Source: Phycisphaeraceae bacterium
GTDB taxonomy: Bacteria; Planctomycetota; Phycisphaerae; Phycisphaerales; UBA1924
Length of the DNA: 64,000 nucleotides
NCBI GenBank assembly: GCA_021299385.1
Contig: JAJTGZ010000003.1
Location: forward strand, 1-64,000
Direction: 5' to 3'
In this document: positions 1 to 64,000 of the stretch, in pieces
Layout of the letters: the number at the start of each line of letters is the position of its first letter
How positions within the stretch are numbered: position 1 is the stretch's first letter
The notes under the pieces: model-generated
What the model was told of the DNA's origin: nothing
Databases searched by the model: none
The model's input: the letters and a program-made list of their open reading frames with translations, nothing else
Program-made: the position numbers and the translations under genes

Positions 1-123
1 ATGATCGCCGTGATGATCGACCACCTCCTGCGACGAAAACCGGAGGCTTTGATGGCCGCTTGATGCAACAGGCTCCTCGGGGGAGGGGTTCTGATTGAGC
101 CCTGCGGCTCGTAAGGGAGGGGT

Positions 124-948
124 TTATGGGGTTTGTGCTTTGGGTTTGACGGGGAGTTGGACTTCGCCCCACTTGAGGGCGTCGCGTTGGTCGGGGCCGT
201 TGTAGTTGAGGGCGCGGGGTTCGCCGATGACTTCGTAGCGACCGTCTTGTGCGATCCACTCGGCGAGGGTATCGAGGTTGGTGCGGAGGTTCGCCATGCC
301 GTAGCCGCCTTGGAAGCCCAGGGAGATGACGAGGCGTTCAGGTGTGTCGATGACAATGATGCGTGAGTCTTTGGCATCGTCGCCGGCGGGGCCGAGGTCG
401 GGGGTGCGGTAGAGGAAACTCATGGTCCAGCGGTCGGGTGAGTCCTTGGCTTTGGGCAGGGGTTGGTCGTCCTTGCGTGTCCAACCTTGATAGTCCATCT
501 CGACAGGGGAGGTCATCGGGATATCGCGGCGTGTGATGTGGTTGAAGAGTGGGAAGAAGGCCATTCTCATGCCGATGCGGGGGGAGATGGTGCCGGTGGT
601 TTGCGCGCGGCGGAGGGAGGGATAGGCCTTGATATCGATGCACCCTGGGGGTGTTGGTGGGGCGTACCCGTCGGGCAGGGGTGTGTTGATGAGGGCGGTG
701 CCTGAAGTCCAGGTTTCTTCGTCCTCTTGCGTGGCGATGGCCTCCCCCCGGAGGCGGAAGGACTGGCTGGGTGCGGGGATGAGTGCGGGCTGACTGGGTT
801 TGGGCGTGAGCTGCGCTTGTGTGGGCTGCGCCGGTGGTGGTGGTGTGGGGGCGGGGGTGGTCTTTGCGGCTGGGGCTGGGCTGTTGGAGGATGAACAACC
901 CGCCAGCGCGGCGGCGAGGGCAGCGAGTGGGAGAGCCAGGGAACGCAT
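124..948 (-). CDS. SOUL-family heme-binding-like lipoprotein
   Basis: Signal peptide with lipobox (LAGCSSS); SOUL-like body (MRMAFFPLFNHITRRDIPMTSPVEM ... WTMSFLYR ... LGFQGGYG). Confidence 0.75.
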   Translation of the reverse strand: MRSLALPLAALAAALAGCSSSNSPAPAAKTTPAPTPPPPAQPTQAQLTPKPSQPALIPAPSQSFRLRGEAIATQEDEETWTSGTALINTPLPDGYAPPTPPGCIDIKAYPSLRRAQTTGTISPRIGMRMAFFPLFNHITRRDIPMTSPVEMDYQGWTRKDDQPLPKAKDSPDRWTMSFLYRTPDLGPAGDDAKDSRIIVIDTPERLVISLGFQGGYGMANLRTNLDTLAEWIAQDGRYEVIGEPRALNYNGPDQRDALKWGEVQLPVKPKAQTP

Positions 949-997
949 GGGGATACTCCGCGGTGGATTGGCTCGAGCGACGGCTTGATGGGGCCGG

Positions 998-1378
998 TCA
1001 GTGGACGGGGTGGGCTTTGTCGTAGGCCTGGGCGTCGAGGAGTTTGGCCAGGGGTGTGTTGTCGGTGATCTTGAGTTTGACGAGCCAGTGGGTGTAGGGG
1101 TCAGCGTTGAGGAGGGCGGGGTTGTCGGCGACGGCTTTGTTGACCTCGATGATCTCGCCGGGGCATACGGAGTAGATGTCGCTGGTAGTTTTGACGCTCT
1201 CGACCTCGCCGACGGTACCGGCGGCGGAGACCTTGGTGCCGATGGGCTTCATGCTGGCGTATGTAACGTCGGTGAGTGCATCGACGGCAAAGCGTGTGAT
1301 GCCAAGGGTGAGGGTGTCGCCTTGGAGGAGGTGCCATTCGTGGCTGTTGGAGTAGGTGCGGTCTGCGGGTGAGGGCAT
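998..1378 (-). CDS. gcvH: Glycine cleavage system H protein
   Basis: GcvH-like sequence with lipoylation motif VGEVESVKTTSDIYS and PGEIIEVN. Confidence 0.92.
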   Translation of the reverse strand: MPSPADRTYSNSHEWHLLQGDTLTLGITRFAVDALTDVTYASMKPIGTKVSAAGTVGEVESVKTTSDIYSVCPGEIIEVNKAVADNPALLNADPYTHWLVKLKITDNTPLAKLLDAQAYDKAHPVH

Positions 1379-1685
1379 AGGTGTCCTTTTTAATTGGGGA
1401 GGTTGGGTGAGTATAGAAGGGTGCGGGAGAGGTTTTGCTGCGCACGCCCGGCGGGCACGAGGGGCATTTACTCGGAGAACCGAGGGTTGGAGAGTATCAA
1501 GGGGAGTCTGTTGGGCAGAGCATTGGTGGTTGTATTGAGTACTTCAAGGAGTTGACTGCACGTCCCCTCGCCGACCTCCGCCTCCTCTGTGAACATGTTT
1601 CTATGAGGTGCTTTGTGTTTGCCAACCCCACCCCTGCACCTGCTCCCGGGAGGGGTTGAGAACGGGAGAGACCGTGAGATTCGTG

Positions 1686-2063
1686 TTACTCGCGTGTGGT
1701 CGTGGTAGGGTTTTGGCCTGTGGAGAGCGCGGTGAGGAGGGCGGGGAGTTGGGCGCTGAAGGTGCCGCGGGGGAGGACAGTGTCTGCGCCGGCATCCTTG
1801 GCGGCGTTGATCGCATCGGTCATGACGTGGGGTGCGAAGGCGAGTGTGCGCACGGCGGGGGCTTCGGTGCGGATGAGGTGGAGGAGGTCTAGGGCTGTCA
1901 GGCCGGCTTCGAGGTCGATGATCAACGCCCGAACGGGGGAGTCGGCAAGGCGGGCGCGGAGCATCTCGGGGGTGCGGGCTGGCCGGCAGGGGAGGTTGAG
2001 GGCGTCGGCGGTGCCTTTGATTTTGGAGGCCCAGAGCAGGTCTGAGGCGAGGTAGAGGATCAT
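1686..2063 (-). CDS. Receiver-like (CheY-fold) small protein
   Basis: Internal ATG at 2063 (MILYLASDLLWASKIKGTADALNL...ALIIDLEAG); receiver-like beta/alpha pattern. Confidence 0.5.
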   Translation of the reverse strand: MILYLASDLLWASKIKGTADALNLPCRPARTPEMLRARLADSPVRALIIDLEAGLTALDLLHLIRTEAPAVRTLAFAPHVMTDAINAAKDAGADTVLPRGTFSAQLPALLTALSTGQNPTTTTRE

Positions 2064-2226
2064 GGGTGAGGGTATCAAGTTAGGTGGAGGGAGTTGTCCA
2101 CCGGGTCGATCGGGGTGCCAATGCTTGACCCCCGGGCGGTGCGGTTTGGACCGGCCGGGGGAGGGCGGGCCTACCGGCCGCCTGCGTGATTTTTTTCGAC
2201 CGCACCAGCACACACACGAGAGCACC

Positions 2227-3582
2227 ATGGCCACGGCAACTAAGAGCAAACCCAAGGCGTCAACCAACGGGAAGGCAGCGTTCACGAATTCTCAGGCGAC
2301 GATCTTTGACCAGGTCGACCTGCCCAAGGACCCGGACAATCTGTACACGCAGACTGTCAGCGTGATGCTGCACGCGGCGGAGATGATGAACCTGCCGAGT
2401 TACCTTCGGCTGATTTTGGCGCAGCCCAAGAACGAGATCATGGTGCACTTCCCGGTGCGGATGGACGACGGGAGTTTTCAGCTCTTCAAGGGTTATCGCG
2501 TGCAGCACAACAACGCGCTGGGACCGTATAAGGGGGGTCTGCGGTTCCACCCGGATGTGCACCTTGATGATGTCAAGAGCTTGGCGTTTTTGATGACGAT
2601 GAAGTGCTCGCTCGTTGGGGTGCCTTATGGGGGGGGCAAGGGTGGGATCAAGGTTGACAGCCGGGAGCACAGCAAGACGGAGATGGAGCACATCGTGCGT
2701 CGGTTCACGGCGGCGATTGCGCACAACATCGGGCCGGACTATGACATCCCAGCGCCGGACGTTGGGAGCAACAGCCAGCACATGGCGTGGATCGCCGATA
2801 CGTACAGTTTTTTGTCGGAGATCGGCGGGCACAACCCCGCGGCGGTGATCACGGGTAAGCCGGTGGAGTATGGCGGCAGCCTTGGGCGTGAGAAGGCGAC
2901 GGGGCAGGGTGTGGTGGACACGCTGGTGGAGATGCTGCCGGAGTTGAAGCTCAAGCCTGAGAAGTGCACGTTCAGCGTGCTGGGGTATGGGAACGTGGGT
3001 TCGTGGAGCGGGAAGATTTTTCAGGACAAGGGGGCGAGGATGATCGCGGTGGCCGACCACACGGGGTTCATCCGCAACGACAAGGGGATTGATGCGTACG
3101 ACCTGGACGTGCATGTGAAGAAGGTTGGGGGCGTCAAGGGGTATGCCAAGGGCACGGCCATCAGCAAGGAGGAGTTTTACAAGACGAAGGTGGACGTGCT
3201 GATCCCGGCGGCCTTGGAGCAGATGATCCAGGAGCCGGAGGCGGAGATGATCAACTGCCGGGTGATGGCCGAGGGGGCGAACGCTCCGACGACGCCGGCC
3301 GGTGAGCGTGTGCTGACGGCCAAGGGAGTGGAGGTGCTGCCGGCGATTTTGTGCAACGCCGGGGGCGTAACGGTGAGTTACTTTGAGTGGGTGCAGAACA
3401 AGACGTTCCAGTCGTGGGACCTGGAGTATGTCGACCGCGAGCTCAACAAGCACATGGTGCGGGCGGCGCAGAAGACACGCAAGGCGAGGCAGGAGTTCAA
3501 GTGCGACCTGCGGACGGCAGCCTATATCGCGGCGTTGCAGCGGTTGAAAGAGGCGTATGAGGTGAGAGGGATATTCCCGTAA
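2227..3582 (+). CDS. gdhA: Glu/Leu/Phe/Val (glutamate) dehydrogenase
   Basis: GPYKGGLRFHPDVHLDDVKSLAFLMTMKCSLVGVPYGGGKGGIKVD motif; GYGNVGSW Rossmann; start ATG 2227. Confidence 0.95.
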   Translation: MATATKSKPKASTNGKAAFTNSQATIFDQVDLPKDPDNLYTQTVSVMLHAAEMMNLPSYLRLILAQPKNEIMVHFPVRMDDGSFQLFKGYRVQHNNALGPYKGGLRFHPDVHLDDVKSLAFLMTMKCSLVGVPYGGGKGGIKVDSREHSKTEMEHIVRRFTAAIAHNIGPDYDIPAPDVGSNSQHMAWIADTYSFLSEIGGHNPAAVITGKPVEYGGSLGREKATGQGVVDTLVEMLPELKLKPEKCTFSVLGYGNVGSWSGKIFQDKGARMIAVADHTGFIRNDKGIDAYDLDVHVKKVGGVKGYAKGTAISKEEFYKTKVDVLIPAALEQMIQEPEAEMINCRVMAEGANAPTTPAGERVLTAKGVEVLPAILCNAGGVTVSYFEWVQNKTFQSWDLEYVDRELNKHMVRAAQKTRKARQEFKCDLRTAAYIAALQRLKEAYEVRGIFP

Positions 3583-3720
3583 GCGGGGGTAGCGATGAGT
3601 GATGAGTGAAGACATAGCGCAGCCCTGCCGCTGCCCATCCCTGGGTGGGTAGGTCGGCTCTCCGAGCCGACCGTCTTTGGTGTGATGTGATACGTTTTTT
3701 TAGGGGCTGTTGTGTGTGCG

Positions 3721-3756
3721 AACCCCACCCCTGCCCCTCCCCTCGGGGGAGGGGTT
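3721..3756 (-). repeat. 36-bp palindromic intergenic repeat (family A), inverted copy
   Basis: Reverse complement identical to AACCCCTCCCCCGAGGGGAGGGGCAGGGGTGGGGTT at 16305, 47754 and 56838. Confidence 0.9.
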
Positions 3757-3766
3757 CGAGGCGCAC

Positions 3767-4573
3767 CTAGGGGTAGTCTTGGCGCGTTGGGCGCACTGTA
3801 ATCTCTGAGATGTGCACGGCTGGGGGTTGGGCGGCGATGAAGGTGATGACGCGGGCGACGTCGTCGGGGGCCAGTGGTGGGCCGATTTTGTCTTTGACCT
3901 GGCTGAACCAGGCGTCCTCGTAGCCAGCGACGGATTGAAACTCACTGACGACGAAGCCGGGTGCGACGATGGTTACGCGGATGCCTTTGGGGCCGAGTTC
4001 TCGGCGGACGCCCTCGACCATGCCGTGGACGGCGAACTTAGTGGAGCCGTACATGCTGGAGAAGGGTGAGACGTGGTAACCGACGACCGAGCCGATGACA
4101 ATGATGTCGCGTGCGGGTGCGCTGAGCCAGGAGCCGTGCTGACCGGTCTGGTTCTCTGGAACGGCTTGGAGCATGCGTTTGCCGGCGGCGCGGATGAGTG
4201 TGGCGGCGCCGAGGATGTTGGTGCGGAGCATCTCGTCCCACTGGGTGGTGTCGCTGGTGACGACGGAGCCGGCGAGGCCGCGGCCGGCGTTGACGATGAT
4301 GAGGTCAGCGTCGGCGGAAAAGGATCGCTTGGCGGTGTTGAGCATCTGGTCGATGGTCGCCTGGTCGGCGCAGTCGCCGGCGACGGGGACACAGGTGTTG
4401 GGGGCGGTTGAGTTGATCTCAGCGGCAAGGACGCTGAGTTTCTCGGCTCGGCGTGCGTTGATGACCAGGCGTGCGCCGGCGTCGGCGAGGTGGCGGGCGG
4501 TGGAGAGGCCGATGCCGGCGGAGGCGCCGGTGACGATTGCGACACGGCCTTGGAGGGGCTTGGACATGGTCAA
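3767..4573 (-). CDS. SDR family NAD(P)-dependent oxidoreductase
   Basis: GRVAIVTGASAGIGLSTARHLADAG; MYGSTKFAVHG catalytic YxxxK. Confidence 0.93.
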   Translation of the reverse strand: MTMSKPLQGRVAIVTGASAGIGLSTARHLADAGARLVINARRAEKLSVLAAEINSTAPNTCVPVAGDCADQATIDQMLNTAKRSFSADADLIIVNAGRGLAGSVVTSDTTQWDEMLRTNILGAATLIRAAGKRMLQAVPENQTGQHGSWLSAPARDIIVIGSVVGYHVSPFSSMYGSTKFAVHGMVEGVRRELGPKGIRVTIVAPGFVVSEFQSVAGYEDAWFSQVKDKIGPPLAPDDVARVITFIAAQPPAVHISEITVRPTRQDYP

Positions 4574-4682
4574 CGGTATGCCCGAGGGAGTTTTACTCCA
4601 GAGGGCCCAGAGGGGAAGTTACTCAGAGGACGGAGGTATGGAGTTCGGATGGAGGAGTTTTGGGGGAGTGGTGGGTTTGTAT

Positions 4683-5864
4683 TTAGGCGAGGGTGTGGAG
4701 GCGGCGAATGGCTTCGGTGATGGTTTGGCGTTTTTTGCAGAAGGCGAAGCGGATGAGGGAGTGGCCGTCGGCGGGTTGGGTGTAGAAGGCGCTGGGGGGG
4801 ATGGCGGCTACGCCGGGGTTTTTGATGAGGGCCATGCAGAGGGCGGTGTCGTCGGTTACGCCGAGTCGGCAGGAGAGTGCGGTGTGGTCGGCGTAGATGA
4901 AGTAGCCGGCGCGGGGGGTGTGGATCGTTAGGCCGATTTTGTTGAGGCAGTCGGCCAGGAGGTCGCGGTGTTCTTGCAGGAGCGGGAGGAGTTGTGCAAG
5001 GGCTTCTGGCTCGCGTTCGAGGGCGGCGACGGCGGCGTGCTGGAGGGGTGTGGCGACGGAGAAGGAGAGGAACTGGTGCGCGGCACGGACGCCGGCGATG
5101 AGGTCGGGGTGGCCGATTGCCCAGCCGATCTTCCACCCGGTGAGGCTGAAGGTTTTGCCCATGCTGCTCAGTGTGATGGTGCGGTCGGCCATCGCCGGGA
5201 GCGTGGCGATGGAGATGTGCTTGGCGCCGTCGAAGAGGAGGCGTTCGTAAACCTCGTCGCTGACGGCGATGACGTTGTGCTTGATGCAGAGGGTGGCGAT
5301 GAGTGTGAGTTCCTCGCGGGTAAAGACCTTGCCGGTCGGGTTGTGGGGTGTGTTGATGAGGATGAGCTTGGGGCCTTGGGCCATGGCGGCGTGGAGGGCG
5401 GCCTCGTCAAGCTGCATGGAAGTGATTTTGTTGCCGGTGATGACCGGGCGAAGTGGGACGGGCAGGACGTGGGCGCCGGCGAGGGCAACGCAGGCGCGGT
5501 AGCAGTCGTAGAAGGGCTCGATGAGGACGACCTTGTCGCCTGGGTTGAGCAGGCCGAGCATGGTGGCGGCGATGGCTTCGGTGCAGCCGACGGTTACGAC
5601 GGTTTGGGTGTCGGGGTCGCAGGGGAGGTTAGTGTCGCGTGTGAAGCGTTTGGCGATGGCGTTGCGGAGGGTGGGTATGCCTGGCAGGGGGGCGTACTGG
5701 TTGCTGTGGGTGTCGATGGCGGCCTTAGCGGCGGCCTTGATCCAGTCGGGGCCGTCGAAATCGGGGAAGCCTTGGGAGAGGTTGACGGCGTTGTGCTCGG
5801 CTGCGAGGCGCGACATGATGGCAAAGACGCTGGTGCCGAAGGGGGCGAGGTGGTTGGCGATCAT
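4683..5864 (-). CDS. Class I/II PLP-dependent aminotransferase
   Basis: VNLSQGFPDFDGPDW; INTPHNPTGKVFTREEL; SSMGKTFSLTGWKIGWAIG; start ATG at 5864. Confidence 0.92.
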   Translation of the reverse strand: MIANHLAPFGTSVFAIMSRLAAEHNAVNLSQGFPDFDGPDWIKAAAKAAIDTHSNQYAPLPGIPTLRNAIAKRFTRDTNLPCDPDTQTVVTVGCTEAIAATMLGLLNPGDKVVLIEPFYDCYRACVALAGAHVLPVPLRPVITGNKITSMQLDEAALHAAMAQGPKLILINTPHNPTGKVFTREELTLIATLCIKHNVIAVSDEVYERLLFDGAKHISIATLPAMADRTITLSSMGKTFSLTGWKIGWAIGHPDLIAGVRAAHQFLSFSVATPLQHAAVAALEREPEALAQLLPLLQEHRDLLADCLNKIGLTIHTPRAGYFIYADHTALSCRLGVTDDTALCMALIKNPGVAAIPPSAFYTQPADGHSLIRFAFCKKRQTITEAIRRLHTLA

Positions 5865-5931
5865 GTGTGGATTGTTGCAGGGATGGTTGGGGTGTGCTAA
5901 GGTCGGGCCCCGCGTCAAGGAAGATGCACTT

Positions 5932-6819
5932 ATGTCGCAGATGCTGTTTGCTACGGCCGGGTTTGAGGCCTTGATACCGATGGTCAAGTCGGCGGGTGGT
6001 GGCGCGCTGGAGCCGGGGGTGGTCTGCTCGGCGGGGTTGTGCGTGTTGGGGTCTGGCTCGGGTGGGAACTGCTCGGTGCTGGAGGTCTGCTTTGAGGATG
6101 GGCGGCGGACGCGGCTGCTGATTGATATTGGGCTGTCGCCACGCTCGACGTGCAAGCACCTGGAGGTGCTGGGGATTGATATCGAGTCGATCGACGGCGT
6201 GCTGCTGACGCACCTGGATGCGGACCACTGCCACGGTGGGTGGGTCAAGAAGTTGCCTGGGGGTGTGGAGTTGTTTGTGCACCGCAAGCACGCCGATCTG
6301 GCGCAGGAGGGTGGGTTTGGGGCCAGCAGGTTGCTGGCGTTTGATGGTTCGTTCAGCACGCGCGGCGGGGTGGTGGTCAGGCCGGTGCTCAACGAGCATG
6401 ATTCACGCGGGAGTGCGGCGTTCCGGTTCGTGCTCGGGGATGTCGGGGATATCGGCTTTGCCACGGACCTTGGGCGGGCCAGTGAGCAGCTTGTGGCGCA
6501 CATGCGCGGGGTGGACGTGCTGGCGATCGAGAGCAACTACTGCCCGCGGATGCAAGAGCGCAGCGGCAGGCCGATCTACCTGCAGCGGCGGATCATGGGT
6601 GGGCGGGGGCACCTGTCCAATGGGGAGGCGTTGACCGCGATCAGGAGCATCAAGCCCAGGAGGCATGTGGTGCTGCTGCACCTGTCGCGCAAGTGCAACA
6701 GCCCGTCGCTGGTGGCAGGGATGCACAGGGGGGCGGGGTACCGGGTAACGATCACGTCGCAGAACCGGCCGTCGGGGTGGGTGAATGTTGGACCGAGTAG
6801 AGGGAATCTTGACGGGTGA
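5932..6819 (+). CDS. MBL-fold metallohydrolase
   Basis: LGSGSGGNCSVLEV...LLIDIGLSPRS...LLTHLDADHCHG (HxDxDH variant); ATG 5932. Confidence 0.88.
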   Translation: MSQMLFATAGFEALIPMVKSAGGGALEPGVVCSAGLCVLGSGSGGNCSVLEVCFEDGRRTRLLIDIGLSPRSTCKHLEVLGIDIESIDGVLLTHLDADHCHGGWVKKLPGGVELFVHRKHADLAQEGGFGASRLLAFDGSFSTRGGVVVRPVLNEHDSRGSAAFRFVLGDVGDIGFATDLGRASEQLVAHMRGVDVLAIESNYCPRMQERSGRPIYLQRRIMGGRGHLSNGEALTAIRSIKPRRHVVLLHLSRKCNSPSLVAGMHRGAGYRVTITSQNRPSGWVNVGPSRGNLDG

Positions 6820-6864
6820 GGGTGCATCGGCACTTGCGGTGGGAAGCGGGGGTATGCTGCCTGC

Positions 6865-7725
6865 ATGAACACGTTTTTGCTGGCCATGGGCGTGGTGTGC
6901 GCGTCGGTGCTGCTCGGTGCGGGGTTGCTTCACCTGCTGCCGAGGTTGGGGAGTGTGGGGCGCGGGGTGGGGGGTGCGCTGTGCCGGGCTCCGTGGCTGG
7001 ATGTGCCGATTGTGTATTTTACTGCGTTGCCGCTGGTCTTTGGGCCGGTGTGGGGTGCGTGGTGGGGTGCCGATGGGCTTGGTGGGCAGGCGTGGGTGGG
7101 GCTGGCGGGTGCGGTGGCCGGGCAGGTGTCCGGTGTAGTGATCTGGGGTTGGCTGCATGAGTTGGCCAACCCGCAGGCTCGGCGTGGGCCGAGGATTGTT
7201 CGGACGCTGAACAGGATCGTCGGCAAGTGGCGCAACCACGCGGCGTTGTGGGTTACGGCGATGGTTACGCCGGTGTTTGTGGTGGTGCGTGTTGCGCAGG
7301 TGTTGATCTATCCGTGGTTGAGTTTGCTGGTGGGGCTGCCGAGGTACAAGCAGGGGGAGTGGGTGAATGTATCGAGGCAGAAGTTTTCGGGGTTGGTCGG
7401 GCACGACCTGATCTGGTGCCTGTATTGCGACTGGATGACGGGGGTGTGGAGCCTGGGCAGTGAGATGCTGCGGAACGTGGAGAGTTTTTGGTGCCCGATC
7501 CGGTTTTATGACGGGAAGAAGTGCGAGAACTGCAAGATCGATTTTCCGGATGTTGTCGGCGCGTGGGTGAGGCCTGATGGGACGATGGGTGAGGTTACTG
7601 CGCTGCTGGAGGAGAAGTATGCCGGGGGGAACCGGGGGTGGTTCGGGCACGCGACAAGGCTGACGCACGAGGGTCGGGAGGTTGGGTCCACTGCTGGTGG
7701 GGGTGCGGGCAAGCCGGGGGCGTAG
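6865..7725 (+). CDS. Conserved-looking membrane protein of unknown function with C-terminal Cys cluster
   Basis: Several predicted TM segments, then CLYCDW...CPIRFYDGKKCENCKIDFPD. Confidence 0.7.
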   Translation: MNTFLLAMGVVCASVLLGAGLLHLLPRLGSVGRGVGGALCRAPWLDVPIVYFTALPLVFGPVWGAWWGADGLGGQAWVGLAGAVAGQVSGVVIWGWLHELANPQARRGPRIVRTLNRIVGKWRNHAALWVTAMVTPVFVVVRVAQVLIYPWLSLLVGLPRYKQGEWVNVSRQKFSGLVGHDLIWCLYCDWMTGVWSLGSEMLRNVESFWCPIRFYDGKKCENCKIDFPDVVGAWVRPDGTMGEVTALLEEKYAGGNRGWFGHATRLTHEGREVGSTAGGGAGKPGA

Positions 7726-7736
7726 GGGGGTAGGTG

Positions 7737-8948
7737 TTACTGGCCGAGTGCGCGCATGAGGACGGTGGCGTAACTGCCGCGGGGTAGGTTGAAGGTCGCG
7801 ACGCGGCGGATGGAGTTGGGGCGGGCAGGATCGTCTGCCTCGGGTGGAGAGAGGGAAAAGTTGTCGGCGCGGGCGAGGAGTGGTCGGAGGGCTTCGCCGA
7901 AGGAGGGTCGGCGGAGGCCGGGGATGGTGAGTTGGTGGAGTGTGAGGTCGTGCTCGGCGAGGGCCTCGCGTGCGGCTTCGGCCCAGGGGTGTGCCGGGGT
8001 GGTTGAGGGGGAGAGCATCGGCAGTTGCAAGTCGAGCAGGTGAGCGCACGGGGGTGCGTGCAGAGCCTTGGCGGGGGGGAAGAGGAGGGGGCCGAAGTCG
8101 TCGTTGGTTTTGAGGACGTTTGGGATCGGTGCGACAAGCCGGCGGGCGGTGTCGTTCCAAAGGATGGATTGGAAGGCCTCAACGGCCATCTGCTGGAGGA
8201 AGGCGGGGAGTTTGGTGAACGCCTCGCGCGGGGTTGCGCCTTTGGCCAGGGCGTCGATGGCGTGTTTGTGTGGTGTGGCGGGGAGCGAGGAGGCCAGGGT
8301 GGGCCAGTCCCCCCACTGCTGTGCGCAGAGGCGGGTGAAGGTGCGGGTCTTGCCGGAGTCTTTGCGAGCGGGGGTGGCGATGAGCAGGCGGAGTGCAGCG
8401 GCAAAGTCGCCTTCGATGAGTTTTCGTGCGGCCCAGCCCTGGCCGTGGCGGTTGGAGCCGAAGCGTTGGTTGCCGAAGTAGTTGGTGAACAGGAGTGTGC
8501 CGGCGTTGTCGGTGAGTCGGCGAGCCCGGCGGGTCATCTCATCGCTGGTGTGCTTGATGAGGCCGCGGATGGTGATGGCGAAGTGGTTGCCCAGGATGCA
8601 AGATGCGTCGATGGGGGTCGGGCTGAAGCCCAGGAGCGCGGCGGACCACTGCTCGCCGGCGGGGTGCTTGGGGAGGAGGTTGCCGGTGCCCGCGGCAACG
8701 GGGAGGGTGATGTGCTGGAGGGTCTGGGCGTGCTTGTCTTTAAGGCCGGCATAGTCGATGGAGCCGGGTTTAACGGAGAGGGCCTTGGCGAGCCAAGAGA
8801 TGGCGTCGGGGGTGGTGAGGGCGGTTTTGTTGAGGGCGTAAAGGGCGTAAGGGGAGGCGGGGGACCAGGTGGGGGTGATGGTCGAGTTGAAGAAGTCGGT
8901 GAGCCTCTCGGTTACGACAAAGTCAGCGTGATGTGTGCGGATACCCAT
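7737..8948 (-). CDS. truD: tRNA pseudouridine(13) synthase TruD
   Basis: SIDYAGLKDKHAQTLQHITLP (TruD signature); NYFGNQRFG. Confidence 0.92.
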   Translation of the reverse strand: MGIRTHHADFVVTERLTDFFNSTITPTWSPASPYALYALNKTALTTPDAISWLAKALSVKPGSIDYAGLKDKHAQTLQHITLPVAAGTGNLLPKHPAGEQWSAALLGFSPTPIDASCILGNHFAITIRGLIKHTSDEMTRRARRLTDNAGTLLFTNYFGNQRFGSNRHGQGWAARKLIEGDFAAALRLLIATPARKDSGKTRTFTRLCAQQWGDWPTLASSLPATPHKHAIDALAKGATPREAFTKLPAFLQQMAVEAFQSILWNDTARRLVAPIPNVLKTNDDFGPLLFPPAKALHAPPCAHLLDLQLPMLSPSTTPAHPWAEAAREALAEHDLTLHQLTIPGLRRPSFGEALRPLLARADNFSLSPPEADDPARPNSIRRVATFNLPRGSYATVLMRALGQ

Positions 8949-8984
8949 GCGGGGGGGGTTGTAGAGTGCTAAACTGAGCGTAGC

Positions 8985-9056
8985 GCGGGCGTAACTCAGT
9001 GGTAGAGTGACAGCCTTCCAAGCTGTACGTCAGGGGTTCGAGTCCCCTCGCCCGCT
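8985..9056 (+). tRNA. tRNA-Gly (anticodon TCC)
   Basis: Acceptor GCGGGCG/CGCCCGC; ACAGC-CTTCCAA-GCTGT anticodon arm; GGTTCGAGTCC T-loop. Confidence 0.95.
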
Positions 9057-9130
9057 TTGGCTGGTCGGCACTGCGTGCCGATACAGTCAGTCGCTGCGAT
9101 CCGCTCACAGGTGCGGAGAAAGACGACGCG

Positions 9131-9160
9131 AAAGGCCTCGGGGTGGTTCCCGAGGCCTTT
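9131..9160 (+). terminator. Hairpin terminator candidate downstream of tRNA-Gly
   Basis: AAAGGCCTCGGG-GTGGTT-CCCGAGGCCTTT perfect inverted repeat, but no long T-tract. Confidence 0.55.
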
Positions 9161-9566
9161 GGCTTCTTGCGTCCGCCGGCGTCGCCGGCGGCGGCGGTGT
9201 CGTTGGTTGCGTCGAGGATGGGCGTCTGCCCGAGTTTGCGGGCGAGGGTCAGTGCGCTCTGCGTGGCGGCGAAGAGGATGGTGATCATCCCGATGGAGAT
9301 GGACATCTCGGCGAGCGTGAAGCAGCGGGCTGTACGGGTGGGCGGGTTCATTGGATCGTGGCCCGCAGGATGGGCGCGGCGACGGTGATGGTGCGGGTGC
9401 TGCCGCCGCTGGAGAGGACGACGGTGCCGCCGTTGGTAACCAGTCCGCTGCCGATGATGGTCAGGGTTGTGCTGCCAGAGAAGTTGGCGCTGTCGATTTT
9501 GACGCGGTATGGTGCGGCGGAGAGGTTGATGGCGTAGTCTGCCGAGTCGGTCTGCGATCTGGGCAT
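9161..9566 (-). pseudogene. Truncated minor pseudopilin gene pair (GspH-like C-terminus followed by prepilin-like N-terminus)
   Basis: 9348-9566 encodes ADYAINLSAAPYRVKIDSANFSGSTTLTIIGSGLV... without a prepilin leader; ATGA overlap at 9351 into MNPPTRTARCFTLAEMSISIGMITILFAATQSALTLARKLG, whose frame runs through the terminator hairpin and tRNA-Gly. Confidence 0.55.
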
Positions 9567-9731
9567 CCCCAGGAAGGTGCACGTGATTGGGGCCGGTTGT
9601 GTGCCATGGTGCAGGTTTTGCTATCGGCCAACGCGGGCGCGGGATTATCGGCCAGTTGTAACGGCACAGCTGCACCAGGCTGATTGGCGGTCGTCGGCGG
9701 CTAGAGCGTGGCGTGGGTGGTGCCGATACCG

Positions 9732-10169
9732 ATGTGCATGCGTGGTAAGTGCATTTTGATTGTCGAAGACGAGGAGGCAACGGCCTTCATGCCCGCCTCG
9801 CGGCTGCGGGACCATAGTTACACAGTGGAAACGGCCGGGGATGGACGCGAGGCACTAAGCACGGCGTTGCGTGCGATTCCGGACCTTGTGATCACGGACT
9901 TTCAGCTGCCGAGTATGAACGGGCTGGAGCTGGCGGCCGCGCTGCGGGCGGAGGGGGCGACGGCGGGCGTGCCGATCATCATGCTGACGGGGCGTGGGCA
10001 CAAGGTGTCAACCGAGGTGCTGGGTGCGACGAACATCCGCCAGATGATGAGCAAGCCGTTCTCGGCCAAGGAGATCGTGGCGAGTGTTTCGTTGATCCTA
10101 ACGGGGAGCAAAGGCACGGCTGAGCGTGGGGCCGCACGACCAAACGGGCAACCGAACATCGCGGCGTGA
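9732..10169 (+). CDS. Single-domain response regulator (CheY-like receiver)
   Basis: CILIVEDEEAT...DLVITDFQLPSMNGLEL...PIIMLTGRG...MSKPFS. Confidence 0.9.
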   Translation: MCMRGKCILIVEDEEATAFMPASRLRDHSYTVETAGDGREALSTALRAIPDLVITDFQLPSMNGLELAAALRAEGATAGVPIIMLTGRGHKVSTEVLGATNIRQMMSKPFSAKEIVASVSLILTGSKGTAERGAARPNGQPNIAA

Positions 10170-10184
10170 AACGCATGCTGCAGG

Positions 10185-11634
10185 ATGAACATGCGAGAAG
10201 AACCGCCGAACATGCTGGACGCATCGACCCTGGTTGGTCCCGGGCATTCGCCGCTGGCAGAGGTTGCGCGCAGGCTGGCCGCGTTGCGGTGCGCGACTGT
10301 CGGCAAGGGTGGTGAAGAGGTCGGACGTGGTGGGTTCAGGCTGACCGACGGGCGGGGTGAGGGTGTGTACCTGACGCCGGCCGGGGGTGTGCAGGCGGAT
10401 GTTCTCTTGGTGGTCGCGCGGCAGATGCTCAGTGAAGAGGCGGAACTGGCCAGGCACAAGAGGCTGGCGAAGGGGCTGGGATATAAACTAATGCAGGCGA
10501 GTGAGCAGACGCTGGCGGTCTTCAGCGTCATCCGTCTGGGCACGACCGGCGGGAACGTGGCCCAGAACATGCAGGCGATCTGGGAGCAGGCGCACGGGGC
10601 GTTGCCCTTCGGGTGGCTCGGGATCGCTTTCAACAACACCGGCGCGACGATCGAGGCGTTGCGCGGGAGCGTGATGCTTGCGGGGAAAACTGCCAGCGGG
10701 GCCGACCTGAGCGGGCAGGTGCGTGCGTTGATCGAGGGGTGCCAAGGCTCAACACGAACGGTGATCTTTGAGCCGGGGGTCGCACCCGCTGGCAACAACG
10801 ACCAACGCGCAGATTGTGTGGGAGCCGATTACTCACAGCGGCCTTGCATTAGGGTGTCTAGTAGCCGGGGAGAGGTACATGATTGATAATGAACCAGACG
10901 TTGCCAGCTCGGAACTGCTGCTGCTGGGTGCGTTGGGGGACTTTTTAGGGACGTTCCACGAGAACGCCGCACGCTTTGCCGAGCAGCGGTCGATGAGCCT
11001 TGGGACGCTGGCGGCGCTCTCGGCGGCGATCGACGCGAAGGACCCGTACACGCACGGGCACAGCGAGCGTGTGGCGATGGTTGCGCAGTTGATCGCCCAG
11101 AAGATGGGCATGAGCGAGGCGGAGGCCGAGCGCGTCCGGATCGCCGGGCTTGTGCACGACGTGGGCAAGATCGGCGTGCCGGAGAACATCCTGTGCAAGG
11201 CCGGCCGGCTGAGCGACGACGAGTTGAAGCAGATCAAGCAGCACCCGGAGATCGGGTACCGGATTCTTGCAGATATCCCCGCGTTGCAGGACGTGCTGCC
11301 CGGGGTGTTGCACCACCACGAGCAGTTCAACGGCATGGGGTACCCGCACGCGCTGGCCGGGGAATCGATCCCGTTGATTGCGCGGATCATCGGGCTGGCG
11401 GACACGTTTGATGCGATGAGTTCCAGCCGGGCGTATCGGCAGGCGCTGCCGATGGAGAAGGTGCTCGCGGAGATCAAGCAGTGCGCGGGCACGCAACTGG
11501 ACCCGGCGGTGGTCGAGGCGTTTATGACGATTGATCTTTCAGGGTACCACGCGTTGCTGCCGGGGCAGGAGCAGTCGGTGGAGACCGCCAGCAAGAACGG
11601 TCCTGCAACAACGGATGCAAGGGCCGCAGCGTAA
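10185..11634 (+). pseudogene. HD-GYP domain protein with N-terminal sensory domain, split by an apparent frameshift near 10775-10800
   Basis: ORF 10185-10886 (frame 0) continues as ORF 10768-11634 (frame 1): VIFEPG / SHPLATTTNAQIVWEPITHSGLALGCLVAGER; HD-GYP motifs HDVGKIG and HHEQFNGMGYP intact. Confidence 0.75.
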
Positions 11635-11699
11635 AGCCGCGTTGAGGGGTTGGCTGACGGGCTGCGCGAAAGGACGACCGGATCGATCAAGCAAGGGAC

Positions 11700-12140
11700 T
11701 GAAGAATGGACTGGGCGAGCACACGCCGTAGACTGCTGGGGATCGACGCCGGCCTCGCGTAAGGCATGACGGCCGTGGTCGCCCCGGCCGTCGTGCTGCC
11801 AATCCTGCGCGACAGGGCGAACGCGCACTCGCTGGTTTTTCGGCATACCAAGGCCCTTAGCCGGGGGATAAGGCCAGCCAGGTCGAGCGCGGGCTGCGGG
11901 CCTCGCTGACCGAGAGCACCGATCACCTCTCACAAGCGCGTGGGCAACGTCCGTCGAGATCAAAGCGTCCCGGCAGGCGGAGGTCTCCGCCTGGCTCAGG
12001 TTCGTCGCCGACATGCACCGCAAGCACCCCGATACCGCGATTATCGGCTTCCGCCTGACAGACTCCGCGGCGGACAAAACACGCACCCCAGGCCCGGGCG
12101 AAAACAAGGCCGGGGCAGTGCGCACCGTGTTATAGCGCAA
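11700..12140 (+). pseudogene. Degenerate coding-like region (possible PilM/PilN-like remnants)
   Basis: Short protein-like stretches in different frames separated by stops: RRLLGIDAGLA*, GDKASQVERGLRASLTESTDHLSQAR, WATSVEIKASRQAEVSAWLRFVADMHRKHPDTAIIGFRLTDSAAD. Confidence 0.3.
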
Positions 12141-12320
12141 CCTTCCAACCTAGCCAGCACTCTTGGGTCGTGATGCTCAGACAGTAACCAACGCAACGGA
12201 TGTGTAAACCGATAACTACTCAGAAGTTACACGCACACACTCACGGAGGTGGGCATGACTGCCGATGCACTCCGGCAATATCGCTTCGGCATCAATCACA
12301 CGCCCTCATGGAGATCAGAC

Positions 12321-12806
12321 ATGGTTCGTGCCCTTCCTTATCGTCGATCAGGTTTCTCACTCATCGAACTGGTCATCGTTGTCGTGATCATCGGCATCTT
12401 GGCCGCCGTGGTTATCCCGCGCATGAGCCGCGGTGCCTCGGCGGCGGCTGAGTCGTCGCTCGCGGCGAACCTGGTCACCCTCCGCGGCGGCCTCGAGCTC
12501 TTCTACACCGAGCACGGCAACACCTACCCCGAACTGTCCAAAATAAACGAAGCTCTCTCCCAGTTCAGCAACGAGACGGGCGACAAGTTCAACCCAACCA
12601 AGAGCGTCAGCGACGGAATCGTCTACGGCCCCTACGTCCGCACCATGCCCGCACTCCCCGTCGGCGCAAACAAGGGTAAAACGGCCTTTGTTGCTTCCCT
12701 CGGCAATGACGGCGGTTGGGTCTACAGCGCCACCAACGGCACCATCACCGCCAACTGCGCCGACAACGAGGTCGATGGTCGCGGCGTCAGGTTCAACACT
12801 TATTGA
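12321..12806 (+). CDS. Type II secretion/type IV pilin-like major pseudopilin
   Basis: Prepilin motif RSGFSLIELVIVVVIIGILAAVVIPRMS; ATG at 12321 (alternative 12249). Confidence 0.88.
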   Translation: MVRALPYRRSGFSLIELVIVVVIIGILAAVVIPRMSRGASAAAESSLAANLVTLRGGLELFYTEHGNTYPELSKINEALSQFSNETGDKFNPTKSVSDGIVYGPYVRTMPALPVGANKGKTAFVASLGNDGGWVYSATNGTITANCADNEVDGRGVRFNTY

Positions 12807-12846
12807 TTGCCAGACGCTCACCGCGTCAGCACACACAAGAGCAAGC

Positions 12847-12869
12847 AAGGGGGCACTACGCCCCCTTTT
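12847..12869 (+). terminator. Rho-independent terminator candidate after pilin gene
   Basis: AAGGGGGC-ACTAC-GCCCCCTTTT. Confidence 0.7.
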
Positions 12870-12885
12870 CACATGGCCCCACGCT

Positions 12886-14718
12886 CTACCTCGCCGCACG
12901 CAGGTCCACCAGCACCCCGGCCGCGTGCACACCACCATAACTATCAATCTTGGGCTCGATGACCGCATCGACCTTCATCCCCCGGGCCAACTTGCCGGCC
13001 TGCTCCCCCCACCGCCACGCCGTCGCTGAGACCCGCCGAACGCCATCGCCAAGGCTCAACTCCAGGTGCGGGCCGCTCGCGCCGAACCGCCTCGGCTCAC
13101 TGGCCAGCGTTACCCCCCGCAGCAGCAGTTTGATCGCCGGGTTCCCACGCCCGAACGGCTCCAGGCTCAGCAGCCGGCGCACCGCCGGCACCGTCAGCTC
13201 GCTCGGCGAGCACTCGGCGTCGATCCGCAGCGCGTGCGTCAGGCGGTCGGCCTCGATGTGCGCGTTGGCGTGCGCCGTAAAAGCCTCGACAAACGCCGGG
13301 ATGCTCTCCTTGTGCAAGGCCACACCCGCGGCCATGTCGTGCCCGCCGAACCGCTTGAGGTGCACCGCGCACGCCTCCAGCCCCGCGTGCAGGTTGTACC
13401 CCTCGATACTCCGGCACGACCCGTGCGCCTCGCCCGTCTCGGCGTCGATCTGCATCAAGATCGTCGGGCGGCAGAAACGCTCGACCAGACGCGAGCAGCA
13501 GATGCCCACCACACCCGCGTGCCAACGCACGTCCGCCAGCACAATCGCCCGGCGGTCGCTGCCGGTCATCCCCTGCTGCCCGGCCAGCTCGCACGCCTGC
13601 TGCACAATCTCCGACTCAACGCCCCGGCGCTCCCGGTTGGCCGATTCGAGCTGCTCGGCGATCTCGGCGCACCGCGGGCCGTCGTCGCTGGTGAACAGTT
13701 CAATCGCGTGCTTGGCGTGGTCCATCCGCCCGCAGGCGTTCAGCCGGGGGGCCAGGCGGAAGCCCACGTCATACTCGCCAACCTTCTCGCCGGACAACCC
13801 GCAGGCATCTACTAACGCCCGCACGCCGATAAACGGCGAGTGCTTCAGCCGGGCCAGCCCGTGCTTGGTCAGCACGCGGTTCTCGCCGACGAGCGGCACG
13901 ATATCCGCGATCGCCCCCAACGCCGCCAGCGCCAGCAGTTCAACAAGCAGCGTCCGCATCGCCGGCACAGCCCGGCCGTCTGCGCCATCCGCGCTCGCCA
14001 GTCGCCACGCCAGCTTATACGCCACCCCCGCGCCCGAGAGTTCCCCGAATGGATACGCCGAGTCGGGCCGACGCGGGTGTACCACGGCATACGCATCGGG
14101 CAGGTCCGCCATGCTCGCTGGTGGGTTGTGGTGGTCGGTGATGATCAGGTCAACCCCGCACCGGCGGGCGACCAACGCCGGCCCGACAGCCGTGATCCCA
14201 CAATCGACACTGACGATGACCTTGGCCCCATGCCCGGCAAGCAGCTCGATCGCCTTGCCGTTGAGCCCATACCCCTCCTCCAACCTGTGCGGCACATACG
14301 TGCGCACGTCCGCACCCGGCAGGATCGCCTTGAGCGTCCGGTAGAGGATCGCCGTACTGGTGATGCCGTCGACGTCATAGTCGCCGTAGATGACTATTTG
14401 CTCATGGTCGCGCAGGGCGCGCAAAAGGCGTTCGGTCGCCTTGTCAATATCCGGCATCAGAGCCGGGTCGATCAGCCCGGTGAGCTTCGGCTCTAAAAAC
14501 GCCTCCGCCGCGGCTGGCTCACCTAACCCCCGCGCCGCCAGCACCCGCGAAACCACCCCCCCACTCAACCCCGCCGACCCCGCCACCCCCTCGCGGATGA
14601 ACCACCGCCTGGTCATCCCCCGGCCAGCAGGCACCATCCTCCCCCCCGCCTCCACGCCAGACTCTAGAACCTCCGTGTTCACGCCCCGAGCGTATGGCCG
14701 TGTCAGAACCCAAGGCAC
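12886..14718 (-). CDS. recJ: Single-stranded-DNA-specific exonuclease RecJ
   Basis: IVIYGDYDVDGITSTAIL; DLIITDHHNPP; DHH/DHHA1 organisation (FGGHDMAAGVAL). True start may be internal. Confidence 0.93.
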   Translation of the reverse strand: MPWVLTRPYARGVNTEVLESGVEAGGRMVPAGRGMTRRWFIREGVAGSAGLSGGVVSRVLAARGLGEPAAAEAFLEPKLTGLIDPALMPDIDKATERLLRALRDHEQIVIYGDYDVDGITSTAILYRTLKAILPGADVRTYVPHRLEEGYGLNGKAIELLAGHGAKVIVSVDCGITAVGPALVARRCGVDLIITDHHNPPASMADLPDAYAVVHPRRPDSAYPFGELSGAGVAYKLAWRLASADGADGRAVPAMRTLLVELLALAALGAIADIVPLVGENRVLTKHGLARLKHSPFIGVRALVDACGLSGEKVGEYDVGFRLAPRLNACGRMDHAKHAIELFTSDDGPRCAEIAEQLESANRERRGVESEIVQQACELAGQQGMTGSDRRAIVLADVRWHAGVVGICCSRLVERFCRPTILMQIDAETGEAHGSCRSIEGYNLHAGLEACAVHLKRFGGHDMAAGVALHKESIPAFVEAFTAHANAHIEADRLTHALRIDAECSPSELTVPAVRRLLSLEPFGRGNPAIKLLLRGVTLASEPRRFGASGPHLELSLGDGVRRVSATAWRWGEQAGKLARGMKVDAVIEPKIDSYGGVHAAGVLVDLRAAR

Positions 14719-14807
14719 CCAAATCGACCCCTAGCAGCCCGCCCGGGTGGATTCCTCTCAACTTTCAGTTATAGTTGAAAACTCACGTCAAGCCCCCACA
14801 GCACATC

Positions 14808-16298
<1,491 letters not shown>

Positions 16299-16304
16299 CC
16301 TCAT

Positions 16305-16340
16305 AACCCCTCCCCCGAGGGGAGGGGCAGGGGTGGGGTT
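16305..16340 (+). repeat. 36-bp palindromic intergenic repeat (family A)
   Basis: Exact copy AACCCCTCCCCCGAGGGGAGGGGCAGGGGTGGGGTT. Confidence 0.9.
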
Positions 16341-16376
16341 CGATCTACCCAACCTCGCCCGCAATCGCCACAGCCC

Positions 16377-18614
16377 TCACGCCCCGCCCATCTTCTTGGT
16401 GCGTTTCTTGCGTTTCTTATTCGCCCGCACGCCGGGCATCCCGGCTTTGCGTTCGCCACTCTGGCCCCCGTCATCACCCCCTCCGTCGATCTCACTGCGG
16501 CGTACTTTGTCCCCGGCCCCCTTGCCCGCCGCGGCACCTTGACCTTTCTTCAGTTTTGCCACCTGATCGCGCAAACGCGCGGCCTTCTCAAACTCCATCC
16601 CAGCCGCCGCTTCGAGCATCTCACCTTCGAGCGTCTGGATCAACTCACCGAGTGCAAACTCAGGCTCTGAGAGCCTCGCGGCTTGGCGTGCCGTGCGCCC
16701 GGCCTTGAGTTCCAGTTCGATCCCCTGGCGGATGCCCTTGATGATCGTCTGCGGCGTGATCCCGTGCGCGGTGTTGTACGCCTCCTGCTTGGCACGCCGA
16801 CGGCTGGTCTCGCCGATCGCCACGTCCATTGAGGGTGTCATCTTATCAGCATACATGATCACATGGGCGTTGACGTTGCGTGCCGCACGCCCGATCTGCT
16901 GGATCAACGACCGCCCCGAGCGCAAAAACCCTTCTTTATCCGCATCAAGGATGCACACCAGCGAGACCTCCGGCAAGTCCAGCCCCTCGCGCAGCAGGTT
17001 GACGCCCACGAGCACGTCAAAGTCCCCCTTGCGCAGGTCGGTGAGGATCTCCAGCCGTTCGAGCGTTTCGATCTCGCTGTGCAGGTAGCGCACGCGCAGG
17101 CCCTGCTCGTGGATGTAGACCGTCAGGTCCTCGCAGAGCCGCTTGGTCAGGGCCGTAACCAGCACGCGGTCGCCCGCGGCGACGCGGGCCTTGACGCGCT
17201 CGAGCAAATCGGGCACCTGCCCGCGTGCCGGGCGCACCTCGATGGTCGGGTCCAGCAGCCCCGTCGGCCTGATCACCTGCTCGGCCACCACGCCCCCGAC
17301 GCGCTGGAGTTCATAGTCCGCCGGCGTCGCCGAGACAAACAGCACCTGCGGCACGACCTGCTCAAACTCCTCAAACTTCAGCGGCCGATTGTCCAGCGCA
17401 CTCGGCAGCCGAAAGCCGTGGTCGACGAGCACCTGCTTACGCATCTGGTCCCCGTTGAACATCGCCCGCACCTGCGGCAGCGTTACGTGGCTCTCGTCGA
17501 TGATCAGCAGCCAATCGCGCTCGGGCCGCTTGGTCAAGCGGTAGAGGTGCCGGTCGGCGTGGACAGATTCGCCCGCCCGGCCGGCTGGCTCATCGCCAGC
17601 CAGCGGCTCTGGGGCATAGTCAAAGTAATCCATCAGCGTCCACGGCTTGGCGCCGGCGGGCCGGCCATCCATGTGCCGGGAGTAGTTCTCGATCCCCTGG
17701 CAGAAGCCGACCTCCTCGATCATCTCCATGTCGTAGCGTGTGCGCCCCAGCAGGCGCTGGGCCTCGAGCAGTTTGCCCTCGTGCCGGAGTTGCATCACCC
17801 GGGTGTCGAGTTCCTCCCGGATCGCTTGCAGCGCCGCGCTAAGGCGTTCCTCGGGCATGACGTAGTGCTTGGCCGGGAAGACGAAGACTTTTTCTTCGCT
17901 GGCCAGTTCCTCCCCGCTGACGGGGTTGATCAGGCGGATGTGCTCGACCTCATCGCCGAACATCTCCACGCGCACGGCATATCCCTCGTACGCCGGGAAG
18001 ATGTCGATCACCTCGCCCCGCACGCGGAACATCCCGCGTGTGAACTCCATCTCCGAGCGTTTGTACTGCATCGCGTCTAAGGCCAGCATCAGCCGTCGGC
18101 GGTCGACGCTCATCCCGCGCGTCAGCGTGAGCACCTTGGCCCCGTACGCCTCCGGCGAGCCGAGGCCGAAGATGCACGAAACGCTGGCAACGACGATCGT
18201 GTCGCGCCGGCTGAGGATGTTGCTCGTCGCGGCCAGGCGCAGTTTGTCCAGGTCGTCGTTGCGCGAGGCGTCCTTCTCGATATAGATATCCCGCGCGGGG
18301 ATGTACGCCTCGGGCTGGTAATAGTCGTAGTAACTGACAAAGTAACTCACCGCGTTGTGCGGGAAGAGTTCCTTCATCTCCTCGTACAACTGGGCGGCCA
18401 GGGTCTTGTTGTGGCTCAGGACCAGCGTCGGCTTGCCCGTCTGAGCAATCACGTTGGCCATCGTAAAGGTCTTGCCCGTACCGGTTGCCCCCAGCAGGCA
18501 CGAGTATTTCTCCCCCGCGTTGACCCGCTCAACGAGCTGCGCGATCGCCCCCGGCTGGTCCCCTGTAGGGGTAAACGGGGCGACGATCTCAAACTTGCGC
18601 TGGGTGGGGAGCAC
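16377..18614 (-). CDS. uvrB: UvrABC system protein B
   Basis: [55 protein letters not shown]-terminal UVR motif; GTG start 18614 likely. Confidence 0.96.
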
Positions 18615-18722
18615 GCAAAAGGGTAGATGCCGGGGGAGGGCGGTGTGGTTTTCGCCACAGGCTGGCTCAACTTGCCCCCCGCCCTGTCCGATATCCACAA
18701 GGCCACTCTTTGGAGCCAGCCC

Positions 18723-19109
18723 ATGAGCCACGTTTCAGAACGCCGACGCTTCCCACGCTTTGCCGTCGAGCCGATGTACACGCCCATCGCTGCACGCCTG
18801 CTCGAGAGCGAGCGGTTCGCCCACGAGGGGCACGCCTATGACATCAGCGAGGGTGGGTGCCGGTTTGAGCTCGACCGCCCGATCGCCCCCGGCACGCAGA
18901 TCGCCATGCAGGTAGCGCTGCCGACGATGAACAACGACATCGGGCCAGGGCGTGCCGTGTTTGTCATGGCGACGGTCGTGTGGCTCGAAGACGAGGACCA
19001 GCCCGGCCCGTACAAAATGGCAGCGGTCTTCAACAACTTCTGCCGGGCCGGCGACCGCGAACGCCTCCTCGGCGAGTTCCGCAAGGGCATCTACCGCCAA
19101 GCCGCCTAA
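18723..19109 (+). CDS. PilZ-domain protein
   Basis: [11 protein letters not shown] ... [17 protein letters not shown]: PilZ RxxxR and (D/N)xSxxG motifs. Confidence 0.8.
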
Positions 19110-19200
19110 ACGCACCCTTGCCATATTCGACCATTTTGCCATTTGACAATTTGGCTATTTGTCATTTGGTATTCCCCCCCGCCCCCCCTTTACTACCGGC

Positions 19201-20421
19201 ATGTTCGTCGATCAAGCAGTCATCACCGTTAAGGCCGGCGACGGGGGAGCGGGCCACACCGCCTTCCGCCGTCAGAAGTATGAACCCAAAGGTGGCCCCA
19301 GCGGCGGCGACGGTGGGCGCGGCGGCGACGTCCTCCTCCGCGCCGACACGGGCCTGAACACCCTCCTGGACTTCCAGGGCAGGCCCATCTGGGAGGCCCA
19401 GCCCGGCGAGCCAGGCAGCAAGAAACAACAGCACGGCTCCGACGGCCAGCACCTGGTCGTGCGCGTCCCCCCCGGCACCATCGTCATCGACCACGAGACA
19501 GGCACCCAACTGGCCGACATCGGGCCCGACGGCGAGTTCGTCGTCGCACGAGGTGGCTATGGCGGCTTCGGCAACGAGCACTACAAAAGCAGCACCAACC
19601 AGACACCCACCTACGCGCACCCTGGCCAAAAAGGTGAGGCACGCGTCATCCGCCTGGAACTCAAACTCCTGGCCGATGTCGGGCTACTAGGCCTGCCCAA
19701 TGCAGGCAAGAGCACACTCCTGGCCGCGCTGACCAAGGCCCAGCCCAAGATCGGTGCGTACCCCTTCACGACCCTTAGCCCCCAGCTCGGCGTCGGCGAG
19801 CTTGACCCCTCGCGCAGGCTCGTCATCGCCGATATCCCCGGGCTGATCGAGGGTGCCAGCCAGGGCAAGGGCCTCGGGCATGACTTCCTCAGACACATCG
19901 AGCGCACCAAGGTGCTCGTGCACCTTCTGGATGTTTCGCCCATCGACGGCAGCGACCCGGCCAAGAACTACCGCACGATCCGCAAGGAACTCCGCAGGTA
20001 CAGCCGGGTGCTTGCCGAGCGTGAGGAGGTCATCTGCCTCAACAAGATGGACCTGCTGACCAGCGACCCCGAGCGTGCCGAGGCCGTGGCCAAACTGCGC
20101 AAGGCACTCAAACTGCAGCCCCGCGTCAAGGTGCTTGCACTGTCGGGCGCAACGCATCAGGGCACGCGCTCGCTGCTGGAGGAACTCTGGCGCGTCGTCA
20201 AGAAGAAGGTCCAAGCCTGGGCCGCCGAGAAGCCCCAACCTGCCCCGTCCATAGGCCCCCTCAGCGACGCGATCGGCTTTGATGCCCCCGCCCCCACGAA
20301 GGCCAAGCCCAAGCCGAAACCCAAGATCAATGCCAAACCCAAAGCCGCCCGCAAGGCCCCGGCCAAGAAGCCCGCACGCCGTGCAAGCACCACCGGCAAG
20401 GCCAAGGCCCGCGCACGCTGA
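19201..20421 (+). CDS. obg: GTPase Obg/CgtA
   Basis: MFVDQAVITVKAGDGGAGHTAFRRQKYEPKGGPSGGDGGRGGDV; GLPNAGKSTLLAALT; DIPGLIEGA. Confidence 0.96.
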   Translation: MFVDQAVITVKAGDGGAGHTAFRRQKYEPKGGPSGGDGGRGGDVLLRADTGLNTLLDFQGRPIWEAQPGEPGSKKQQHGSDGQHLVVRVPPGTIVIDHETGTQLADIGPDGEFVVARGGYGGFGNEHYKSSTNQTPTYAHPGQKGEARVIRLELKLLADVGLLGLPNAGKSTLLAALTKAQPKIGAYPFTTLSPQLGVGELDPSRRLVIADIPGLIEGASQGKGLGHDFLRHIERTKVLVHLLDVSPIDGSDPAKNYRTIRKELRRYSRVLAEREEVICLNKMDLLTSDPERAEAVAKLRKALKLQPRVKVLALSGATHQGTRSLLEELWRVVKKKVQAWAAEKPQPAPSIGPLSDAIGFDAPAPTKAKPKPKPKINAKPKAARKAPAKKPARRASTTGKAKARAR

Positions 20422-20432
20422 CGCCGGGCTGG

Positions 20433-21341
20433 CTACTTCCCCTTGGGCTTGCGCATGCCCGGGCCTTCATCTTGGGCCCGCATCTTCTCGGTAAGTATCT
20501 GCCGTTGCTCGGCGTTCAGGTCGCGCCAGATCGTTGCGAATATCCGTCGGCGTTCGCGCGGGCTGACCCCTGGGTCCCCTTCAAGCAGCGCCTCCTGCAC
20601 AAGCGTGCGCAGCTTTCCTTCCTGCTCACCAGTTAGGGACAACTCCTTGATCAACGCATCAAACTCCGCCCCCCCTTGCGTTACCGTCCGCCTGTAGCTG
20701 TTGGCCAGCTCGACGCCGATCGCCTTGAGCATCACCCGCGCGATGGCACCCTCGTCGGCACCCATCGCCCCCATCCCGCCCTCGCCCTTGGACGCGGGGC
20801 GTTCTTCGTCCACCGCCGCGGCGAAGTACTCATCGACGATACCCCGCAACTTCTTGGCGTTCTCCGGCGTGAGCACCTTGGCAAGTTGGTCGGCCAGCGG
20901 CCCCGGCGTGCGCACGGCCGAGGCCTTGTCCCACAACGCCGACAGGCCCCTAAACGCCTCCGCCTTGCGCCCCGACTGTGAGGCGTTGTAGATCGCCAGG
21001 ATTTCCTTGGTGTTCGCCCGCACCAGGTCGTCAAAGGCACGCGCACGCCGGGCGATGACCCCCTGCGCCGCGTCGCGCTCGGCGTCGCTGAGCGTCAACT
21101 TCCCCAGCGCGGCCTCGGCCGGGCTGACCTCCAGCTTCACCAGCCGGCCCGATGAGTCGCGCTCGACGATCGTCCCCAGCCCCACGCTCGGCATCACCTT
21201 GGGCCCGCCCAGTTCCGTCCCGTCGCCCGGCCCCGCCGGTGCCGAGCCGCCCGGCTGCGCCAGCACGCCCGAGGCAAGCCCGCACGCCAGCACAACAGCC
21301 GCACACCAGCACACACGCCCGCGCTCTCGGATTGCTCTCAT
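20433..21341 (-). CDS. Secreted protein of unknown function
   Basis: N-terminal signal peptide (VCWCAAVVLACGLASGVLAQ); helical body. Confidence 0.65.
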   Translation of the reverse strand: MRAIRERGRVCWCAAVVLACGLASGVLAQPGGSAPAGPGDGTELGGPKVMPSVGLGTIVERDSSGRLVKLEVSPAEAALGKLTLSDAERDAAQGVIARRARAFDDLVRANTKEILAIYNASQSGRKAEAFRGLSALWDKASAVRTPGPLADQLAKVLTPENAKKLRGIVDEYFAAAVDEERPASKGEGGMGAMGADEGAIARVMLKAIGVELANSYRRTVTQGGAEFDALIKELSLTGEQEGKLRTLVQEALLEGDPGVSPRERRRIFATIWRDLNAEQRQILTEKMRAQDEGPGMRKPKGK

Positions 21342-21466
21342 GTGTTTCCCTTTGCTTGCAACATGCAGTTGAACCGCACAACGCCGCTTATCCTATCGTC
21401 AAACGCCACAAGCCACTGCGTATTTCAAGCCCAGCGCAACTGCATCACCCCATATTGAAGCCATTT

Positions 21467-22048
21467 ATGCCCACCGACCATCTTGCAAACCTCGGCAGCG
21501 CCAACCCATCCCACGCCGAGCTGGCCAGGCTCATCGCCCAGGCCTGCGTCCTGCACGGCACATTTACGCTCCGCTCCGGACGCGTGAGCAACTACTACAT
21601 CGACAAATACCTCTTCTCCACACGCCCCGAGGTCCTCAAACCCCTGGGGCAACTCTTCGCCCAGCGCATCATCGAACTCGGCAAGGCCGCCGGTGTGCCG
21701 GTCATCCGCCTGGCCGGGGCCGAGTTGGGTGGAATACCGCTCGTTACCGTCGCCAGCCTCGCCACCGGGCTGCCGAGCATCTTTGTCCGCAACGCCAAGA
21801 AGGACTACGGCACCTCCAAACAACTCGAAGGGGCACTCAACCCGGGCGACGCGGTCGTCTTTGTCGAGGACGTTGCCACCACCGGCGGGCAGGCCATCGA
21901 GGCCGTCGCTGTGCTGCGGCAAGGGGGTGCGAACGTGCTGGGTGTGATCGCCACCATCGACCGCCAGGAGGGTGCACGGGAGAGTATCGAGAACGCCGGG
22001 CTTCGCTTCGTCGCACTCTTTACCAAGGCCGACCTGGGCGTGCAGTAG
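21467..22048 (+). CDS. pyrE: Orotate phosphoribosyltransferase
   Basis: TLRSGRVSNYYIDKY; DAVVFVEDVATTGGQAIEAV (PRPP motif). Confidence 0.93.
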   Translation: MPTDHLANLGSANPSHAELARLIAQACVLHGTFTLRSGRVSNYYIDKYLFSTRPEVLKPLGQLFAQRIIELGKAAGVPVIRLAGAELGGIPLVTVASLATGLPSIFVRNAKKDYGTSKQLEGALNPGDAVVFVEDVATTGGQAIEAVAVLRQGGANVLGVIATIDRQEGARESIENAGLRFVALFTKADLGVQ

Positions 22049-22204
22049 CCCCACGCTCGTAACCATCCACCAGAACAATCTGGCGGAAATGGGCAGGGGT
22101 TCACACGCACCAATACCACGCCAAGACCAGACGCCCGGCTCGGAAATCCGGGTTGCCCAGATCGGCTCGGAAAGACGATCTACCCAGAACCCCCAGACCA
22201 AAGA

Positions 22205-23986
22205 TTACTTATCCCGCACCCGCTGCTGGGCAACGGCCTGCGGCGGCACAAACTCGCCCAGCACCGTGTTCCCAACTGCGTACTTCTCGATCCGAACACC
22301 CACGCTCACGCGGAAGATCAGGATCAGGTCCTGCCCCTCGATCGACCGCGAGACCGACGGCAGGTCATCAAAGTTCCTGATCGGCTTGGCCGGGTCGAAA
22401 CTGACAGTGAAATCACTGGACGTGCGGTACACGTACCCGATGGCCTCGAACCGCTGCCCGTCGATGCCGATCAGTGCCGGGGCCTTGATGAACTCGGAGT
22501 TGTTGGGCTGCACCGGGCTCAGGGGGCTGTTCCGGCTGATGTCCAGCTGCACAATGGCCGTCCCACTGCCGGGGTCGAAGGCATCGACACGCAGGTTCAA
22601 CTCCGTCCCCGCTGGGCTGAGGTCCTTGCGTGGCAGGCGGAGTTTGCCGCCGGTGATGGCCATCCCCTTTTCCGTTTTATCAAGCCCCGACATGAACGAC
22701 GCGTCCAGGAAGACCCCGAACGGGAGGTTGTTGGCCACGCGCAGGATCGAGTTCGGCGAACCCGCCGGCACCCCTGTAACCCCCTTGGGGTTGTTCACAA
22801 GCGCGTTGGCGTCCGCCTTCTCACCCAAGATGGTGCTCTCAAAGCGGTTGCGAGTGATCAAGCGGTCGCGCTCCTCGGGGGTCTTGAAATCGGCGTTGGA
22901 CTTGATCGGCGTGAACTGATCGTCGGTCGTCAGATCAAACCGCACGCCACGGACGTAGAGCGCCAGCGGGCGGTAGGTCTCGGGGATGACAAACTCGAAG
23001 AAGAACATCGGGCGCGTCTCGGCCCCGGGTGTGCCGATATACACATCCCGCGAGTCAAACCGCCACCGGCCAAGGTTTTTCTGGTCCCCCTTTGCCTGGC
23101 TCACGACCGCGACGGGGCTGAGGGTTGCGGAACTGACCCCGTCGGGCTTCATCGCCACCAGCGTTACCTGCCCGGGGCTGATGATCGTCTGGCCGGTCTT
23201 CTCGCGCGAGGATGCCTCGAACTGCACCGCGAAACCCTCGGTGTGCGCGGGGGCTGTGATCGTCTCACCCGTAACCATCTGCACGTCCTTGCCGTCGCCG
23301 ACGAGGCGGGGCAGGGGGATGTTGCTCCCCATACCCACCGTGTAACGCCCCAGGAACTTGACGTCCTTCTCGCGCAGGGAGTTGCGCATCAGTATCTCGG
23401 CCGGCCCGATCCGGTTCATCGCCCCCTCATAGGCCATGTGCGGGCGCCAGACGCTCAGCGGACGCCCCGTCTCCAGCGAGTTGATCGACATGTACCCGTA
23501 CAACCCGGCCACCCAGCGGTCCACCGGCACCCACAGCCCGCCCGAACGGACCACCGAGCCGTTGTTAACCGCCTTGGCCCCCTGATACTCCAGCGCGTCG
23601 GGGCTCATGCGGATCATCTGCGAGCCGATCATGAAGATACCCGAGACAACCACCCCCGCCACCACGCCGCAGACCGCCCCGCCGATCCAGTCAACCATCG
23701 GCGTTACACGCACGTTGGCACGCACGAAGACGTTCACCAACACCGACAAGATAATCAACGACAGCATGAACGGCAGGAGCAACCCCAGCCCCGGCGCGAT
23801 GTCCGTCAGCATCCGGCCTTCGGAGGCCCCCAGCAAAGCCGCCGTCACGAACTCGTAGGACCCGAAGGCGATCGCCCCGCTGGTGAGCACCACCGCCATG
23901 TTCAACAGCGAGGATAAAAACCCACGCGCCGACCACACATAAGCGATGGCAAGCATGAGCAGGATGGCAAGTAACTGAATAACCAT
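22205..23986 (-). CDS. CvpA-like membrane protein with long extracytoplasmic region
   Basis: MVIQLLAILLMLAIAYVWSARGFLSSLLNMAVVLTSG... N-terminal TM helices resembling CvpA. Confidence 0.6.
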   Translation of the reverse strand: MVIQLLAILLMLAIAYVWSARGFLSSLLNMAVVLTSGAIAFGSYEFVTAALLGASEGRMLTDIAPGLGLLLPFMLSLIILSVLVNVFVRANVRVTPMVDWIGGAVCGVVAGVVVSGIFMIGSQMIRMSPDALEYQGAKAVNNGSVVRSGGLWVPVDRWVAGLYGYMSINSLETGRPLSVWRPHMAYEGAMNRIGPAEILMRNSLREKDVKFLGRYTVGMGSNIPLPRLVGDGKDVQMVTGETITAPAHTEGFAVQFEASSREKTGQTIISPGQVTLVAMKPDGVSSATLSPVAVVSQAKGDQKNLGRWRFDSRDVYIGTPGAETRPMFFFEFVIPETYRPLALYVRGVRFDLTTDDQFTPIKSNADFKTPEERDRLITRNRFESTILGEKADANALVNNPKGVTGVPAGSPNSILRVANNLPFGVFLDASFMSGLDKTEKGMAITGGKLRLPRKDLSPAGTELNLRVDAFDPGSGTAIVQLDISRNSPLSPVQPNNSEFIKAPALIGIDGQRFEAIGYVYRTSSDFTVSFDPAKPIRNFDDLPSVSRSIEGQDLILIFRVSVGVRIEKYAVGNTVLGEFVPPQAVAQQRVRDK

Positions 23987-24130
23987 AGTGTGCGCTCGGC
24001 GTTCGGTTCTGTCTGGCCCGCCCCGGCTTGCTGGCGGCGTGTGATGTAAACTACATACGACTCTTGGTACCCCAACGGTTCTCACCCCGGCTGGCCGATG
24101 GCCAGTCAGGGAGATACCCCCCTCATGCCC

Positions 24131-25852
24131 TTATGTCTTGGCCCCCTGGGCAGCTTGTGCCGCCGGTGCCGCCCCCGGCTGGGCCGTCGTTACACGCATG
24201 ACCTCCTCAACGCTCGTCGCCCCCGACAGCGCCTTGCGGATAGCCGCCTGCTGGATCGTCATGATCCCCCGCTTCTTCATCGCTGCCCGCAGCCCGGGAA
24301 TGTTCCCCGCCACGATCAATTCCCGCTCCTCATCGCCAATGGGCAATATCTCAAAGATCCCGCTCTGCTCGTAGTACCCCACCCCCTGGCACAGCGGGCA
24401 CGTCTCGGGCTTGTTCTTGACCAGGACCTGCCCGCCCTTCTTGTACAACTGCTGCGGCGCGCCTGCACCGGCGCCCACCCCCAGTTTCGCCAACAGCTCG
24501 GGCGACGCCGGGTAGGGCACCCGGCAGTTGGTGCACAACTTGCGAATCAGCCGCCCAGCGACCACAAACTGCAAGTGCTTGCCCGCTGACGCTGGCTCCC
24601 CCACCGCCTTGACCCACCCATCCACAGCCTCCATCGCGCTGCCGGCGCGCAAAACCGCGTATATCCGCACACGCTGGTAGTCTGCCTTGGCGATCTCCTT
24701 GGCCGTCGCCGCATCGGGTATCTCACCGATTCCCATCACGTTGGGGTCGCGGCGGAGCATCGAGCGGGTCTGCGTCGCGTAGTCTGCACCCTCGATGCTC
24801 GGGTCAAACTGCTGGTGCCGAACGCCCTCGAGCGTCGCCTGCTGCTCCATCTCCATCGTCTGCACCGTCTGGGTGTATGCGTCGTGCATCCCCAGCACGC
24901 CGTAGAGCAGCGACGTGCGCCCACCATCGGGCAGCCCCGCCAGCAGCACCAGCCCCTTGTTCCCCCTGGTAATCTCCCCGAGCACCTGCAACTGCTCTTC
25001 GAGGAACCCGAGCGCGTCGGCCTTGCGCCGAACCTGCCCCTCGGGGTCGATGAGCAGCTGCAACTTCATCCCACCCTGCCCACCCGAGCTGGTGATGCGC
25101 ACTAGTTTCTTGTCCGTCCCCTGCTCGACGGTTACAAGCCCGACCAACTTGCGCCGGCGGTCGGCAAGGTCCAGTTTCGCCGCGCTCTTCCAGAAGTCCA
25201 TCACCTTGACCGCATCGGCCGGGGGCAACTGCCCACCGGTTGATTTGACGCTGTCGACGAGCATTTGGGCCTCGTACTGCCCGTTGCTGCCGGGCACAAG
25301 TTCCACCTGGCTGGCGCGGGCCTGCAGCGCCTTGACCAGCACCTCCTCGGCGGCGGTCCGCACGGCATACTCCGGGGCGTTGGCCGCGGGGGCAATTAGC
25401 ATCTGCTTGTCGGCCCCGGTGATCTTGAGCTTGACCTTCCCCTGCGCCTTCAGGGCCGGGTCTTCCTTGACTTGTTCCTTGACCGTACCGCCCAGGAGGT
25501 TGACAAGCCTGATGCGGTGCTCAGCCGGCACGCGCTCGTCCTTAGCCGTGACATAGGCATACACAAACAGGTCCGCCGCCAGCAGCAGGGCCATCGCCCC
25601 TAGCCCCGCCAGGAACCCGGCGATCCCCGCAATCGGTATGAAGAACCCGACCAGCGTCGCGACCGTCCCCATCGTCAGGTGGAAAGCGTTCCAGTTCTGG
25701 CGGGGCAGGAAGAACTTGGCCGAGTGCTTGTCAAACCGCTTGCTGATGATCCACGCCCACCCGCTGAGCAGAGCCAGGAACACCAACGGCTTCCAGAGCG
25801 AGACGAGCATAAACCCATCTGAAGCGACCACAAAGAAAGGCGTCCAAGTCAT
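24131..25852 (-). CDS. Divergent GspE/PilB-like ATPase-family protein with N-terminal TM segments
   Basis: C-terminal GspE layout: LAGLPDGGRTSLLYG (degenerate Walker A), RRDPNVMGIGEIPD, IRKLCTNCR, CPLCQGVGYYEQSGIFEILPI. Confidence 0.82.
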   Translation of the reverse strand: MTWTPFFVVASDGFMLVSLWKPLVFLALLSGWAWIISKRFDKHSAKFFLPRQNWNAFHLTMGTVATLVGFFIPIAGIAGFLAGLGAMALLLAADLFVYAYVTAKDERVPAEHRIRLVNLLGGTVKEQVKEDPALKAQGKVKLKITGADKQMLIAPAANAPEYAVRTAAEEVLVKALQARASQVELVPGSNGQYEAQMLVDSVKSTGGQLPPADAVKVMDFWKSAAKLDLADRRRKLVGLVTVEQGTDKKLVRITSSGGQGGMKLQLLIDPEGQVRRKADALGFLEEQLQVLGEITRGNKGLVLLAGLPDGGRTSLLYGVLGMHDAYTQTVQTMEMEQQATLEGVRHQQFDPSIEGADYATQTRSMLRRDPNVMGIGEIPDAATAKEIAKADYQRVRIYAVLRAGSAMEAVDGWVKAVGEPASAGKHLQFVVAGRLIRKLCTNCRVPYPASPELLAKLGVGAGAGAPQQLYKKGGQVLVKNKPETCPLCQGVGYYEQSGIFEILPIGDEERELIVAGNIPGLRAAMKKRGIMTIQQAAIRKALSGATSVEEVMRVTTAQPGAAPAAQAAQGAKT

Positions 25853-25982
25853 GCGCACTCCAAATACACCAACCACCCCGGCCAGGAGAACCTCCCCGCC
25901 GGCACATGGGCAAGGATACCGGCCTAATCACCACCACGCACACCTACCGGCAACCGCAAATGCTCCCCCCCACTCATCCCCT

Positions 25983-28364
25983 CTACGGGCCCGACCCGGC
26001 CAACCCCTCCGCCCGCGCCCGCTGCGCGTCCGTCAGCCCGCGCGTCAAAGGGTCATACTTCTGCAAGGCGTCCACTCGGATCACCTCCCGCGCCACCCGT
26101 GCCGCATTCTGCTGCTCTCCGAGGCGGGTGTAAACGTCCATCAACGCGATGAGGTGCATCGGCGCGGTTGGGTCTTGTCGGTGCGCAACCTCCAGATGCT
26201 CGGCCGAGCGCGCAAGAAGTGGGCGATCGGCTGGCCCATCCCCAGCCGAGGAATACAGCACACCAAGCCAGGCGTTCTGCCCGACGCTCAGGTTCGTTGC
26301 ACGCGTCGCCCCCAGCGGCGCGACCCCCGGCACCTTGCCCGATGCAAGCGACAGCATCCCCATGTGCACCGGCGAGCTGGCGACGACCGGCCCGCGCACC
26401 ACCACATCGGCCAGCACGAGCGCCGGGGCTGAGAGTTCAGGTGGCGCGCCCATACGACCGGCCGTGGCCAGCAGGCGCGACGCCTCCCGGCGGGTTGGCC
26501 AGTCGGGGTACTGGGCCAGTTCCGCCGCCGACCGCACGAGCGCAGCAAACTTCTCCTGCCCCGAACCCTCGCGGGCATTCCAGACCTGCCATGCCGTCCT
26601 CTCCAGCGACCTCTGCCAGGGCAGCACCCGCCCCAAGGCGACCGACCCGAGCACCCCGATCAGGAGAACCCCGACAACCCCAATCACCGGCCTGATCCAC
26701 CCGGCGGTCCTCGCCGCGACAACGCCGCCGGTTTGCGCCGGCACCCACGCCGACGCGGCGATCAACGCCACGATCACCCCAACGCTCCCAGGCCAGGCGA
26801 AGGTCTGCTCGATCTGCCCGTGTACCGCCAGCACCGCGGCCCCTGCAAAGAGCGCCAGGCGCACGACCCCGTCCCGGCCGCCTGTTACCAGCCGTGTAAC
26901 CGCGACCCCAAACAGGCACCACACGACCAGCCCACCCATGCGGGCGAGGATTTCCTCCAAGGTCAACACCAAGGGAACATGGGCCAGGCTCAGAACCGTG
27001 GCGATTGCTGCAATGAGGCAGACCAGGCGGACGGTGAAGGCAGGTTGCTCGTGCGATTTGTTCAGAGCGGAGGTACCCGCTTTGTGGGCGATTACAGACG
27101 CCGTGCCCTGGCCGGCATCGAGCATCCATCGGAGGGCTAGGGCGCACCAGGCCAGGCCCAGGAAGCCGAGGGTGGCCATCCAATCCAGGAAGACGGAGTG
27201 AACGCTGGCAACGTCCTCGGTGGCGAGCGGGTTTTTGTAGACGATGTAGGCTTCCTTGAATCCTGCGGTGCCTGTGCCGAGGAAGGAAGTTACAGCCGGG
27301 AGGTCTGACCCCGCTGGGTTCGCCTGCCTGAGGATGGAATCGACGAAGATGCGCCAGGCACCATCAAAGTAGAAGGAGCGGAAGAGGAGAGATCGCTCGC
27401 CGAGGTGGTCGCCGAGCATCCCGCGCAGCAGCACTGCCGCGATGGCCACGATGCAGAGGGAGGGGATAAGCACGGGCAGGGAACGCACTACCCACCCCCG
27501 CACCCCGGGCGATGCACGCTTGGCGATCCAAATCAGCACCCCGGCGATGGCCAGACCGAGCACCAGCACCACCCACCCACCCTTGCCCCCGGCCATCGCC
27601 ACGCCGGTGATCGAGGCGAGCAGACCAAGCAGTGGAGCAACCACCAACCAACGCCCAAGCTCGGCCCGGCGTTCGATCGCAACGAGCGCCAGCACGCTCC
27701 ACACAGCGGCCATCGCGGCCATCAGGCTGGCGTAGATGTTCGCCAAGCCAAACCACCCCGTCGCCTCTGCCTGCATCAGTCGGCGTTGGTAACTGCGGGC
27801 CATCCCGGAGTCGGGCAGCCACCCCTGGGCCGCGAGGATCTGCTCCCGATTCTTCTGATAAGCCTCGACGAGCATCGGGTGCTCAATAAGCAGTTCGACG
27901 GCACCCTTGATCGCCAGCACGCCAACAAGCCCGGCAAAGAGCGCCAGCACGACCACCCGCACAGTTGGCTCCCGAGCCGAGAGTGCTAAACCGACGCCTA
28001 CGACCATCGCGCTGAGCCATGAGAACCCGATGCGCAACTCGGCAATGCTCGCCGCCGGGTGCAACGCGTGCACCAGCAGGGGGAGCGCCCCGATGAGCAG
28101 CAGGCCAACCATCCCCCACCACCTGCGGCCCAAGGCATGACCAACACCCGCGCAGGCCATCAGCACCACGCCGCCGAGCATGCTGACGAGGTCGTAGACG
28201 ATGCTCCAGAGTGGTGTCAGGCCCGTGCCCAGGCCCATCGGGCGGGTTGTCAGCGGGTCGCTGTCCCAGAACGGCATGGGGACCGACGGGAGCAGGGCCT
28301 TGGCCAGGAGTGGTGCCAAGGCCAGCAGCAGACCGGCGGAGATCCAAAGGGTGCGCCTGGGCAT
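25983..28364 (-). CDS. O-antigen ligase/Wzy-like polytopic membrane protein
   Basis: Multiple TM helices; FLGTGTAGFKEAYIVYKNPLATEDVASVHSVFLDWMATLGFLGL; C-terminal TPR-like helical tail. Confidence 0.75.
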   Translation of the reverse strand: MPRRTLWISAGLLLALAPLLAKALLPSVPMPFWDSDPLTTRPMGLGTGLTPLWSIVYDLVSMLGGVVLMACAGVGHALGRRWWGMVGLLLIGALPLLVHALHPAASIAELRIGFSWLSAMVVGVGLALSAREPTVRVVVLALFAGLVGVLAIKGAVELLIEHPMLVEAYQKNREQILAAQGWLPDSGMARSYQRRLMQAEATGWFGLANIYASLMAAMAAVWSVLALVAIERRAELGRWLVVAPLLGLLASITGVAMAGGKGGWVVLVLGLAIAGVLIWIAKRASPGVRGWVVRSLPVLIPSLCIVAIAAVLLRGMLGDHLGERSLLFRSFYFDGAWRIFVDSILRQANPAGSDLPAVTSFLGTGTAGFKEAYIVYKNPLATEDVASVHSVFLDWMATLGFLGLAWCALALRWMLDAGQGTASVIAHKAGTSALNKSHEQPAFTVRLVCLIAAIATVLSLAHVPLVLTLEEILARMGGLVVWCLFGVAVTRLVTGGRDGVVRLALFAGAAVLAVHGQIEQTFAWPGSVGVIVALIAASAWVPAQTGGVVAARTAGWIRPVIGVVGVLLIGVLGSVALGRVLPWQRSLERTAWQVWNAREGSGQEKFAALVRSAAELAQYPDWPTRREASRLLATAGRMGAPPELSAPALVLADVVVRGPVVASSPVHMGMLSLASGKVPGVAPLGATRATNLSVGQNAWLGVLYSSAGDGPADRPLLARSAEHLEVAHRQDPTAPMHLIALMDVYTRLGEQQNAARVAREVIRVDALQKYDPLTRGLTDAQRARAEGLAGSGP

Positions 28365-28391
28365 GGTGCAAGCCTATCGCAGGGCAGCCGA

Positions 28392-29294
28392 TTAGGCCCG
28401 TCGTTGGGCCGACGGTTTGCGCCGGGCCGGGGCCAGCCCGTTGCTTTTGACAGATGCGCTGCCGGGCTTTGCCTTGGCACGCATCGGCTTGATGACCACG
28501 GCCAGGGCACGGGATGCGAGCGCGTCGGCACCGGCTTGCAAGAGGGCGTAGGTGCCCAGCAGTTCCCCGGCCGGGACGTGCTTTTCGATCCAGGTGGCAG
28601 CGCCGTCGGTGCCGGCATCGACGGGGCAGACGCCCGCATCGACCAGGATCGCAAAGAGCCGGCCATCGACGGGCATGGCGTGCACCCCCAGGCCGACGAG
28701 TGCCGTGCGGGTGGCAACGTAACGGGGCGTCTGGCTCAGGCCCAGCAGGTAGGCGAGCGCACCCTTCTTGCCGGCCACGCAGAGGTGGCTCAGGCGGAGG
28801 GAGTGCTCACGCCGGTAGATGTCGTTGAGCGCGGCCTTGAGGCGCCCGGCCCGCTCATCGGCTCGGGCATATCCCCGGCCCAGGAGTGCGACGATCTCCT
28901 CGGCGAGGCTGGCTCGCAGTTCGTTGGCATCGACCACAGCCCGGCATATGCGATCGAGCGCACCGGCGGCCTTGGGTGTTGGCGCCTCCCAGAGCATGAA
29001 CGATCGGACAAACTCACGCAGCACACTGTCGCCGTGGAAGACACAACCACCGTGCGAGGTCGCCACGGCATCGCCGACAACCACCGCAGGTGCCGAACCC
29101 GAAGCGGGAAGAGGTGCGGCCGCGGTTACCGCGTGCAACTGCACAGGCTCAACACTCGCAGCGAGTTTGCTGAGCAGTTGCTTGAGGGCTTTGGCGCGGT
29201 CGGGCATCGGTTGGTACCAGGTCTGTGTGCACGGATCGGCGTTTGATCTGTTGAGCCTGAGCGTTTGGGCGTTGCCGGCCCAGCGGCGGTTCAC
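28392..29294 (-). CDS. HhH-GPD/endonuclease III-like protein of uncertain function
   Basis: RYVATRTALVGLGVHAMPVDGRLFAILVDAGVCP resembles HhH-GPD core; no C-terminal 4Cys FeS loop seen. Confidence 0.5.
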   Translation of the reverse strand: MNRRWAGNAQTLRLNRSNADPCTQTWYQPMPDRAKALKQLLSKLAASVEPVQLHAVTAAAPLPASGSAPAVVVGDAVATSHGGCVFHGDSVLREFVRSFMLWEAPTPKAAGALDRICRAVVDANELRASLAEEIVALLGRGYARADERAGRLKAALNDIYRREHSLRLSHLCVAGKKGALAYLLGLSQTPRYVATRTALVGLGVHAMPVDGRLFAILVDAGVCPVDAGTDGAATWIEKHVPAGELLGTYALLQAGADALASRALAVVIKPMRAKAKPGSASVKSNGLAPARRKPSAQRRA

Positions 29295-29713
29295 CCCCCG
29301 GCCGGCGGCGTGCTGGGGGGGGTGCCACCCTCTGGTGGTGATCCATCATGCACCACGTTTGCCCCTTGTGCAAGCGCCCGGATGACCCCGGCCTGGTGTT
29401 TGAGCCTGCGGTCGAGGGAAAAGTGCAGTTGCGGGAGCATCTTCATGCGGATGAGTTCGCCCGCCTCACGCCGGATGAAGGCCCGGGCGTGGGCGATGGC
29501 GGCGATGGCCCGCTTCTCGGCCTTCTCCGGCAGGACTGAGACGTGTACCGTCGCGTCGCGCCCGTCGGGGGCGAGTTCGAGCTCGGTGATCGTTACCATC
29601 GTCCCGTCAAGGCGCGGGTCTTGCAGCCCGCGGGCGATGACCTGCTGAACGGCACGGTGGAGTGAGGACTGGATTTTGCCGTGGGTGAACTCGGACATAC
29701 ATCGCTGGTTCAT
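29291..29713 (-). CDS. rbfA: Ribosome-binding factor A
   Basis: ISS: HGKIQSSLHRAVQQVIARGLQDPRLDGTMVTITELELAPDGRDATVHVSVL. Confidence 0.88.
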   Translation of the reverse strand: MNQRCMSEFTHGKIQSSLHRAVQQVIARGLQDPRLDGTMVTITELELAPDGRDATVHVSVLPEKAEKRAIAAIAHARAFIRREAGELIRMKMLPQLHFSLDRRLKHQAGVIRALAQGANVVHDGSPPEGGTPPSTPPAGG

Positions 29714-29760
29714 GGTAGACGGGCCGTGATGCCGGGCAGACGCACCTGCCAATCGGATGG

Positions 29761-30726
29761 CTAGGGCTTTTGCCACTGCCCGTTGCGGAAGACGCGCAGC
29801 GACGCGTCCACCTGCATCACCTCGGCCAGGCGAGCCGGGTCGGGGTCGATGAGGGGCTGGCCGAGGTCGGCGAGTGTTTGCGCACCCCACGAGCCATAGA
29901 CCCCCCGCAGCAGGAACGACTCGGCCCTGATCTGTGCGAGCAGTTCATTGCCAGATAGTTGCGGCCCCGGGTTGCCGCCACAGGTTGGGCAGAGGCGCCC
30001 TACACCGTTGCGTTGGACGACGCGGCGGTTGCCGCAGGTTGGGCAGCTTGGCCATTCATCGAGCCAGCGTTCGATGCGTTGGCTTGCGCGGTCTGGTGCG
30101 CCGTCGGACAAAAGGTTCTCGTACCCCTCCAGCAGGGTCCACACGCCCGGCCTGGCGAAGGTTGCGCGTGCGCGTTTGCCCTCGCCGGCGCGGAGTTGGC
30201 CAAGTGCCGTGCTCAGGTCGATCGCGGCCTGGTCTGGCCCGATGGCTGGTACGACGGCGACACCCTCGCGCAGGCCCGTCTGCGCCTGACCTGCCGGCTC
30301 GACGAGGTGGGCGATGGCCCGCAGCCACGCCCGCCGCTCTGCACGGGGCGTGAGTGCCGACAACCCCAGGCACGCGCTGGCGGCGAGCGGTCGGCCGCTG
30401 CCATCTGCACGCGGCGTGGCGCGGTCGATCTCAAAGGCGAGGACGTACAACCGCTCGGCCAGTTGCCTAGCCGGGCGCACGTGCCGCTCCAGTGCGACCT
30501 CCTCGGCGAGCAGGAAGTAGCCCATTGGGTCGCTCGGGTTGAGTTGTTCAAGCCGGGCGTTCAGCCCGGGCAGGGGGATGGCGTCAAGGCCATCCTGGCT
30601 TTGCCTGGCCGAGCCGGCACCGACGAGGAGCACGCCCGCGAGCAGCGCGACCAGCGCCAGCACCGCCGACGCGCGTGCGGCCAGGGGTTGGGTGCGTGCG
30701 CCGGTGCCATGCCGATGCGTGTGCAT
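29761..30726 (-). CDS. Membrane-anchored/exported unknown protein with zinc-ribbon-like CPTCGN...CPTCGG
   Basis: N-terminal TM; two CPTCG knuckles; start codon overlaps upstream stop (TGATG). Confidence 0.65.
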   Translation of the reverse strand: MHTHRHGTGARTQPLAARASAVLALVALLAGVLLVGAGSARQSQDGLDAIPLPGLNARLEQLNPSDPMGYFLLAEEVALERHVRPARQLAERLYVLAFEIDRATPRADGSGRPLAASACLGLSALTPRAERRAWLRAIAHLVEPAGQAQTGLREGVAVVPAIGPDQAAIDLSTALGQLRAGEGKRARATFARPGVWTLLEGYENLLSDGAPDRASQRIERWLDEWPSCPTCGNRRVVQRNGVGRLCPTCGGNPGPQLSGNELLAQIRAESFLLRGVYGSWGAQTLADLGQPLIDPDPARLAEVMQVDASLRVFRNGQWQKP

Positions 30727-33593
30727 CAGAGCTGCTCCCCGAGGCGGATGGACCAGAGGCGCAGCATGGCCTCCTGCGCCACACGCATTTGCACTGCGGC
30801 ACTTTTGGCCGAGCGACGGTCGTGGTCCATCGTCAGGATGATCGACTTGATCTCATCGATGCGTGCGGGCTTCTCGCTTGCGACGATCGCAGAGAGGAGC
30901 TCGACGCACCCGACCTGCTCGGCGGCGAACGTCTGCACCACGCCCTGGGCGACCGTCAAGCGTGCGGCCCGGCGGCCCTTGATCTCCGCCAGCGACACCG
31001 GCGCGTTGACAGCGGAGGGCAGACGAGAGGCCTCCTCCCACAGGACGTTAAAAAGCGTGCTGGCCGCTCGCACCGAGAGGGGCCCGGCCTCGTCGGGTGA
31101 TACGTCGCGTGCCGGCTCGCCGGCCATGACCAAGTACGCATCGGCAAAGACCGAGGCGATCTGGTCCATCCCGGCCAGCGGGTTCTGCGCCGCGGTGATC
31201 GACAAGATACGCTCGACGAGCGCCCGCCGATAGTGCAGCACCCACTGCCCGCTGGCCGGCGAGACGACCGAGCCTTGCGCCATTGACGCCAGGAAGATCG
31301 CGTTGCGCAGCGACCGTGGGGCCTTGGGAAAGGCCTCGAGCACCGCGTTGACCATCTCCGGCTCGTTGACGTAGCGCATGGCCGCGGCCTGGGCCGCGCC
31401 GCGGAGTTCAGTGCCGCCCGTGAGGGCCACATCGGCCACAACGCCCGCGTCGACGGGGCCGATACCCCCCCCGGCCAACTCGGCGAACCGGGCCAACCTT
31501 GCTCCGACGCCCTTGCTCTCGATAAGGTACTTGATCGCCCAGGCACCATCCCCGGCCTGCGCGGTCGAGATCTCCCGCGCCGTCCCCCCCGCGTTGGTCG
31601 TGGCGATCGAGGCCAGCCCCGCGGCGGGGACCGACGAGAGCGATGCGGGGACGACCTCACCACGCGCCCGCATCGCCGCCGCCCGGCACAACTGCGCCAG
31701 CAGCGCCCCGGCCGTCGCCTGCTCGATATCCACTGTTGCCGATGCCGAGAGCGACAGGATCGAACGCGCCCCGTTGAGCCAATCGGCCTCGGCGCCGGCG
31801 GTGGGGCCGCCAGATGACAACTCCCACGCCCCGGCAAACTGCACGCGCACGTTCTCACGCTCGATCGGTGTCGCCGTCGGGGGCAGGACCATCGAGGCGT
31901 CGATCCCCGACGCGCCGGTTCGGCTGGCGAGCACCTGCGTGATGGCGTGCACGTCGCCAAGAGATATCCGCGCATCGCCGATCCACGCGACGATGCGGGC
32001 TCGCGAGGGGTCCCCCGGGCGGTAACGCATCTTGCTGAGCACGCGAGCGACAAAGCGGAACGCCACGGGGCTTTCCAGCAGGTCCGGCCCGAGCACCAGC
32101 ACACGCTCGAGCGCGGCCAGGGCCACCAGCTGGCTTTGCCGCTCGGCCTCATCGCCCGTCAAGGCACCGCCGACGCCGCGTGTGATCGCCTCCCACCACT
32201 TGTCGGCGGCCTCCTCGGCCGCGGCGGCACGCGAGGCCAACTCCGCCGGGCCAAGGCCGCTTGTGTCGCCGCCGATGAGGCGGACAGGCATCCCGCTGGC
32301 CGCGAACTCAACACCGGCTGCAAAGCCTGGCCCGGCACGCCTGGAGCCGAAGACCTTGCCGATGATTTTCTCCCTCGCGGCGACCACGCCCGGCGGCAAC
32401 TCACGCTCACGTGCAAGGCGCGCCAGTACGCCCGCGCCGCCGGTCATCGGCCAGATGTCCGCCGAGGCGATCGGCTTGGCCGCGTCGGTCAGCGGCTCAG
32501 CGACCAGCATCGCAAAGAGCTCGCCGGCAACCTCCGGCGTGGTGCAGCGGAACATCCCCTCGACGATCGACTCGACCGCCGAGGTGCGGGCGGGCAACTC
32601 AAGAACGGGCCACCAGTGCAGGAACACCTGGACAGGTCCACGCAAGGCCTGCAACCCCACCGACGTACCGTCGAACCCCTTGACCGCCGACTCAATATCC
32701 CTGACAAACACGGCGGAGTTTGGCGGGCCATCGCCCACCCTTGACACAGGAATTGCTGGGCCTTCACCAAGGGCCGGCGCGGGGGGCGTCAGGGGTGGTG
32801 CAGGGGCAGTGTTTTGCCCACTCGGCGTGGCCGGCACGGCGGGCCTGGGCGAGCTGGCAGCGCTGGTGCGATAGATCAACCACGCCGAGCCGCCGACGGA
32901 CAGGAGCATCACCGCCGCGAGCGCGAGCCAGAGTTTGGTTGTGGACGCCTCGCGGTGCTCAGCGTCTGTGCGTGCTGCGGGGGCGTAACCCGGCGCAACG
33001 TGCTCTGCGTGGCCTCGCTGCGGCAACCGCACGGCCCCGGCCATTGCGTCCTCAACGCCGGCCGTGCGTGGCCGCTGCCCGTGCAGGAGCGCAACGACGG
33101 CCTCGGCCGGCACGCCGTGCAGGGCCGCGACCATCAGCGCACGTCGTAATCCCTCGGCCCCGGGCTGTGCCGTTACCGCGTGCAGGACGTGCTGAGAAAA
33201 GTCCGCCGAGTATGCTGGCTGCTCGCCGATCGCGTCCCCTGCGCGGGCCGCGCCATCCGCGGCACCGGGCGATTGCACGAGCGCGGCGATCGGCAGGTGA
33301 GGCTCGCCGGCGATCTCGGCTTCGAGTGCATCGCTCCACGGCGCGCCGGGGCCGTTGATCATCTGCGCGGCGATCCCCTTGAGCACCGCGCGCAGGGCTT
33401 GCACATCCGGCCCGCTGCCGTGCGGGTGCATGTTCAGTTGAGCGAGCTTTGTGCGGAGTGCCAGCACCACCTCGGCCCGCTCGGCGCCGGGGCTGAGTTG
33501 CAGCATCGTCTCGGGCCAGTCGGGGTCAAAGACCGTCGCTGCCTGCGAGCCGAAGAACCACAGCAGCATCGCCCGCGCCCGGCTTGGTGTCAC
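30726..33593 (-). CDS. Large single-TM protein of unknown function
   Basis: 955 aa ORF; TM KLWLALAAVMLLSVGGSAWLIY; overlaps neighbours by 1-4 nt. Confidence 0.7.
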   Translation of the reverse strand: MTPSRARAMLLWFFGSQAATVFDPDWPETMLQLSPGAERAEVVLALRTKLAQLNMHPHGSGPDVQALRAVLKGIAAQMINGPGAPWSDALEAEIAGEPHLPIAALVQSPGAADGAARAGDAIGEQPAYSADFSQHVLHAVTAQPGAEGLRRALMVAALHGVPAEAVVALLHGQRPRTAGVEDAMAGAVRLPQRGHAEHVAPGYAPAARTDAEHREASTTKLWLALAAVMLLSVGGSAWLIYRTSAASSPRPAVPATPSGQNTAPAPPLTPPAPALGEGPAIPVSRVGDGPPNSAVFVRDIESAVKGFDGTSVGLQALRGPVQVFLHWWPVLELPARTSAVESIVEGMFRCTTPEVAGELFAMLVAEPLTDAAKPIASADIWPMTGGAGVLARLARERELPPGVVAAREKIIGKVFGSRRAGPGFAAGVEFAASGMPVRLIGGDTSGLGPAELASRAAAAEEAADKWWEAITRGVGGALTGDEAERQSQLVALAALERVLVLGPDLLESPVAFRFVARVLSKMRYRPGDPSRARIVAWIGDARISLGDVHAITQVLASRTGASGIDASMVLPPTATPIERENVRVQFAGAWELSSGGPTAGAEADWLNGARSILSLSASATVDIEQATAGALLAQLCRAAAMRARGEVVPASLSSVPAAGLASIATTNAGGTAREISTAQAGDGAWAIKYLIESKGVGARLARFAELAGGGIGPVDAGVVADVALTGGTELRGAAQAAAMRYVNEPEMVNAVLEAFPKAPRSLRNAIFLASMAQGSVVSPASGQWVLHYRRALVERILSITAAQNPLAGMDQIASVFADAYLVMAGEPARDVSPDEAGPLSVRAASTLFNVLWEEASRLPSAVNAPVSLAEIKGRRAARLTVAQGVVQTFAAEQVGCVELLSAIVASEKPARIDEIKSIILTMDHDRRSAKSAAVQMRVAQEAMLRLWSIRLGEQL

Positions 33594-36418
33594 GGCGCAC
33601 CCCCGCCGGTGCCCTTGCCAGCATCGCTGACGCCCAGGCCCGCCGCGAGCTTGATGATCTGCTCATGCCACGGCGAAGGCCCTGTCGGGTGCAGGACCAG
33701 ATGCTGGCGGATAGCCGTCGTCGCGGCGACTGGGTCGGTCGTCGCCAGCACGCGCAGCGAGTTGAACTTGGCCTGGAACCACTCCTGAGCACCCTCAGGC
33801 AGACCGCTGGCGAGCGTGCGCCAGCACTCGCCAGCGGTTTTCATGTCCCCGGCTGATTCGCTCAACACTGCCAAGCGTTGCAAACTGCTCCCCAGCCCGG
33901 GGCGGAAGGCCAGCACCGCGCGGTCGAGCGTCATGGCCGTGTCGCGTGCCGACTGCTCCTGCGCCTGCCGCCAGAGCACCGCCGACGCGCCAGCCACGCC
34001 CCCGGCGACAGTCGCCACACGTGCCTCGGCATACTTGCCACGTTCGGGGGCGATCACCTCCAGCAGCGCAAGCCCGTGCTTGACGACCCGCCTGGCCGGC
34101 TCGATGCTCTCTTTGCCCTCGGCCACAACGGCGTTGAGCCTGCGCTCGGCGTCCTGCAGCAGTGCCGTGCGCACGGCGACGTGGTAACGCTCGACTGCCA
34201 CACGCCGCTCGGCCGGGCCGCTCTGCGCATCCCGCGCCCGCGCAGCAAGTTCATCGGCAAGCCGCTCGGCCTGCACAACATCACCTTTAGCCAGCAGCAA
34301 CTGGATGCGCCGCAGCGTCAGTTCGTCAGCAACGGCCGAGGCGTCCTGCCCGCTCGCATTGATTGCCTTGTCCACCGCATCGAGCACACCCTCGGCACGC
34401 GTGGCGTCGGGCGTGGCCCCTGAGAGCAGCGCGTCGAGCATCTGCCGGGCCGTCAGCAGCATCCGCTCGGCAGCCTGGCCCGCCTGCGCCTTGTCAGGCC
34501 CGAGCGCACGCGTCTGGTCGATCGCCAGCAGTTCATCGGCGATGCGCAAGAACCTGGCCGAGGCATACGCACGCTCGGCCGCTGGCGCCGCGCGGTAGAG
34601 CCGATAGAGCACCTTGGCTAACTGCCTGCGCGTCTGTTCATACAACGCAGAGCCTCTCGGCACGCTCTGCAGCACCCGCACCGCGCCCTCGTCGACGCGG
34701 TCCTCACGCATCAACTGGCCTAATGCAAGCGTCGCGGCACGGTCCCCCTGCGGGTACTCGCGGATGAACAGCTCTGACAGTTGCCCCAGCCGCTCATCGA
34801 TCGCGGCTTTGTCCGTCGCCGAGAGTTCCGCACGAGAAGCCCGGCTGAGCGTGCCGATCGCCAGCCAGAGAGCCTCCTGCGCATCCTCCCGGTCCGCCAG
34901 GGCGCGGAACCGCTCGCTGGCACGGGCGAACAACTCCGCCGCGTCGCGCAAACGCCCGGCCATGAACGTCGCTCGCCCCGCCAGCAGCGTCGCCTGCGCA
35001 AACTCACGCGTGAAAAAGCCAACGTCCGGCTGCTGCCCTGTGGTCAGCAGCACACGCGCGGCATCACTAAAAGCATTGACCACCGCCGGGTCCGTTGATG
35101 GTTCATCGGCCGCGGCACCCGCTTGGGCGGCGTGCCGCTGCTGCGCCTCGTCGAGCATCTGGTGCCCGCGCACATAGATCGCCACAAACCCCGTATCGCC
35201 GAGCACCACGGCCCCAAACCGGCGTGCGATCTCAAGCACCGCGCCGATCTCGCGGCGCACCACCAGATCACCCACGGCCAGTTGCCCGATCGCCAGCGTG
35301 GTCGGGCGCAGGTCCTCGCTCTTTTCTTCCAGCGCCAGCGACGCGATCACCCGTGCCGTGCCCGTCGGCAGGGCGATGATCCCCGGCTGCCCGGGGACCT
35401 CGGGCAGTTTCAGCACGCCCGTGCCGCCGGGCTTGCGCGCCTCGCGCACGTTGCGATCGATATCACTCCACCGCCCCGCCCCGGCCAGCACGATAACACG
35501 CCACGCCAGCCACTGCCCGGCGATGCTGTCGTGCGTGCCGCGCTCTTGCCGCAGCGCATCGAGCCACGCCAGGGCTTCAACGTCCTTGCCCAACACCCCC
35601 ATGCACAGTGCCGTCCCCGCTGCGGCGCGGGCGACGTGCTCATACTGGAAAGGCTCGGTGGACATCCCCTGCGGCATCCCCTGCCCCGGGGTTATCTGCA
35701 AGATCAGCGCAAACGCACGCACCCCATCGCTGGCCGCTTGCTTATTGCCCGTCAGCAGCGCGGCGTAGTAACTCGACCAGCCCAGGTAGTAACTAGCCGT
35801 CGATCGCCAGCGGCGCACGTCGGCGAGTTCCAACTCCAGCGCCGCCGCGTCCGCCGCTGGGTTGTTGTCCAGTGCCGCCTGCACCTGCTGCTCGCGCCGG
35901 GCGAGGTCTGCCAGCACCACCTCAAGCCTCGGGCGGATCGCGTTGATTCCCTCCATCGCCTCGGCAAGCGCGGCCGCGCCCGAATCACCACCGGCCCTGA
36001 GCCTGGCACGCTCGGCAGCGTCCTCGGCCACCAAGTACCGCTCGCGCAGCAGGTTGATCTTCAGTTCAAACGCCTTCGCCTGCGGGGCCGAGTTGAGGAG
36101 TTTCTCCGCCGCGGCCACAAGCTCCGCACGCGCCGCCGCGCCCTTGGCGTCCGCGATCGCAGAGGCATAAAGCTTCCCCAGCCGCTCGACGATCCGCTCC
36201 TTCTCCGCGCCCTGGACGACCTTCAGCCGGGCCGTGAGTTGGTCGATCAGCAGCGACCGCAGGCCCATCGCCTGCAGATAGTCGGCCACACGCTCGGACT
36301 CACTCGGCGGCGCGGCCTTGCGCACCTGCGCGTGCACCGGCTGGCACAACGCCAGCACCACCCCGGCACACGCCAGGGGCACGCCCGCTCGACCTGTCCG
36401 CCTACTTGCCCGCAACAT
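33590..36418 (-). CDS. Large exported helical-repeat (TPR-like) protein
   Basis: 942 aa ORF; signal peptide VPLACAGVVLALCQPVHAQ; repeated Ala-rich helical pairs. Confidence 0.7.
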   Translation of the reverse strand: MLRASRRTGRAGVPLACAGVVLALCQPVHAQVRKAAPPSESERVADYLQAMGLRSLLIDQLTARLKVVQGAEKERIVERLGKLYASAIADAKGAAARAELVAAAEKLLNSAPQAKAFELKINLLRERYLVAEDAAERARLRAGGDSGAAALAEAMEGINAIRPRLEVVLADLARREQQVQAALDNNPAADAAALELELADVRRWRSTASYYLGWSSYYAALLTGNKQAASDGVRAFALILQITPGQGMPQGMSTEPFQYEHVARAAAGTALCMGVLGKDVEALAWLDALRQERGTHDSIAGQWLAWRVIVLAGAGRWSDIDRNVREARKPGGTGVLKLPEVPGQPGIIALPTGTARVIASLALEEKSEDLRPTTLAIGQLAVGDLVVRREIGAVLEIARRFGAVVLGDTGFVAIYVRGHQMLDEAQQRHAAQAGAAADEPSTDPAVVNAFSDAARVLLTTGQQPDVGFFTREFAQATLLAGRATFMAGRLRDAAELFARASERFRALADREDAQEALWLAIGTLSRASRAELSATDKAAIDERLGQLSELFIREYPQGDRAATLALGQLMREDRVDEGAVRVLQSVPRGSALYEQTRRQLAKVLYRLYRAAPAAERAYASARFLRIADELLAIDQTRALGPDKAQAGQAAERMLLTARQMLDALLSGATPDATRAEGVLDAVDKAINASGQDASAVADELTLRRIQLLLAKGDVVQAERLADELAARARDAQSGPAERRVAVERYHVAVRTALLQDAERRLNAVVAEGKESIEPARRVVKHGLALLEVIAPERGKYAEARVATVAGGVAGASAVLWRQAQEQSARDTAMTLDRAVLAFRPGLGSSLQRLAVLSESAGDMKTAGECWRTLASGLPEGAQEWFQAKFNSLRVLATTDPVAATTAIRQHLVLHPTGPSPWHEQIIKLAAGLGVSDAGKGTGGGAP

Positions 36419-36815
36419 AACTCACCCGCGTAAAGCCCGCGTCCCGCGCCGCCTGCAACGCCGCTGCGGCCCACTGCACCAGCACGTCATCATCCACACG
36501 CACAACAACCCCAGGCTCTTTGGGCAGTTCACGCAAGATCGCCGTCAGCGAGGCCTGGTCCTGCACCACCCGGCTGCCGAGCGCAAACGACGCGCCGGCC
36601 CCCCGCGCTGACACACGCAGCACCTGCGAGGAGAACTCACCGCCGCTGCCCGCGCCACGCTTCTCAGCCGAGAGCGTCGCCGGCAACTCACCCTCGGCTG
36701 GCGCGAGCGTCCCGGCGATGATGAAGTACATCAGCATGAACAGCACCACATCGATCAACGCGATCAACGGCAGCGGGGCGACACTCGTGTCTTTACGTGC
36801 CCGGCGGAGGTTCAC
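36402..36815 (-). CDS. ExbD/TolR-family biopolymer transport protein (second copy)
   Basis: PLPLIALIDVVLFMLMYFII TM with conserved Asp; GTG start 36815 overlaps upstream stop (GTGA). Confidence 0.85.
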   Translation of the reverse strand: MNLRRARKDTSVAPLPLIALIDVVLFMLMYFIIAGTLAPAEGELPATLSAEKRGAGSGGEFSSQVLRVSARGAGASFALGSRVVQDQASLTAILRELPKEPGVVVRVDDDVLVQWAAAALQAARDAGFTRVSYVAGK

Positions 36816-37258
36816 TGCATGCCCTCCACCTTGCTGCCCTGCGTCGCAAGATGCCACGTCCGCAGCCCCGCGCGGGCCAGCTCCAACGCCAGGTTGTTCA
36901 GGTGCAGCGCCGGCGCGTTGCGGTCGGCACGCACCGTCAACTGCACATCGCTCTTGCCCGGCCCGCCCGAGGCCTGCACCTCACGCCGCACGTCATCGGT
37001 AAACTCCGCCACCGTCAGCGCCCTGCCATTGACCGCTCGCAGCGTCCCGTCCTTGAGCAGGTCCACAAGCATCGCACGCGTGCTCTCGGCCCTGGGGGCC
37101 TCACCGGCCTGATTGGGCAGCTCCATCTCCGCGCGCATCGACTGCTGGAATTGTGAGCCCATGACAAAGAACGTCAGCAGCAACAGCGTGATGTCGATCA
37201 TCGCCGTCAGGTCAAACCCCGCTTCCTCGCGCACCCGGAGTTTTTTGCGAAAGTTCAT
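36812..37258 (-). CDS. ExbD/TolR-family biopolymer transport protein (first copy)
   Basis: FDLTAMIDITLLLLTFFVMGSQF; VQLTVRADRNAPALHLNNLALELARAGL periplasmic domain. Confidence 0.9.
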   Translation of the reverse strand: MNFRKKLRVREEAGFDLTAMIDITLLLLTFFVMGSQFQQSMRAEMELPNQAGEAPRAESTRAMLVDLLKDGTLRAVNGRALTVAEFTDDVRREVQASGGPGKSDVQLTVRADRNAPALHLNNLALELARAGLRTWHLATQGSKVEGMQ

Positions 37259-37281
37259 GCGTGTGCTCGACTATTGACCGC

Positions 37282-38034
37282 TCAAGCCGCCCCCGCCGAC
37301 CGCGCAACTCCCGCCCTGGCCGCACCCTTGGCCGCTACCCCGGCCGGCGCCGCCAGCCCGCTCATGATCTCCTCGGCCACGTCGCCGACCTCCGAGACAA
37401 GCCGGTCGGTCCTGCGCTTAAAGATCATGTACGCAAACGTGCACGGGATCGCCACGATCAAACCCTCGGCTGTCGTCACCAGCGCGACGGACATGTACGC
37501 CGCCAGCTGCTCGTTCTTTGCCGCCCCACTCCCGCCGCCGAGGGTTGCAAACGCACCGATCATCCCGCCGACGGTCCCCAGCAGACCGAGCATCGGGCCA
37601 AGGGCCGCGATCATCGATATGCCGTGGTTGATCCGCTCGAGCCGGTCTAGCTCCCGTGCGCCCGCCTCCTCCAGCGCGGGCCGCAACTCCAGCAGCCCGA
37701 ACTGCGACCTGCCCACCTTCGCCAAACCCCCGGCGATCACACGCGATAGGAAACTGTCGTTCTCAGCCGTCGCGCAGAACGACGGAATCTCATCTACACG
37801 CCTCTCACCGACCAATCGGCGCAGCCCCTCAACAACATGATCGGGCGCGAGGCTTGACCGCCGCAGCAGCACGATGTTGGCGATCATCAGCGCCACCGCC
37901 CCCATCGAGACGAGCACCAGCACATATGAGATCACACCCCCGGCGTGGATGTACCCCAGCACCGACTTGCCGCCCGCACCCTGGCCACCCTCGGCGGCCA
38001 ACGTCCATGCCATCAGACCCATCTCATGCACCAT
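37282..38034 (-). CDS. MotA/TolQ/ExbB proton channel family protein
   Basis: NHGISMIAALGPMLGLLGTVGGMIGAFATL; ALVTTAEGLIVAIPCTFAY. Confidence 0.93.
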   Translation of the reverse strand: MVHEMGLMAWTLAAEGGQGAGGKSVLGYIHAGGVISYVLVLVSMGAVALMIANIVLLRRSSLAPDHVVEGLRRLVGERRVDEIPSFCATAENDSFLSRVIAGGLAKVGRSQFGLLELRPALEEAGARELDRLERINHGISMIAALGPMLGLLGTVGGMIGAFATLGGGSGAAKNEQLAAYMSVALVTTAEGLIVAIPCTFAYMIFKRRTDRLVSEVGDVAEEIMSGLAAPAGVAAKGAARAGVARSAGAA

Positions 38035-38099
38035 GCGTCATCCTTCTTGTATTGACTCGACCGCCCAACTGATACGACCTTGCTCCCGTACAACCCACC

Positions 38100-39284
38100 C
38101 TACGGCATCTGCACGCCCGCCGCGTCGGGGTACTTTGCCTGCAACTCCTTGTTGACCAGTTCCACCGGCTCGCCGAGCTTGACCAGTTCGCCGCGGGCCT
38201 CCACCAGCGCACCAGCGGCCAGCCCGGGCACCTCCTCGGCAAAGAGCGCCGGCACGGTCAATATCTCGACGATCCCCTCACGCTTCTGTGCCGGGTCCAC
38301 CTCACGCAGCAGCGAACGCCCGATACCCAGGTGCAGCCACGCTCGCATCCAGAGCGTGTCGAGCATCTCCGGCTCCTCGGCCTGCACCTCGCGGTTGAGC
38401 TCGGCCTTGGTCAACCTCTCCAGCCGCTGCCGAAGCCGCCCCCTTGCGCCCTGCCTGGCCGCATCATCACCTGCACGCGCGAGCACGATGTCAACGACCA
38501 TCTGCGCTACGTCCCCGCTCGGCTCACCATCGGGCTTGAACTCCGCACCGGAGACCTCAAACGCCGCCGCGGCCTGGTATGCCCTCACCACATCCCGCAC
38601 CGGCGAGCCAGCCGGCGCCGAGCCGAGCCGGGCAAACTCGCTGCTGCCGAGCATCCCCGTCAACGCGGGCGTCGCGATCACCGGCCCAAATATCGGCGGC
38701 AGGTGCGGGCACAGCCCGGTGCCGCCGTCCACACTTGCATCCCCCGCGCTCAGACCCCCGGCTGACCGATCCCCAATCCAGATCACACCCTTGTTCAGCG
38801 CATCCTCGACGATCACAGGCCGCTCGCTCGCCGCGTCGAACCAGGCGAGCCACGCCAGCGTCGCACCCGTCTGGCTCCCCCGCGCCAGCCGAACTCGCAG
38901 CACCGCTTCCGCAGTTGCAAGTCCCGTTGGCCCCACCAGCGTCCCCTCTTGCGCCATCTTCTCAATCAACGGCTCAAGGGCCTCCCCGGCCATCGGCACA
39001 TCACCCCGGTCCACGCGCGACACCCCACGCATCAACTCAAGCCCCCGGGCCATCGACCCCTCGCAACCCGCCACGTCCGTCTCGCGCACCAGGTGCCAGG
39101 AGATCAACCGGTCCGCCTGCCCATCGACCTTGACGAGCACCCCCCCGTTCTGCGCCGAGACCGCACCCCGCAACTCCCCCGCCTGCCCACGAAGGCGGAC
39201 AAATGTCCCCTCGGCATTGGCGCCGCTCGCACCCACAACAAGCAGGAGAACCCCCGCCAGGACCGCCGAGTGCGCCCTGTTCAT
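38100..39284 (-). CDS. Exported protein of unknown function
   Basis: Signal peptide SAVLAGVLLLVVGASGANA; ATGA overlap with VWA gene. Confidence 0.7.
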   Translation of the reverse strand: MNRAHSAVLAGVLLLVVGASGANAEGTFVRLRGQAGELRGAVSAQNGGVLVKVDGQADRLISWHLVRETDVAGCEGSMARGLELMRGVSRVDRGDVPMAGEALEPLIEKMAQEGTLVGPTGLATAEAVLRVRLARGSQTGATLAWLAWFDAASERPVIVEDALNKGVIWIGDRSAGGLSAGDASVDGGTGLCPHLPPIFGPVIATPALTGMLGSSEFARLGSAPAGSPVRDVVRAYQAAAAFEVSGAEFKPDGEPSGDVAQMVVDIVLARAGDDAARQGARGRLRQRLERLTKAELNREVQAEEPEMLDTLWMRAWLHLGIGRSLLREVDPAQKREGIVEILTVPALFAEEVPGLAAGALVEARGELVKLGEPVELVNKELQAKYPDAAGVQMP

Positions 39285-40300
39285 GGCCGTTTCCCCCCGG
39301 GGGTGATGAACGTGTACGTCCCCTCGCTCATCGACGCGATTTTGCGCATCATCTCCTCAGAACTGTTGTCCATGAGGCAGATGCCGTGGATCGGCACATT
39401 ACGACCGCCGCGCATCAGCGACCTGATCTTCTCGGGCACGTCGTTGTTGAACTGCCCGTCGGTCATGAAATAAATCGCGTCCGGGCGGGGCCGCAGGTTC
39501 AGAACGGTCAGGAACCCGCCGAACGGCTCGGTGCCACCCGCGGCCGTCAGGCCCTCAATCTCGCGCAGGGCGGTCTGCTTGTTTTTGCTGGTGGCCTGTG
39601 CATATTTGCCCCCGAGCATGAAGTTCCGCACCCCGCTCTCGAATGGAAGGATGACAAACTGCGCATTTTCCGGGAGTTTGTTGATCGCCGACGACAACTC
39701 CCGCTTGAGCATCGCCAACTTTTCACCCTCCATCGACCCCGAGACATCGACGATGAACCCGAACCGTCTGCCCCGCGCCTCACGCCCGAAAAAACTCGTC
39801 CCGCCCGCCCCCGACCCGCCCGTCCCCTCGCCGACGCCGATCCCTGTGCCCGTGCCCGACCCGCCCAGCCCCGTCCCCGCGTTGCCGCCGACATCACCCG
39901 CGTCGGGCAGCGCGTTCCCGCCCGCGGCCTCGATCACCGGCATCGGTGCCAGGTCAACGCTGTTCTTGAGTTCCTCAACCCCCGGCGTTTCAACGGTCAG
40001 CACCCCCTCGTTCAGGGAGGTCAACTGCGACTCATCGACGACCGCCACATCGAGCGGCAGCGCATTACCCACCCCGCCACCACCCCCACCCCCCCCGCCA
40101 GCAAGGACCAAACCCGCGATCGAGAGCAAAATCGCGTGCAACACCACCGAAGCCCCCATCCCGATCACCGCCGCCCGCTGCGAAACCACCGACCAACCCT
40201 TGTGGGTGGGCGCACCGAGCAGCTCCGGGCCGAGGGCACCACCCTCGGTCACCTCGTGCCGGTTGTTGGCATCCGCCCCAGGCTGCACGGGATCATCCAT
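39281..40300 (-). CDS. Membrane-anchored von Willebrand factor A domain protein
   Basis: Single N-terminal TM, Gly-rich linker, VWA domain with MIDAS FIVDVSGSMEGEK ... FMTDGQFN. Confidence 0.88.
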   Translation of the reverse strand: MDDPVQPGADANNRHEVTEGGALGPELLGAPTHKGWSVVSQRAAVIGMGASVVLHAILLSIAGLVLAGGGGGGGGGVGNALPLDVAVVDESQLTSLNEGVLTVETPGVEELKNSVDLAPMPVIEAAGGNALPDAGDVGGNAGTGLGGSGTGTGIGVGEGTGGSGAGGTSFFGREARGRRFGFIVDVSGSMEGEKLAMLKRELSSAINKLPENAQFVILPFESGVRNFMLGGKYAQATSKNKQTALREIEGLTAAGGTEPFGGFLTVLNLRPRPDAIYFMTDGQFNNDVPEKIRSLMRGGRNVPIHGICLMDNSSEEMMRKIASMSEGTYTFITPGGKRP

Positions 40301-40552
40301 GATTGAGTCTGGCTACACGCTCGGGCATCGATCGATCGACAAACAACACTACGGCCCAGGTCGAAGGCCCGGTCATCATTCCTAGATCGGCCCACCCGTG
40401 CCCGCAACGCCAAAACTGCGCCTGTGCGGACCGCGATCCACCAACTCCCCCCGCCCTGGCCGCCGTAGGCAACTGTTCGCTGGCACCCCCGGCCCGGTTC
40501 CGCGATGGGGTATCCTCCCGCACCCACCTGTTCACCCGGCCCGAGCCAAACC

Positions 40553-41299
40553 ATGCCAACACCCCCCCCCACCGGTCGCAGCCCCTACCACCGCGTTCTG
40601 CTCAAACTCTCAGGCGAGAGCCTCGGCGGCGAGGGCGTAGCCGGGCTGAACGCCGTGGAGATCAACAGCATCGCCCAGGAGATCAAACTTGCCCACGCCT
40701 CGGGCGCGCAAATCTCGATCGTCGTCGGCGGGGGGAACTTCATCCGCGGTGCGGACCTGGCCAAAAAAGTCGGGATCGACCAGGTAACGGCCGACCAGAT
40801 GGGGATGCTCGCAACGATCATCAACGCCATGGCCTTGCGCGAGGCGCTCCAGGCGGCGGGGATGCAGTCGCGTGTGATGTCGGCCGTGGAGGTCAAGCAG
40901 GTCGCCGAGCCTTACCTGCGTCTGCGGGCCGTACGCCACCTTGAGAAGGGGCGCATCGTGATCCTGGCCGGGGGGACGGGCAACCCCCTGTTCACCACCG
41001 ACACCTGCGCGGCACTACGCGCCAGCGAGCTGCAGTGCCAGGCGATCCTAAAGGGGACCAAGGTCGACGGCATCTACACCGCCGACCCGAAGAAAGACCC
41101 CAAGGCGACCCGCTACGAGCATGTAACCTACACCGAGGCGATGACGCAGAACCTCAAGGTGATGGACATGGCCGCGTTTGACCTATGCCGGCAGCAGAAA
41201 ATCCCGATCGTGGTCTTTGACTATCGGGTGCCGGGGAACATCCGCCGGGCGATCACGGGGGAGAAGATCGGGACGCTGGTGAGCGCGGGAGAGACGTGA
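40553..41299 (+). CDS. pyrH: UMP kinase
   Basis: YHRVLLKLSGESLGGE; VVGGGNFIRG; GTGNPLFTTDTCAALRA; FDYRVPGNIRRAITGE. Confidence 0.95.
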   Translation: MPTPPPTGRSPYHRVLLKLSGESLGGEGVAGLNAVEINSIAQEIKLAHASGAQISIVVGGGNFIRGADLAKKVGIDQVTADQMGMLATIINAMALREALQAAGMQSRVMSAVEVKQVAEPYLRLRAVRHLEKGRIVILAGGTGNPLFTTDTCAALRASELQCQAILKGTKVDGIYTADPKKDPKATRYEHVTYTEAMTQNLKVMDMAAFDLCRQQKIPIVVFDYRVPGNIRRAITGEKIGTLVSAGET

Positions 41300-41376
41300 A
41301 TGTCCGCGTTGTACTGGGACTCAAGCCGGGCAGGTTGGAAACCTGCCCCACCTTCGCAGTCCCCCTAAACTCCCAC

Positions 41377-42588
41377 ATGTCCATCGCCGCCCAGCCGTCC
41401 AGCCCTGCTGCCCACAGCACCCCGGCCAGCCGAACGGCCGGGGGCCGGGTCTTTAACTTCAACGCCGGGCCGTCGATCCTCCCCGAGGAGGTCCTCCGGC
41501 AGGTCCAGGGGGACATCTGGGACTTCCAAGGCTCCGGCTTCGGCATCATGGAGCACAGCCACAGGGCCAAGGTATACGACGACGTCATCCGCCAGACCGA
41601 GGCGGACGTCCGCGCCGTCGGCAACGTGCCGGCCAACTTCCGCGTTCTCTTTATGTCCGGCGGCTCGTCGAGCCAAAACTTCATCGTCCCGGCCAACCTC
41701 TTGCCGGCGGACAAGGCCGCCGACTACATCGTTACGGGGTACTGGGGCCAGCGCAGTTACGACGACGCCGACCAATGGGCCAAGAGCTTTGGCGGGCGTG
41801 TCCACCTGGCCGCGACGAGCGCCGATACCAACCACTCGTACATTCCCGAGAGGCACAACTGGTCGGGCACCTCCGACAAGGACAAGCCCGCGTACGTCCA
41901 CCTGACGACGAACAACACCATCTACGGCACCCAGTGGCGCACCGCCAGCGGCACCGAGCGACTACCCGCCGTGCCCGATGGTGTGCCCATCGTCGCCGAT
42001 GCTTGCAGCGATATCTACAGCCGGCCGATCGACTTTACAAAGTACGGCTTGGTCTACGCCAGCGCACAAAAAAATCTTGGTGTAACCGGCACCACCATCG
42101 TCTTCGTCCGCGACGACCTTGTCGAGAGCGCCAACGCGAACCTGCCGCGCATGCTCCAGTACCGGCACTTTGCCAAGGAACTGAGCATGCCCAACACGCC
42201 CCCGGCCTTCTCGATCTACACCGTGGGCCTGATGGCCAAGTGGATCAAGGCCCAGGGTGGGTTGGACGCGTTGCACGCGCGCAACGTTGCCAAGGCGGGC
42301 GTGGTGTACGCGGCCCTTGATGCCGCGCCTTCGTTTTATAAGCCCCACGCCCGCACGCAGGACCGGTCGCTGATGAACATCGTCTTCAAGTGCCACGCGA
42401 GCAAGGGGATGACGGGCGAGGGGATGGATGCGAAGCTGATGGCCGAGGCCAAGGCGCAGGGGCTGGATGGGTTGGCCGGGCACCGGGCGGCTGGGGGGAT
42501 GAGGGCGAGCCTGTACAACGCCATGCCGCACGAGGGGGCAGAGGCGTTGGGGCAGTTTTTGACCGACTTTGCAAGGCGGAACGGGTGA
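41377..42588 (+). CDS. serC: Phosphoserine aminotransferase
   Basis: FNFNAGPSILPEEVL; MEHSHRAK; GLVYASAQKNLGVTGTTIV. Confidence 0.95.
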   Translation: MSIAAQPSSPAAHSTPASRTAGGRVFNFNAGPSILPEEVLRQVQGDIWDFQGSGFGIMEHSHRAKVYDDVIRQTEADVRAVGNVPANFRVLFMSGGSSSQNFIVPANLLPADKAADYIVTGYWGQRSYDDADQWAKSFGGRVHLAATSADTNHSYIPERHNWSGTSDKDKPAYVHLTTNNTIYGTQWRTASGTERLPAVPDGVPIVADACSDIYSRPIDFTKYGLVYASAQKNLGVTGTTIVFVRDDLVESANANLPRMLQYRHFAKELSMPNTPPAFSIYTVGLMAKWIKAQGGLDALHARNVAKAGVVYAALDAAPSFYKPHARTQDRSLMNIVFKCHASKGMTGEGMDAKLMAEAKAQGLDGLAGHRAAGGMRASLYNAMPHEGAEALGQFLTDFARRNG

Positions 42589-42590
42589 GA

Positions 42591-42683
42591 GGCGGGCTGG
42601 AAGCCCGCGCCACCAGTTTTGATGCGCGGGCTGGGAAGCCCGCGCCACCAGTTTTGATGCGCGGGCTGGAAGCCCACTCCACC
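42591..42683. repeat. Tandem palindromic repeat, ~33-35 bp unit, ~3 copies
   Basis: GCGGGCTGGAAGCCCGCGCCACCAGTTTTGATGC repeated with minor variation directly after serC stop. Confidence 0.9.
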
Positions 42684-42702
42684 GGGTGTGGGGCGTGCCG
42701 GG

Positions 42703-44808
42703 TTAGACCCGCGCGTGCGAGCCTGTGCTCGCCCGGCGGACCCAGCGGTTGATCGATGAGTCGCTCAGCAGTTTGTCTCGCTCGTCGGGCGTGGTGCCGT
42801 AGCGGCGCATGATCGCCGCGGCGATCAAACCCATAAACATCGGCTGCGGACGCAGCGGGCGACCCGTCAGCTCGGGGTGGAACTGCCCGCCAATAAAGTA
42901 AGGGTGCGTGATCCTCGGCCCCGGCGCATCGGCCGACCCGGCGTGCCCGGCGATTGCTGCCGCGGTCGGCGAACCCTCCGGCGGAAGTTCCAATATCTGC
43001 ATGATCGGCTGCTTTGGATGCCGGCCGCTGAAGACCATCCCGGCTTTGGTCAGGGCATCGACATAACTGGGGTCAACCTCGTAGCGGTGGCGGAAACGCT
43101 CGCGGACGCTGGTCTTTTTGCCGTAGAGCATGTGCGCCAGCGTTCCCTCGGTGATCAACACGTCCTGCCCGCCCAGCCGCATCGAGCCGCCGAGGCCCTC
43201 GATGCGTTTTTGCTCGGGCAGTTCGCTGATGAGCGGGTTGGCCGTGGCGGGGTCAAACTCGGTGCTGTTGGCGTCGGGCAGGCCCAGCACGTTGCGTGCG
43301 AACTCGATGACCGCGACCTGGAAGCCCAGGCAGATGCCCAGGTAGGGCACCTTGTTCTCCCGGCAGTAGCGCACGCACTGGATTTTTCCCTCCACGCCCC
43401 GCCTACCGAAGCCGCCCGGCACGATCACACCGTCCATCTGCGAGAGTTTCGCCGCGACGTTCCCCTCGACCAACTCCGTCGTCTCGATCCAGTGCAAGTT
43501 GATCTTGGTGTCCAGTTTTGCCGAGCAGTGCTCTACGGCCTTGTCGATGCTCGCATAGGCATCGCGCAGGTGGGCATACTTGCCCGTGATGCCGATGTCC
43601 ACCGTGCGCGGCTTGGCCTTGGTCAGCCCGCTGACAAAGTGGCTCCACGTCTCACGGGCACGGTCCTCCTGAGGGGCGTCCACGCGGTCGTGCAGGTTCA
43701 GGATGCTCAAGATCTCACGGTCCAAACCCTCCGAACGCATCTCGTCGGGGATCGTGTAAATACTCGGACGATCGTGCATGCTGAACACACGCTTCATCGG
43801 CACGTTGCTGAACATCGCGATCTTCTCGAGTACCTTGGGCTCGACAGGCTCCTCGGCCCGGCAGGCGATCGCGTGCGGCTGGATGCCCGCCTCCATCAGC
43901 CGGCGAAGCCCCAGCTGCGCCGGCTTGCTCTTCTGCTCCCCCAGCGCGCTGGGCTTGATCACGTACGTCAACGCCACAAAGCAGCAGTTCCCAGGGCCCT
44001 CCTCGAACGCCAGCTCACGCAGGGCCTCGATATAAAAACCGTTCTCATAATCGCCGACGGTGCCGCCGACCTCGACAAACACGACATCGGCGGGCTTGCG
44101 CCCATCGCCGAACATCGCCAGTTCGCGGATCTTGCGTTTGACCTCGCCGGTAACATGCGGGATCATCTGCACGTCGCGCCCGAGGTACTCCCCCTGCCGT
44201 TCGCGCCCGAGGATTTCGCTGAAGATCTGCCCGCTGGTGGTGAAGTTACGCCGCGTCAGGTTCTGGTCGAGCATCCGCTCGTAGGTGCCCAGGTCCATGT
44301 CGCACTCGGTGCCATCTTCGAGGACAAAGACCTCGCCGTGGCGGTAGGGGTTGAGCGTCCCGGCGTCGATGTTCAGGTACCCCTCCATCTTCATGGGGCA
44401 GACGCACAGCCCCTTGTCGCGGAAGAGTTTCGCCAAGCTCGCGGCAAAGATCCCCTTGCCAAGCCCCGACATCACCGTGCCAAAGACAACGATGTACTTG
44501 TGAAACCCCTTGCGGTACCCCGGCGGCTCGGGCGAATAAAACTCCGACGCGCTGGTAGCCGAGGTGTCGGCCACAGATGCGAGCAGGCCCGATGCATCCA
44601 GCACATCCTCAACGTCATCAGCCCTCGGCCGCGCTGGCACCATTCCCGAGGCCCCGGCCGGGGGCGGGCCAACCTTTGCAGAATCTTGCAACGCAGGGAC
44701 ATCCACCCGGACGGCACGCCTGAGCGACCGACCGGGCACCTCTGTTTGATGGTCGCCTGGCATGCCCCAGTGTAGACACCCGACCGCCACGGGCAAACTC
44801 TCACGCAA
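42703..44808 (-). CDS. pyrG: CTP synthase (divergent, possible N-terminal extension)
   Basis: SGLGKGIFAASLAKLF; IDAGTLNPYRHGEVFVLEDGTECDMDLGTYER; glutaminase GICLGFQVAVIEFARNVLGL and FHPELTGRP. Confidence 0.9.
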   Translation of the reverse strand: MRESLPVAVGCLHWGMPGDHQTEVPGRSLRRAVRVDVPALQDSAKVGPPPAGASGMVPARPRADDVEDVLDASGLLASVADTSATSASEFYSPEPPGYRKGFHKYIVVFGTVMSGLGKGIFAASLAKLFRDKGLCVCPMKMEGYLNIDAGTLNPYRHGEVFVLEDGTECDMDLGTYERMLDQNLTRRNFTTSGQIFSEILGRERQGEYLGRDVQMIPHVTGEVKRKIRELAMFGDGRKPADVVFVEVGGTVGDYENGFYIEALRELAFEEGPGNCCFVALTYVIKPSALGEQKSKPAQLGLRRLMEAGIQPHAIACRAEEPVEPKVLEKIAMFSNVPMKRVFSMHDRPSIYTIPDEMRSEGLDREILSILNLHDRVDAPQEDRARETWSHFVSGLTKAKPRTVDIGITGKYAHLRDAYASIDKAVEHCSAKLDTKINLHWIETTELVEGNVAAKLSQMDGVIVPGGFGRRGVEGKIQCVRYCRENKVPYLGICLGFQVAVIEFARNVLGLPDANSTEFDPATANPLISELPEQKRIEGLGGSMRLGGQDVLITEGTLAHMLYGKKTSVRERFRHRYEVDPSYVDALTKAGMVFSGRHPKQPIMQILELPPEGSPTAAAIAGHAGSADAPGPRITHPYFIGGQFHPELTGRPLRPQPMFMGLIAAAIMRRYGTTPDERDKLLSDSSINRWVRRASTGSHARV

Positions 44809-44843
44809 GATTCACACGCCGGCGGGCAAACCCAACCCAAACC

Positions 44844-45464
44844 TCACCTGTCCCGCCAGACCTTTTTGATCTCCTGGCTGCCGATCCAGACCTTCTCGTT
44901 GCTCTCGAGGTCCACGATCTCTAGGTTCACCTTGAAGTAACTGACCCCACCCTTGCCGTCGAGCGTCCGGGGTTTGTCGTCCATGATCCGCCCAATAACC
45001 ATGAAGTCGGCCCCGAGTTCATACTGCATCCGCTTGCGCGTCTCCGGCCGGCTCCACTCCTGGCCTTGGGCACGCTCGTCACGCACCGGCAGCCGCTGGT
45101 CCTTGTCGGCCACGAAGCGCACCAGCCCGCTGTTGATCAACTCACGTTCGATGTCGGTGGTGATGAGTTTGGTATCGATGTAGTCCTGCGTCGCGTTGAA
45201 GACCGGCCCGACGATCACCGCCGGGCGCTTGCCGCCGTTCTCGTTCTTGAAGTTGTTGATCCACGGCCTGCTCAGCGCGTCCTGCACCATCCCCTGATAC
45301 ACCTGCCGGGCGTCAGAGTCGTTGAACCTGTAATCCACGTCCACCGTCTGCTGCGGGTCAACCCGGCTGACCTCACGCACCGGCGCGCACGCCGAGAGGG
45401 CGAGCGCCGCTGCCACGCTTGCCGCGAGAACCGAAAGAACTTTGACTCTAGATGTCGTGCTCAT
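44844..45464 (-). CDS. LpoB-like lipoprotein (penicillin-binding protein activator family)
   Basis: Lipobox LSACAP; VDYRFNDSDARQVYQGMVQDALSRPWI; ELGADFMVIGRI. Confidence 0.75.
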   Translation of the reverse strand: MSTTSRVKVLSVLAASVAAALALSACAPVREVSRVDPQQTVDVDYRFNDSDARQVYQGMVQDALSRPWINNFKNENGGKRPAVIVGPVFNATQDYIDTKLITTDIERELINSGLVRFVADKDQRLPVRDERAQGQEWSRPETRKRMQYELGADFMVIGRIMDDKPRTLDGKGGVSYFKVNLEIVDLESNEKVWIGSQEIKKVWRDR

Positions 45465-45720
45465 GGTTACTCCTCTGTTGGCAAGCGTATTCGCCACGCC
45501 GGCACGGCAGATGCACCAGATAATCGCCGAAATGCGCTAACCCCTCCTCGGAGGGGATGTGCTGGGGAGGGACAAGGGTGGGGTTGACACACCCCTGTGC
45601 CACCAAACCACCTACGCCAATGAAAGACAGAGGAGGTTCGCGGAGGATGCGGAGTGCAGCGGAGGAACGCGGAGAAGAAATCGATTAGAAGAGGCCCATT
45701 AAGAAGCAGCGAGACCAACC

Positions 45721-46824
45721 TCACTCCTTGACCACCCGCATCGTGATCAGGTCCTGCACGTCCAGCATCCCCACCGGCCTCCCGCGCGCATCGACGACCG
45801 GAATCTCATCACGCCGAAACTGCTGGATCACGCGCACCGCGTCGCGCACACGTGCCGTGTCGGGCAGGGTGCTCGGGTTGCGTGTCATGACGTCCTTGGC
45901 ACGCTTATTTAGGAACCCTGGGTCCTTGAGCACCCATCGCCGGAGGTCGCCGTCTGTAAAAATCCCCGTCAACTTCCCCGTGCCACGGTCCACCAACAGC
46001 AGCGCACCGGGCCGACGACCGTCGGCGTCCGCCGCGGCCAGGGCCTCGGCGACCGTCAGGTCATCAAACGCTGGGTGCAGGTTGTGCCCCACGCGGAACC
46101 GCAACGCCTCAGTCACCGGCTTCATCAACCCCCCGAGCGACCCGCCGGGGTGCCGCTTTGCAAAGTCCGCCTCGCTTACCCCGAGCTCCCGGCTAACACA
46201 GAGCGCCAGCGCATCGCCCAGCGCGACCGTCGCCGTGGTGCTCGCCATCGGTGCTGGCGAGAGGTGCTCGTCGGCCGCCTCCCCAATCGCCAGCACCACG
46301 CTGGCAATCTTCTCCAGCCCCGACGTGCCCGCCAACGTGCCCACACCCTTGCCCGTCCCCTTGCATATCGCGATCACATCGATGCCGTCCTGCCTCAGCA
46401 CCGCCGACAGCGAGACGACCTCATCGGTATCACCCGAATAACTAATCGCAATACACACATCCGCGGGACGGAAGTTCCCCAGGTCCCCGTGCGCCGCCTC
46501 CGTCGGATGAATGAAATGGCTCGGCACACCCAAACTCGCAAACGTCGCGGCGATCTTCGCCCCCACCAGCCCGCTCTTGCCCAGCCCCGTAACCAACACC
46601 GTCCCACGCTCCTGCGCACACCCGACCAAGAGGCGCACCGCCCGCTCAAAAGCCGCCCCGCTACCTCTGCGCAACCCCGCAGACAAAGCCTCCACAGCAC
46701 GCGCCTCGGCCTGCAACTGCGCACACGCGAGCGTCAGCACCCCCCCACCACCTCCGCCCGAGCGCGCCGCCCCGGCCTTGGCACCCTTCTTTCTGCCTAG
46801 CGACTTTGCTGCTTGCTTGCCCAT
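45721..46824 (-). CDS. kdsD: Arabinose-5-phosphate isomerase (KdsD/KpsF)
   Basis: SIS domain VLVTGLGKSGLVGAKIAATFASLGVPSHFIHPTEAAHGDLG plus two CBS domains. Confidence 0.92.
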   Translation of the reverse strand: MGKQAAKSLGRKKGAKAGAARSGGGGGGVLTLACAQLQAEARAVEALSAGLRRGSGAAFERAVRLLVGCAQERGTVLVTGLGKSGLVGAKIAATFASLGVPSHFIHPTEAAHGDLGNFRPADVCIAISYSGDTDEVVSLSAVLRQDGIDVIAICKGTGKGVGTLAGTSGLEKIASVVLAIGEAADEHLSPAPMASTTATVALGDALALCVSRELGVSEADFAKRHPGGSLGGLMKPVTEALRFRVGHNLHPAFDDLTVAEALAAADADGRRPGALLLVDRGTGKLTGIFTDGDLRRWVLKDPGFLNKRAKDVMTRNPSTLPDTARVRDAVRVIQQFRRDEIPVVDARGRPVGMLDVQDLITMRVVKE

Positions 46825-46903
46825 TATCGTGCAGTTTACCCGCGATGCGGGCCGGGCGAAGGGTTACCATTGCCCCGCACATACGCCAACGCGAGCAAAG
46901 CCC

Positions 46904-47755
46904 ATGACGAGCAAGCACGACTACACCATCTCGCTGGACGCCTTCCAAGGCCCGCTTGACCTGCTGCTCTTCCTGATCCGCCGGGCCGAGGTCGATATCC
47001 ACGACATCCCGATCGCCCCGATCACCGACCAATACCTCGCCTACCTCCGGCAGATCGACCGCATCGACATCGAAGAGGCCGGCGAGTTCCTCGTCATGGC
47101 CGCCACGCTGATGGAGATCAAATCGCGCTTGCTCATGCCCACCGCCCAGCCCGGCGACGAGGCCCCCGCCGACGCAGGCAACACCACCGATGCAACCGAC
47201 CCGCGCGCCGGCCTGGTCAAGCAACTCCTGGCCTACAAACGCTTCCGCGACGCCGCGGCGATGCTTGAAGGAAGGCTCACCGAGTGGGAGCACCGCACCC
47301 CCGCCGCCGGCGCGGGCGTGCCCAACCTCTCGGCCGAGCAGATCGCCGAGCGCGAGAACGAGTCTGTCCATGTCGATGACCTCGATCTCATCGACCTTGT
47401 CCAGGCCTTCGGCAAGATCCTCGAAACGATCGACCTCTCCCGCGTCGGCGTTCACCACGTCGCCGACGATGAGACCCCCATCGAGATTCACGCCGCCGAC
47501 CTGCTCGACCGCCTGACGCGCGACGGGCGTGAACTGCCGGAGTTCGGCAGCGAGGCAACCCAGGGCCAACTCCCCTTCCCGCGCAGGGGGCTGCGCTTTG
47601 CCGAGTTGTTTACAGGGCGCACCCGCGCCGAGGCGATCGGCCTCTTCCTGGCAATGCTCGAACTGATCCGCCAGAGCAAACTGGCCGTGCGGCAAGACTC
47701 AGCCAAGGAAGAAATCTACCTCGGCCTCCGCCAAGCCAGCGAACTGACGCAATAA
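46904..47755 (+). CDS. scpA: Segregation and condensation protein A
   Basis: YTISLDAFQGPLDLLLFLIRRAEVDIHDIPIAPITDQYLAYL; EFLVMAATLMEIKSRLLMP. Confidence 0.93.
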   Translation: MTSKHDYTISLDAFQGPLDLLLFLIRRAEVDIHDIPIAPITDQYLAYLRQIDRIDIEEAGEFLVMAATLMEIKSRLLMPTAQPGDEAPADAGNTTDATDPRAGLVKQLLAYKRFRDAAAMLEGRLTEWEHRTPAAGAGVPNLSAEQIAERENESVHVDDLDLIDLVQAFGKILETIDLSRVGVHHVADDETPIEIHAADLLDRLTRDGRELPEFGSEATQGQLPFPRRGLRFAELFTGRTRAEAIGLFLAMLELIRQSKLAVRQDSAKEEIYLGLRQASELTQ

Positions 47756-47789
47756 CCCCTCCCCCGAGGGGAGGGGCAGGGGTGGGGTT
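47754..47789 (+). repeat. 36-bp palindromic intergenic repeat (family A)
   Basis: Exact copy overlapping scpA stop codon. Confidence 0.9.
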
Positions 47790-47937
47790 GGCACGGGCAA
47801 TGATCACACCAAAACCAATACGCCCGGCTCGGAGATCCGGGGTAACCAAAACGCCGCCCCCGAACATTTTGGCGGGAAGTGTCAGGGTTGGGGTTCGTCT
47901 TCACCAACCTAACACCTCAACTAATGTCCAGTCCTGA

Positions 47938-50019
47938 TTACTCCCCCCCCGACCGCGCCCGCAACTTCGCCTTGATCTCCAGCACTTCTTGCCCGCGCTT
48001 GACCTGCAGCACCACCTCATCACCCGGCTTGGCGCTCGCCAGCATCGGCATCCAGTCATCGACGCTTGTGATCATGGTGCTGTTCCACTTGGTGATCCGG
48101 TCTCCCTGCTTGATCCCCGCCTCCGCCGCGCTTGTGTTGGGATAGACCTCACCAACCTCAACACCACCACCCTCGCCGGAGTAATCACCCGGTGCGATCC
48201 CAAACCGCACCCGCACGCCCCCGGTCATCGCGCCCGGGTCCGCCGCAGGCACCGGCGCACTAGGCACCGCTGGGTCATTGCCCGGCGTACCCGCCGCGCG
48301 GGGGTCGTCCTTGTCGATGTTCATATCAATGCTCGGCCCGGTCGCCCGCTTAAAGACCAGCGCACCGGGCCTCGTTGCCAGCCGCATCGCCACGTCCACC
48401 ACCGATCGCACCACCATCACCGCCCCGGGGGTGTTGATCGTTGGATACAGGTCCGTCGGCATGTGATACTCAGCGTGCAGGCCCGTAAAGAAGTGCAGCA
48501 CCGGCACGCCGACGCGATAAAAACTCGCGTGGTCGCTCGGGCCGCTCCCCCCCGGCAGCGTCTTGACCGTCAACCCGCTCTTGGCCCAACTCTCCTGCAA
48601 CCACTCTGCGAACCCTTCCGCCGAGCCGACACCCGCCACCTCCAGCCGGTTGTTGCGCACACGCCCGATCATGTCCATGTTCAGCATCACATACGTCTGC
48701 TCAGCCGTGATCGGCGCATGGGCCACGTAATACCGCGAGCCGATCAGCCCGCCCTCCTCGGCATTGAAGCCCAAAAGCAGCACCGACCGCGCCTCGGCAC
48801 TCTCGGGCAGCAACGCATACGCCTGGCTCAGCAGCCGGGCCGCCAGCAGCAGTCCCGCCGCCCCCGACGCGTTGTCGTCCGCCCCCGGGTGCAGCGTCCC
48901 CGCCGCCGAGGGGCCGGCCCGCGAGCCGAAGTACCCGTACCCCAAGTGGTCCATGTGCGCACCGATGACGACGTATTGCTCCGCCAGCGCACCACGCCCG
49001 CGGATCACACCGCCGACGTTCTCGGCTCGCACGTCCGTACGAACAACCTGCACGTCCATCTCCATCTGCACGCCCGCCAGTTCGGTCGTCCCCCCACCAG
49101 CATCCGCGGCCTTGCGCAGGTCCATCAGCGTCGTCCCCCCGGCCTTGGCCAGTTCCTCCGCCGCGGCCAGCGACAGGTTCACCACCGGCACCTTCTGCAC
49201 ACCACCCTGACGCGTCCCCAGCGTCGTCTCAAGCATCGTCCCGCGCGGATCATCCACCCCCGGCGGCATCACCACCAGCACCGCCAACGGCTCGCGTTCC
49301 ATCACACTGCGCAGCTTGGTGTTCAGGCTCGCCTTCTCCGTAAACCCGTTCCCACTGCTCCAGAGGCTTTGCCCCTTCTCATCCAGTGGCTCAAACCGAA
49401 AGACCAGCGCGATCTTCCCCGCCAGCGACTCACCTTCCTTGAACGTGTTGTAGTTGTTCTCCCCACCCTGCACCGCATACCCCACGCTCACCACAGGCCC
49501 GGCGACCTTCCCCGACCCCGAGTTCCCCCGCACCGTAAAGCCCACGCCCGGCGTCAAGGGCCCCCGCGATTGCCCACGCACAATCTCCACACGTTCAGTC
49601 TTGACCGTCGGCTGCTTCCCCGCCGTGAACTCTTGCCGGAATGACGCGTTGGCCCGCTTGGCCTCCCCACCCTCGCCTACCGCTACGGGGAACGCCGGCT
49701 CAAGCTTGTACCGGCGGAACCACCACTCAAAGTACTCCGCGGTGATCTCGTTGCCACGCGTGCCCGGCGCGCGACCCTCAAAGAAAGGGTTCGTCAGCGT
49801 AACAACATGCTGGTGAAAAATCTGCTCGTCGGCATCCAGACTGCCAAGCACCTGCGAGAGCGTGCCCGAAGGGTGCGCAGACGCGTCCACCGCAGGTGCT
49901 GCCACCGCAGCTGGCGGCGCAACGCCCGCGGCCATCAAACCCGCCTGCACCCACAACATCGGCAGACATACAAACGCGACCGACGCCCAAAGAACTACCA
50001 CCTTGTGTGTGCAACGCAT
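47938..50019 (-). CDS. Secreted M28-family peptidase with C-terminal PDZ domain
   Basis: VVIGAHMDHLGYG; GADDNASGAAGLL; GFNAEEGGLIGS; C-terminal PDZ SAAEAGIKQGDRITKWNS. Confidence 0.9.
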   Translation of the reverse strand: MRCTHKVVVLWASVAFVCLPMLWVQAGLMAAGVAPPAAVAAPAVDASAHPSGTLSQVLGSLDADEQIFHQHVVTLTNPFFEGRAPGTRGNEITAEYFEWWFRRYKLEPAFPVAVGEGGEAKRANASFRQEFTAGKQPTVKTERVEIVRGQSRGPLTPGVGFTVRGNSGSGKVAGPVVSVGYAVQGGENNYNTFKEGESLAGKIALVFRFEPLDEKGQSLWSSGNGFTEKASLNTKLRSVMEREPLAVLVVMPPGVDDPRGTMLETTLGTRQGGVQKVPVVNLSLAAAEELAKAGGTTLMDLRKAADAGGGTTELAGVQMEMDVQVVRTDVRAENVGGVIRGRGALAEQYVVIGAHMDHLGYGYFGSRAGPSAAGTLHPGADDNASGAAGLLLAARLLSQAYALLPESAEARSVLLLGFNAEEGGLIGSRYYVAHAPITAEQTYVMLNMDMIGRVRNNRLEVAGVGSAEGFAEWLQESWAKSGLTVKTLPGGSGPSDHASFYRVGVPVLHFFTGLHAEYHMPTDLYPTINTPGAVMVVRSVVDVAMRLATRPGALVFKRATGPSIDMNIDKDDPRAAGTPGNDPAVPSAPVPAADPGAMTGGVRVRFGIAPGDYSGEGGGVEVGEVYPNTSAAEAGIKQGDRITKWNSTMITSVDDWMPMLASAKPGDEVVLQVKRGQEVLEIKAKLRARSGGE

Positions 50020-50072
50020 CCGAAGGCACCTCCGTTGTCAGAAGATACGCACCACCACAACAACCCGGATAG

Positions 50073-50100
50073 AAAAAAACGCCCCGCACCGGCGGGGCGT
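50073..50100 (-). terminator. Rho-independent terminator of rplM-rpsI
   Basis: Minus strand ACGCCCCGCCGGTGCGGGGCGTTTTTTT. Confidence 0.85.
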
Positions 50101-50149
50101 CTGGACACACAACTCTCGGCCTGCCGCCACCGGCACGCCAAATCCAATC

Positions 50150-50746
50150 TCAACGCTTGCTGAACTGGAACCGCCGGCGTGCACCCGCCTGGCCATACTT
50201 CTTACGCTCGACCTCGCGTGCATCGCGCGTCAGGAACCCACCCGCACGCAGCGCGGCGTCCATCTGCGGGTCATAACCCTTCAGCGCACGCGCCAGGCCC
50301 AGCATGATCGCCCCAGCCTGGCCCATATACCCGCCCCCGGCCACGCGCACAACCACGTCGATCTTCCCGATCACGCCCGTCGCCTTCAGTGGCGAATAGA
50401 CCGCCGCACGGTCGCGGTCCTCGGCAAAGTACTGCTCGATCGTCTTGGTCTTGTCCCCGGCCAGTGCGATCAGGAACTTCCCCTCACCCTTGGCCGGCCG
50501 CATCCGAACACGCGCCACCGCACGCTTGCGACGCCCCGTCCCCCACCACCAACCACCCTTGGCGGCCACCGCAGCCGGCAACGGCCGCGCGCTCGCCTCG
50601 GGCGCAGCGGCGATCGCTCCGATCGTCGGCACCTCAAGCCCGCCCAGCGCTGCGCCCTTGGACGCATCACTTTCTGCTTCCTTCTTTGCCGAACTCCGGA
50701 CCGTGCTCTTGGGCGCGCTCTTGGTCAACTTCTTTTCTTCTGCCAT
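50150..50746 (-). CDS. rpsI: 30S ribosomal protein S9 with long N-terminal extension
   Basis: GTGRRKRAVARVRM...C-terminal DAREVERKKYGQAGARRRFQFSKR. Confidence 0.95.
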   Translation of the reverse strand: MAEEKKLTKSAPKSTVRSSAKKEAESDASKGAALGGLEVPTIGAIAAAPEASARPLPAAVAAKGGWWWGTGRRKRAVARVRMRPAKGEGKFLIALAGDKTKTIEQYFAEDRDRAAVYSPLKATGVIGKIDVVVRVAGGGYMGQAGAIMLGLARALKGYDPQMDAALRAGGFLTRDAREVERKKYGQAGARRRFQFSKR

Positions 50747-50815
50747 AGTTGGTTCTCGTCTGGGCCTGCCGCGGTCATCGCGGCAGGCGGTTGGGTCTCA
50801 GTCAGTGCTCACTAA

Positions 50816-51250
50816 TCAGATCGTCATTGTTACAGGCTTCTTGTCCGCGAACGGGTGTTCCCCGGCCGGGAAGACGTGCAGGTTCTTCAGCAGCACGCGC
50901 GAGAGCCGGTTCTTCGGCAGCATCCGCCGAACCGCGTCGCCGATGAGCGCATCGGGCTTCCGCGCACGCACCGACTCGTACGTCTCGGCCTTCAACCCAC
51001 CCGGGTACCCCGTGTAGTGCCGCTTGAGTTTCTGCGTCCCCTTGCTCCCCGTCATCCCGATCTTGGTGCCGTGCAGCACGATCACCACGTCCCCCGACGG
51101 AACATGCGGCGTGTATTCCGGGCGGTGCTTGCCCATCAGAACCTCCGCCACCTCCGCCGCCAAGCGGCCCAGGGAAACGTCCGTCGCGTCAATCACGCGC
51201 CAGACCTGCTTGATCTGCCCTTGCCGGGCCCATGTCGTCTCTCGACGCAT
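50816..51250 (-). CDS. rplM: 50S ribosomal protein L13
   Basis: WRVIDATDVSLGRLAAEVAEVLMGKHRPEYTPHVPSGDVVIV; HYTGYPGGLK. Confidence 0.95.
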   Translation of the reverse strand: MRRETTWARQGQIKQVWRVIDATDVSLGRLAAEVAEVLMGKHRPEYTPHVPSGDVVIVLHGTKIGMTGSKGTQKLKRHYTGYPGGLKAETYESVRARKPDALIGDAVRRMLPKNRLSRVLLKNLHVFPAGEHPFADKKPVTMTI

Positions 51251-51653
51251 AAACAAACCTCCGACCGGCAACGTGATCTCGGCACATACCACCGGACCAC
51301 CCTGCGGGTGATGCTGCTCGCCACCTACCGGGTGGGGCGGGCCAGAACGCTCACGCGCCCGGCAGATGTCCAAACATGACCCCAGATCGCCAACCAACCC
51401 GGGCCTCCATTATACACCCCGCACCCCACACGGGCAAGGCCCGTACAAATAGGACCGACCACCCCCATCTCCACCTTCATTAGAATCTCGATCCGTTCCC
51501 CTCCGCGTCCCTCCGCCCCGCTCCGCCCCCTCCGCGAACCTCTTCTCTTTTCCATCTCCCCCACCCACCCTGCAAATCACCCCCAGCCTAGATAGACTCA
51601 TCCGCACACGCACCACTCACAACGCGCGTGTAGACCATCACGGAGCAACCCAG

Positions 51654-52799
51654 ATGCGTAAAGCCCTCCTCGCCCTCGCCACCCTGGCCCTCATTCCCTG
51701 CATCGCCCAGGCCGCCGCGCAGCCCCCCGCCGCACCCATCACCATCGGCCACTACGGCTCCCTCACCGGCAGCGAGGCGACCTTCGGCCAGAGCACCAGC
51801 AACGGCATCAAGCTCGCCATCGAGCAGATCAACGCCAAAGGTGGCATCAACGGCCAGTTGATCCTCCTCAAGGAATACGACACCAAGGGCGACGCCAAAG
51901 AAGCAACACTCGCCGTCACCCGCCTAGTCAAGAGCGACAAGGTCGTTGCCGTGCTCGGCGAGGTCGCCAGCAAGCTCAGCCTCGCCGCCGCCCCCGTCTG
52001 CCAGGAGGCGCAGGTGCCGATGATCTCACCGAGCAGCACCAACCCCCGCGTCACCCAGGCCGGCGACTACATCTTCCGCGTCTGCTTCATCGACCCCTTC
52101 CAGGGCCTCGCAGGCGCCAAGTTCGCCACCGGCACGCTCAAAGCGATGAACGCCGCCGTCCTCATCGACCAGGCCCAGGCATACGCCGTCGGCCTCGGCG
52201 AACAGTTCCAACTCAACTACACCAAACTCGGCGGCAAAATCGTCAGCACCCAAACCTACTCCGGCGGCGCACAAGACTTCACCGCCCAACTCACGGCCAT
52301 CCGCACCGCCAAGCCCGACATCATCTACATCCCAGGCTACTACACCGACGTCGGCAACATCGCCGTCCAAGCCCGCAAGATGGGCATCACCGCCCCGCTC
52401 CTGGGCGGCGACGGGTGGGACAGCGCAGAGCTCGCCAAAATCGCCAAGGACGCCATCGAAGGCTCCTACTACACCAACCACTACGCACCCGACCAGCCCG
52501 ATGCCAAGGTCGTCCAGTTCATCGCCGACTACCGCAAGGCCTTCGGCAACCAAACCCCCGACGGCCTGGCCGCCCTCGGCTACGACGCGGCCAACATCCT
52601 CTTCGCTGCCATCAAAAACAGCAAGTCCCTCGCAGGCCCAGACCTCCGCGCCGCCATCGCCGCCACCAAAGACTTCCCAGGCGTAACCGGCAATATCACA
52701 CTCAACAAAGACCGTGACGCCGAGAAGGCCTGCGTCGTCGTCGAGTTGGCCGGCGACCCCCCACAGCCCAAGTACGTAACCACCGTCGCCCCCAGGTAA
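51654..52799 (+). CDS. Branched-chain amino acid ABC transporter substrate-binding protein
   Basis: Signal peptide; ITIGHYGSLTGSEATFGQSTSNGIKLAIEQINAKGGINGQ. Confidence 0.9.
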   Translation: MRKALLALATLALIPCIAQAAAQPPAAPITIGHYGSLTGSEATFGQSTSNGIKLAIEQINAKGGINGQLILLKEYDTKGDAKEATLAVTRLVKSDKVVAVLGEVASKLSLAAAPVCQEAQVPMISPSSTNPRVTQAGDYIFRVCFIDPFQGLAGAKFATGTLKAMNAAVLIDQAQAYAVGLGEQFQLNYTKLGGKIVSTQTYSGGAQDFTAQLTAIRTAKPDIIYIPGYYTDVGNIAVQARKMGITAPLLGGDGWDSAELAKIAKDAIEGSYYTNHYAPDQPDAKVVQFIADYRKAFGNQTPDGLAALGYDAANILFAAIKNSKSLAGPDLRAAIAATKDFPGVTGNITLNKDRDAEKACVVVELAGDPPQPKYVTTVAPR

Positions 52800-52886
52800 C
52801 CCAAAGGGCCGAGGTTTCAGGGCCGGGGGCCGAGGAAGACACCAGCAAGCCGCAACACGCCCTGGCCCATCGGGCAAGGACCGCCC

Positions 52887-54155
52887 TTGACTGAACTGCT
52901 GCAAACGCTCACCACCACCATCGCCGTCGGGTCGCTCTACGCGCTGCTCGCCCTCGGCTACACCCTCGTCTACGGCGTCCTCAAGTTCATCAACTTCGCC
53001 CACTCAGACATCTTTGTCCTCGGTGCCTGGACCACCTTCACCGCCGCAAACGTCCTCACCGACAGGCTCGGCATCAACCCCACCCAATCACCCTGGTGGG
53101 GCGCCGTCCTCATCCTCCTGCTCACCATCGCCGTCTGCGCGACCGTCGGGTACCTCATCGAACGCTTCGCCTACCGACCGCTCCGCAAAGCACCAAGGCT
53201 CAACGTCCTCATCACCGCCATCGGCGTCAGCCTCTTGCTGCAAAACCTCGGGCAACTCAACGGCCGCGTAACCGTCGCCACCGACAAGGACGGCCGCCCC
53301 ACCGCCACGCTCCCCTTCGGCTCCACCCCACGCAGCATGCCCCCGCTGCTGCCAGACCTCGTCCTCAACGAGACCGTCCTCTCCCAGGGCACGCTCGCCG
53401 GCGGCACCCAACGCGGCCTCGTCAAACTCGACCAGCCCCTGACCATGCTCGATGGTCGCACCTACCGCATCGAGTTCACACGCACCGCCGACGGCCAGCC
53501 TCGCCGAGAGGTCCTCGCCCTCACCGCAACCGCAGGCACCTTCCCCCCCGGCACCGACCTCGCCACCCAGCCCCGCCGATCCCCCGCCGAGGTTGACGGC
53601 CTCCCCTATTCCCTCATCCGCTCGCCGCGCGTGCCGATCATGCTCGTCGATGTCGTCATCGTCGCCGTCGCCATCACCCTCATGCTCGGCCTTGAGTTCC
53701 TCGTCTTCCGCACCCGCCTCGGCCGCGCAATGCGCGCCCTGAGCTTCAACATCGAGAACGCCGCCCTCATGGGCATCAACGTCAACGCCGTCATCAGCTT
53801 CACCTTCGTCCTCGGCACCGCCCTCGCCGCCGCCGCCGCCTTCCTCTACCCCCTCAAATACCCCGGCCTCAACCAGCCCGCACATCAGATCTGGGTCCTC
53901 CTCGGCCTCAAGGCCTTCATCGCCGCCGTCGTCGGTGGCATCGGCAACATCCGCGGCGCGGTCCTCGGCGGCTTCCTCATCGCCGGTATCGAGTTCTTCG
54001 GCACCCTCTACGGCGACAAACTCTTCATCTCCCTTGGCGCTCGCCCAGGCCTCGGCACAAGCCTGGCCGATGTCTATGTCTTCTCCATCCTCATCCTCGT
54101 CCTCCTCGTCAAGCCCAACGGCCTGCTCGGCTCACCCGTCAAGGAGAAGGTCTAG
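52887..54155 (+). CDS. livH: Branched-chain amino acid ABC transporter permease (LivH) with large insertion
   Basis: ALGYTLVYGVLKFINFAHSDIFVLGAW; FKAFIAAVVGGIGNIRGAVLGG; TTG start. Confidence 0.88.
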   Translation: MTELLQTLTTTIAVGSLYALLALGYTLVYGVLKFINFAHSDIFVLGAWTTFTAANVLTDRLGINPTQSPWWGAVLILLLTIAVCATVGYLIERFAYRPLRKAPRLNVLITAIGVSLLLQNLGQLNGRVTVATDKDGRPTATLPFGSTPRSMPPLLPDLVLNETVLSQGTLAGGTQRGLVKLDQPLTMLDGRTYRIEFTRTADGQPRREVLALTATAGTFPPGTDLATQPRRSPAEVDGLPYSLIRSPRVPIMLVDVVIVAVAITLMLGLEFLVFRTRLGRAMRALSFNIENAALMGINVNAVISFTFVLGTALAAAAAFLYPLKYPGLNQPAHQIWVLLGLKAFIAAVVGGIGNIRGAVLGGFLIAGIEFFGTLYGDKLFISLGARPGLGTSLADVYVFSILILVLLVKPNGLLGSPVKEKV

Positions 54156-54158
54156 GAC

Positions 54159-55274
54159 ATGCCCAGCGCCCTCGACGCCACCACCAACGCCCAACTACGC
54201 AGGCCCAACCTGCCGCTGATCACACTCCCCTGGCTCGCCTGCGCGCTCCTCGGCCTGGCGATGCTCATGCTCGGTCGCTTCCTGGGTTCATACCAGGAGA
54301 CCCTCATGCAGCAGGTCGGCATCTTCGCCATCGCCGCCGTCTCGCTCAACATCGTCAACGGCCTCGCCGGGCAGTTCTCCATGGGCCACGCCGGCTTCAT
54401 GGCCGTTGGCGCCTATGTCGCCGCCGCAACCACCTACTACGGCTCACTCCTGCACTTCAACACCGCCGAGCTCCAGCCCGGCCTCTTCAACTTCGGCCAC
54501 GTGCTCATGCTCATCGGCCTCCTCGCCGGCGCACTCGTCGCCGCCGCACTCGGCTACCTCGTCGGCCTCCCCTCCCTCCGCCTCCGAGGCGATTACCTCG
54601 CCATCGTCACCCTCGGCTTCGGCGAGATCGTCCGCGTCCTGCTCCAGCAGACCAGCCCGCAAGTCAACGGCAAAGACCCCGCCGAGATCGCCGCCTTCAC
54701 CGACGCACCCCTACGCACCCTCGCACGCATTCCCCTCAACGGCGCACTCGGCTTTGAGGGCGTACCCGCCTACGCCACAAACCTCTGGATCTGGACCTTT
54801 GTTGGCATCACCTGCCTGGCCGCCTACCGCATCAAAGAAAGCAGCAGTGGCCGCGCGTTCCTCAGCATCCGCGAGGACGAAATCGCCGCACGAGCCATGG
54901 GCATCAACCTCACCAAATACAAAGTCCGCGCCTTCGTCCTGGCCGCCTTCTTCGCCGGCATCGCCGGCGGCCTCCTCGCACACGCCGGCGTTACCACCTC
55001 CCCCATCGACGCCGGCTTCCAACGCTCCTTCGAGATCATCATCGTCGTCGTCCTCGGCGGCCTCGGCTCCATCAGCGGCGCGGTCCTCGCCGCCATCGTC
55101 TTCGTACTCCTGCCCCAGGTGCTCCATCCAATCAAAGACTACCGCCTCGTCATCTTCGCCCTCCTGCTCATCTCCATGATGCTCCTGCGCCCCAAGGGCC
55201 TCTTCGGCGTGCGCGAAATCTGGAACATCCTCCCACGCCGTGCAGCCCACACAAAACCAGGTGCCACACCATGA
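54159..55274 (+). CDS. livM: Branched-chain amino acid ABC transporter permease (LivM)
   Basis: GLAGQFSMGHAGFMAVGAYVAA; SLRLRGDYLAIVTLGFGEIVR. Confidence 0.92.
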   Translation: MPSALDATTNAQLRRPNLPLITLPWLACALLGLAMLMLGRFLGSYQETLMQQVGIFAIAAVSLNIVNGLAGQFSMGHAGFMAVGAYVAAATTYYGSLLHFNTAELQPGLFNFGHVLMLIGLLAGALVAAALGYLVGLPSLRLRGDYLAIVTLGFGEIVRVLLQQTSPQVNGKDPAEIAAFTDAPLRTLARIPLNGALGFEGVPAYATNLWIWTFVGITCLAAYRIKESSSGRAFLSIREDEIAARAMGINLTKYKVRAFVLAAFFAGIAGGLLAHAGVTTSPIDAGFQRSFEIIIVVVLGGLGSISGAVLAAIVFVLLPQVLHPIKDYRLVIFALLLISMMLLRPKGLFGVREIWNILPRRAAHTKPGATP

Positions 55275-56059
55275 GCACCTTCCTCCTGGACGCACAAAAT
55301 CTCGGCATCAGCTTCGGCGGCCTCAAAGCCGTCCAGGCACTCACACTCCAAATCCCACCCAACGCTCTCCACGGCCTCATCGGCCCCAACGGCGCAGGCA
55401 AAACCACCGCCTTCAACCTCCTCACCGGCGTCTACAAACCACAAACCGGCTCCATGACCCTCAACGCCCAAAACCTCATGGGCCTCCCGCCCCACCTCAT
55501 CGCCAAGGCCGGCCTGAGCCGAACGTTCCAGAACATCCGCCTCTTCGGCGAGCTCTCCGTCCTCGACAACGTCATGCTCGCCTCCCACTGCCGCGGCCAC
55601 CACTCGATCGTCGCGACGCTCTTCCGCAGCCCCACCTTCCTCGCCCAAGAGCAGGCCATGCGCCGCCGGGCCATGCACCTGCTTGACCTCTTCGCCCTCG
55701 CCCCAGCCGCCCACGCCCAGGCCAAGTCCCTCCCCTACGGCGACCAACGCCGCCTGGAAATCTGCCGCGCCCTCGCCACCGAGCCGCGCGTCCTCCTGCT
55801 CGACGAACCCGCCGCCGGCCTCAACCCCAGCGAAAAACAAGCACTCGCCAAACTCATCCAGACCGTCAAAGCACAGTTCAACCTCGCCGTCCTGCTCATC
55901 GAGCACGACATGAGCCTCGTCATGCAAGTCTGCGAGCAGATCACCGTCCTCGACCACGGCTGCACCATCGCCCACGGCACCCCATCGCAAATCCAATCCG
56001 ACCCACGCGTCCGAGAGGCCTACCTCGGCGAGCCAACCCCCACACCCGCAGGCACCTAA
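55271..56059 (+). CDS. livG: Branched-chain amino acid ABC transporter ATP-binding protein LivG
   Basis: GPNGAGKTTAFNLLTG; LPYGDQRRLEICRAL; LLLDEPAAGLNP. Confidence 0.93.
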   Translation: MSTFLLDAQNLGISFGGLKAVQALTLQIPPNALHGLIGPNGAGKTTAFNLLTGVYKPQTGSMTLNAQNLMGLPPHLIAKAGLSRTFQNIRLFGELSVLDNVMLASHCRGHHSIVATLFRSPTFLAQEQAMRRRAMHLLDLFALAPAAHAQAKSLPYGDQRRLEICRALATEPRVLLLDEPAAGLNPSEKQALAKLIQTVKAQFNLAVLLIEHDMSLVMQVCEQITVLDHGCTIAHGTPSQIQSDPRVREAYLGEPTPTPAGT

Positions 56060-56061
56060 CC

Positions 56062-56769
56062 ATGCCACTCCTCAAGGTCGAGAACCTCAGCGTCCGCTAC
56101 GGCTCCATCCGCGCCGTAACTGATATCTCCTTCTCCATCGAGCAGGGCGAAATCCTCACGCTCATCGGCGCCAACGGCGCAGGCAAAACCACAACCCTCC
56201 GCGCCGTCAGCGGCATGCTCAAACCCACCGGCTCCGTCCACTTCAACGGCCACAACATCACCGGCACACGCCCGGACATCCTCCTCCGCCAGGGCCTCGT
56301 CCACTGCCCCGAAGGCCGCGGCATCTTCAGCAACATGACGGTCCTAGAAAACCTCGAGCTCGGCACCTTCACCCGCCACGACAACGAACAAATACACCAC
56401 GACATGCAAAGCATGTTCACCCTCTTCCCACGCATCAAAGAACGCCTCAAACAAAACGCCGGCACCCTCTCCGGCGGCGAACAACAAATGCTCGCCATCG
56501 CCCGCGCCCTCCTCGCCCGCCCCAAACTCCTCCTCCTCGACGAACCCAGCCTCGGCCTCGCCCCCCAACTCGTCCAAACCATCTTCAAAATCATCCGCGA
56601 GATCAACGAACAAGGCGTAACCATCCTCCTCGTCGAACAAAACGCCCACATGGCCCTCCAAGTCGCCCACCACGCCGTGGTCTTAGAAACCGGCTCGATC
56701 GCCATGACCGGCCCAGCCAGCGAACTCGCCAAAAGCGACGCCGTCCGCAAGGCCTACCTCGGCTGCTAA
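56062..56769 (+). CDS. livF: Branched-chain amino acid ABC transporter ATP-binding protein LivF
   Basis: GANGAGKTTTLRAVSG; LSGGEQQMLAIARALLARPKLLLLDEPSLGLAP. Confidence 0.94.
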   Translation: MPLLKVENLSVRYGSIRAVTDISFSIEQGEILTLIGANGAGKTTTLRAVSGMLKPTGSVHFNGHNITGTRPDILLRQGLVHCPEGRGIFSNMTVLENLELGTFTRHDNEQIHHDMQSMFTLFPRIKERLKQNAGTLSGGEQQMLAIARALLARPKLLLLDEPSLGLAPQLVQTIFKIIREINEQGVTILLVEQNAHMALQVAHHAVVLETGSIAMTGPASELAKSDAVRKAYLGC

Positions 56770-56837
56770 CGGGTAGGTCGGCTCTCCGAGCCGACCCCTC
56801 GCGGCTGCAATAAGCATCGCCAATGTTCCAACATCAG

Positions 56838-56873
56838 AACCCCTCCCCCGAGGGGAGGGGCAGGGGTGGGGTT
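56838..56873 (+). repeat. 36-bp palindromic intergenic repeat (family A)
   Basis: Exact copy. Confidence 0.9.
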
Positions 56874-56933
56874 CCCTCCGGGCATTGGCGATGGTCGTCA
56901 TCAAACTGTCATGTCTGAATCCCACCCCCATCC

Positions 56934-57048
56934 CTCGCCCCAAAGGGGCGACGGCATGTAGCCACGGGTGAAGCGACGCGGCTCTGCGCGTCGCGTAACC
57001 CGTGGAACACACGACGAAATCGCTGCCGCCCCGACAGGGGCGGAGGAG
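56934..57048 (+). repeat. Left copy of imperfect inverted repeat flanking the PD-(D/E)XK-like gene
   Basis: CTCGCCCCAAAGGGGCGACGGCATGTAGCCACGGGTGAAGCG...AACCCGTGG...CCGCCCCGACAGGGGCGGAGGAG; matches reverse complement of 58239-58371. Confidence 0.85.
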
Positions 57049-57106
57049 AAGTTGGACACCGCGTGGATGCTGCGAATACCCAATACGAGGATTTCAATCA
57101 ACGAAG

Positions 57107-58135
57107 TTAGTATTTGCGTTCGTTACAGGTCGTACGCTCAAACAAAAAAGGCTCCGGTGTGCGTGCTGTCATCCTACGGGCGGTGGGATCGAAGCTAAAG
57201 ACTGTTACGCCCTGATTGAAGAATGGTTCGGGTTCGATCGGCTTGGTAGCATAAGGATTTTGCAGCAGGTATCCTCCATCAGCAAGTGTCTCGCGGTAAT
57301 TCGATGGATGAACATCTTGGCGCGCGAACATACCCGTTGAAACCATGTACCAGGACGCAAACACCCGTTCCTCCTTATGGTGCTCACGAAGTGGATCGGA
57401 GAATATCTTGCTGAGGGTTGCTCGGGGATTGAAAAACACTGCGCTTACGTCGGCGTTGGCAGGGTCAAGGAAATAACCGAGCGGAACCTGCGAGCCGCTA
57501 TGTGTGGTGAACGACTCAACACGCTTGTGTCCCGTCTCGATCATGTTGCCCGAGTCCGAAACATGGAACATCGGCTGATCGTACTGATACAGAACCCGCC
57601 ACATTGAACGAGCGTGTTGAACTATAAACCAGGGGTGGTCAAACGGCGCTAAGCACAGTAGAAATGGACGATCCTTTACGTGCGGCTCTGCTGAATACTT
57701 GCGATACGAGTTAATCTTGCCCTTGACCGCCCCGGAGAGCTTGGAAGTCGCCATCTCGCGATACTGGTCCGCGTCGAACGGAACCTGGGACTTATTCGTC
57801 CACTCGGGAGTCTGCCCAGGTCCCGCCTCGGTAACTTTCGCTTCAGCCACAATCACGCCTTGCGGCGCGTTGAGCAAGAAGTCCGGATGAGCCTTGGGTC
57901 GAGTCGGCTTGAATCCGAGACTCTTGAACATCGCGTGTAGATACAACTCCCAGAACTGGGGGCTGAACGAGCGTTGAAACTTAGGCACGAAGTCATTGTC
58001 AATATCAACGAAACCATCGGTCCACCGATCAAGACACCCCCGTGTTGCTGTCTCATTTCTAAGTCCTCGAAAGTGTGGATGCTGATCCACCGTCGGGACC
58101 TGCGGCGTCCAAAGATCAAGAGAATATGTAGGCAT
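57107..58135 (-). CDS. PD-(D/E)XK-like nuclease-fold protein, unknown function (island gene)
   Basis: FWELYLHAMFKSLGFKPTRPKAHPDFLLNAPQGVIVAEAKVTEAG (PD...ExK); ATG 58135; visibly lower GC than neighbours. Confidence 0.65.
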   Translation of the reverse strand: MPTYSLDLWTPQVPTVDQHPHFRGLRNETATRGCLDRWTDGFVDIDNDFVPKFQRSFSPQFWELYLHAMFKSLGFKPTRPKAHPDFLLNAPQGVIVAEAKVTEAGPGQTPEWTNKSQVPFDADQYREMATSKLSGAVKGKINSYRKYSAEPHVKDRPFLLCLAPFDHPWFIVQHARSMWRVLYQYDQPMFHVSDSGNMIETGHKRVESFTTHSGSQVPLGYFLDPANADVSAVFFNPRATLSKIFSDPLREHHKEERVFASWYMVSTGMFARQDVHPSNYRETLADGGYLLQNPYATKPIEPEPFFNQGVTVFSFDPTARRMTARTPEPFLFERTTCNERKY

Positions 58136-58238
58136 TACGGCACAGGTTAGGTCCGTAGATAACCGGCTGTCACTGCGTTTTGATCTGATCAACCTTCGAT
58201 GCCTCTGACCCCCACCCTGCCCACCCCACCTCAAAATC

Positions 58239-58371
58239 CTCCCCCGCCCCTACCGGGGCGGCCCCACGAATCCCACCACTCCCCACGGGTTCCGCGTCGG
58301 CGGGCGACCTGTCGGTCGCCGCACCGACGCTCCACCCGTGGCTACATCCCGTCGCCCCGTTGGGGCGAGAA
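58239..58371 (-). repeat. Right copy of imperfect inverted repeat flanking the PD-(D/E)XK-like gene
   Basis: Reverse complement contains CTCGCCCCAACGGGGCGACGGGATGTAGCCACGGGTGGAGCG...GGAACCCGTGG...CCGCCCCGGTAGGGGCGGGGGAG. Confidence 0.85.
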
Positions 58372-58570
58372 ACGGCGGCCGCATTCTCATTGACCGATAT
58401 TCGCACAGATAACCCCACCCCCCACACCTAAGCCTCCCAATACACTCCCCCATGCCCACCCCCTCCAACCCATCCTCCTCCTCGGCTGCTCAAGCCAAGA
58501 ACCCGCCGCCGCGATCGCCGGTGGCGTCTTCAGCATCTTCGGCATTTTCTTCCTCCTCTGGTGCGGCGGG

Positions 58571-58780
58571 ATGACCCTGGCCGTCGCTCACTTCGTCCTC
58601 TTCATCACCGTCATCATCCGCGTGCTCACCAGCCGTCAGATGCCCACCGAGAACCGCATCATCTGGGCCGTCGTCGCCTGGTTCCTGCCGTTGATCGGCT
58701 CGATCCTCTTCTGGACAATCGGCGTCAAGGACAACCGCCCGATCTTCAGCGGAAATAATCAGCCCCCACCGGCCGCATGA
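58571..58780 (+). CDS. Small membrane protein with PLD N-terminal (PLDc_N)-like domain
   Basis: RVLTSRQMPTENRIIWAVVAWFLPLIGSILFWTIG. Confidence 0.6.
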   Translation: MTLAVAHFVLFITVIIRVLTSRQMPTENRIIWAVVAWFLPLIGSILFWTIGVKDNRPIFSGNNQPPPAA

Positions 58781-58820
58781 GCGTGCCCACGTTCTCACCA
58801 CCCCCCGCACCAGCCGAAAA

Positions 58821-58894
58821 TGAGCGATACTGGACTCGAACCAGTGACCTCTTCCATGTCAAGGAAGCGCGCTAGCCAACTGCGCCAATCGCCC
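58821..58894 (-). tRNA. tRNA-Val (anticodon GAC)
   Basis: Minus strand GGGCGAT..CTTCC-TTGACAT-GGAAG..GGTTCGAGTCC..ATCGCTC cloverleaf. Confidence 0.93.
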
Positions 58895-58965
58895 CGATGG
58901 GCCAAGAGTATACCGCCAACCACCCCGGCGGGCAATCGCCCCGCACACACCCCCAGCCCCCATCC

Positions 58966-60603
58966 CTAGCACAGCCGACCGTGCAGGGCCAGGTCCGTCG
59001 TCCGCTCGATGCGGACGTTGACTATCTGCCCGATCAGCCCCGTCGCCACCGCCGCGGGCGCGTCAAAGAAGACGATCAGGTCCCCCTCGGTCCGTGCGGA
59101 CATCTGCACGCTCTCGCCGACCTCCGGCACCACCACCTCCTGCACCTCCTGCACCGCACGCCCGGCGATCGTCAGCGCAACGCCACCCTTGCCACCACCA
59201 CCCTCCCGCCGCGTCTGCTTCGCCTGCCGCCGGCTGATCCCCTGCACAAACGCCGCGACCGTCCCCCCGGCATACTCAGCACTCACCTGCGCGCTGATCT
59301 GGTTCTGCAGCGCCAGCAGCTCATTGTTCCGCCGACGCTTGACCTCATCGGGCACATCATCAACCAGTTTCTCGTGTGCCACCGTCCCAGGCCTCGGCGA
59401 ATACTTAAATATAAAACAGTTCTTATAACGCGCTCTCCGCAACAACTCCGCCGTCGCCTCGTGGTCCGCCTCCGTCTCACCCGGGAACCCCACGATGATG
59501 TCCCCCGCCACCGTCAACGGCCGCCCAATCCCCGGCTCATCGAGCACCCCACGCGCACGATCAAGAAACTCCAGATACTCACCAACCGTGTACCCACGGT
59601 TCATCGCCGCGAGCATCCGGTCGCTCCCGCTCTGCGCCGGCACGTGCAAATACCGGCAGATCCGCGGGCTCGCCCGTATCACACCCAGCACATCATCCCC
59701 AAAGCTCCGCGGGTAACTGGTAACAAACCGCAACCGCCGAATCCCCGGCACACGCTCGTGAATCTCCCCCAGCAAATCCGCAAACGTCGTAACACGCTCC
59801 CCCGCGTACGCATCCGTATGCCCCGCCGACTTCTTATACACCCGCCCCTTCTGCGGCTGCATCACCCCACCCACCGCCACCGCGCTCCCATGCTCAAACC
59901 GATAGTGATTCACCGTCTGCCCAAGCAGCGTAACTTCAATCACACCCGCATCCGCAAGCCGCTTGCACTCATCAATAATATGCCCCGGCGGGCGGTGCAC
60001 CTCCGCCCCGCGCGTGTGTGGCACCACGCAGTACGTACAAAACTTGTTGCACCCACGCGTGATCCGCACATACGCCGAGCCAGAGTGATCATCCGGGCTT
60101 ACCGCCCGCGAGAGATCAAGCAACTCGAGCTGGTCCGCCGCCGCCGCGAGCGTGCCCGTCCGCCGGCTCGCCGATCCCTGCAGCGCCACCTGCCCGGCTG
60201 ACCGCAACCTCGGCTCATCATCGGCCAGCATCCCCGCACGCGTCCGCACCGCGTTATCCAGCAGCGCGGGCAACTTATCCAGCTCCGCCGGCCCCACCAT
60301 CACGTCAACCACCGGCATCCGCTGCATCAACGCCCCACCCTCGCGCTCGGCCATGCACCCCAGCACCCCCACCACCAACCCCGGCTCACCCCGCTTACGG
60401 ATCGCCAGCTCCCCCAGCCGCGACCACACCTTCTGCTCGGCATGCTCACGCACCGAGCACGTGTTATAAAGCACCACACCCGCCGCCTGCGGATCAGCCG
60501 TGAACGTGTACCCCAACGCCCGCAGCGACCCGGCGACCAACTCGCTGTCCAGTTCGTTCATCTGACAGCCGAAGGTTTCGAGATAGATTTTCGCGGGGGT
60601 CAT
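58966..60603 (-). CDS. miaB: tRNA-2-methylthio-N6-dimethylallyladenosine synthase
   Basis: IYLETFGCQMNELDSE; NTCSVREHAEQKVWSRLG; RGCNKFCTYCVVPHTRG; C-terminal TRAM-like region. Confidence 0.92.
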   Translation of the reverse strand: MTPAKIYLETFGCQMNELDSELVAGSLRALGYTFTADPQAAGVVLYNTCSVREHAEQKVWSRLGELAIRKRGEPGLVVGVLGCMAEREGGALMQRMPVVDVMVGPAELDKLPALLDNAVRTRAGMLADDEPRLRSAGQVALQGSASRRTGTLAAAADQLELLDLSRAVSPDDHSGSAYVRITRGCNKFCTYCVVPHTRGAEVHRPPGHIIDECKRLADAGVIEVTLLGQTVNHYRFEHGSAVAVGGVMQPQKGRVYKKSAGHTDAYAGERVTTFADLLGEIHERVPGIRRLRFVTSYPRSFGDDVLGVIRASPRICRYLHVPAQSGSDRMLAAMNRGYTVGEYLEFLDRARGVLDEPGIGRPLTVAGDIIVGFPGETEADHEATAELLRRARYKNCFIFKYSPRPGTVAHEKLVDDVPDEVKRRRNNELLALQNQISAQVSAEYAGGTVAAFVQGISRRQAKQTRREGGGGKGGVALTIAGRAVQEVQEVVVPEVGESVQMSARTEGDLIVFFDAPAAVATGLIGQIVNVRIERTTDLALHGRLC

Positions 60604-60839
60604 CGCTATGAGGATAGTGGCAGCGCAGGTGCGTGGCGTCCCGCCAGCCACGCCGCTGGCCTATTTTCAGCCCTCAGAACCCGCCCCCACCGTCTTGGGT
60701 TTCGTTCGGTATCCCCCACCCGCGCGCCGGTCCACCGCCCCACCCCCTTGCCACGCCCGTACGAGAGGCTATCATCGAGGCCCGGCTAAGTGTGCCGGTC
60801 GGCCACGTTCGGCCACCCACGATTCACGACGGACAACGC

Positions 60840-61214
60840 ATGCCCACGATCAATCAACTCATCCGCAAGCCACGCCAGGTCCAGACCGCACGCGAAAAAA
60901 CACGCGACCTGGCCGCCAGCCCGCAACGCCGCGGCGTCTGCCTCATCGTCCGCACGCAGACACCCAAAAAACCCAACTCCGCCCTCCGCAAGGTCGCTCG
61001 CGTGCGCCTCAGCAACGGCAAAGAAGTAACCGCCTACATCGGCGGCGAGGGGCACAACCTCCAAGAGCACTCCATCGTTCTCGTCCGTGGCGGCCGCGTA
61101 CGCGACCTCCCGGGCGTCCGCTACCACATCGTCCGCGGCTCCCTCGACTGCCTCGGCGTCGAAAAACGCAAGCAAGGCCGCAGTAAGTACGGCGCCAAAC
61201 GCGGCAAGGCCTAA
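60840..61214 (+). CDS. rpsL: 30S ribosomal protein S12
   Basis: [52 protein letters not shown]. Confidence 0.97.
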
Positions 61215-61400
61215 GGCCGCACCGGCACGCGACGCAGCAGACGAACCCGATCCGATCGAACCTGGGCCATTGAACTTAGTTAACTCTCTGGCCCGTGCAA
61301 CTCAACCCCGCTTCCCTATCGCGACCGATTCGGCCTGCCGCGTAAGCAGCCGAGGCGCCACCGGGGGCAAGCAGATGTCCACCGCAGGAGATACCCGACC

Positions 61401-61892
61401 ATGGCGTTCAAGGCAACCGCATCCGCACGTCAACTGCAGCCCGACCCGCGCTTCAACGACGTCGTCCTCTCCAAGTTCATCAACTGCGTCATGGAGCGTG
61501 GCAAGAAGGCCACCGCCCAGCGCCTGATCTACGCCGCGATGGACATCATCGACCAGAAACTCGCCAAAGAAACCTCCCCCGAGGCCCCCAAGAGCGCCAT
61601 CGAGGTCTTCCACCGCGCGCTCGAGAACGCCAAGCCGTTCGTCGAGGTCCGCAGCAAGCGCATCGGCGGCGCCAACTACCAGGTGCCCATCCAGGTCAAC
61701 AAGAAGCGTCAGCAGTCCCTCGCCTTCCGCTGGATCATCAACGGCGCCCGCGCCGAAAAGGGCCGCGGCATGGCCAGCAAACTCGCCGATGAAATCTTCT
61801 CCGCCGCCAAGGGCGAAGGCAAAGCCATGGCCACCCGCGACCAGACCCACCGCATGGCCGAGGCGAACAAGGCCTTCGCGCACTACGCCTGA
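61401..61892 (+). CDS. rpsG: 30S ribosomal protein S7
   Basis: [56 protein letters not shown]. Confidence 0.97.
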
Positions 61893-61950
61893 TCGACGGC
61901 GTGCTAGGCAATAGGCAATCGGCAATAGGCAAGAGCAGAACAACCAATCC

Positions 61951-61976
61951 AAGCCCCGCACACACGCGGGGCTTTT
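61951..61976 (+). terminator. Rho-independent terminator after rpsG
   Basis: AAGCCCCGC-ACACAC-GCGGGGCTTTTT. Confidence 0.85.
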
Positions 61977-62272
61977 TCCTGGGTACCCCGGACCTCCGGG
62001 CCATCGGATACCCCGGGTACCCCCACGCTCCGCGTGGGGCCGAACCACCAACGACCCCCGACTCACCCCACGCCCACAGCAAGACACCCACCGCATCGAT
62101 CCCGGCTACCCCGGACCTCCGGGCCGGGCGAACGGCCGACGATCCAGTATTCACCACAGGGGCACAGGGAGACAGCGGAAGCAGATTGACCACGCTCCCG
62201 ACCACGGACATCCCACCAAGGCCTGAATCGTCAGTGTCGCTCGCCTTGTATCAGCAGTACTATGCTGACGCG

Positions 62273-63310
62273 ATGAGCAAGCCTCAGTCGATTGTCGTTG
62301 TAACAGGAGCGGGTGCTTCGCATGATCTAAGCACAGGTCCAGATAATTATCAACTCAAGTTCCCGCTGGGAAAAGATTTCCCTCGAGAAATAGTAGCACG
62401 AAATGACGCGATTGTTCAGTGCTTCATGGACACCCGACGGGAAACTATGGAGTCGCCTGACCCTCCTCAAGAACTAGCAGAGTACCTTACGCGTCTCGTG
62501 GACCAACTCCGCACCGGGGTATACGACACGGTCGATGAGTTTGTCGGTCGCCACGCGGGCACATCCCCCGCAATTATGGCTGCCTTTGCTTGCGCATACG
62601 TCGTATCCGAGGCCGAGTACAAATACGTTGTAGGAACAAGGTCACTCCACGGATGGATCAAGCCGCTTGCGAAGCTGTGGGCAGAAAGCTCTTGTTCTCA
62701 AAGTGCCTCGGATAGCCCTGGTCCAAAGATCAAGTTCGTCACGTTCAACTACGATAGGACAATTGAGTGGGCACTTGCACATGCTCACTTTGGTCGTCAC
62801 GGAGGTACGTTGGAAGCGGCACTTGCGACTGATTACGGGGGTTGCGTAGCTCACGTACATGGCCGGACATTTCTTGACCACAAACGATGCTACAAGGGCG
62901 AAGCGATGCGCAGCGTCTTTGATCAAATCCAGCGTTCGGCCCAGTCGATTCGACTTGTACATGCCTCAAACGGACGTCATAATCGAGATTACGATGCTGC
63001 GGAAGCAAAACGAGCCATTGATTGGTTGCGGGGCGCTGACGTTATCGCATTCCTGGGCTTCGGATTTGCCAAGTCCTGTCTAGATGCTATCGGTATCTCC
63101 CCAAGTAATCCTCTGGAAAAGTGGAGCTCTGCGAATACGGTCGTAACCAGTTGGCATGACACAGAAGATAATCTAATATCACTGACCGAAAAGTTTTGCA
63201 AGAAACTTGAGTTACCGAAAAAGAAATGCTCCGACGGAGGGCGTGACTTCTGGAGCTGTGTGGATGCAGTGAATACGGCAATTGACGCGGCGCAGCAGGC
63301 TAGCACCTAG
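62273..63310 (+). CDS. SIR2-like NAD-binding domain protein (candidate defence effector)
   Basis: SIVVVTGAGASHDL; IKFVTFNYDRTIEWAL; CVAHVHGR; VIAFLGFGFAKSCLDAI; ATG 62273; lower GC than neighbours. Confidence 0.7.
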   Translation: MSKPQSIVVVTGAGASHDLSTGPDNYQLKFPLGKDFPREIVARNDAIVQCFMDTRRETMESPDPPQELAEYLTRLVDQLRTGVYDTVDEFVGRHAGTSPAIMAAFACAYVVSEAEYKYVVGTRSLHGWIKPLAKLWAESSCSQSASDSPGPKIKFVTFNYDRTIEWALAHAHFGRHGGTLEAALATDYGGCVAHVHGRTFLDHKRCYKGEAMRSVFDQIQRSAQSIRLVHASNGRHNRDYDAAEAKRAIDWLRGADVIAFLGFGFAKSCLDAIGISPSNPLEKWSSANTVVTSWHDTEDNLISLTEKFCKKLELPKKKCSDGGRDFWSCVDAVNTAIDAAQQAST

Positions 63311-63593
63311 TCCAACGTGGTAGTACGCTAGTCCCCCAACCGCCTCTCTGCTAACCCCCAACCCCTCCCACCAAACCCCTCTCACCCCCCACCCCCTCGG
63401 CGGTATGCCCAGGCCCTCGGCGTCGATCCTGGGCCATCGTGGTGCATCTCCATCTGCGCGCTATTTATCTGCGCGCAACAACGCGACCATCACCCGATCC
63501 TGGCACGCGGTTCGCATTGGTGTTCGCGGCGGTCGGGGAGGGCGTGCGCGATATGCTGGGCGTGCTCATTGGTACCGATGCTGATTTGTTATC

Positions 63594-63962
63594 TTATCGC
63601 ATCGGCCCATCTTGGTTGCCCATCCCCGCCGCCGGTAACTTCTCACCCTGCCGCAGCACCTTCTGCAACTTCCCCTCCCGCTCGGCGTCGCTCAAACCAT
63701 CCCAGGACTCGACACAATCCTCGCAGCAAAAGCCGACCTGCACGCCACGGAACTGGCGCCGAAGATCGGCACGGACCGGGCCGGAGATCACCTTCCTGGG
63801 CATGACCGGGCAGGAGGCGTTGATCACCGCCGCACGCCCATCGCCCACACCATCACCCACCCTCGGCCCGGCCATCGGGTTGTCAAGCTCACCAGCCGGC
63901 GCGGGCCCGTCAGCCTTCGCCCCAGCAACCCCAGGCCCGCCGGGCACGGGCGCAGGAACCAC
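63594..63962 (-). CDS. YHS/heavy-metal-domain-like protein, 5' end probably outside window
   Basis: NASCPVMPRKVISGPVRADLRRQFRGVQVGFCCEDCVESWDGLSDAER; ORF close to window edge. Confidence 0.5.
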   Translation of the reverse strand: MVPAPVPGGPGVAGAKADGPAPAGELDNPMAGPRVGDGVGDGRAAVINASCPVMPRKVISGPVRADLRRQFRGVQVGFCCEDCVESWDGLSDAEREGKLQKVLRQGEKLPAAGMGNQDGPMR

Positions 63963-64000
63963 CCCTGCCGCCGGGGCGGTCTGGCCCGGCAGCCTTCCTG

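Follow-up and report, generated by a model that had tools for sequence, protein, structure and literature searches.

The window analysed here is a stretch of 64,000 nucleotides of contig C59 from a 2.63-Mb, 95%-complete MAG of the Phycisphaerales (Planctomycetota), whose nearest named relative found was the Phycisphaerales MAG PN19_bin_20 (ExbB identity 67%). Eight open reading frames on the minus strand form an operon (Table 1). The frames and coordinates claimed in a preliminary description of this DNA proved to be real, and its junctions were confirmed as -4, +65, +23, -4, -17, -4 and -1 nt, in transcription order. The divergent gene upstream of the operon is pyrH in 35 of the 36 loci where pyrH was found, and this neighbourhood was taken as a fixed position rather than a functional tie. 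The gene rbfA was considered as a ninth member and rejected, as no homologue was found beside the operon in any relative. Elsewhere in the window are a gene for an LpoB-like peptidoglycan synthase activator near the operon (44844-45497; PF13036, E 1.4e-32) and, downstream of rbfA, a gene for a 793-aa polytopic protein that matches no Pfam family at E <= 1e-5 (25983-28364).

Table 1. Genes and features of the operon, in window coordinates
Feature	Coordinates	Strand	Evidence
Predicted VWA force transducer with a short N-tail in the cytosol, a single TM, a linker rich in Gly and a VWA domain at the C-terminus (residues 182-331)	39281..40300	(-)	Pfam VWA_3, E 8.4e-14; alignment of 37 homologues
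TonB/TolA-like SxxxH of VWA TM helix, S51-V-V-L-H55	40136..40150	(-)	37-homologue alignment
EXP394: conserved, signal-peptide-like N-terminus, no family	38100..39284	(-)	Alignment
ExbB/TolQ-type proton channel	37282..38034	(-)	PF01618 (MotA_ExbB), E 6.8e-27
ExbD-1	36812..37258	(-)	PF02472, E 1.4e-15
ExbD-2, GTG start at 36815	36402..36815	(-)	PF02472, E 3.6e-9
P942, predicted exported TPR superhelix	33590..36418	(-)	AF2, profile, Foldseek
P955, predicted bitopic inner-membrane protein	30726..33593	(-)	AF2, N-terminal profile, hhalign
Predicted degenerate J-domain of P955	33306..33593	(-)	AF2, N-terminal profile, hhalign, PF00226
P955 TM helix	32859..32945	(-)	AF2 helix 217-245; hydrophobic sequence
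ZNR: signal-peptide-like N-terminus, CxxC...CxxC zinc ribbon	29761..30726	(-)	Alignment of 20 homologues
ZNR zinc-ribbon cysteines C228, C231, C246, C249	29980..30045	(-)	Alignment

Conservation of the operon was followed with P942 as bait in 61 genomes drawn from the window's own genome, genus, family and order. One copy each was found in 44 of the 61 genomes (that of G019 split across two contigs), and within the window's own family P942 is present in 34 of 36 relatives. The 42 loci read, window included, comprise 31 with all eight genes, six cut by contig ends and five without exbB-exbD1-exbD2; the eight families were assigned by iterated profiles, and gene order was counted in the 36 untruncated loci, the window among them. 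VWA-EXP394-P942-P955-ZNR occur in this order in all 36, and all eight genes follow the same order in 31; the five remaining loci hold VWA-EXP394-P942-P955-ZNR contiguously. The preliminary description had asked whether the order might not be conserved in related genomes: it is kept in every untruncated related locus, save that the motor genes are absent in five. The 4-nt overlap of P942 with P955 is kept in 36/42 loci, a 17- or 20-nt overlap of ExbD-2 with P942 in 27/35 and the 4-nt overlap of ExbB with ExbD-1 in 22/33, these being counts in which start codons were picked by a heuristic biased towards the reference start. Order and overlaps conserved to this degree are far from chance.

Homology of P942, P955 and ZNR weakens to 20-50 bits in distant members of the class. 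The order VWA-ExbB-ExbD-ExbD-P942-P955-ZNR is unchanged in G112, where EXP394 is missing, and the same order is found in G076 with an additional unrelated ORF beside the exbD genes; the P955-like protein of G076 was identified from its length, place and N-terminal sequence. A shorter core of motor genes and a large exported protein was read in four further genomes (G040, G194, G134 and G074), three of which also have the VWA gene. In one relative (L146 of G042, 9268-13880), EXP394 and P942 read as one 1294-aa ORF at a locus without motor genes, possibly an EXP394-P942 fusion with a further motor loss.

For EXP394, P942, P955 and ZNR of the window, no convincing family was found in Pfam/NCBIfam. 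In a few relatives EXP394 gave scattered weak TPR matches, and against the PDB it gave no match. P942 has a signal-peptide-like N-terminus and was modelled by AF2 as nearly all-helical (mean pLDDT 90.8); its profile matches consensus TPR proteins (best match 1.6e-18) and Foldseek matched it to TPR proteins, so that it is predicted to be an exported TPR superhelix. P955 (mean pLDDT 83.6) is modelled with a TM at about residues 217-245 and a helical solenoid at 293-950, and with N-terminal helices 39-55 and 62-80 flanking His56-Pro57. Its N-terminal profile matches DnaJ J-domains in the PDB (best E 1.1e-4), nearly all further matches being J-domains as well; hhalign of the N-domain against four J-domain sequences gave 87.6% probability, and 5 of 36 family members individually match PF00226 at E <= 1 (best 3.7e-5). 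The His-Pro of the HPD motif is mostly kept and the Asp is lost (H56-P57-H58 in the window), for which reason the domain is called degenerate. Foldseek with full-length P955 gave no match at E <= 0.001; what it returned were generic ARM/HEAT solenoids. On these models P955 is predicted to be an inner-membrane protein whose degenerate J-domain lies in the cytosol and whose helical solenoid lies in the periplasm, with a single TM between them. The four cysteines of ZNR are conserved in at least 90% of 20 homologues. In two relatives (L148 and L149) P955 and ZNR are a single ORF from which the ZNR signal peptide is gone, which places both on the same side of the membrane.

Residues of the proton path are fixed in the motor: Thr154 and Thr188 of ExbB are invariant in 33/33 sequences, as is the TM Asp in ExbD-1 (35/35) and in ExbD-2 (35/35). 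The alignments thus show one ExbB and two distinct ExbDs with the predicted proton-path residues retained. Among the genomes without motor genes at the locus, G015 carries an operon-type ExbB-ExbD1-ExbD2 elsewhere, its ExbB nesting inside the operon clade. No operon-type ExbB was found in the genomes G018, G022, G033 and G007; these hold a second ExbB-ExbD-ExbD set, orthologous to a set on contig C26 of the window genome, with no SxxxH or VWA protein adjoining it. In a quick P942 tree these four cluster with one motor-bearing row among them, which indicates one or two motor losses. Because the VWA proteins of motor-less loci retain SxxxH, the sequences suggest that those of the four genomes use the second motor, a cross-use drawn from co-occurrence in four genomes only. 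The C26 set itself (L038, 8378-10162) stands alone, with no neighbouring transducer noticed, and has orthologues in at least six relatives. A third ExbB of the window genome, on contig C79, was rejected as a partner of the operon; it adjoins an OmpA-domain protein and the two are most likely MotA/MotB. Another ExbB-ExbD pair, in G007 (L154, contig C333, 5139-12966), lies between two proteins of about 1,080-1,100 aa that look exported.

The preliminary description had named the VWA protein as a partner of ExbBD. The VWA domain is real (VWA_3), and what was missed is the transducer role indicated by its only TM helix, where nothing but the Ser and His of SxxxH is invariant; both are present in 37/37 homologues by alignment (a plain regular expression misses 4 of the 37 owing to N-terminal ORF extensions). 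SxxxH is kept also by the VWA proteins of the five loci without a local motor, and lies within a hydrophobic segment in 22 of 23 further VWA matches. The rest of SHLS, its Leu and second Ser, is not kept in this helix: Ala prevails where Leu is expected, and there is no fixed second Ser. In the VWA domain, the metal-site core DxSxSM is found in 37/37 and TDG nearly always. Since SxxxH of the TM is invariant, the VWA protein itself is identified, from its sequence, as a putative TonB/TolA-type transducer. A second, shorter cassette of VWA-ExbB-ExbD-ExbD and a 789-aa exported protein, with its own SIALH TM, was seen in one genome (L156 of G012, 7252-12795), so VWA machines can be duplicated within one genome.

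In 2025 Williams-Jones et al. predicted VWA force transducers for PVC bacteria and for further phyla (PMC12204202). Their genes often lie downstream of a TPR gene, tolQ and two tolR; many of them carry the full SHLS motif, the Ser and His of SxxxH being the residues by which TonB and TolA dock on their motors, and gliding was suggested as a function (PMC12204202). The operon shares with them a TonB/TolA-like TM with a conserved His, a C-terminal VWA head after a disordered linker, one tolQ-like and two tolR-like genes with an adjacent TPR gene, and occurrence in PVC bacteria. It differs in that the VWA gene is first rather than last, in the addition of conserved P955, with its J-like domain, and ZNR, and in that the motor has been lost or relocated in part of the members. 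The eight-gene operon is an expanded, reordered variant of this family, and the earlier claim of an undescribed system has to be narrowed: for PVC bacteria, VWA transducers beside a TPR gene and tolQ/tolR/tolR are already published (PMC12204202), while the expanded variant seems undescribed, no description of it having been found in the literature covered, open-licence PMC papers. A gene order like the published one was seen in Kiritimatiellae (L220), and Verrucomicrobia (L178) and Planctomycetaceae (L177) have clusters related to it. Profiles made from the operon detected no homology to the neighbouring genes of the Kiritimatiellae or Verrucomicrobia clusters, and none was detected by profiles between P942 and the published PVC TPR gene in the scanned loci of these two groups. 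In L178 (Verrucomicrobiales, 5997-13960), ExbB-ExbD-ExbD is followed by a VWA protein without TM SxxxH and then by a 967-aa exported-looking protein; this variant may couple differently.

The operon has the motor class and TM docking motif of the Ton system (ExbB-ExbD-TonB), from which it differs by a VWA domain in place of the TonB C-domain, two ExbD genes rather than one and the lack of a receptor. With Tol-Pal it shares the motor class, a single-span transducer, a periplasmic TPR protein and a possible envelope role; unlike Tol-Pal, it has no TolB or TolA C-domain and has a VWA head and two ExbD types. The preliminary description saw no TonB, Tol-Pal or TonB-dependent receptor in the window, and this extends genome-wide: family searches of the window genome detected no TonB_C, TonB_2, Plug or TolB_N, single absences being soft because the MAG is 95% complete. 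In the 12 genomes searched, window genome included, TolB_N is absent from all and Plug from 11, the window genome among these. Strong TonB_C and Plug matches are confined to G055, in which a true Ton system (TonB and TonB receptor) coexists with the VWA operon; G022 gave one borderline TonB match. OmpA-domain proteins number three per genome in 11 of the 12 genomes. In the window genome one adjoins MotA, and so is most likely MotB, and another is a short protein that may be Pal-like.

The operon probably encodes a trans-envelope force-transducing machine, and the earlier reading of a pmf-energised envelope system is in that sense probably right. In the proposed mechanism, an ExbB pentamer with a putative ExbD-1/ExbD-2 axle would use proton flow, and the VWA protein would dock at the edge of the pentamer through Ser51/His55. 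Its linker would span the periplasm, and its head would grip and pull a partner in the periplasm or outer membrane, the likeliest being P942 itself or something held by P942. P955 and ZNR would form an inner-membrane scaffold, the J-like domain linking the machine to a cytosolic factor. As to its job, envelope upkeep (outer-membrane/peptidoglycan coupling), in the Tol-Pal niche where no TolB was detected, is the best candidate, at somewhat below an even chance. More specific, and rather unlikely in full, is a Phycisphaerales-specific Tol-Pal replacement in which a VWA transducer that can be driven by one or the other of two ExbB-ExbD-ExbD motors ties the inner membrane to an outer-membrane TPR cage, and to the cytosol via a membrane-anchored degenerate J-domain protein. 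Counting against the force-transducer explanation, the Leu and second Ser of SHLS vary, neither an outer-membrane barrel nor a lipoprotein could be recognised among the operon's products, no close P942 homologues were found in order families f5 and f6, and the possibly Pal-like protein means that the envelope role may be filled otherwise.

Other readings start from the same parts. The Agl-Glt machine of Myxococcus has one ExbB and two ExbD (AglR/Q/S), several exported TPR proteins and the bitopic GltG, with a cytosolic signalling domain, FHA plus TonB-like (PMC3169522); the operon likewise has one ExbB, two ExbD, an exported TPR protein and a bitopic protein with a cytosolic domain. A surface machine of this kind, whose motor drives a TPR-rich envelope complex while the VWA head acts on moving adhesion or track parts in gliding or surface transport, draws on this parts list, alike in outline (PMC3169522), and on the gliding proposed for VWA transducers (PMC12204202). 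It is nevertheless unlikely: no Pfam match to a GltG-type FHA/TonB protein, a TonB C-domain or a barrel was found among the eight operon proteins, which have a VWA head and a J-like domain instead; the window genome has a probable MotA/MotB pair; and its occurrence as a single copy in nearly every member of the family speaks for housekeeping. The TonB-like TM and motor would also suit an importer in which large substrates pass an unrecognised outer-membrane channel that draws its energy from the VWA protein, with the TPR proteins as adaptors in the periplasm, but the TonB receptor plug is absent in 11 of 12 genomes, the operon has no transporter or binding protein, and G055 keeps its Ton system separate, which leaves the importer quite improbable. 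Similarly improbable is a type 9-like secretion or assembly motor powering the passage of exported substrates handled by the TPR and J-like proteins. Client handling would be a fitting task for a J-like domain and for large TPR/solenoid scaffolds, but the operon has no recognised secretin or barrel family, and with the HPD Asp lost, Hsp70 stimulation by P955 is unlikely. A chance or lateral operon, in which the ExbBD works with another transducer encoded elsewhere and is simply co-transcribed with the VWA gene, would fit the absence of motor genes from the locus in five genomes; with SxxxH invariant even in motor-less loci, and order and overlaps fixed across families, this is very improbable.

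Most diderm bacteria are assumed to energise the outer membrane via TonB or TolA. The force-transducing machine proposed here is widespread, single-copy and fixed in gene order in bacteria mostly without detected TonB or TolA. Its putative transducer can be identified by two invariant residues, and the natural losses of the motor are usable as experiments. The newly predicted class of VWA transducers would thereby gain a complete and defined list of parts, along with partners that can be tested.
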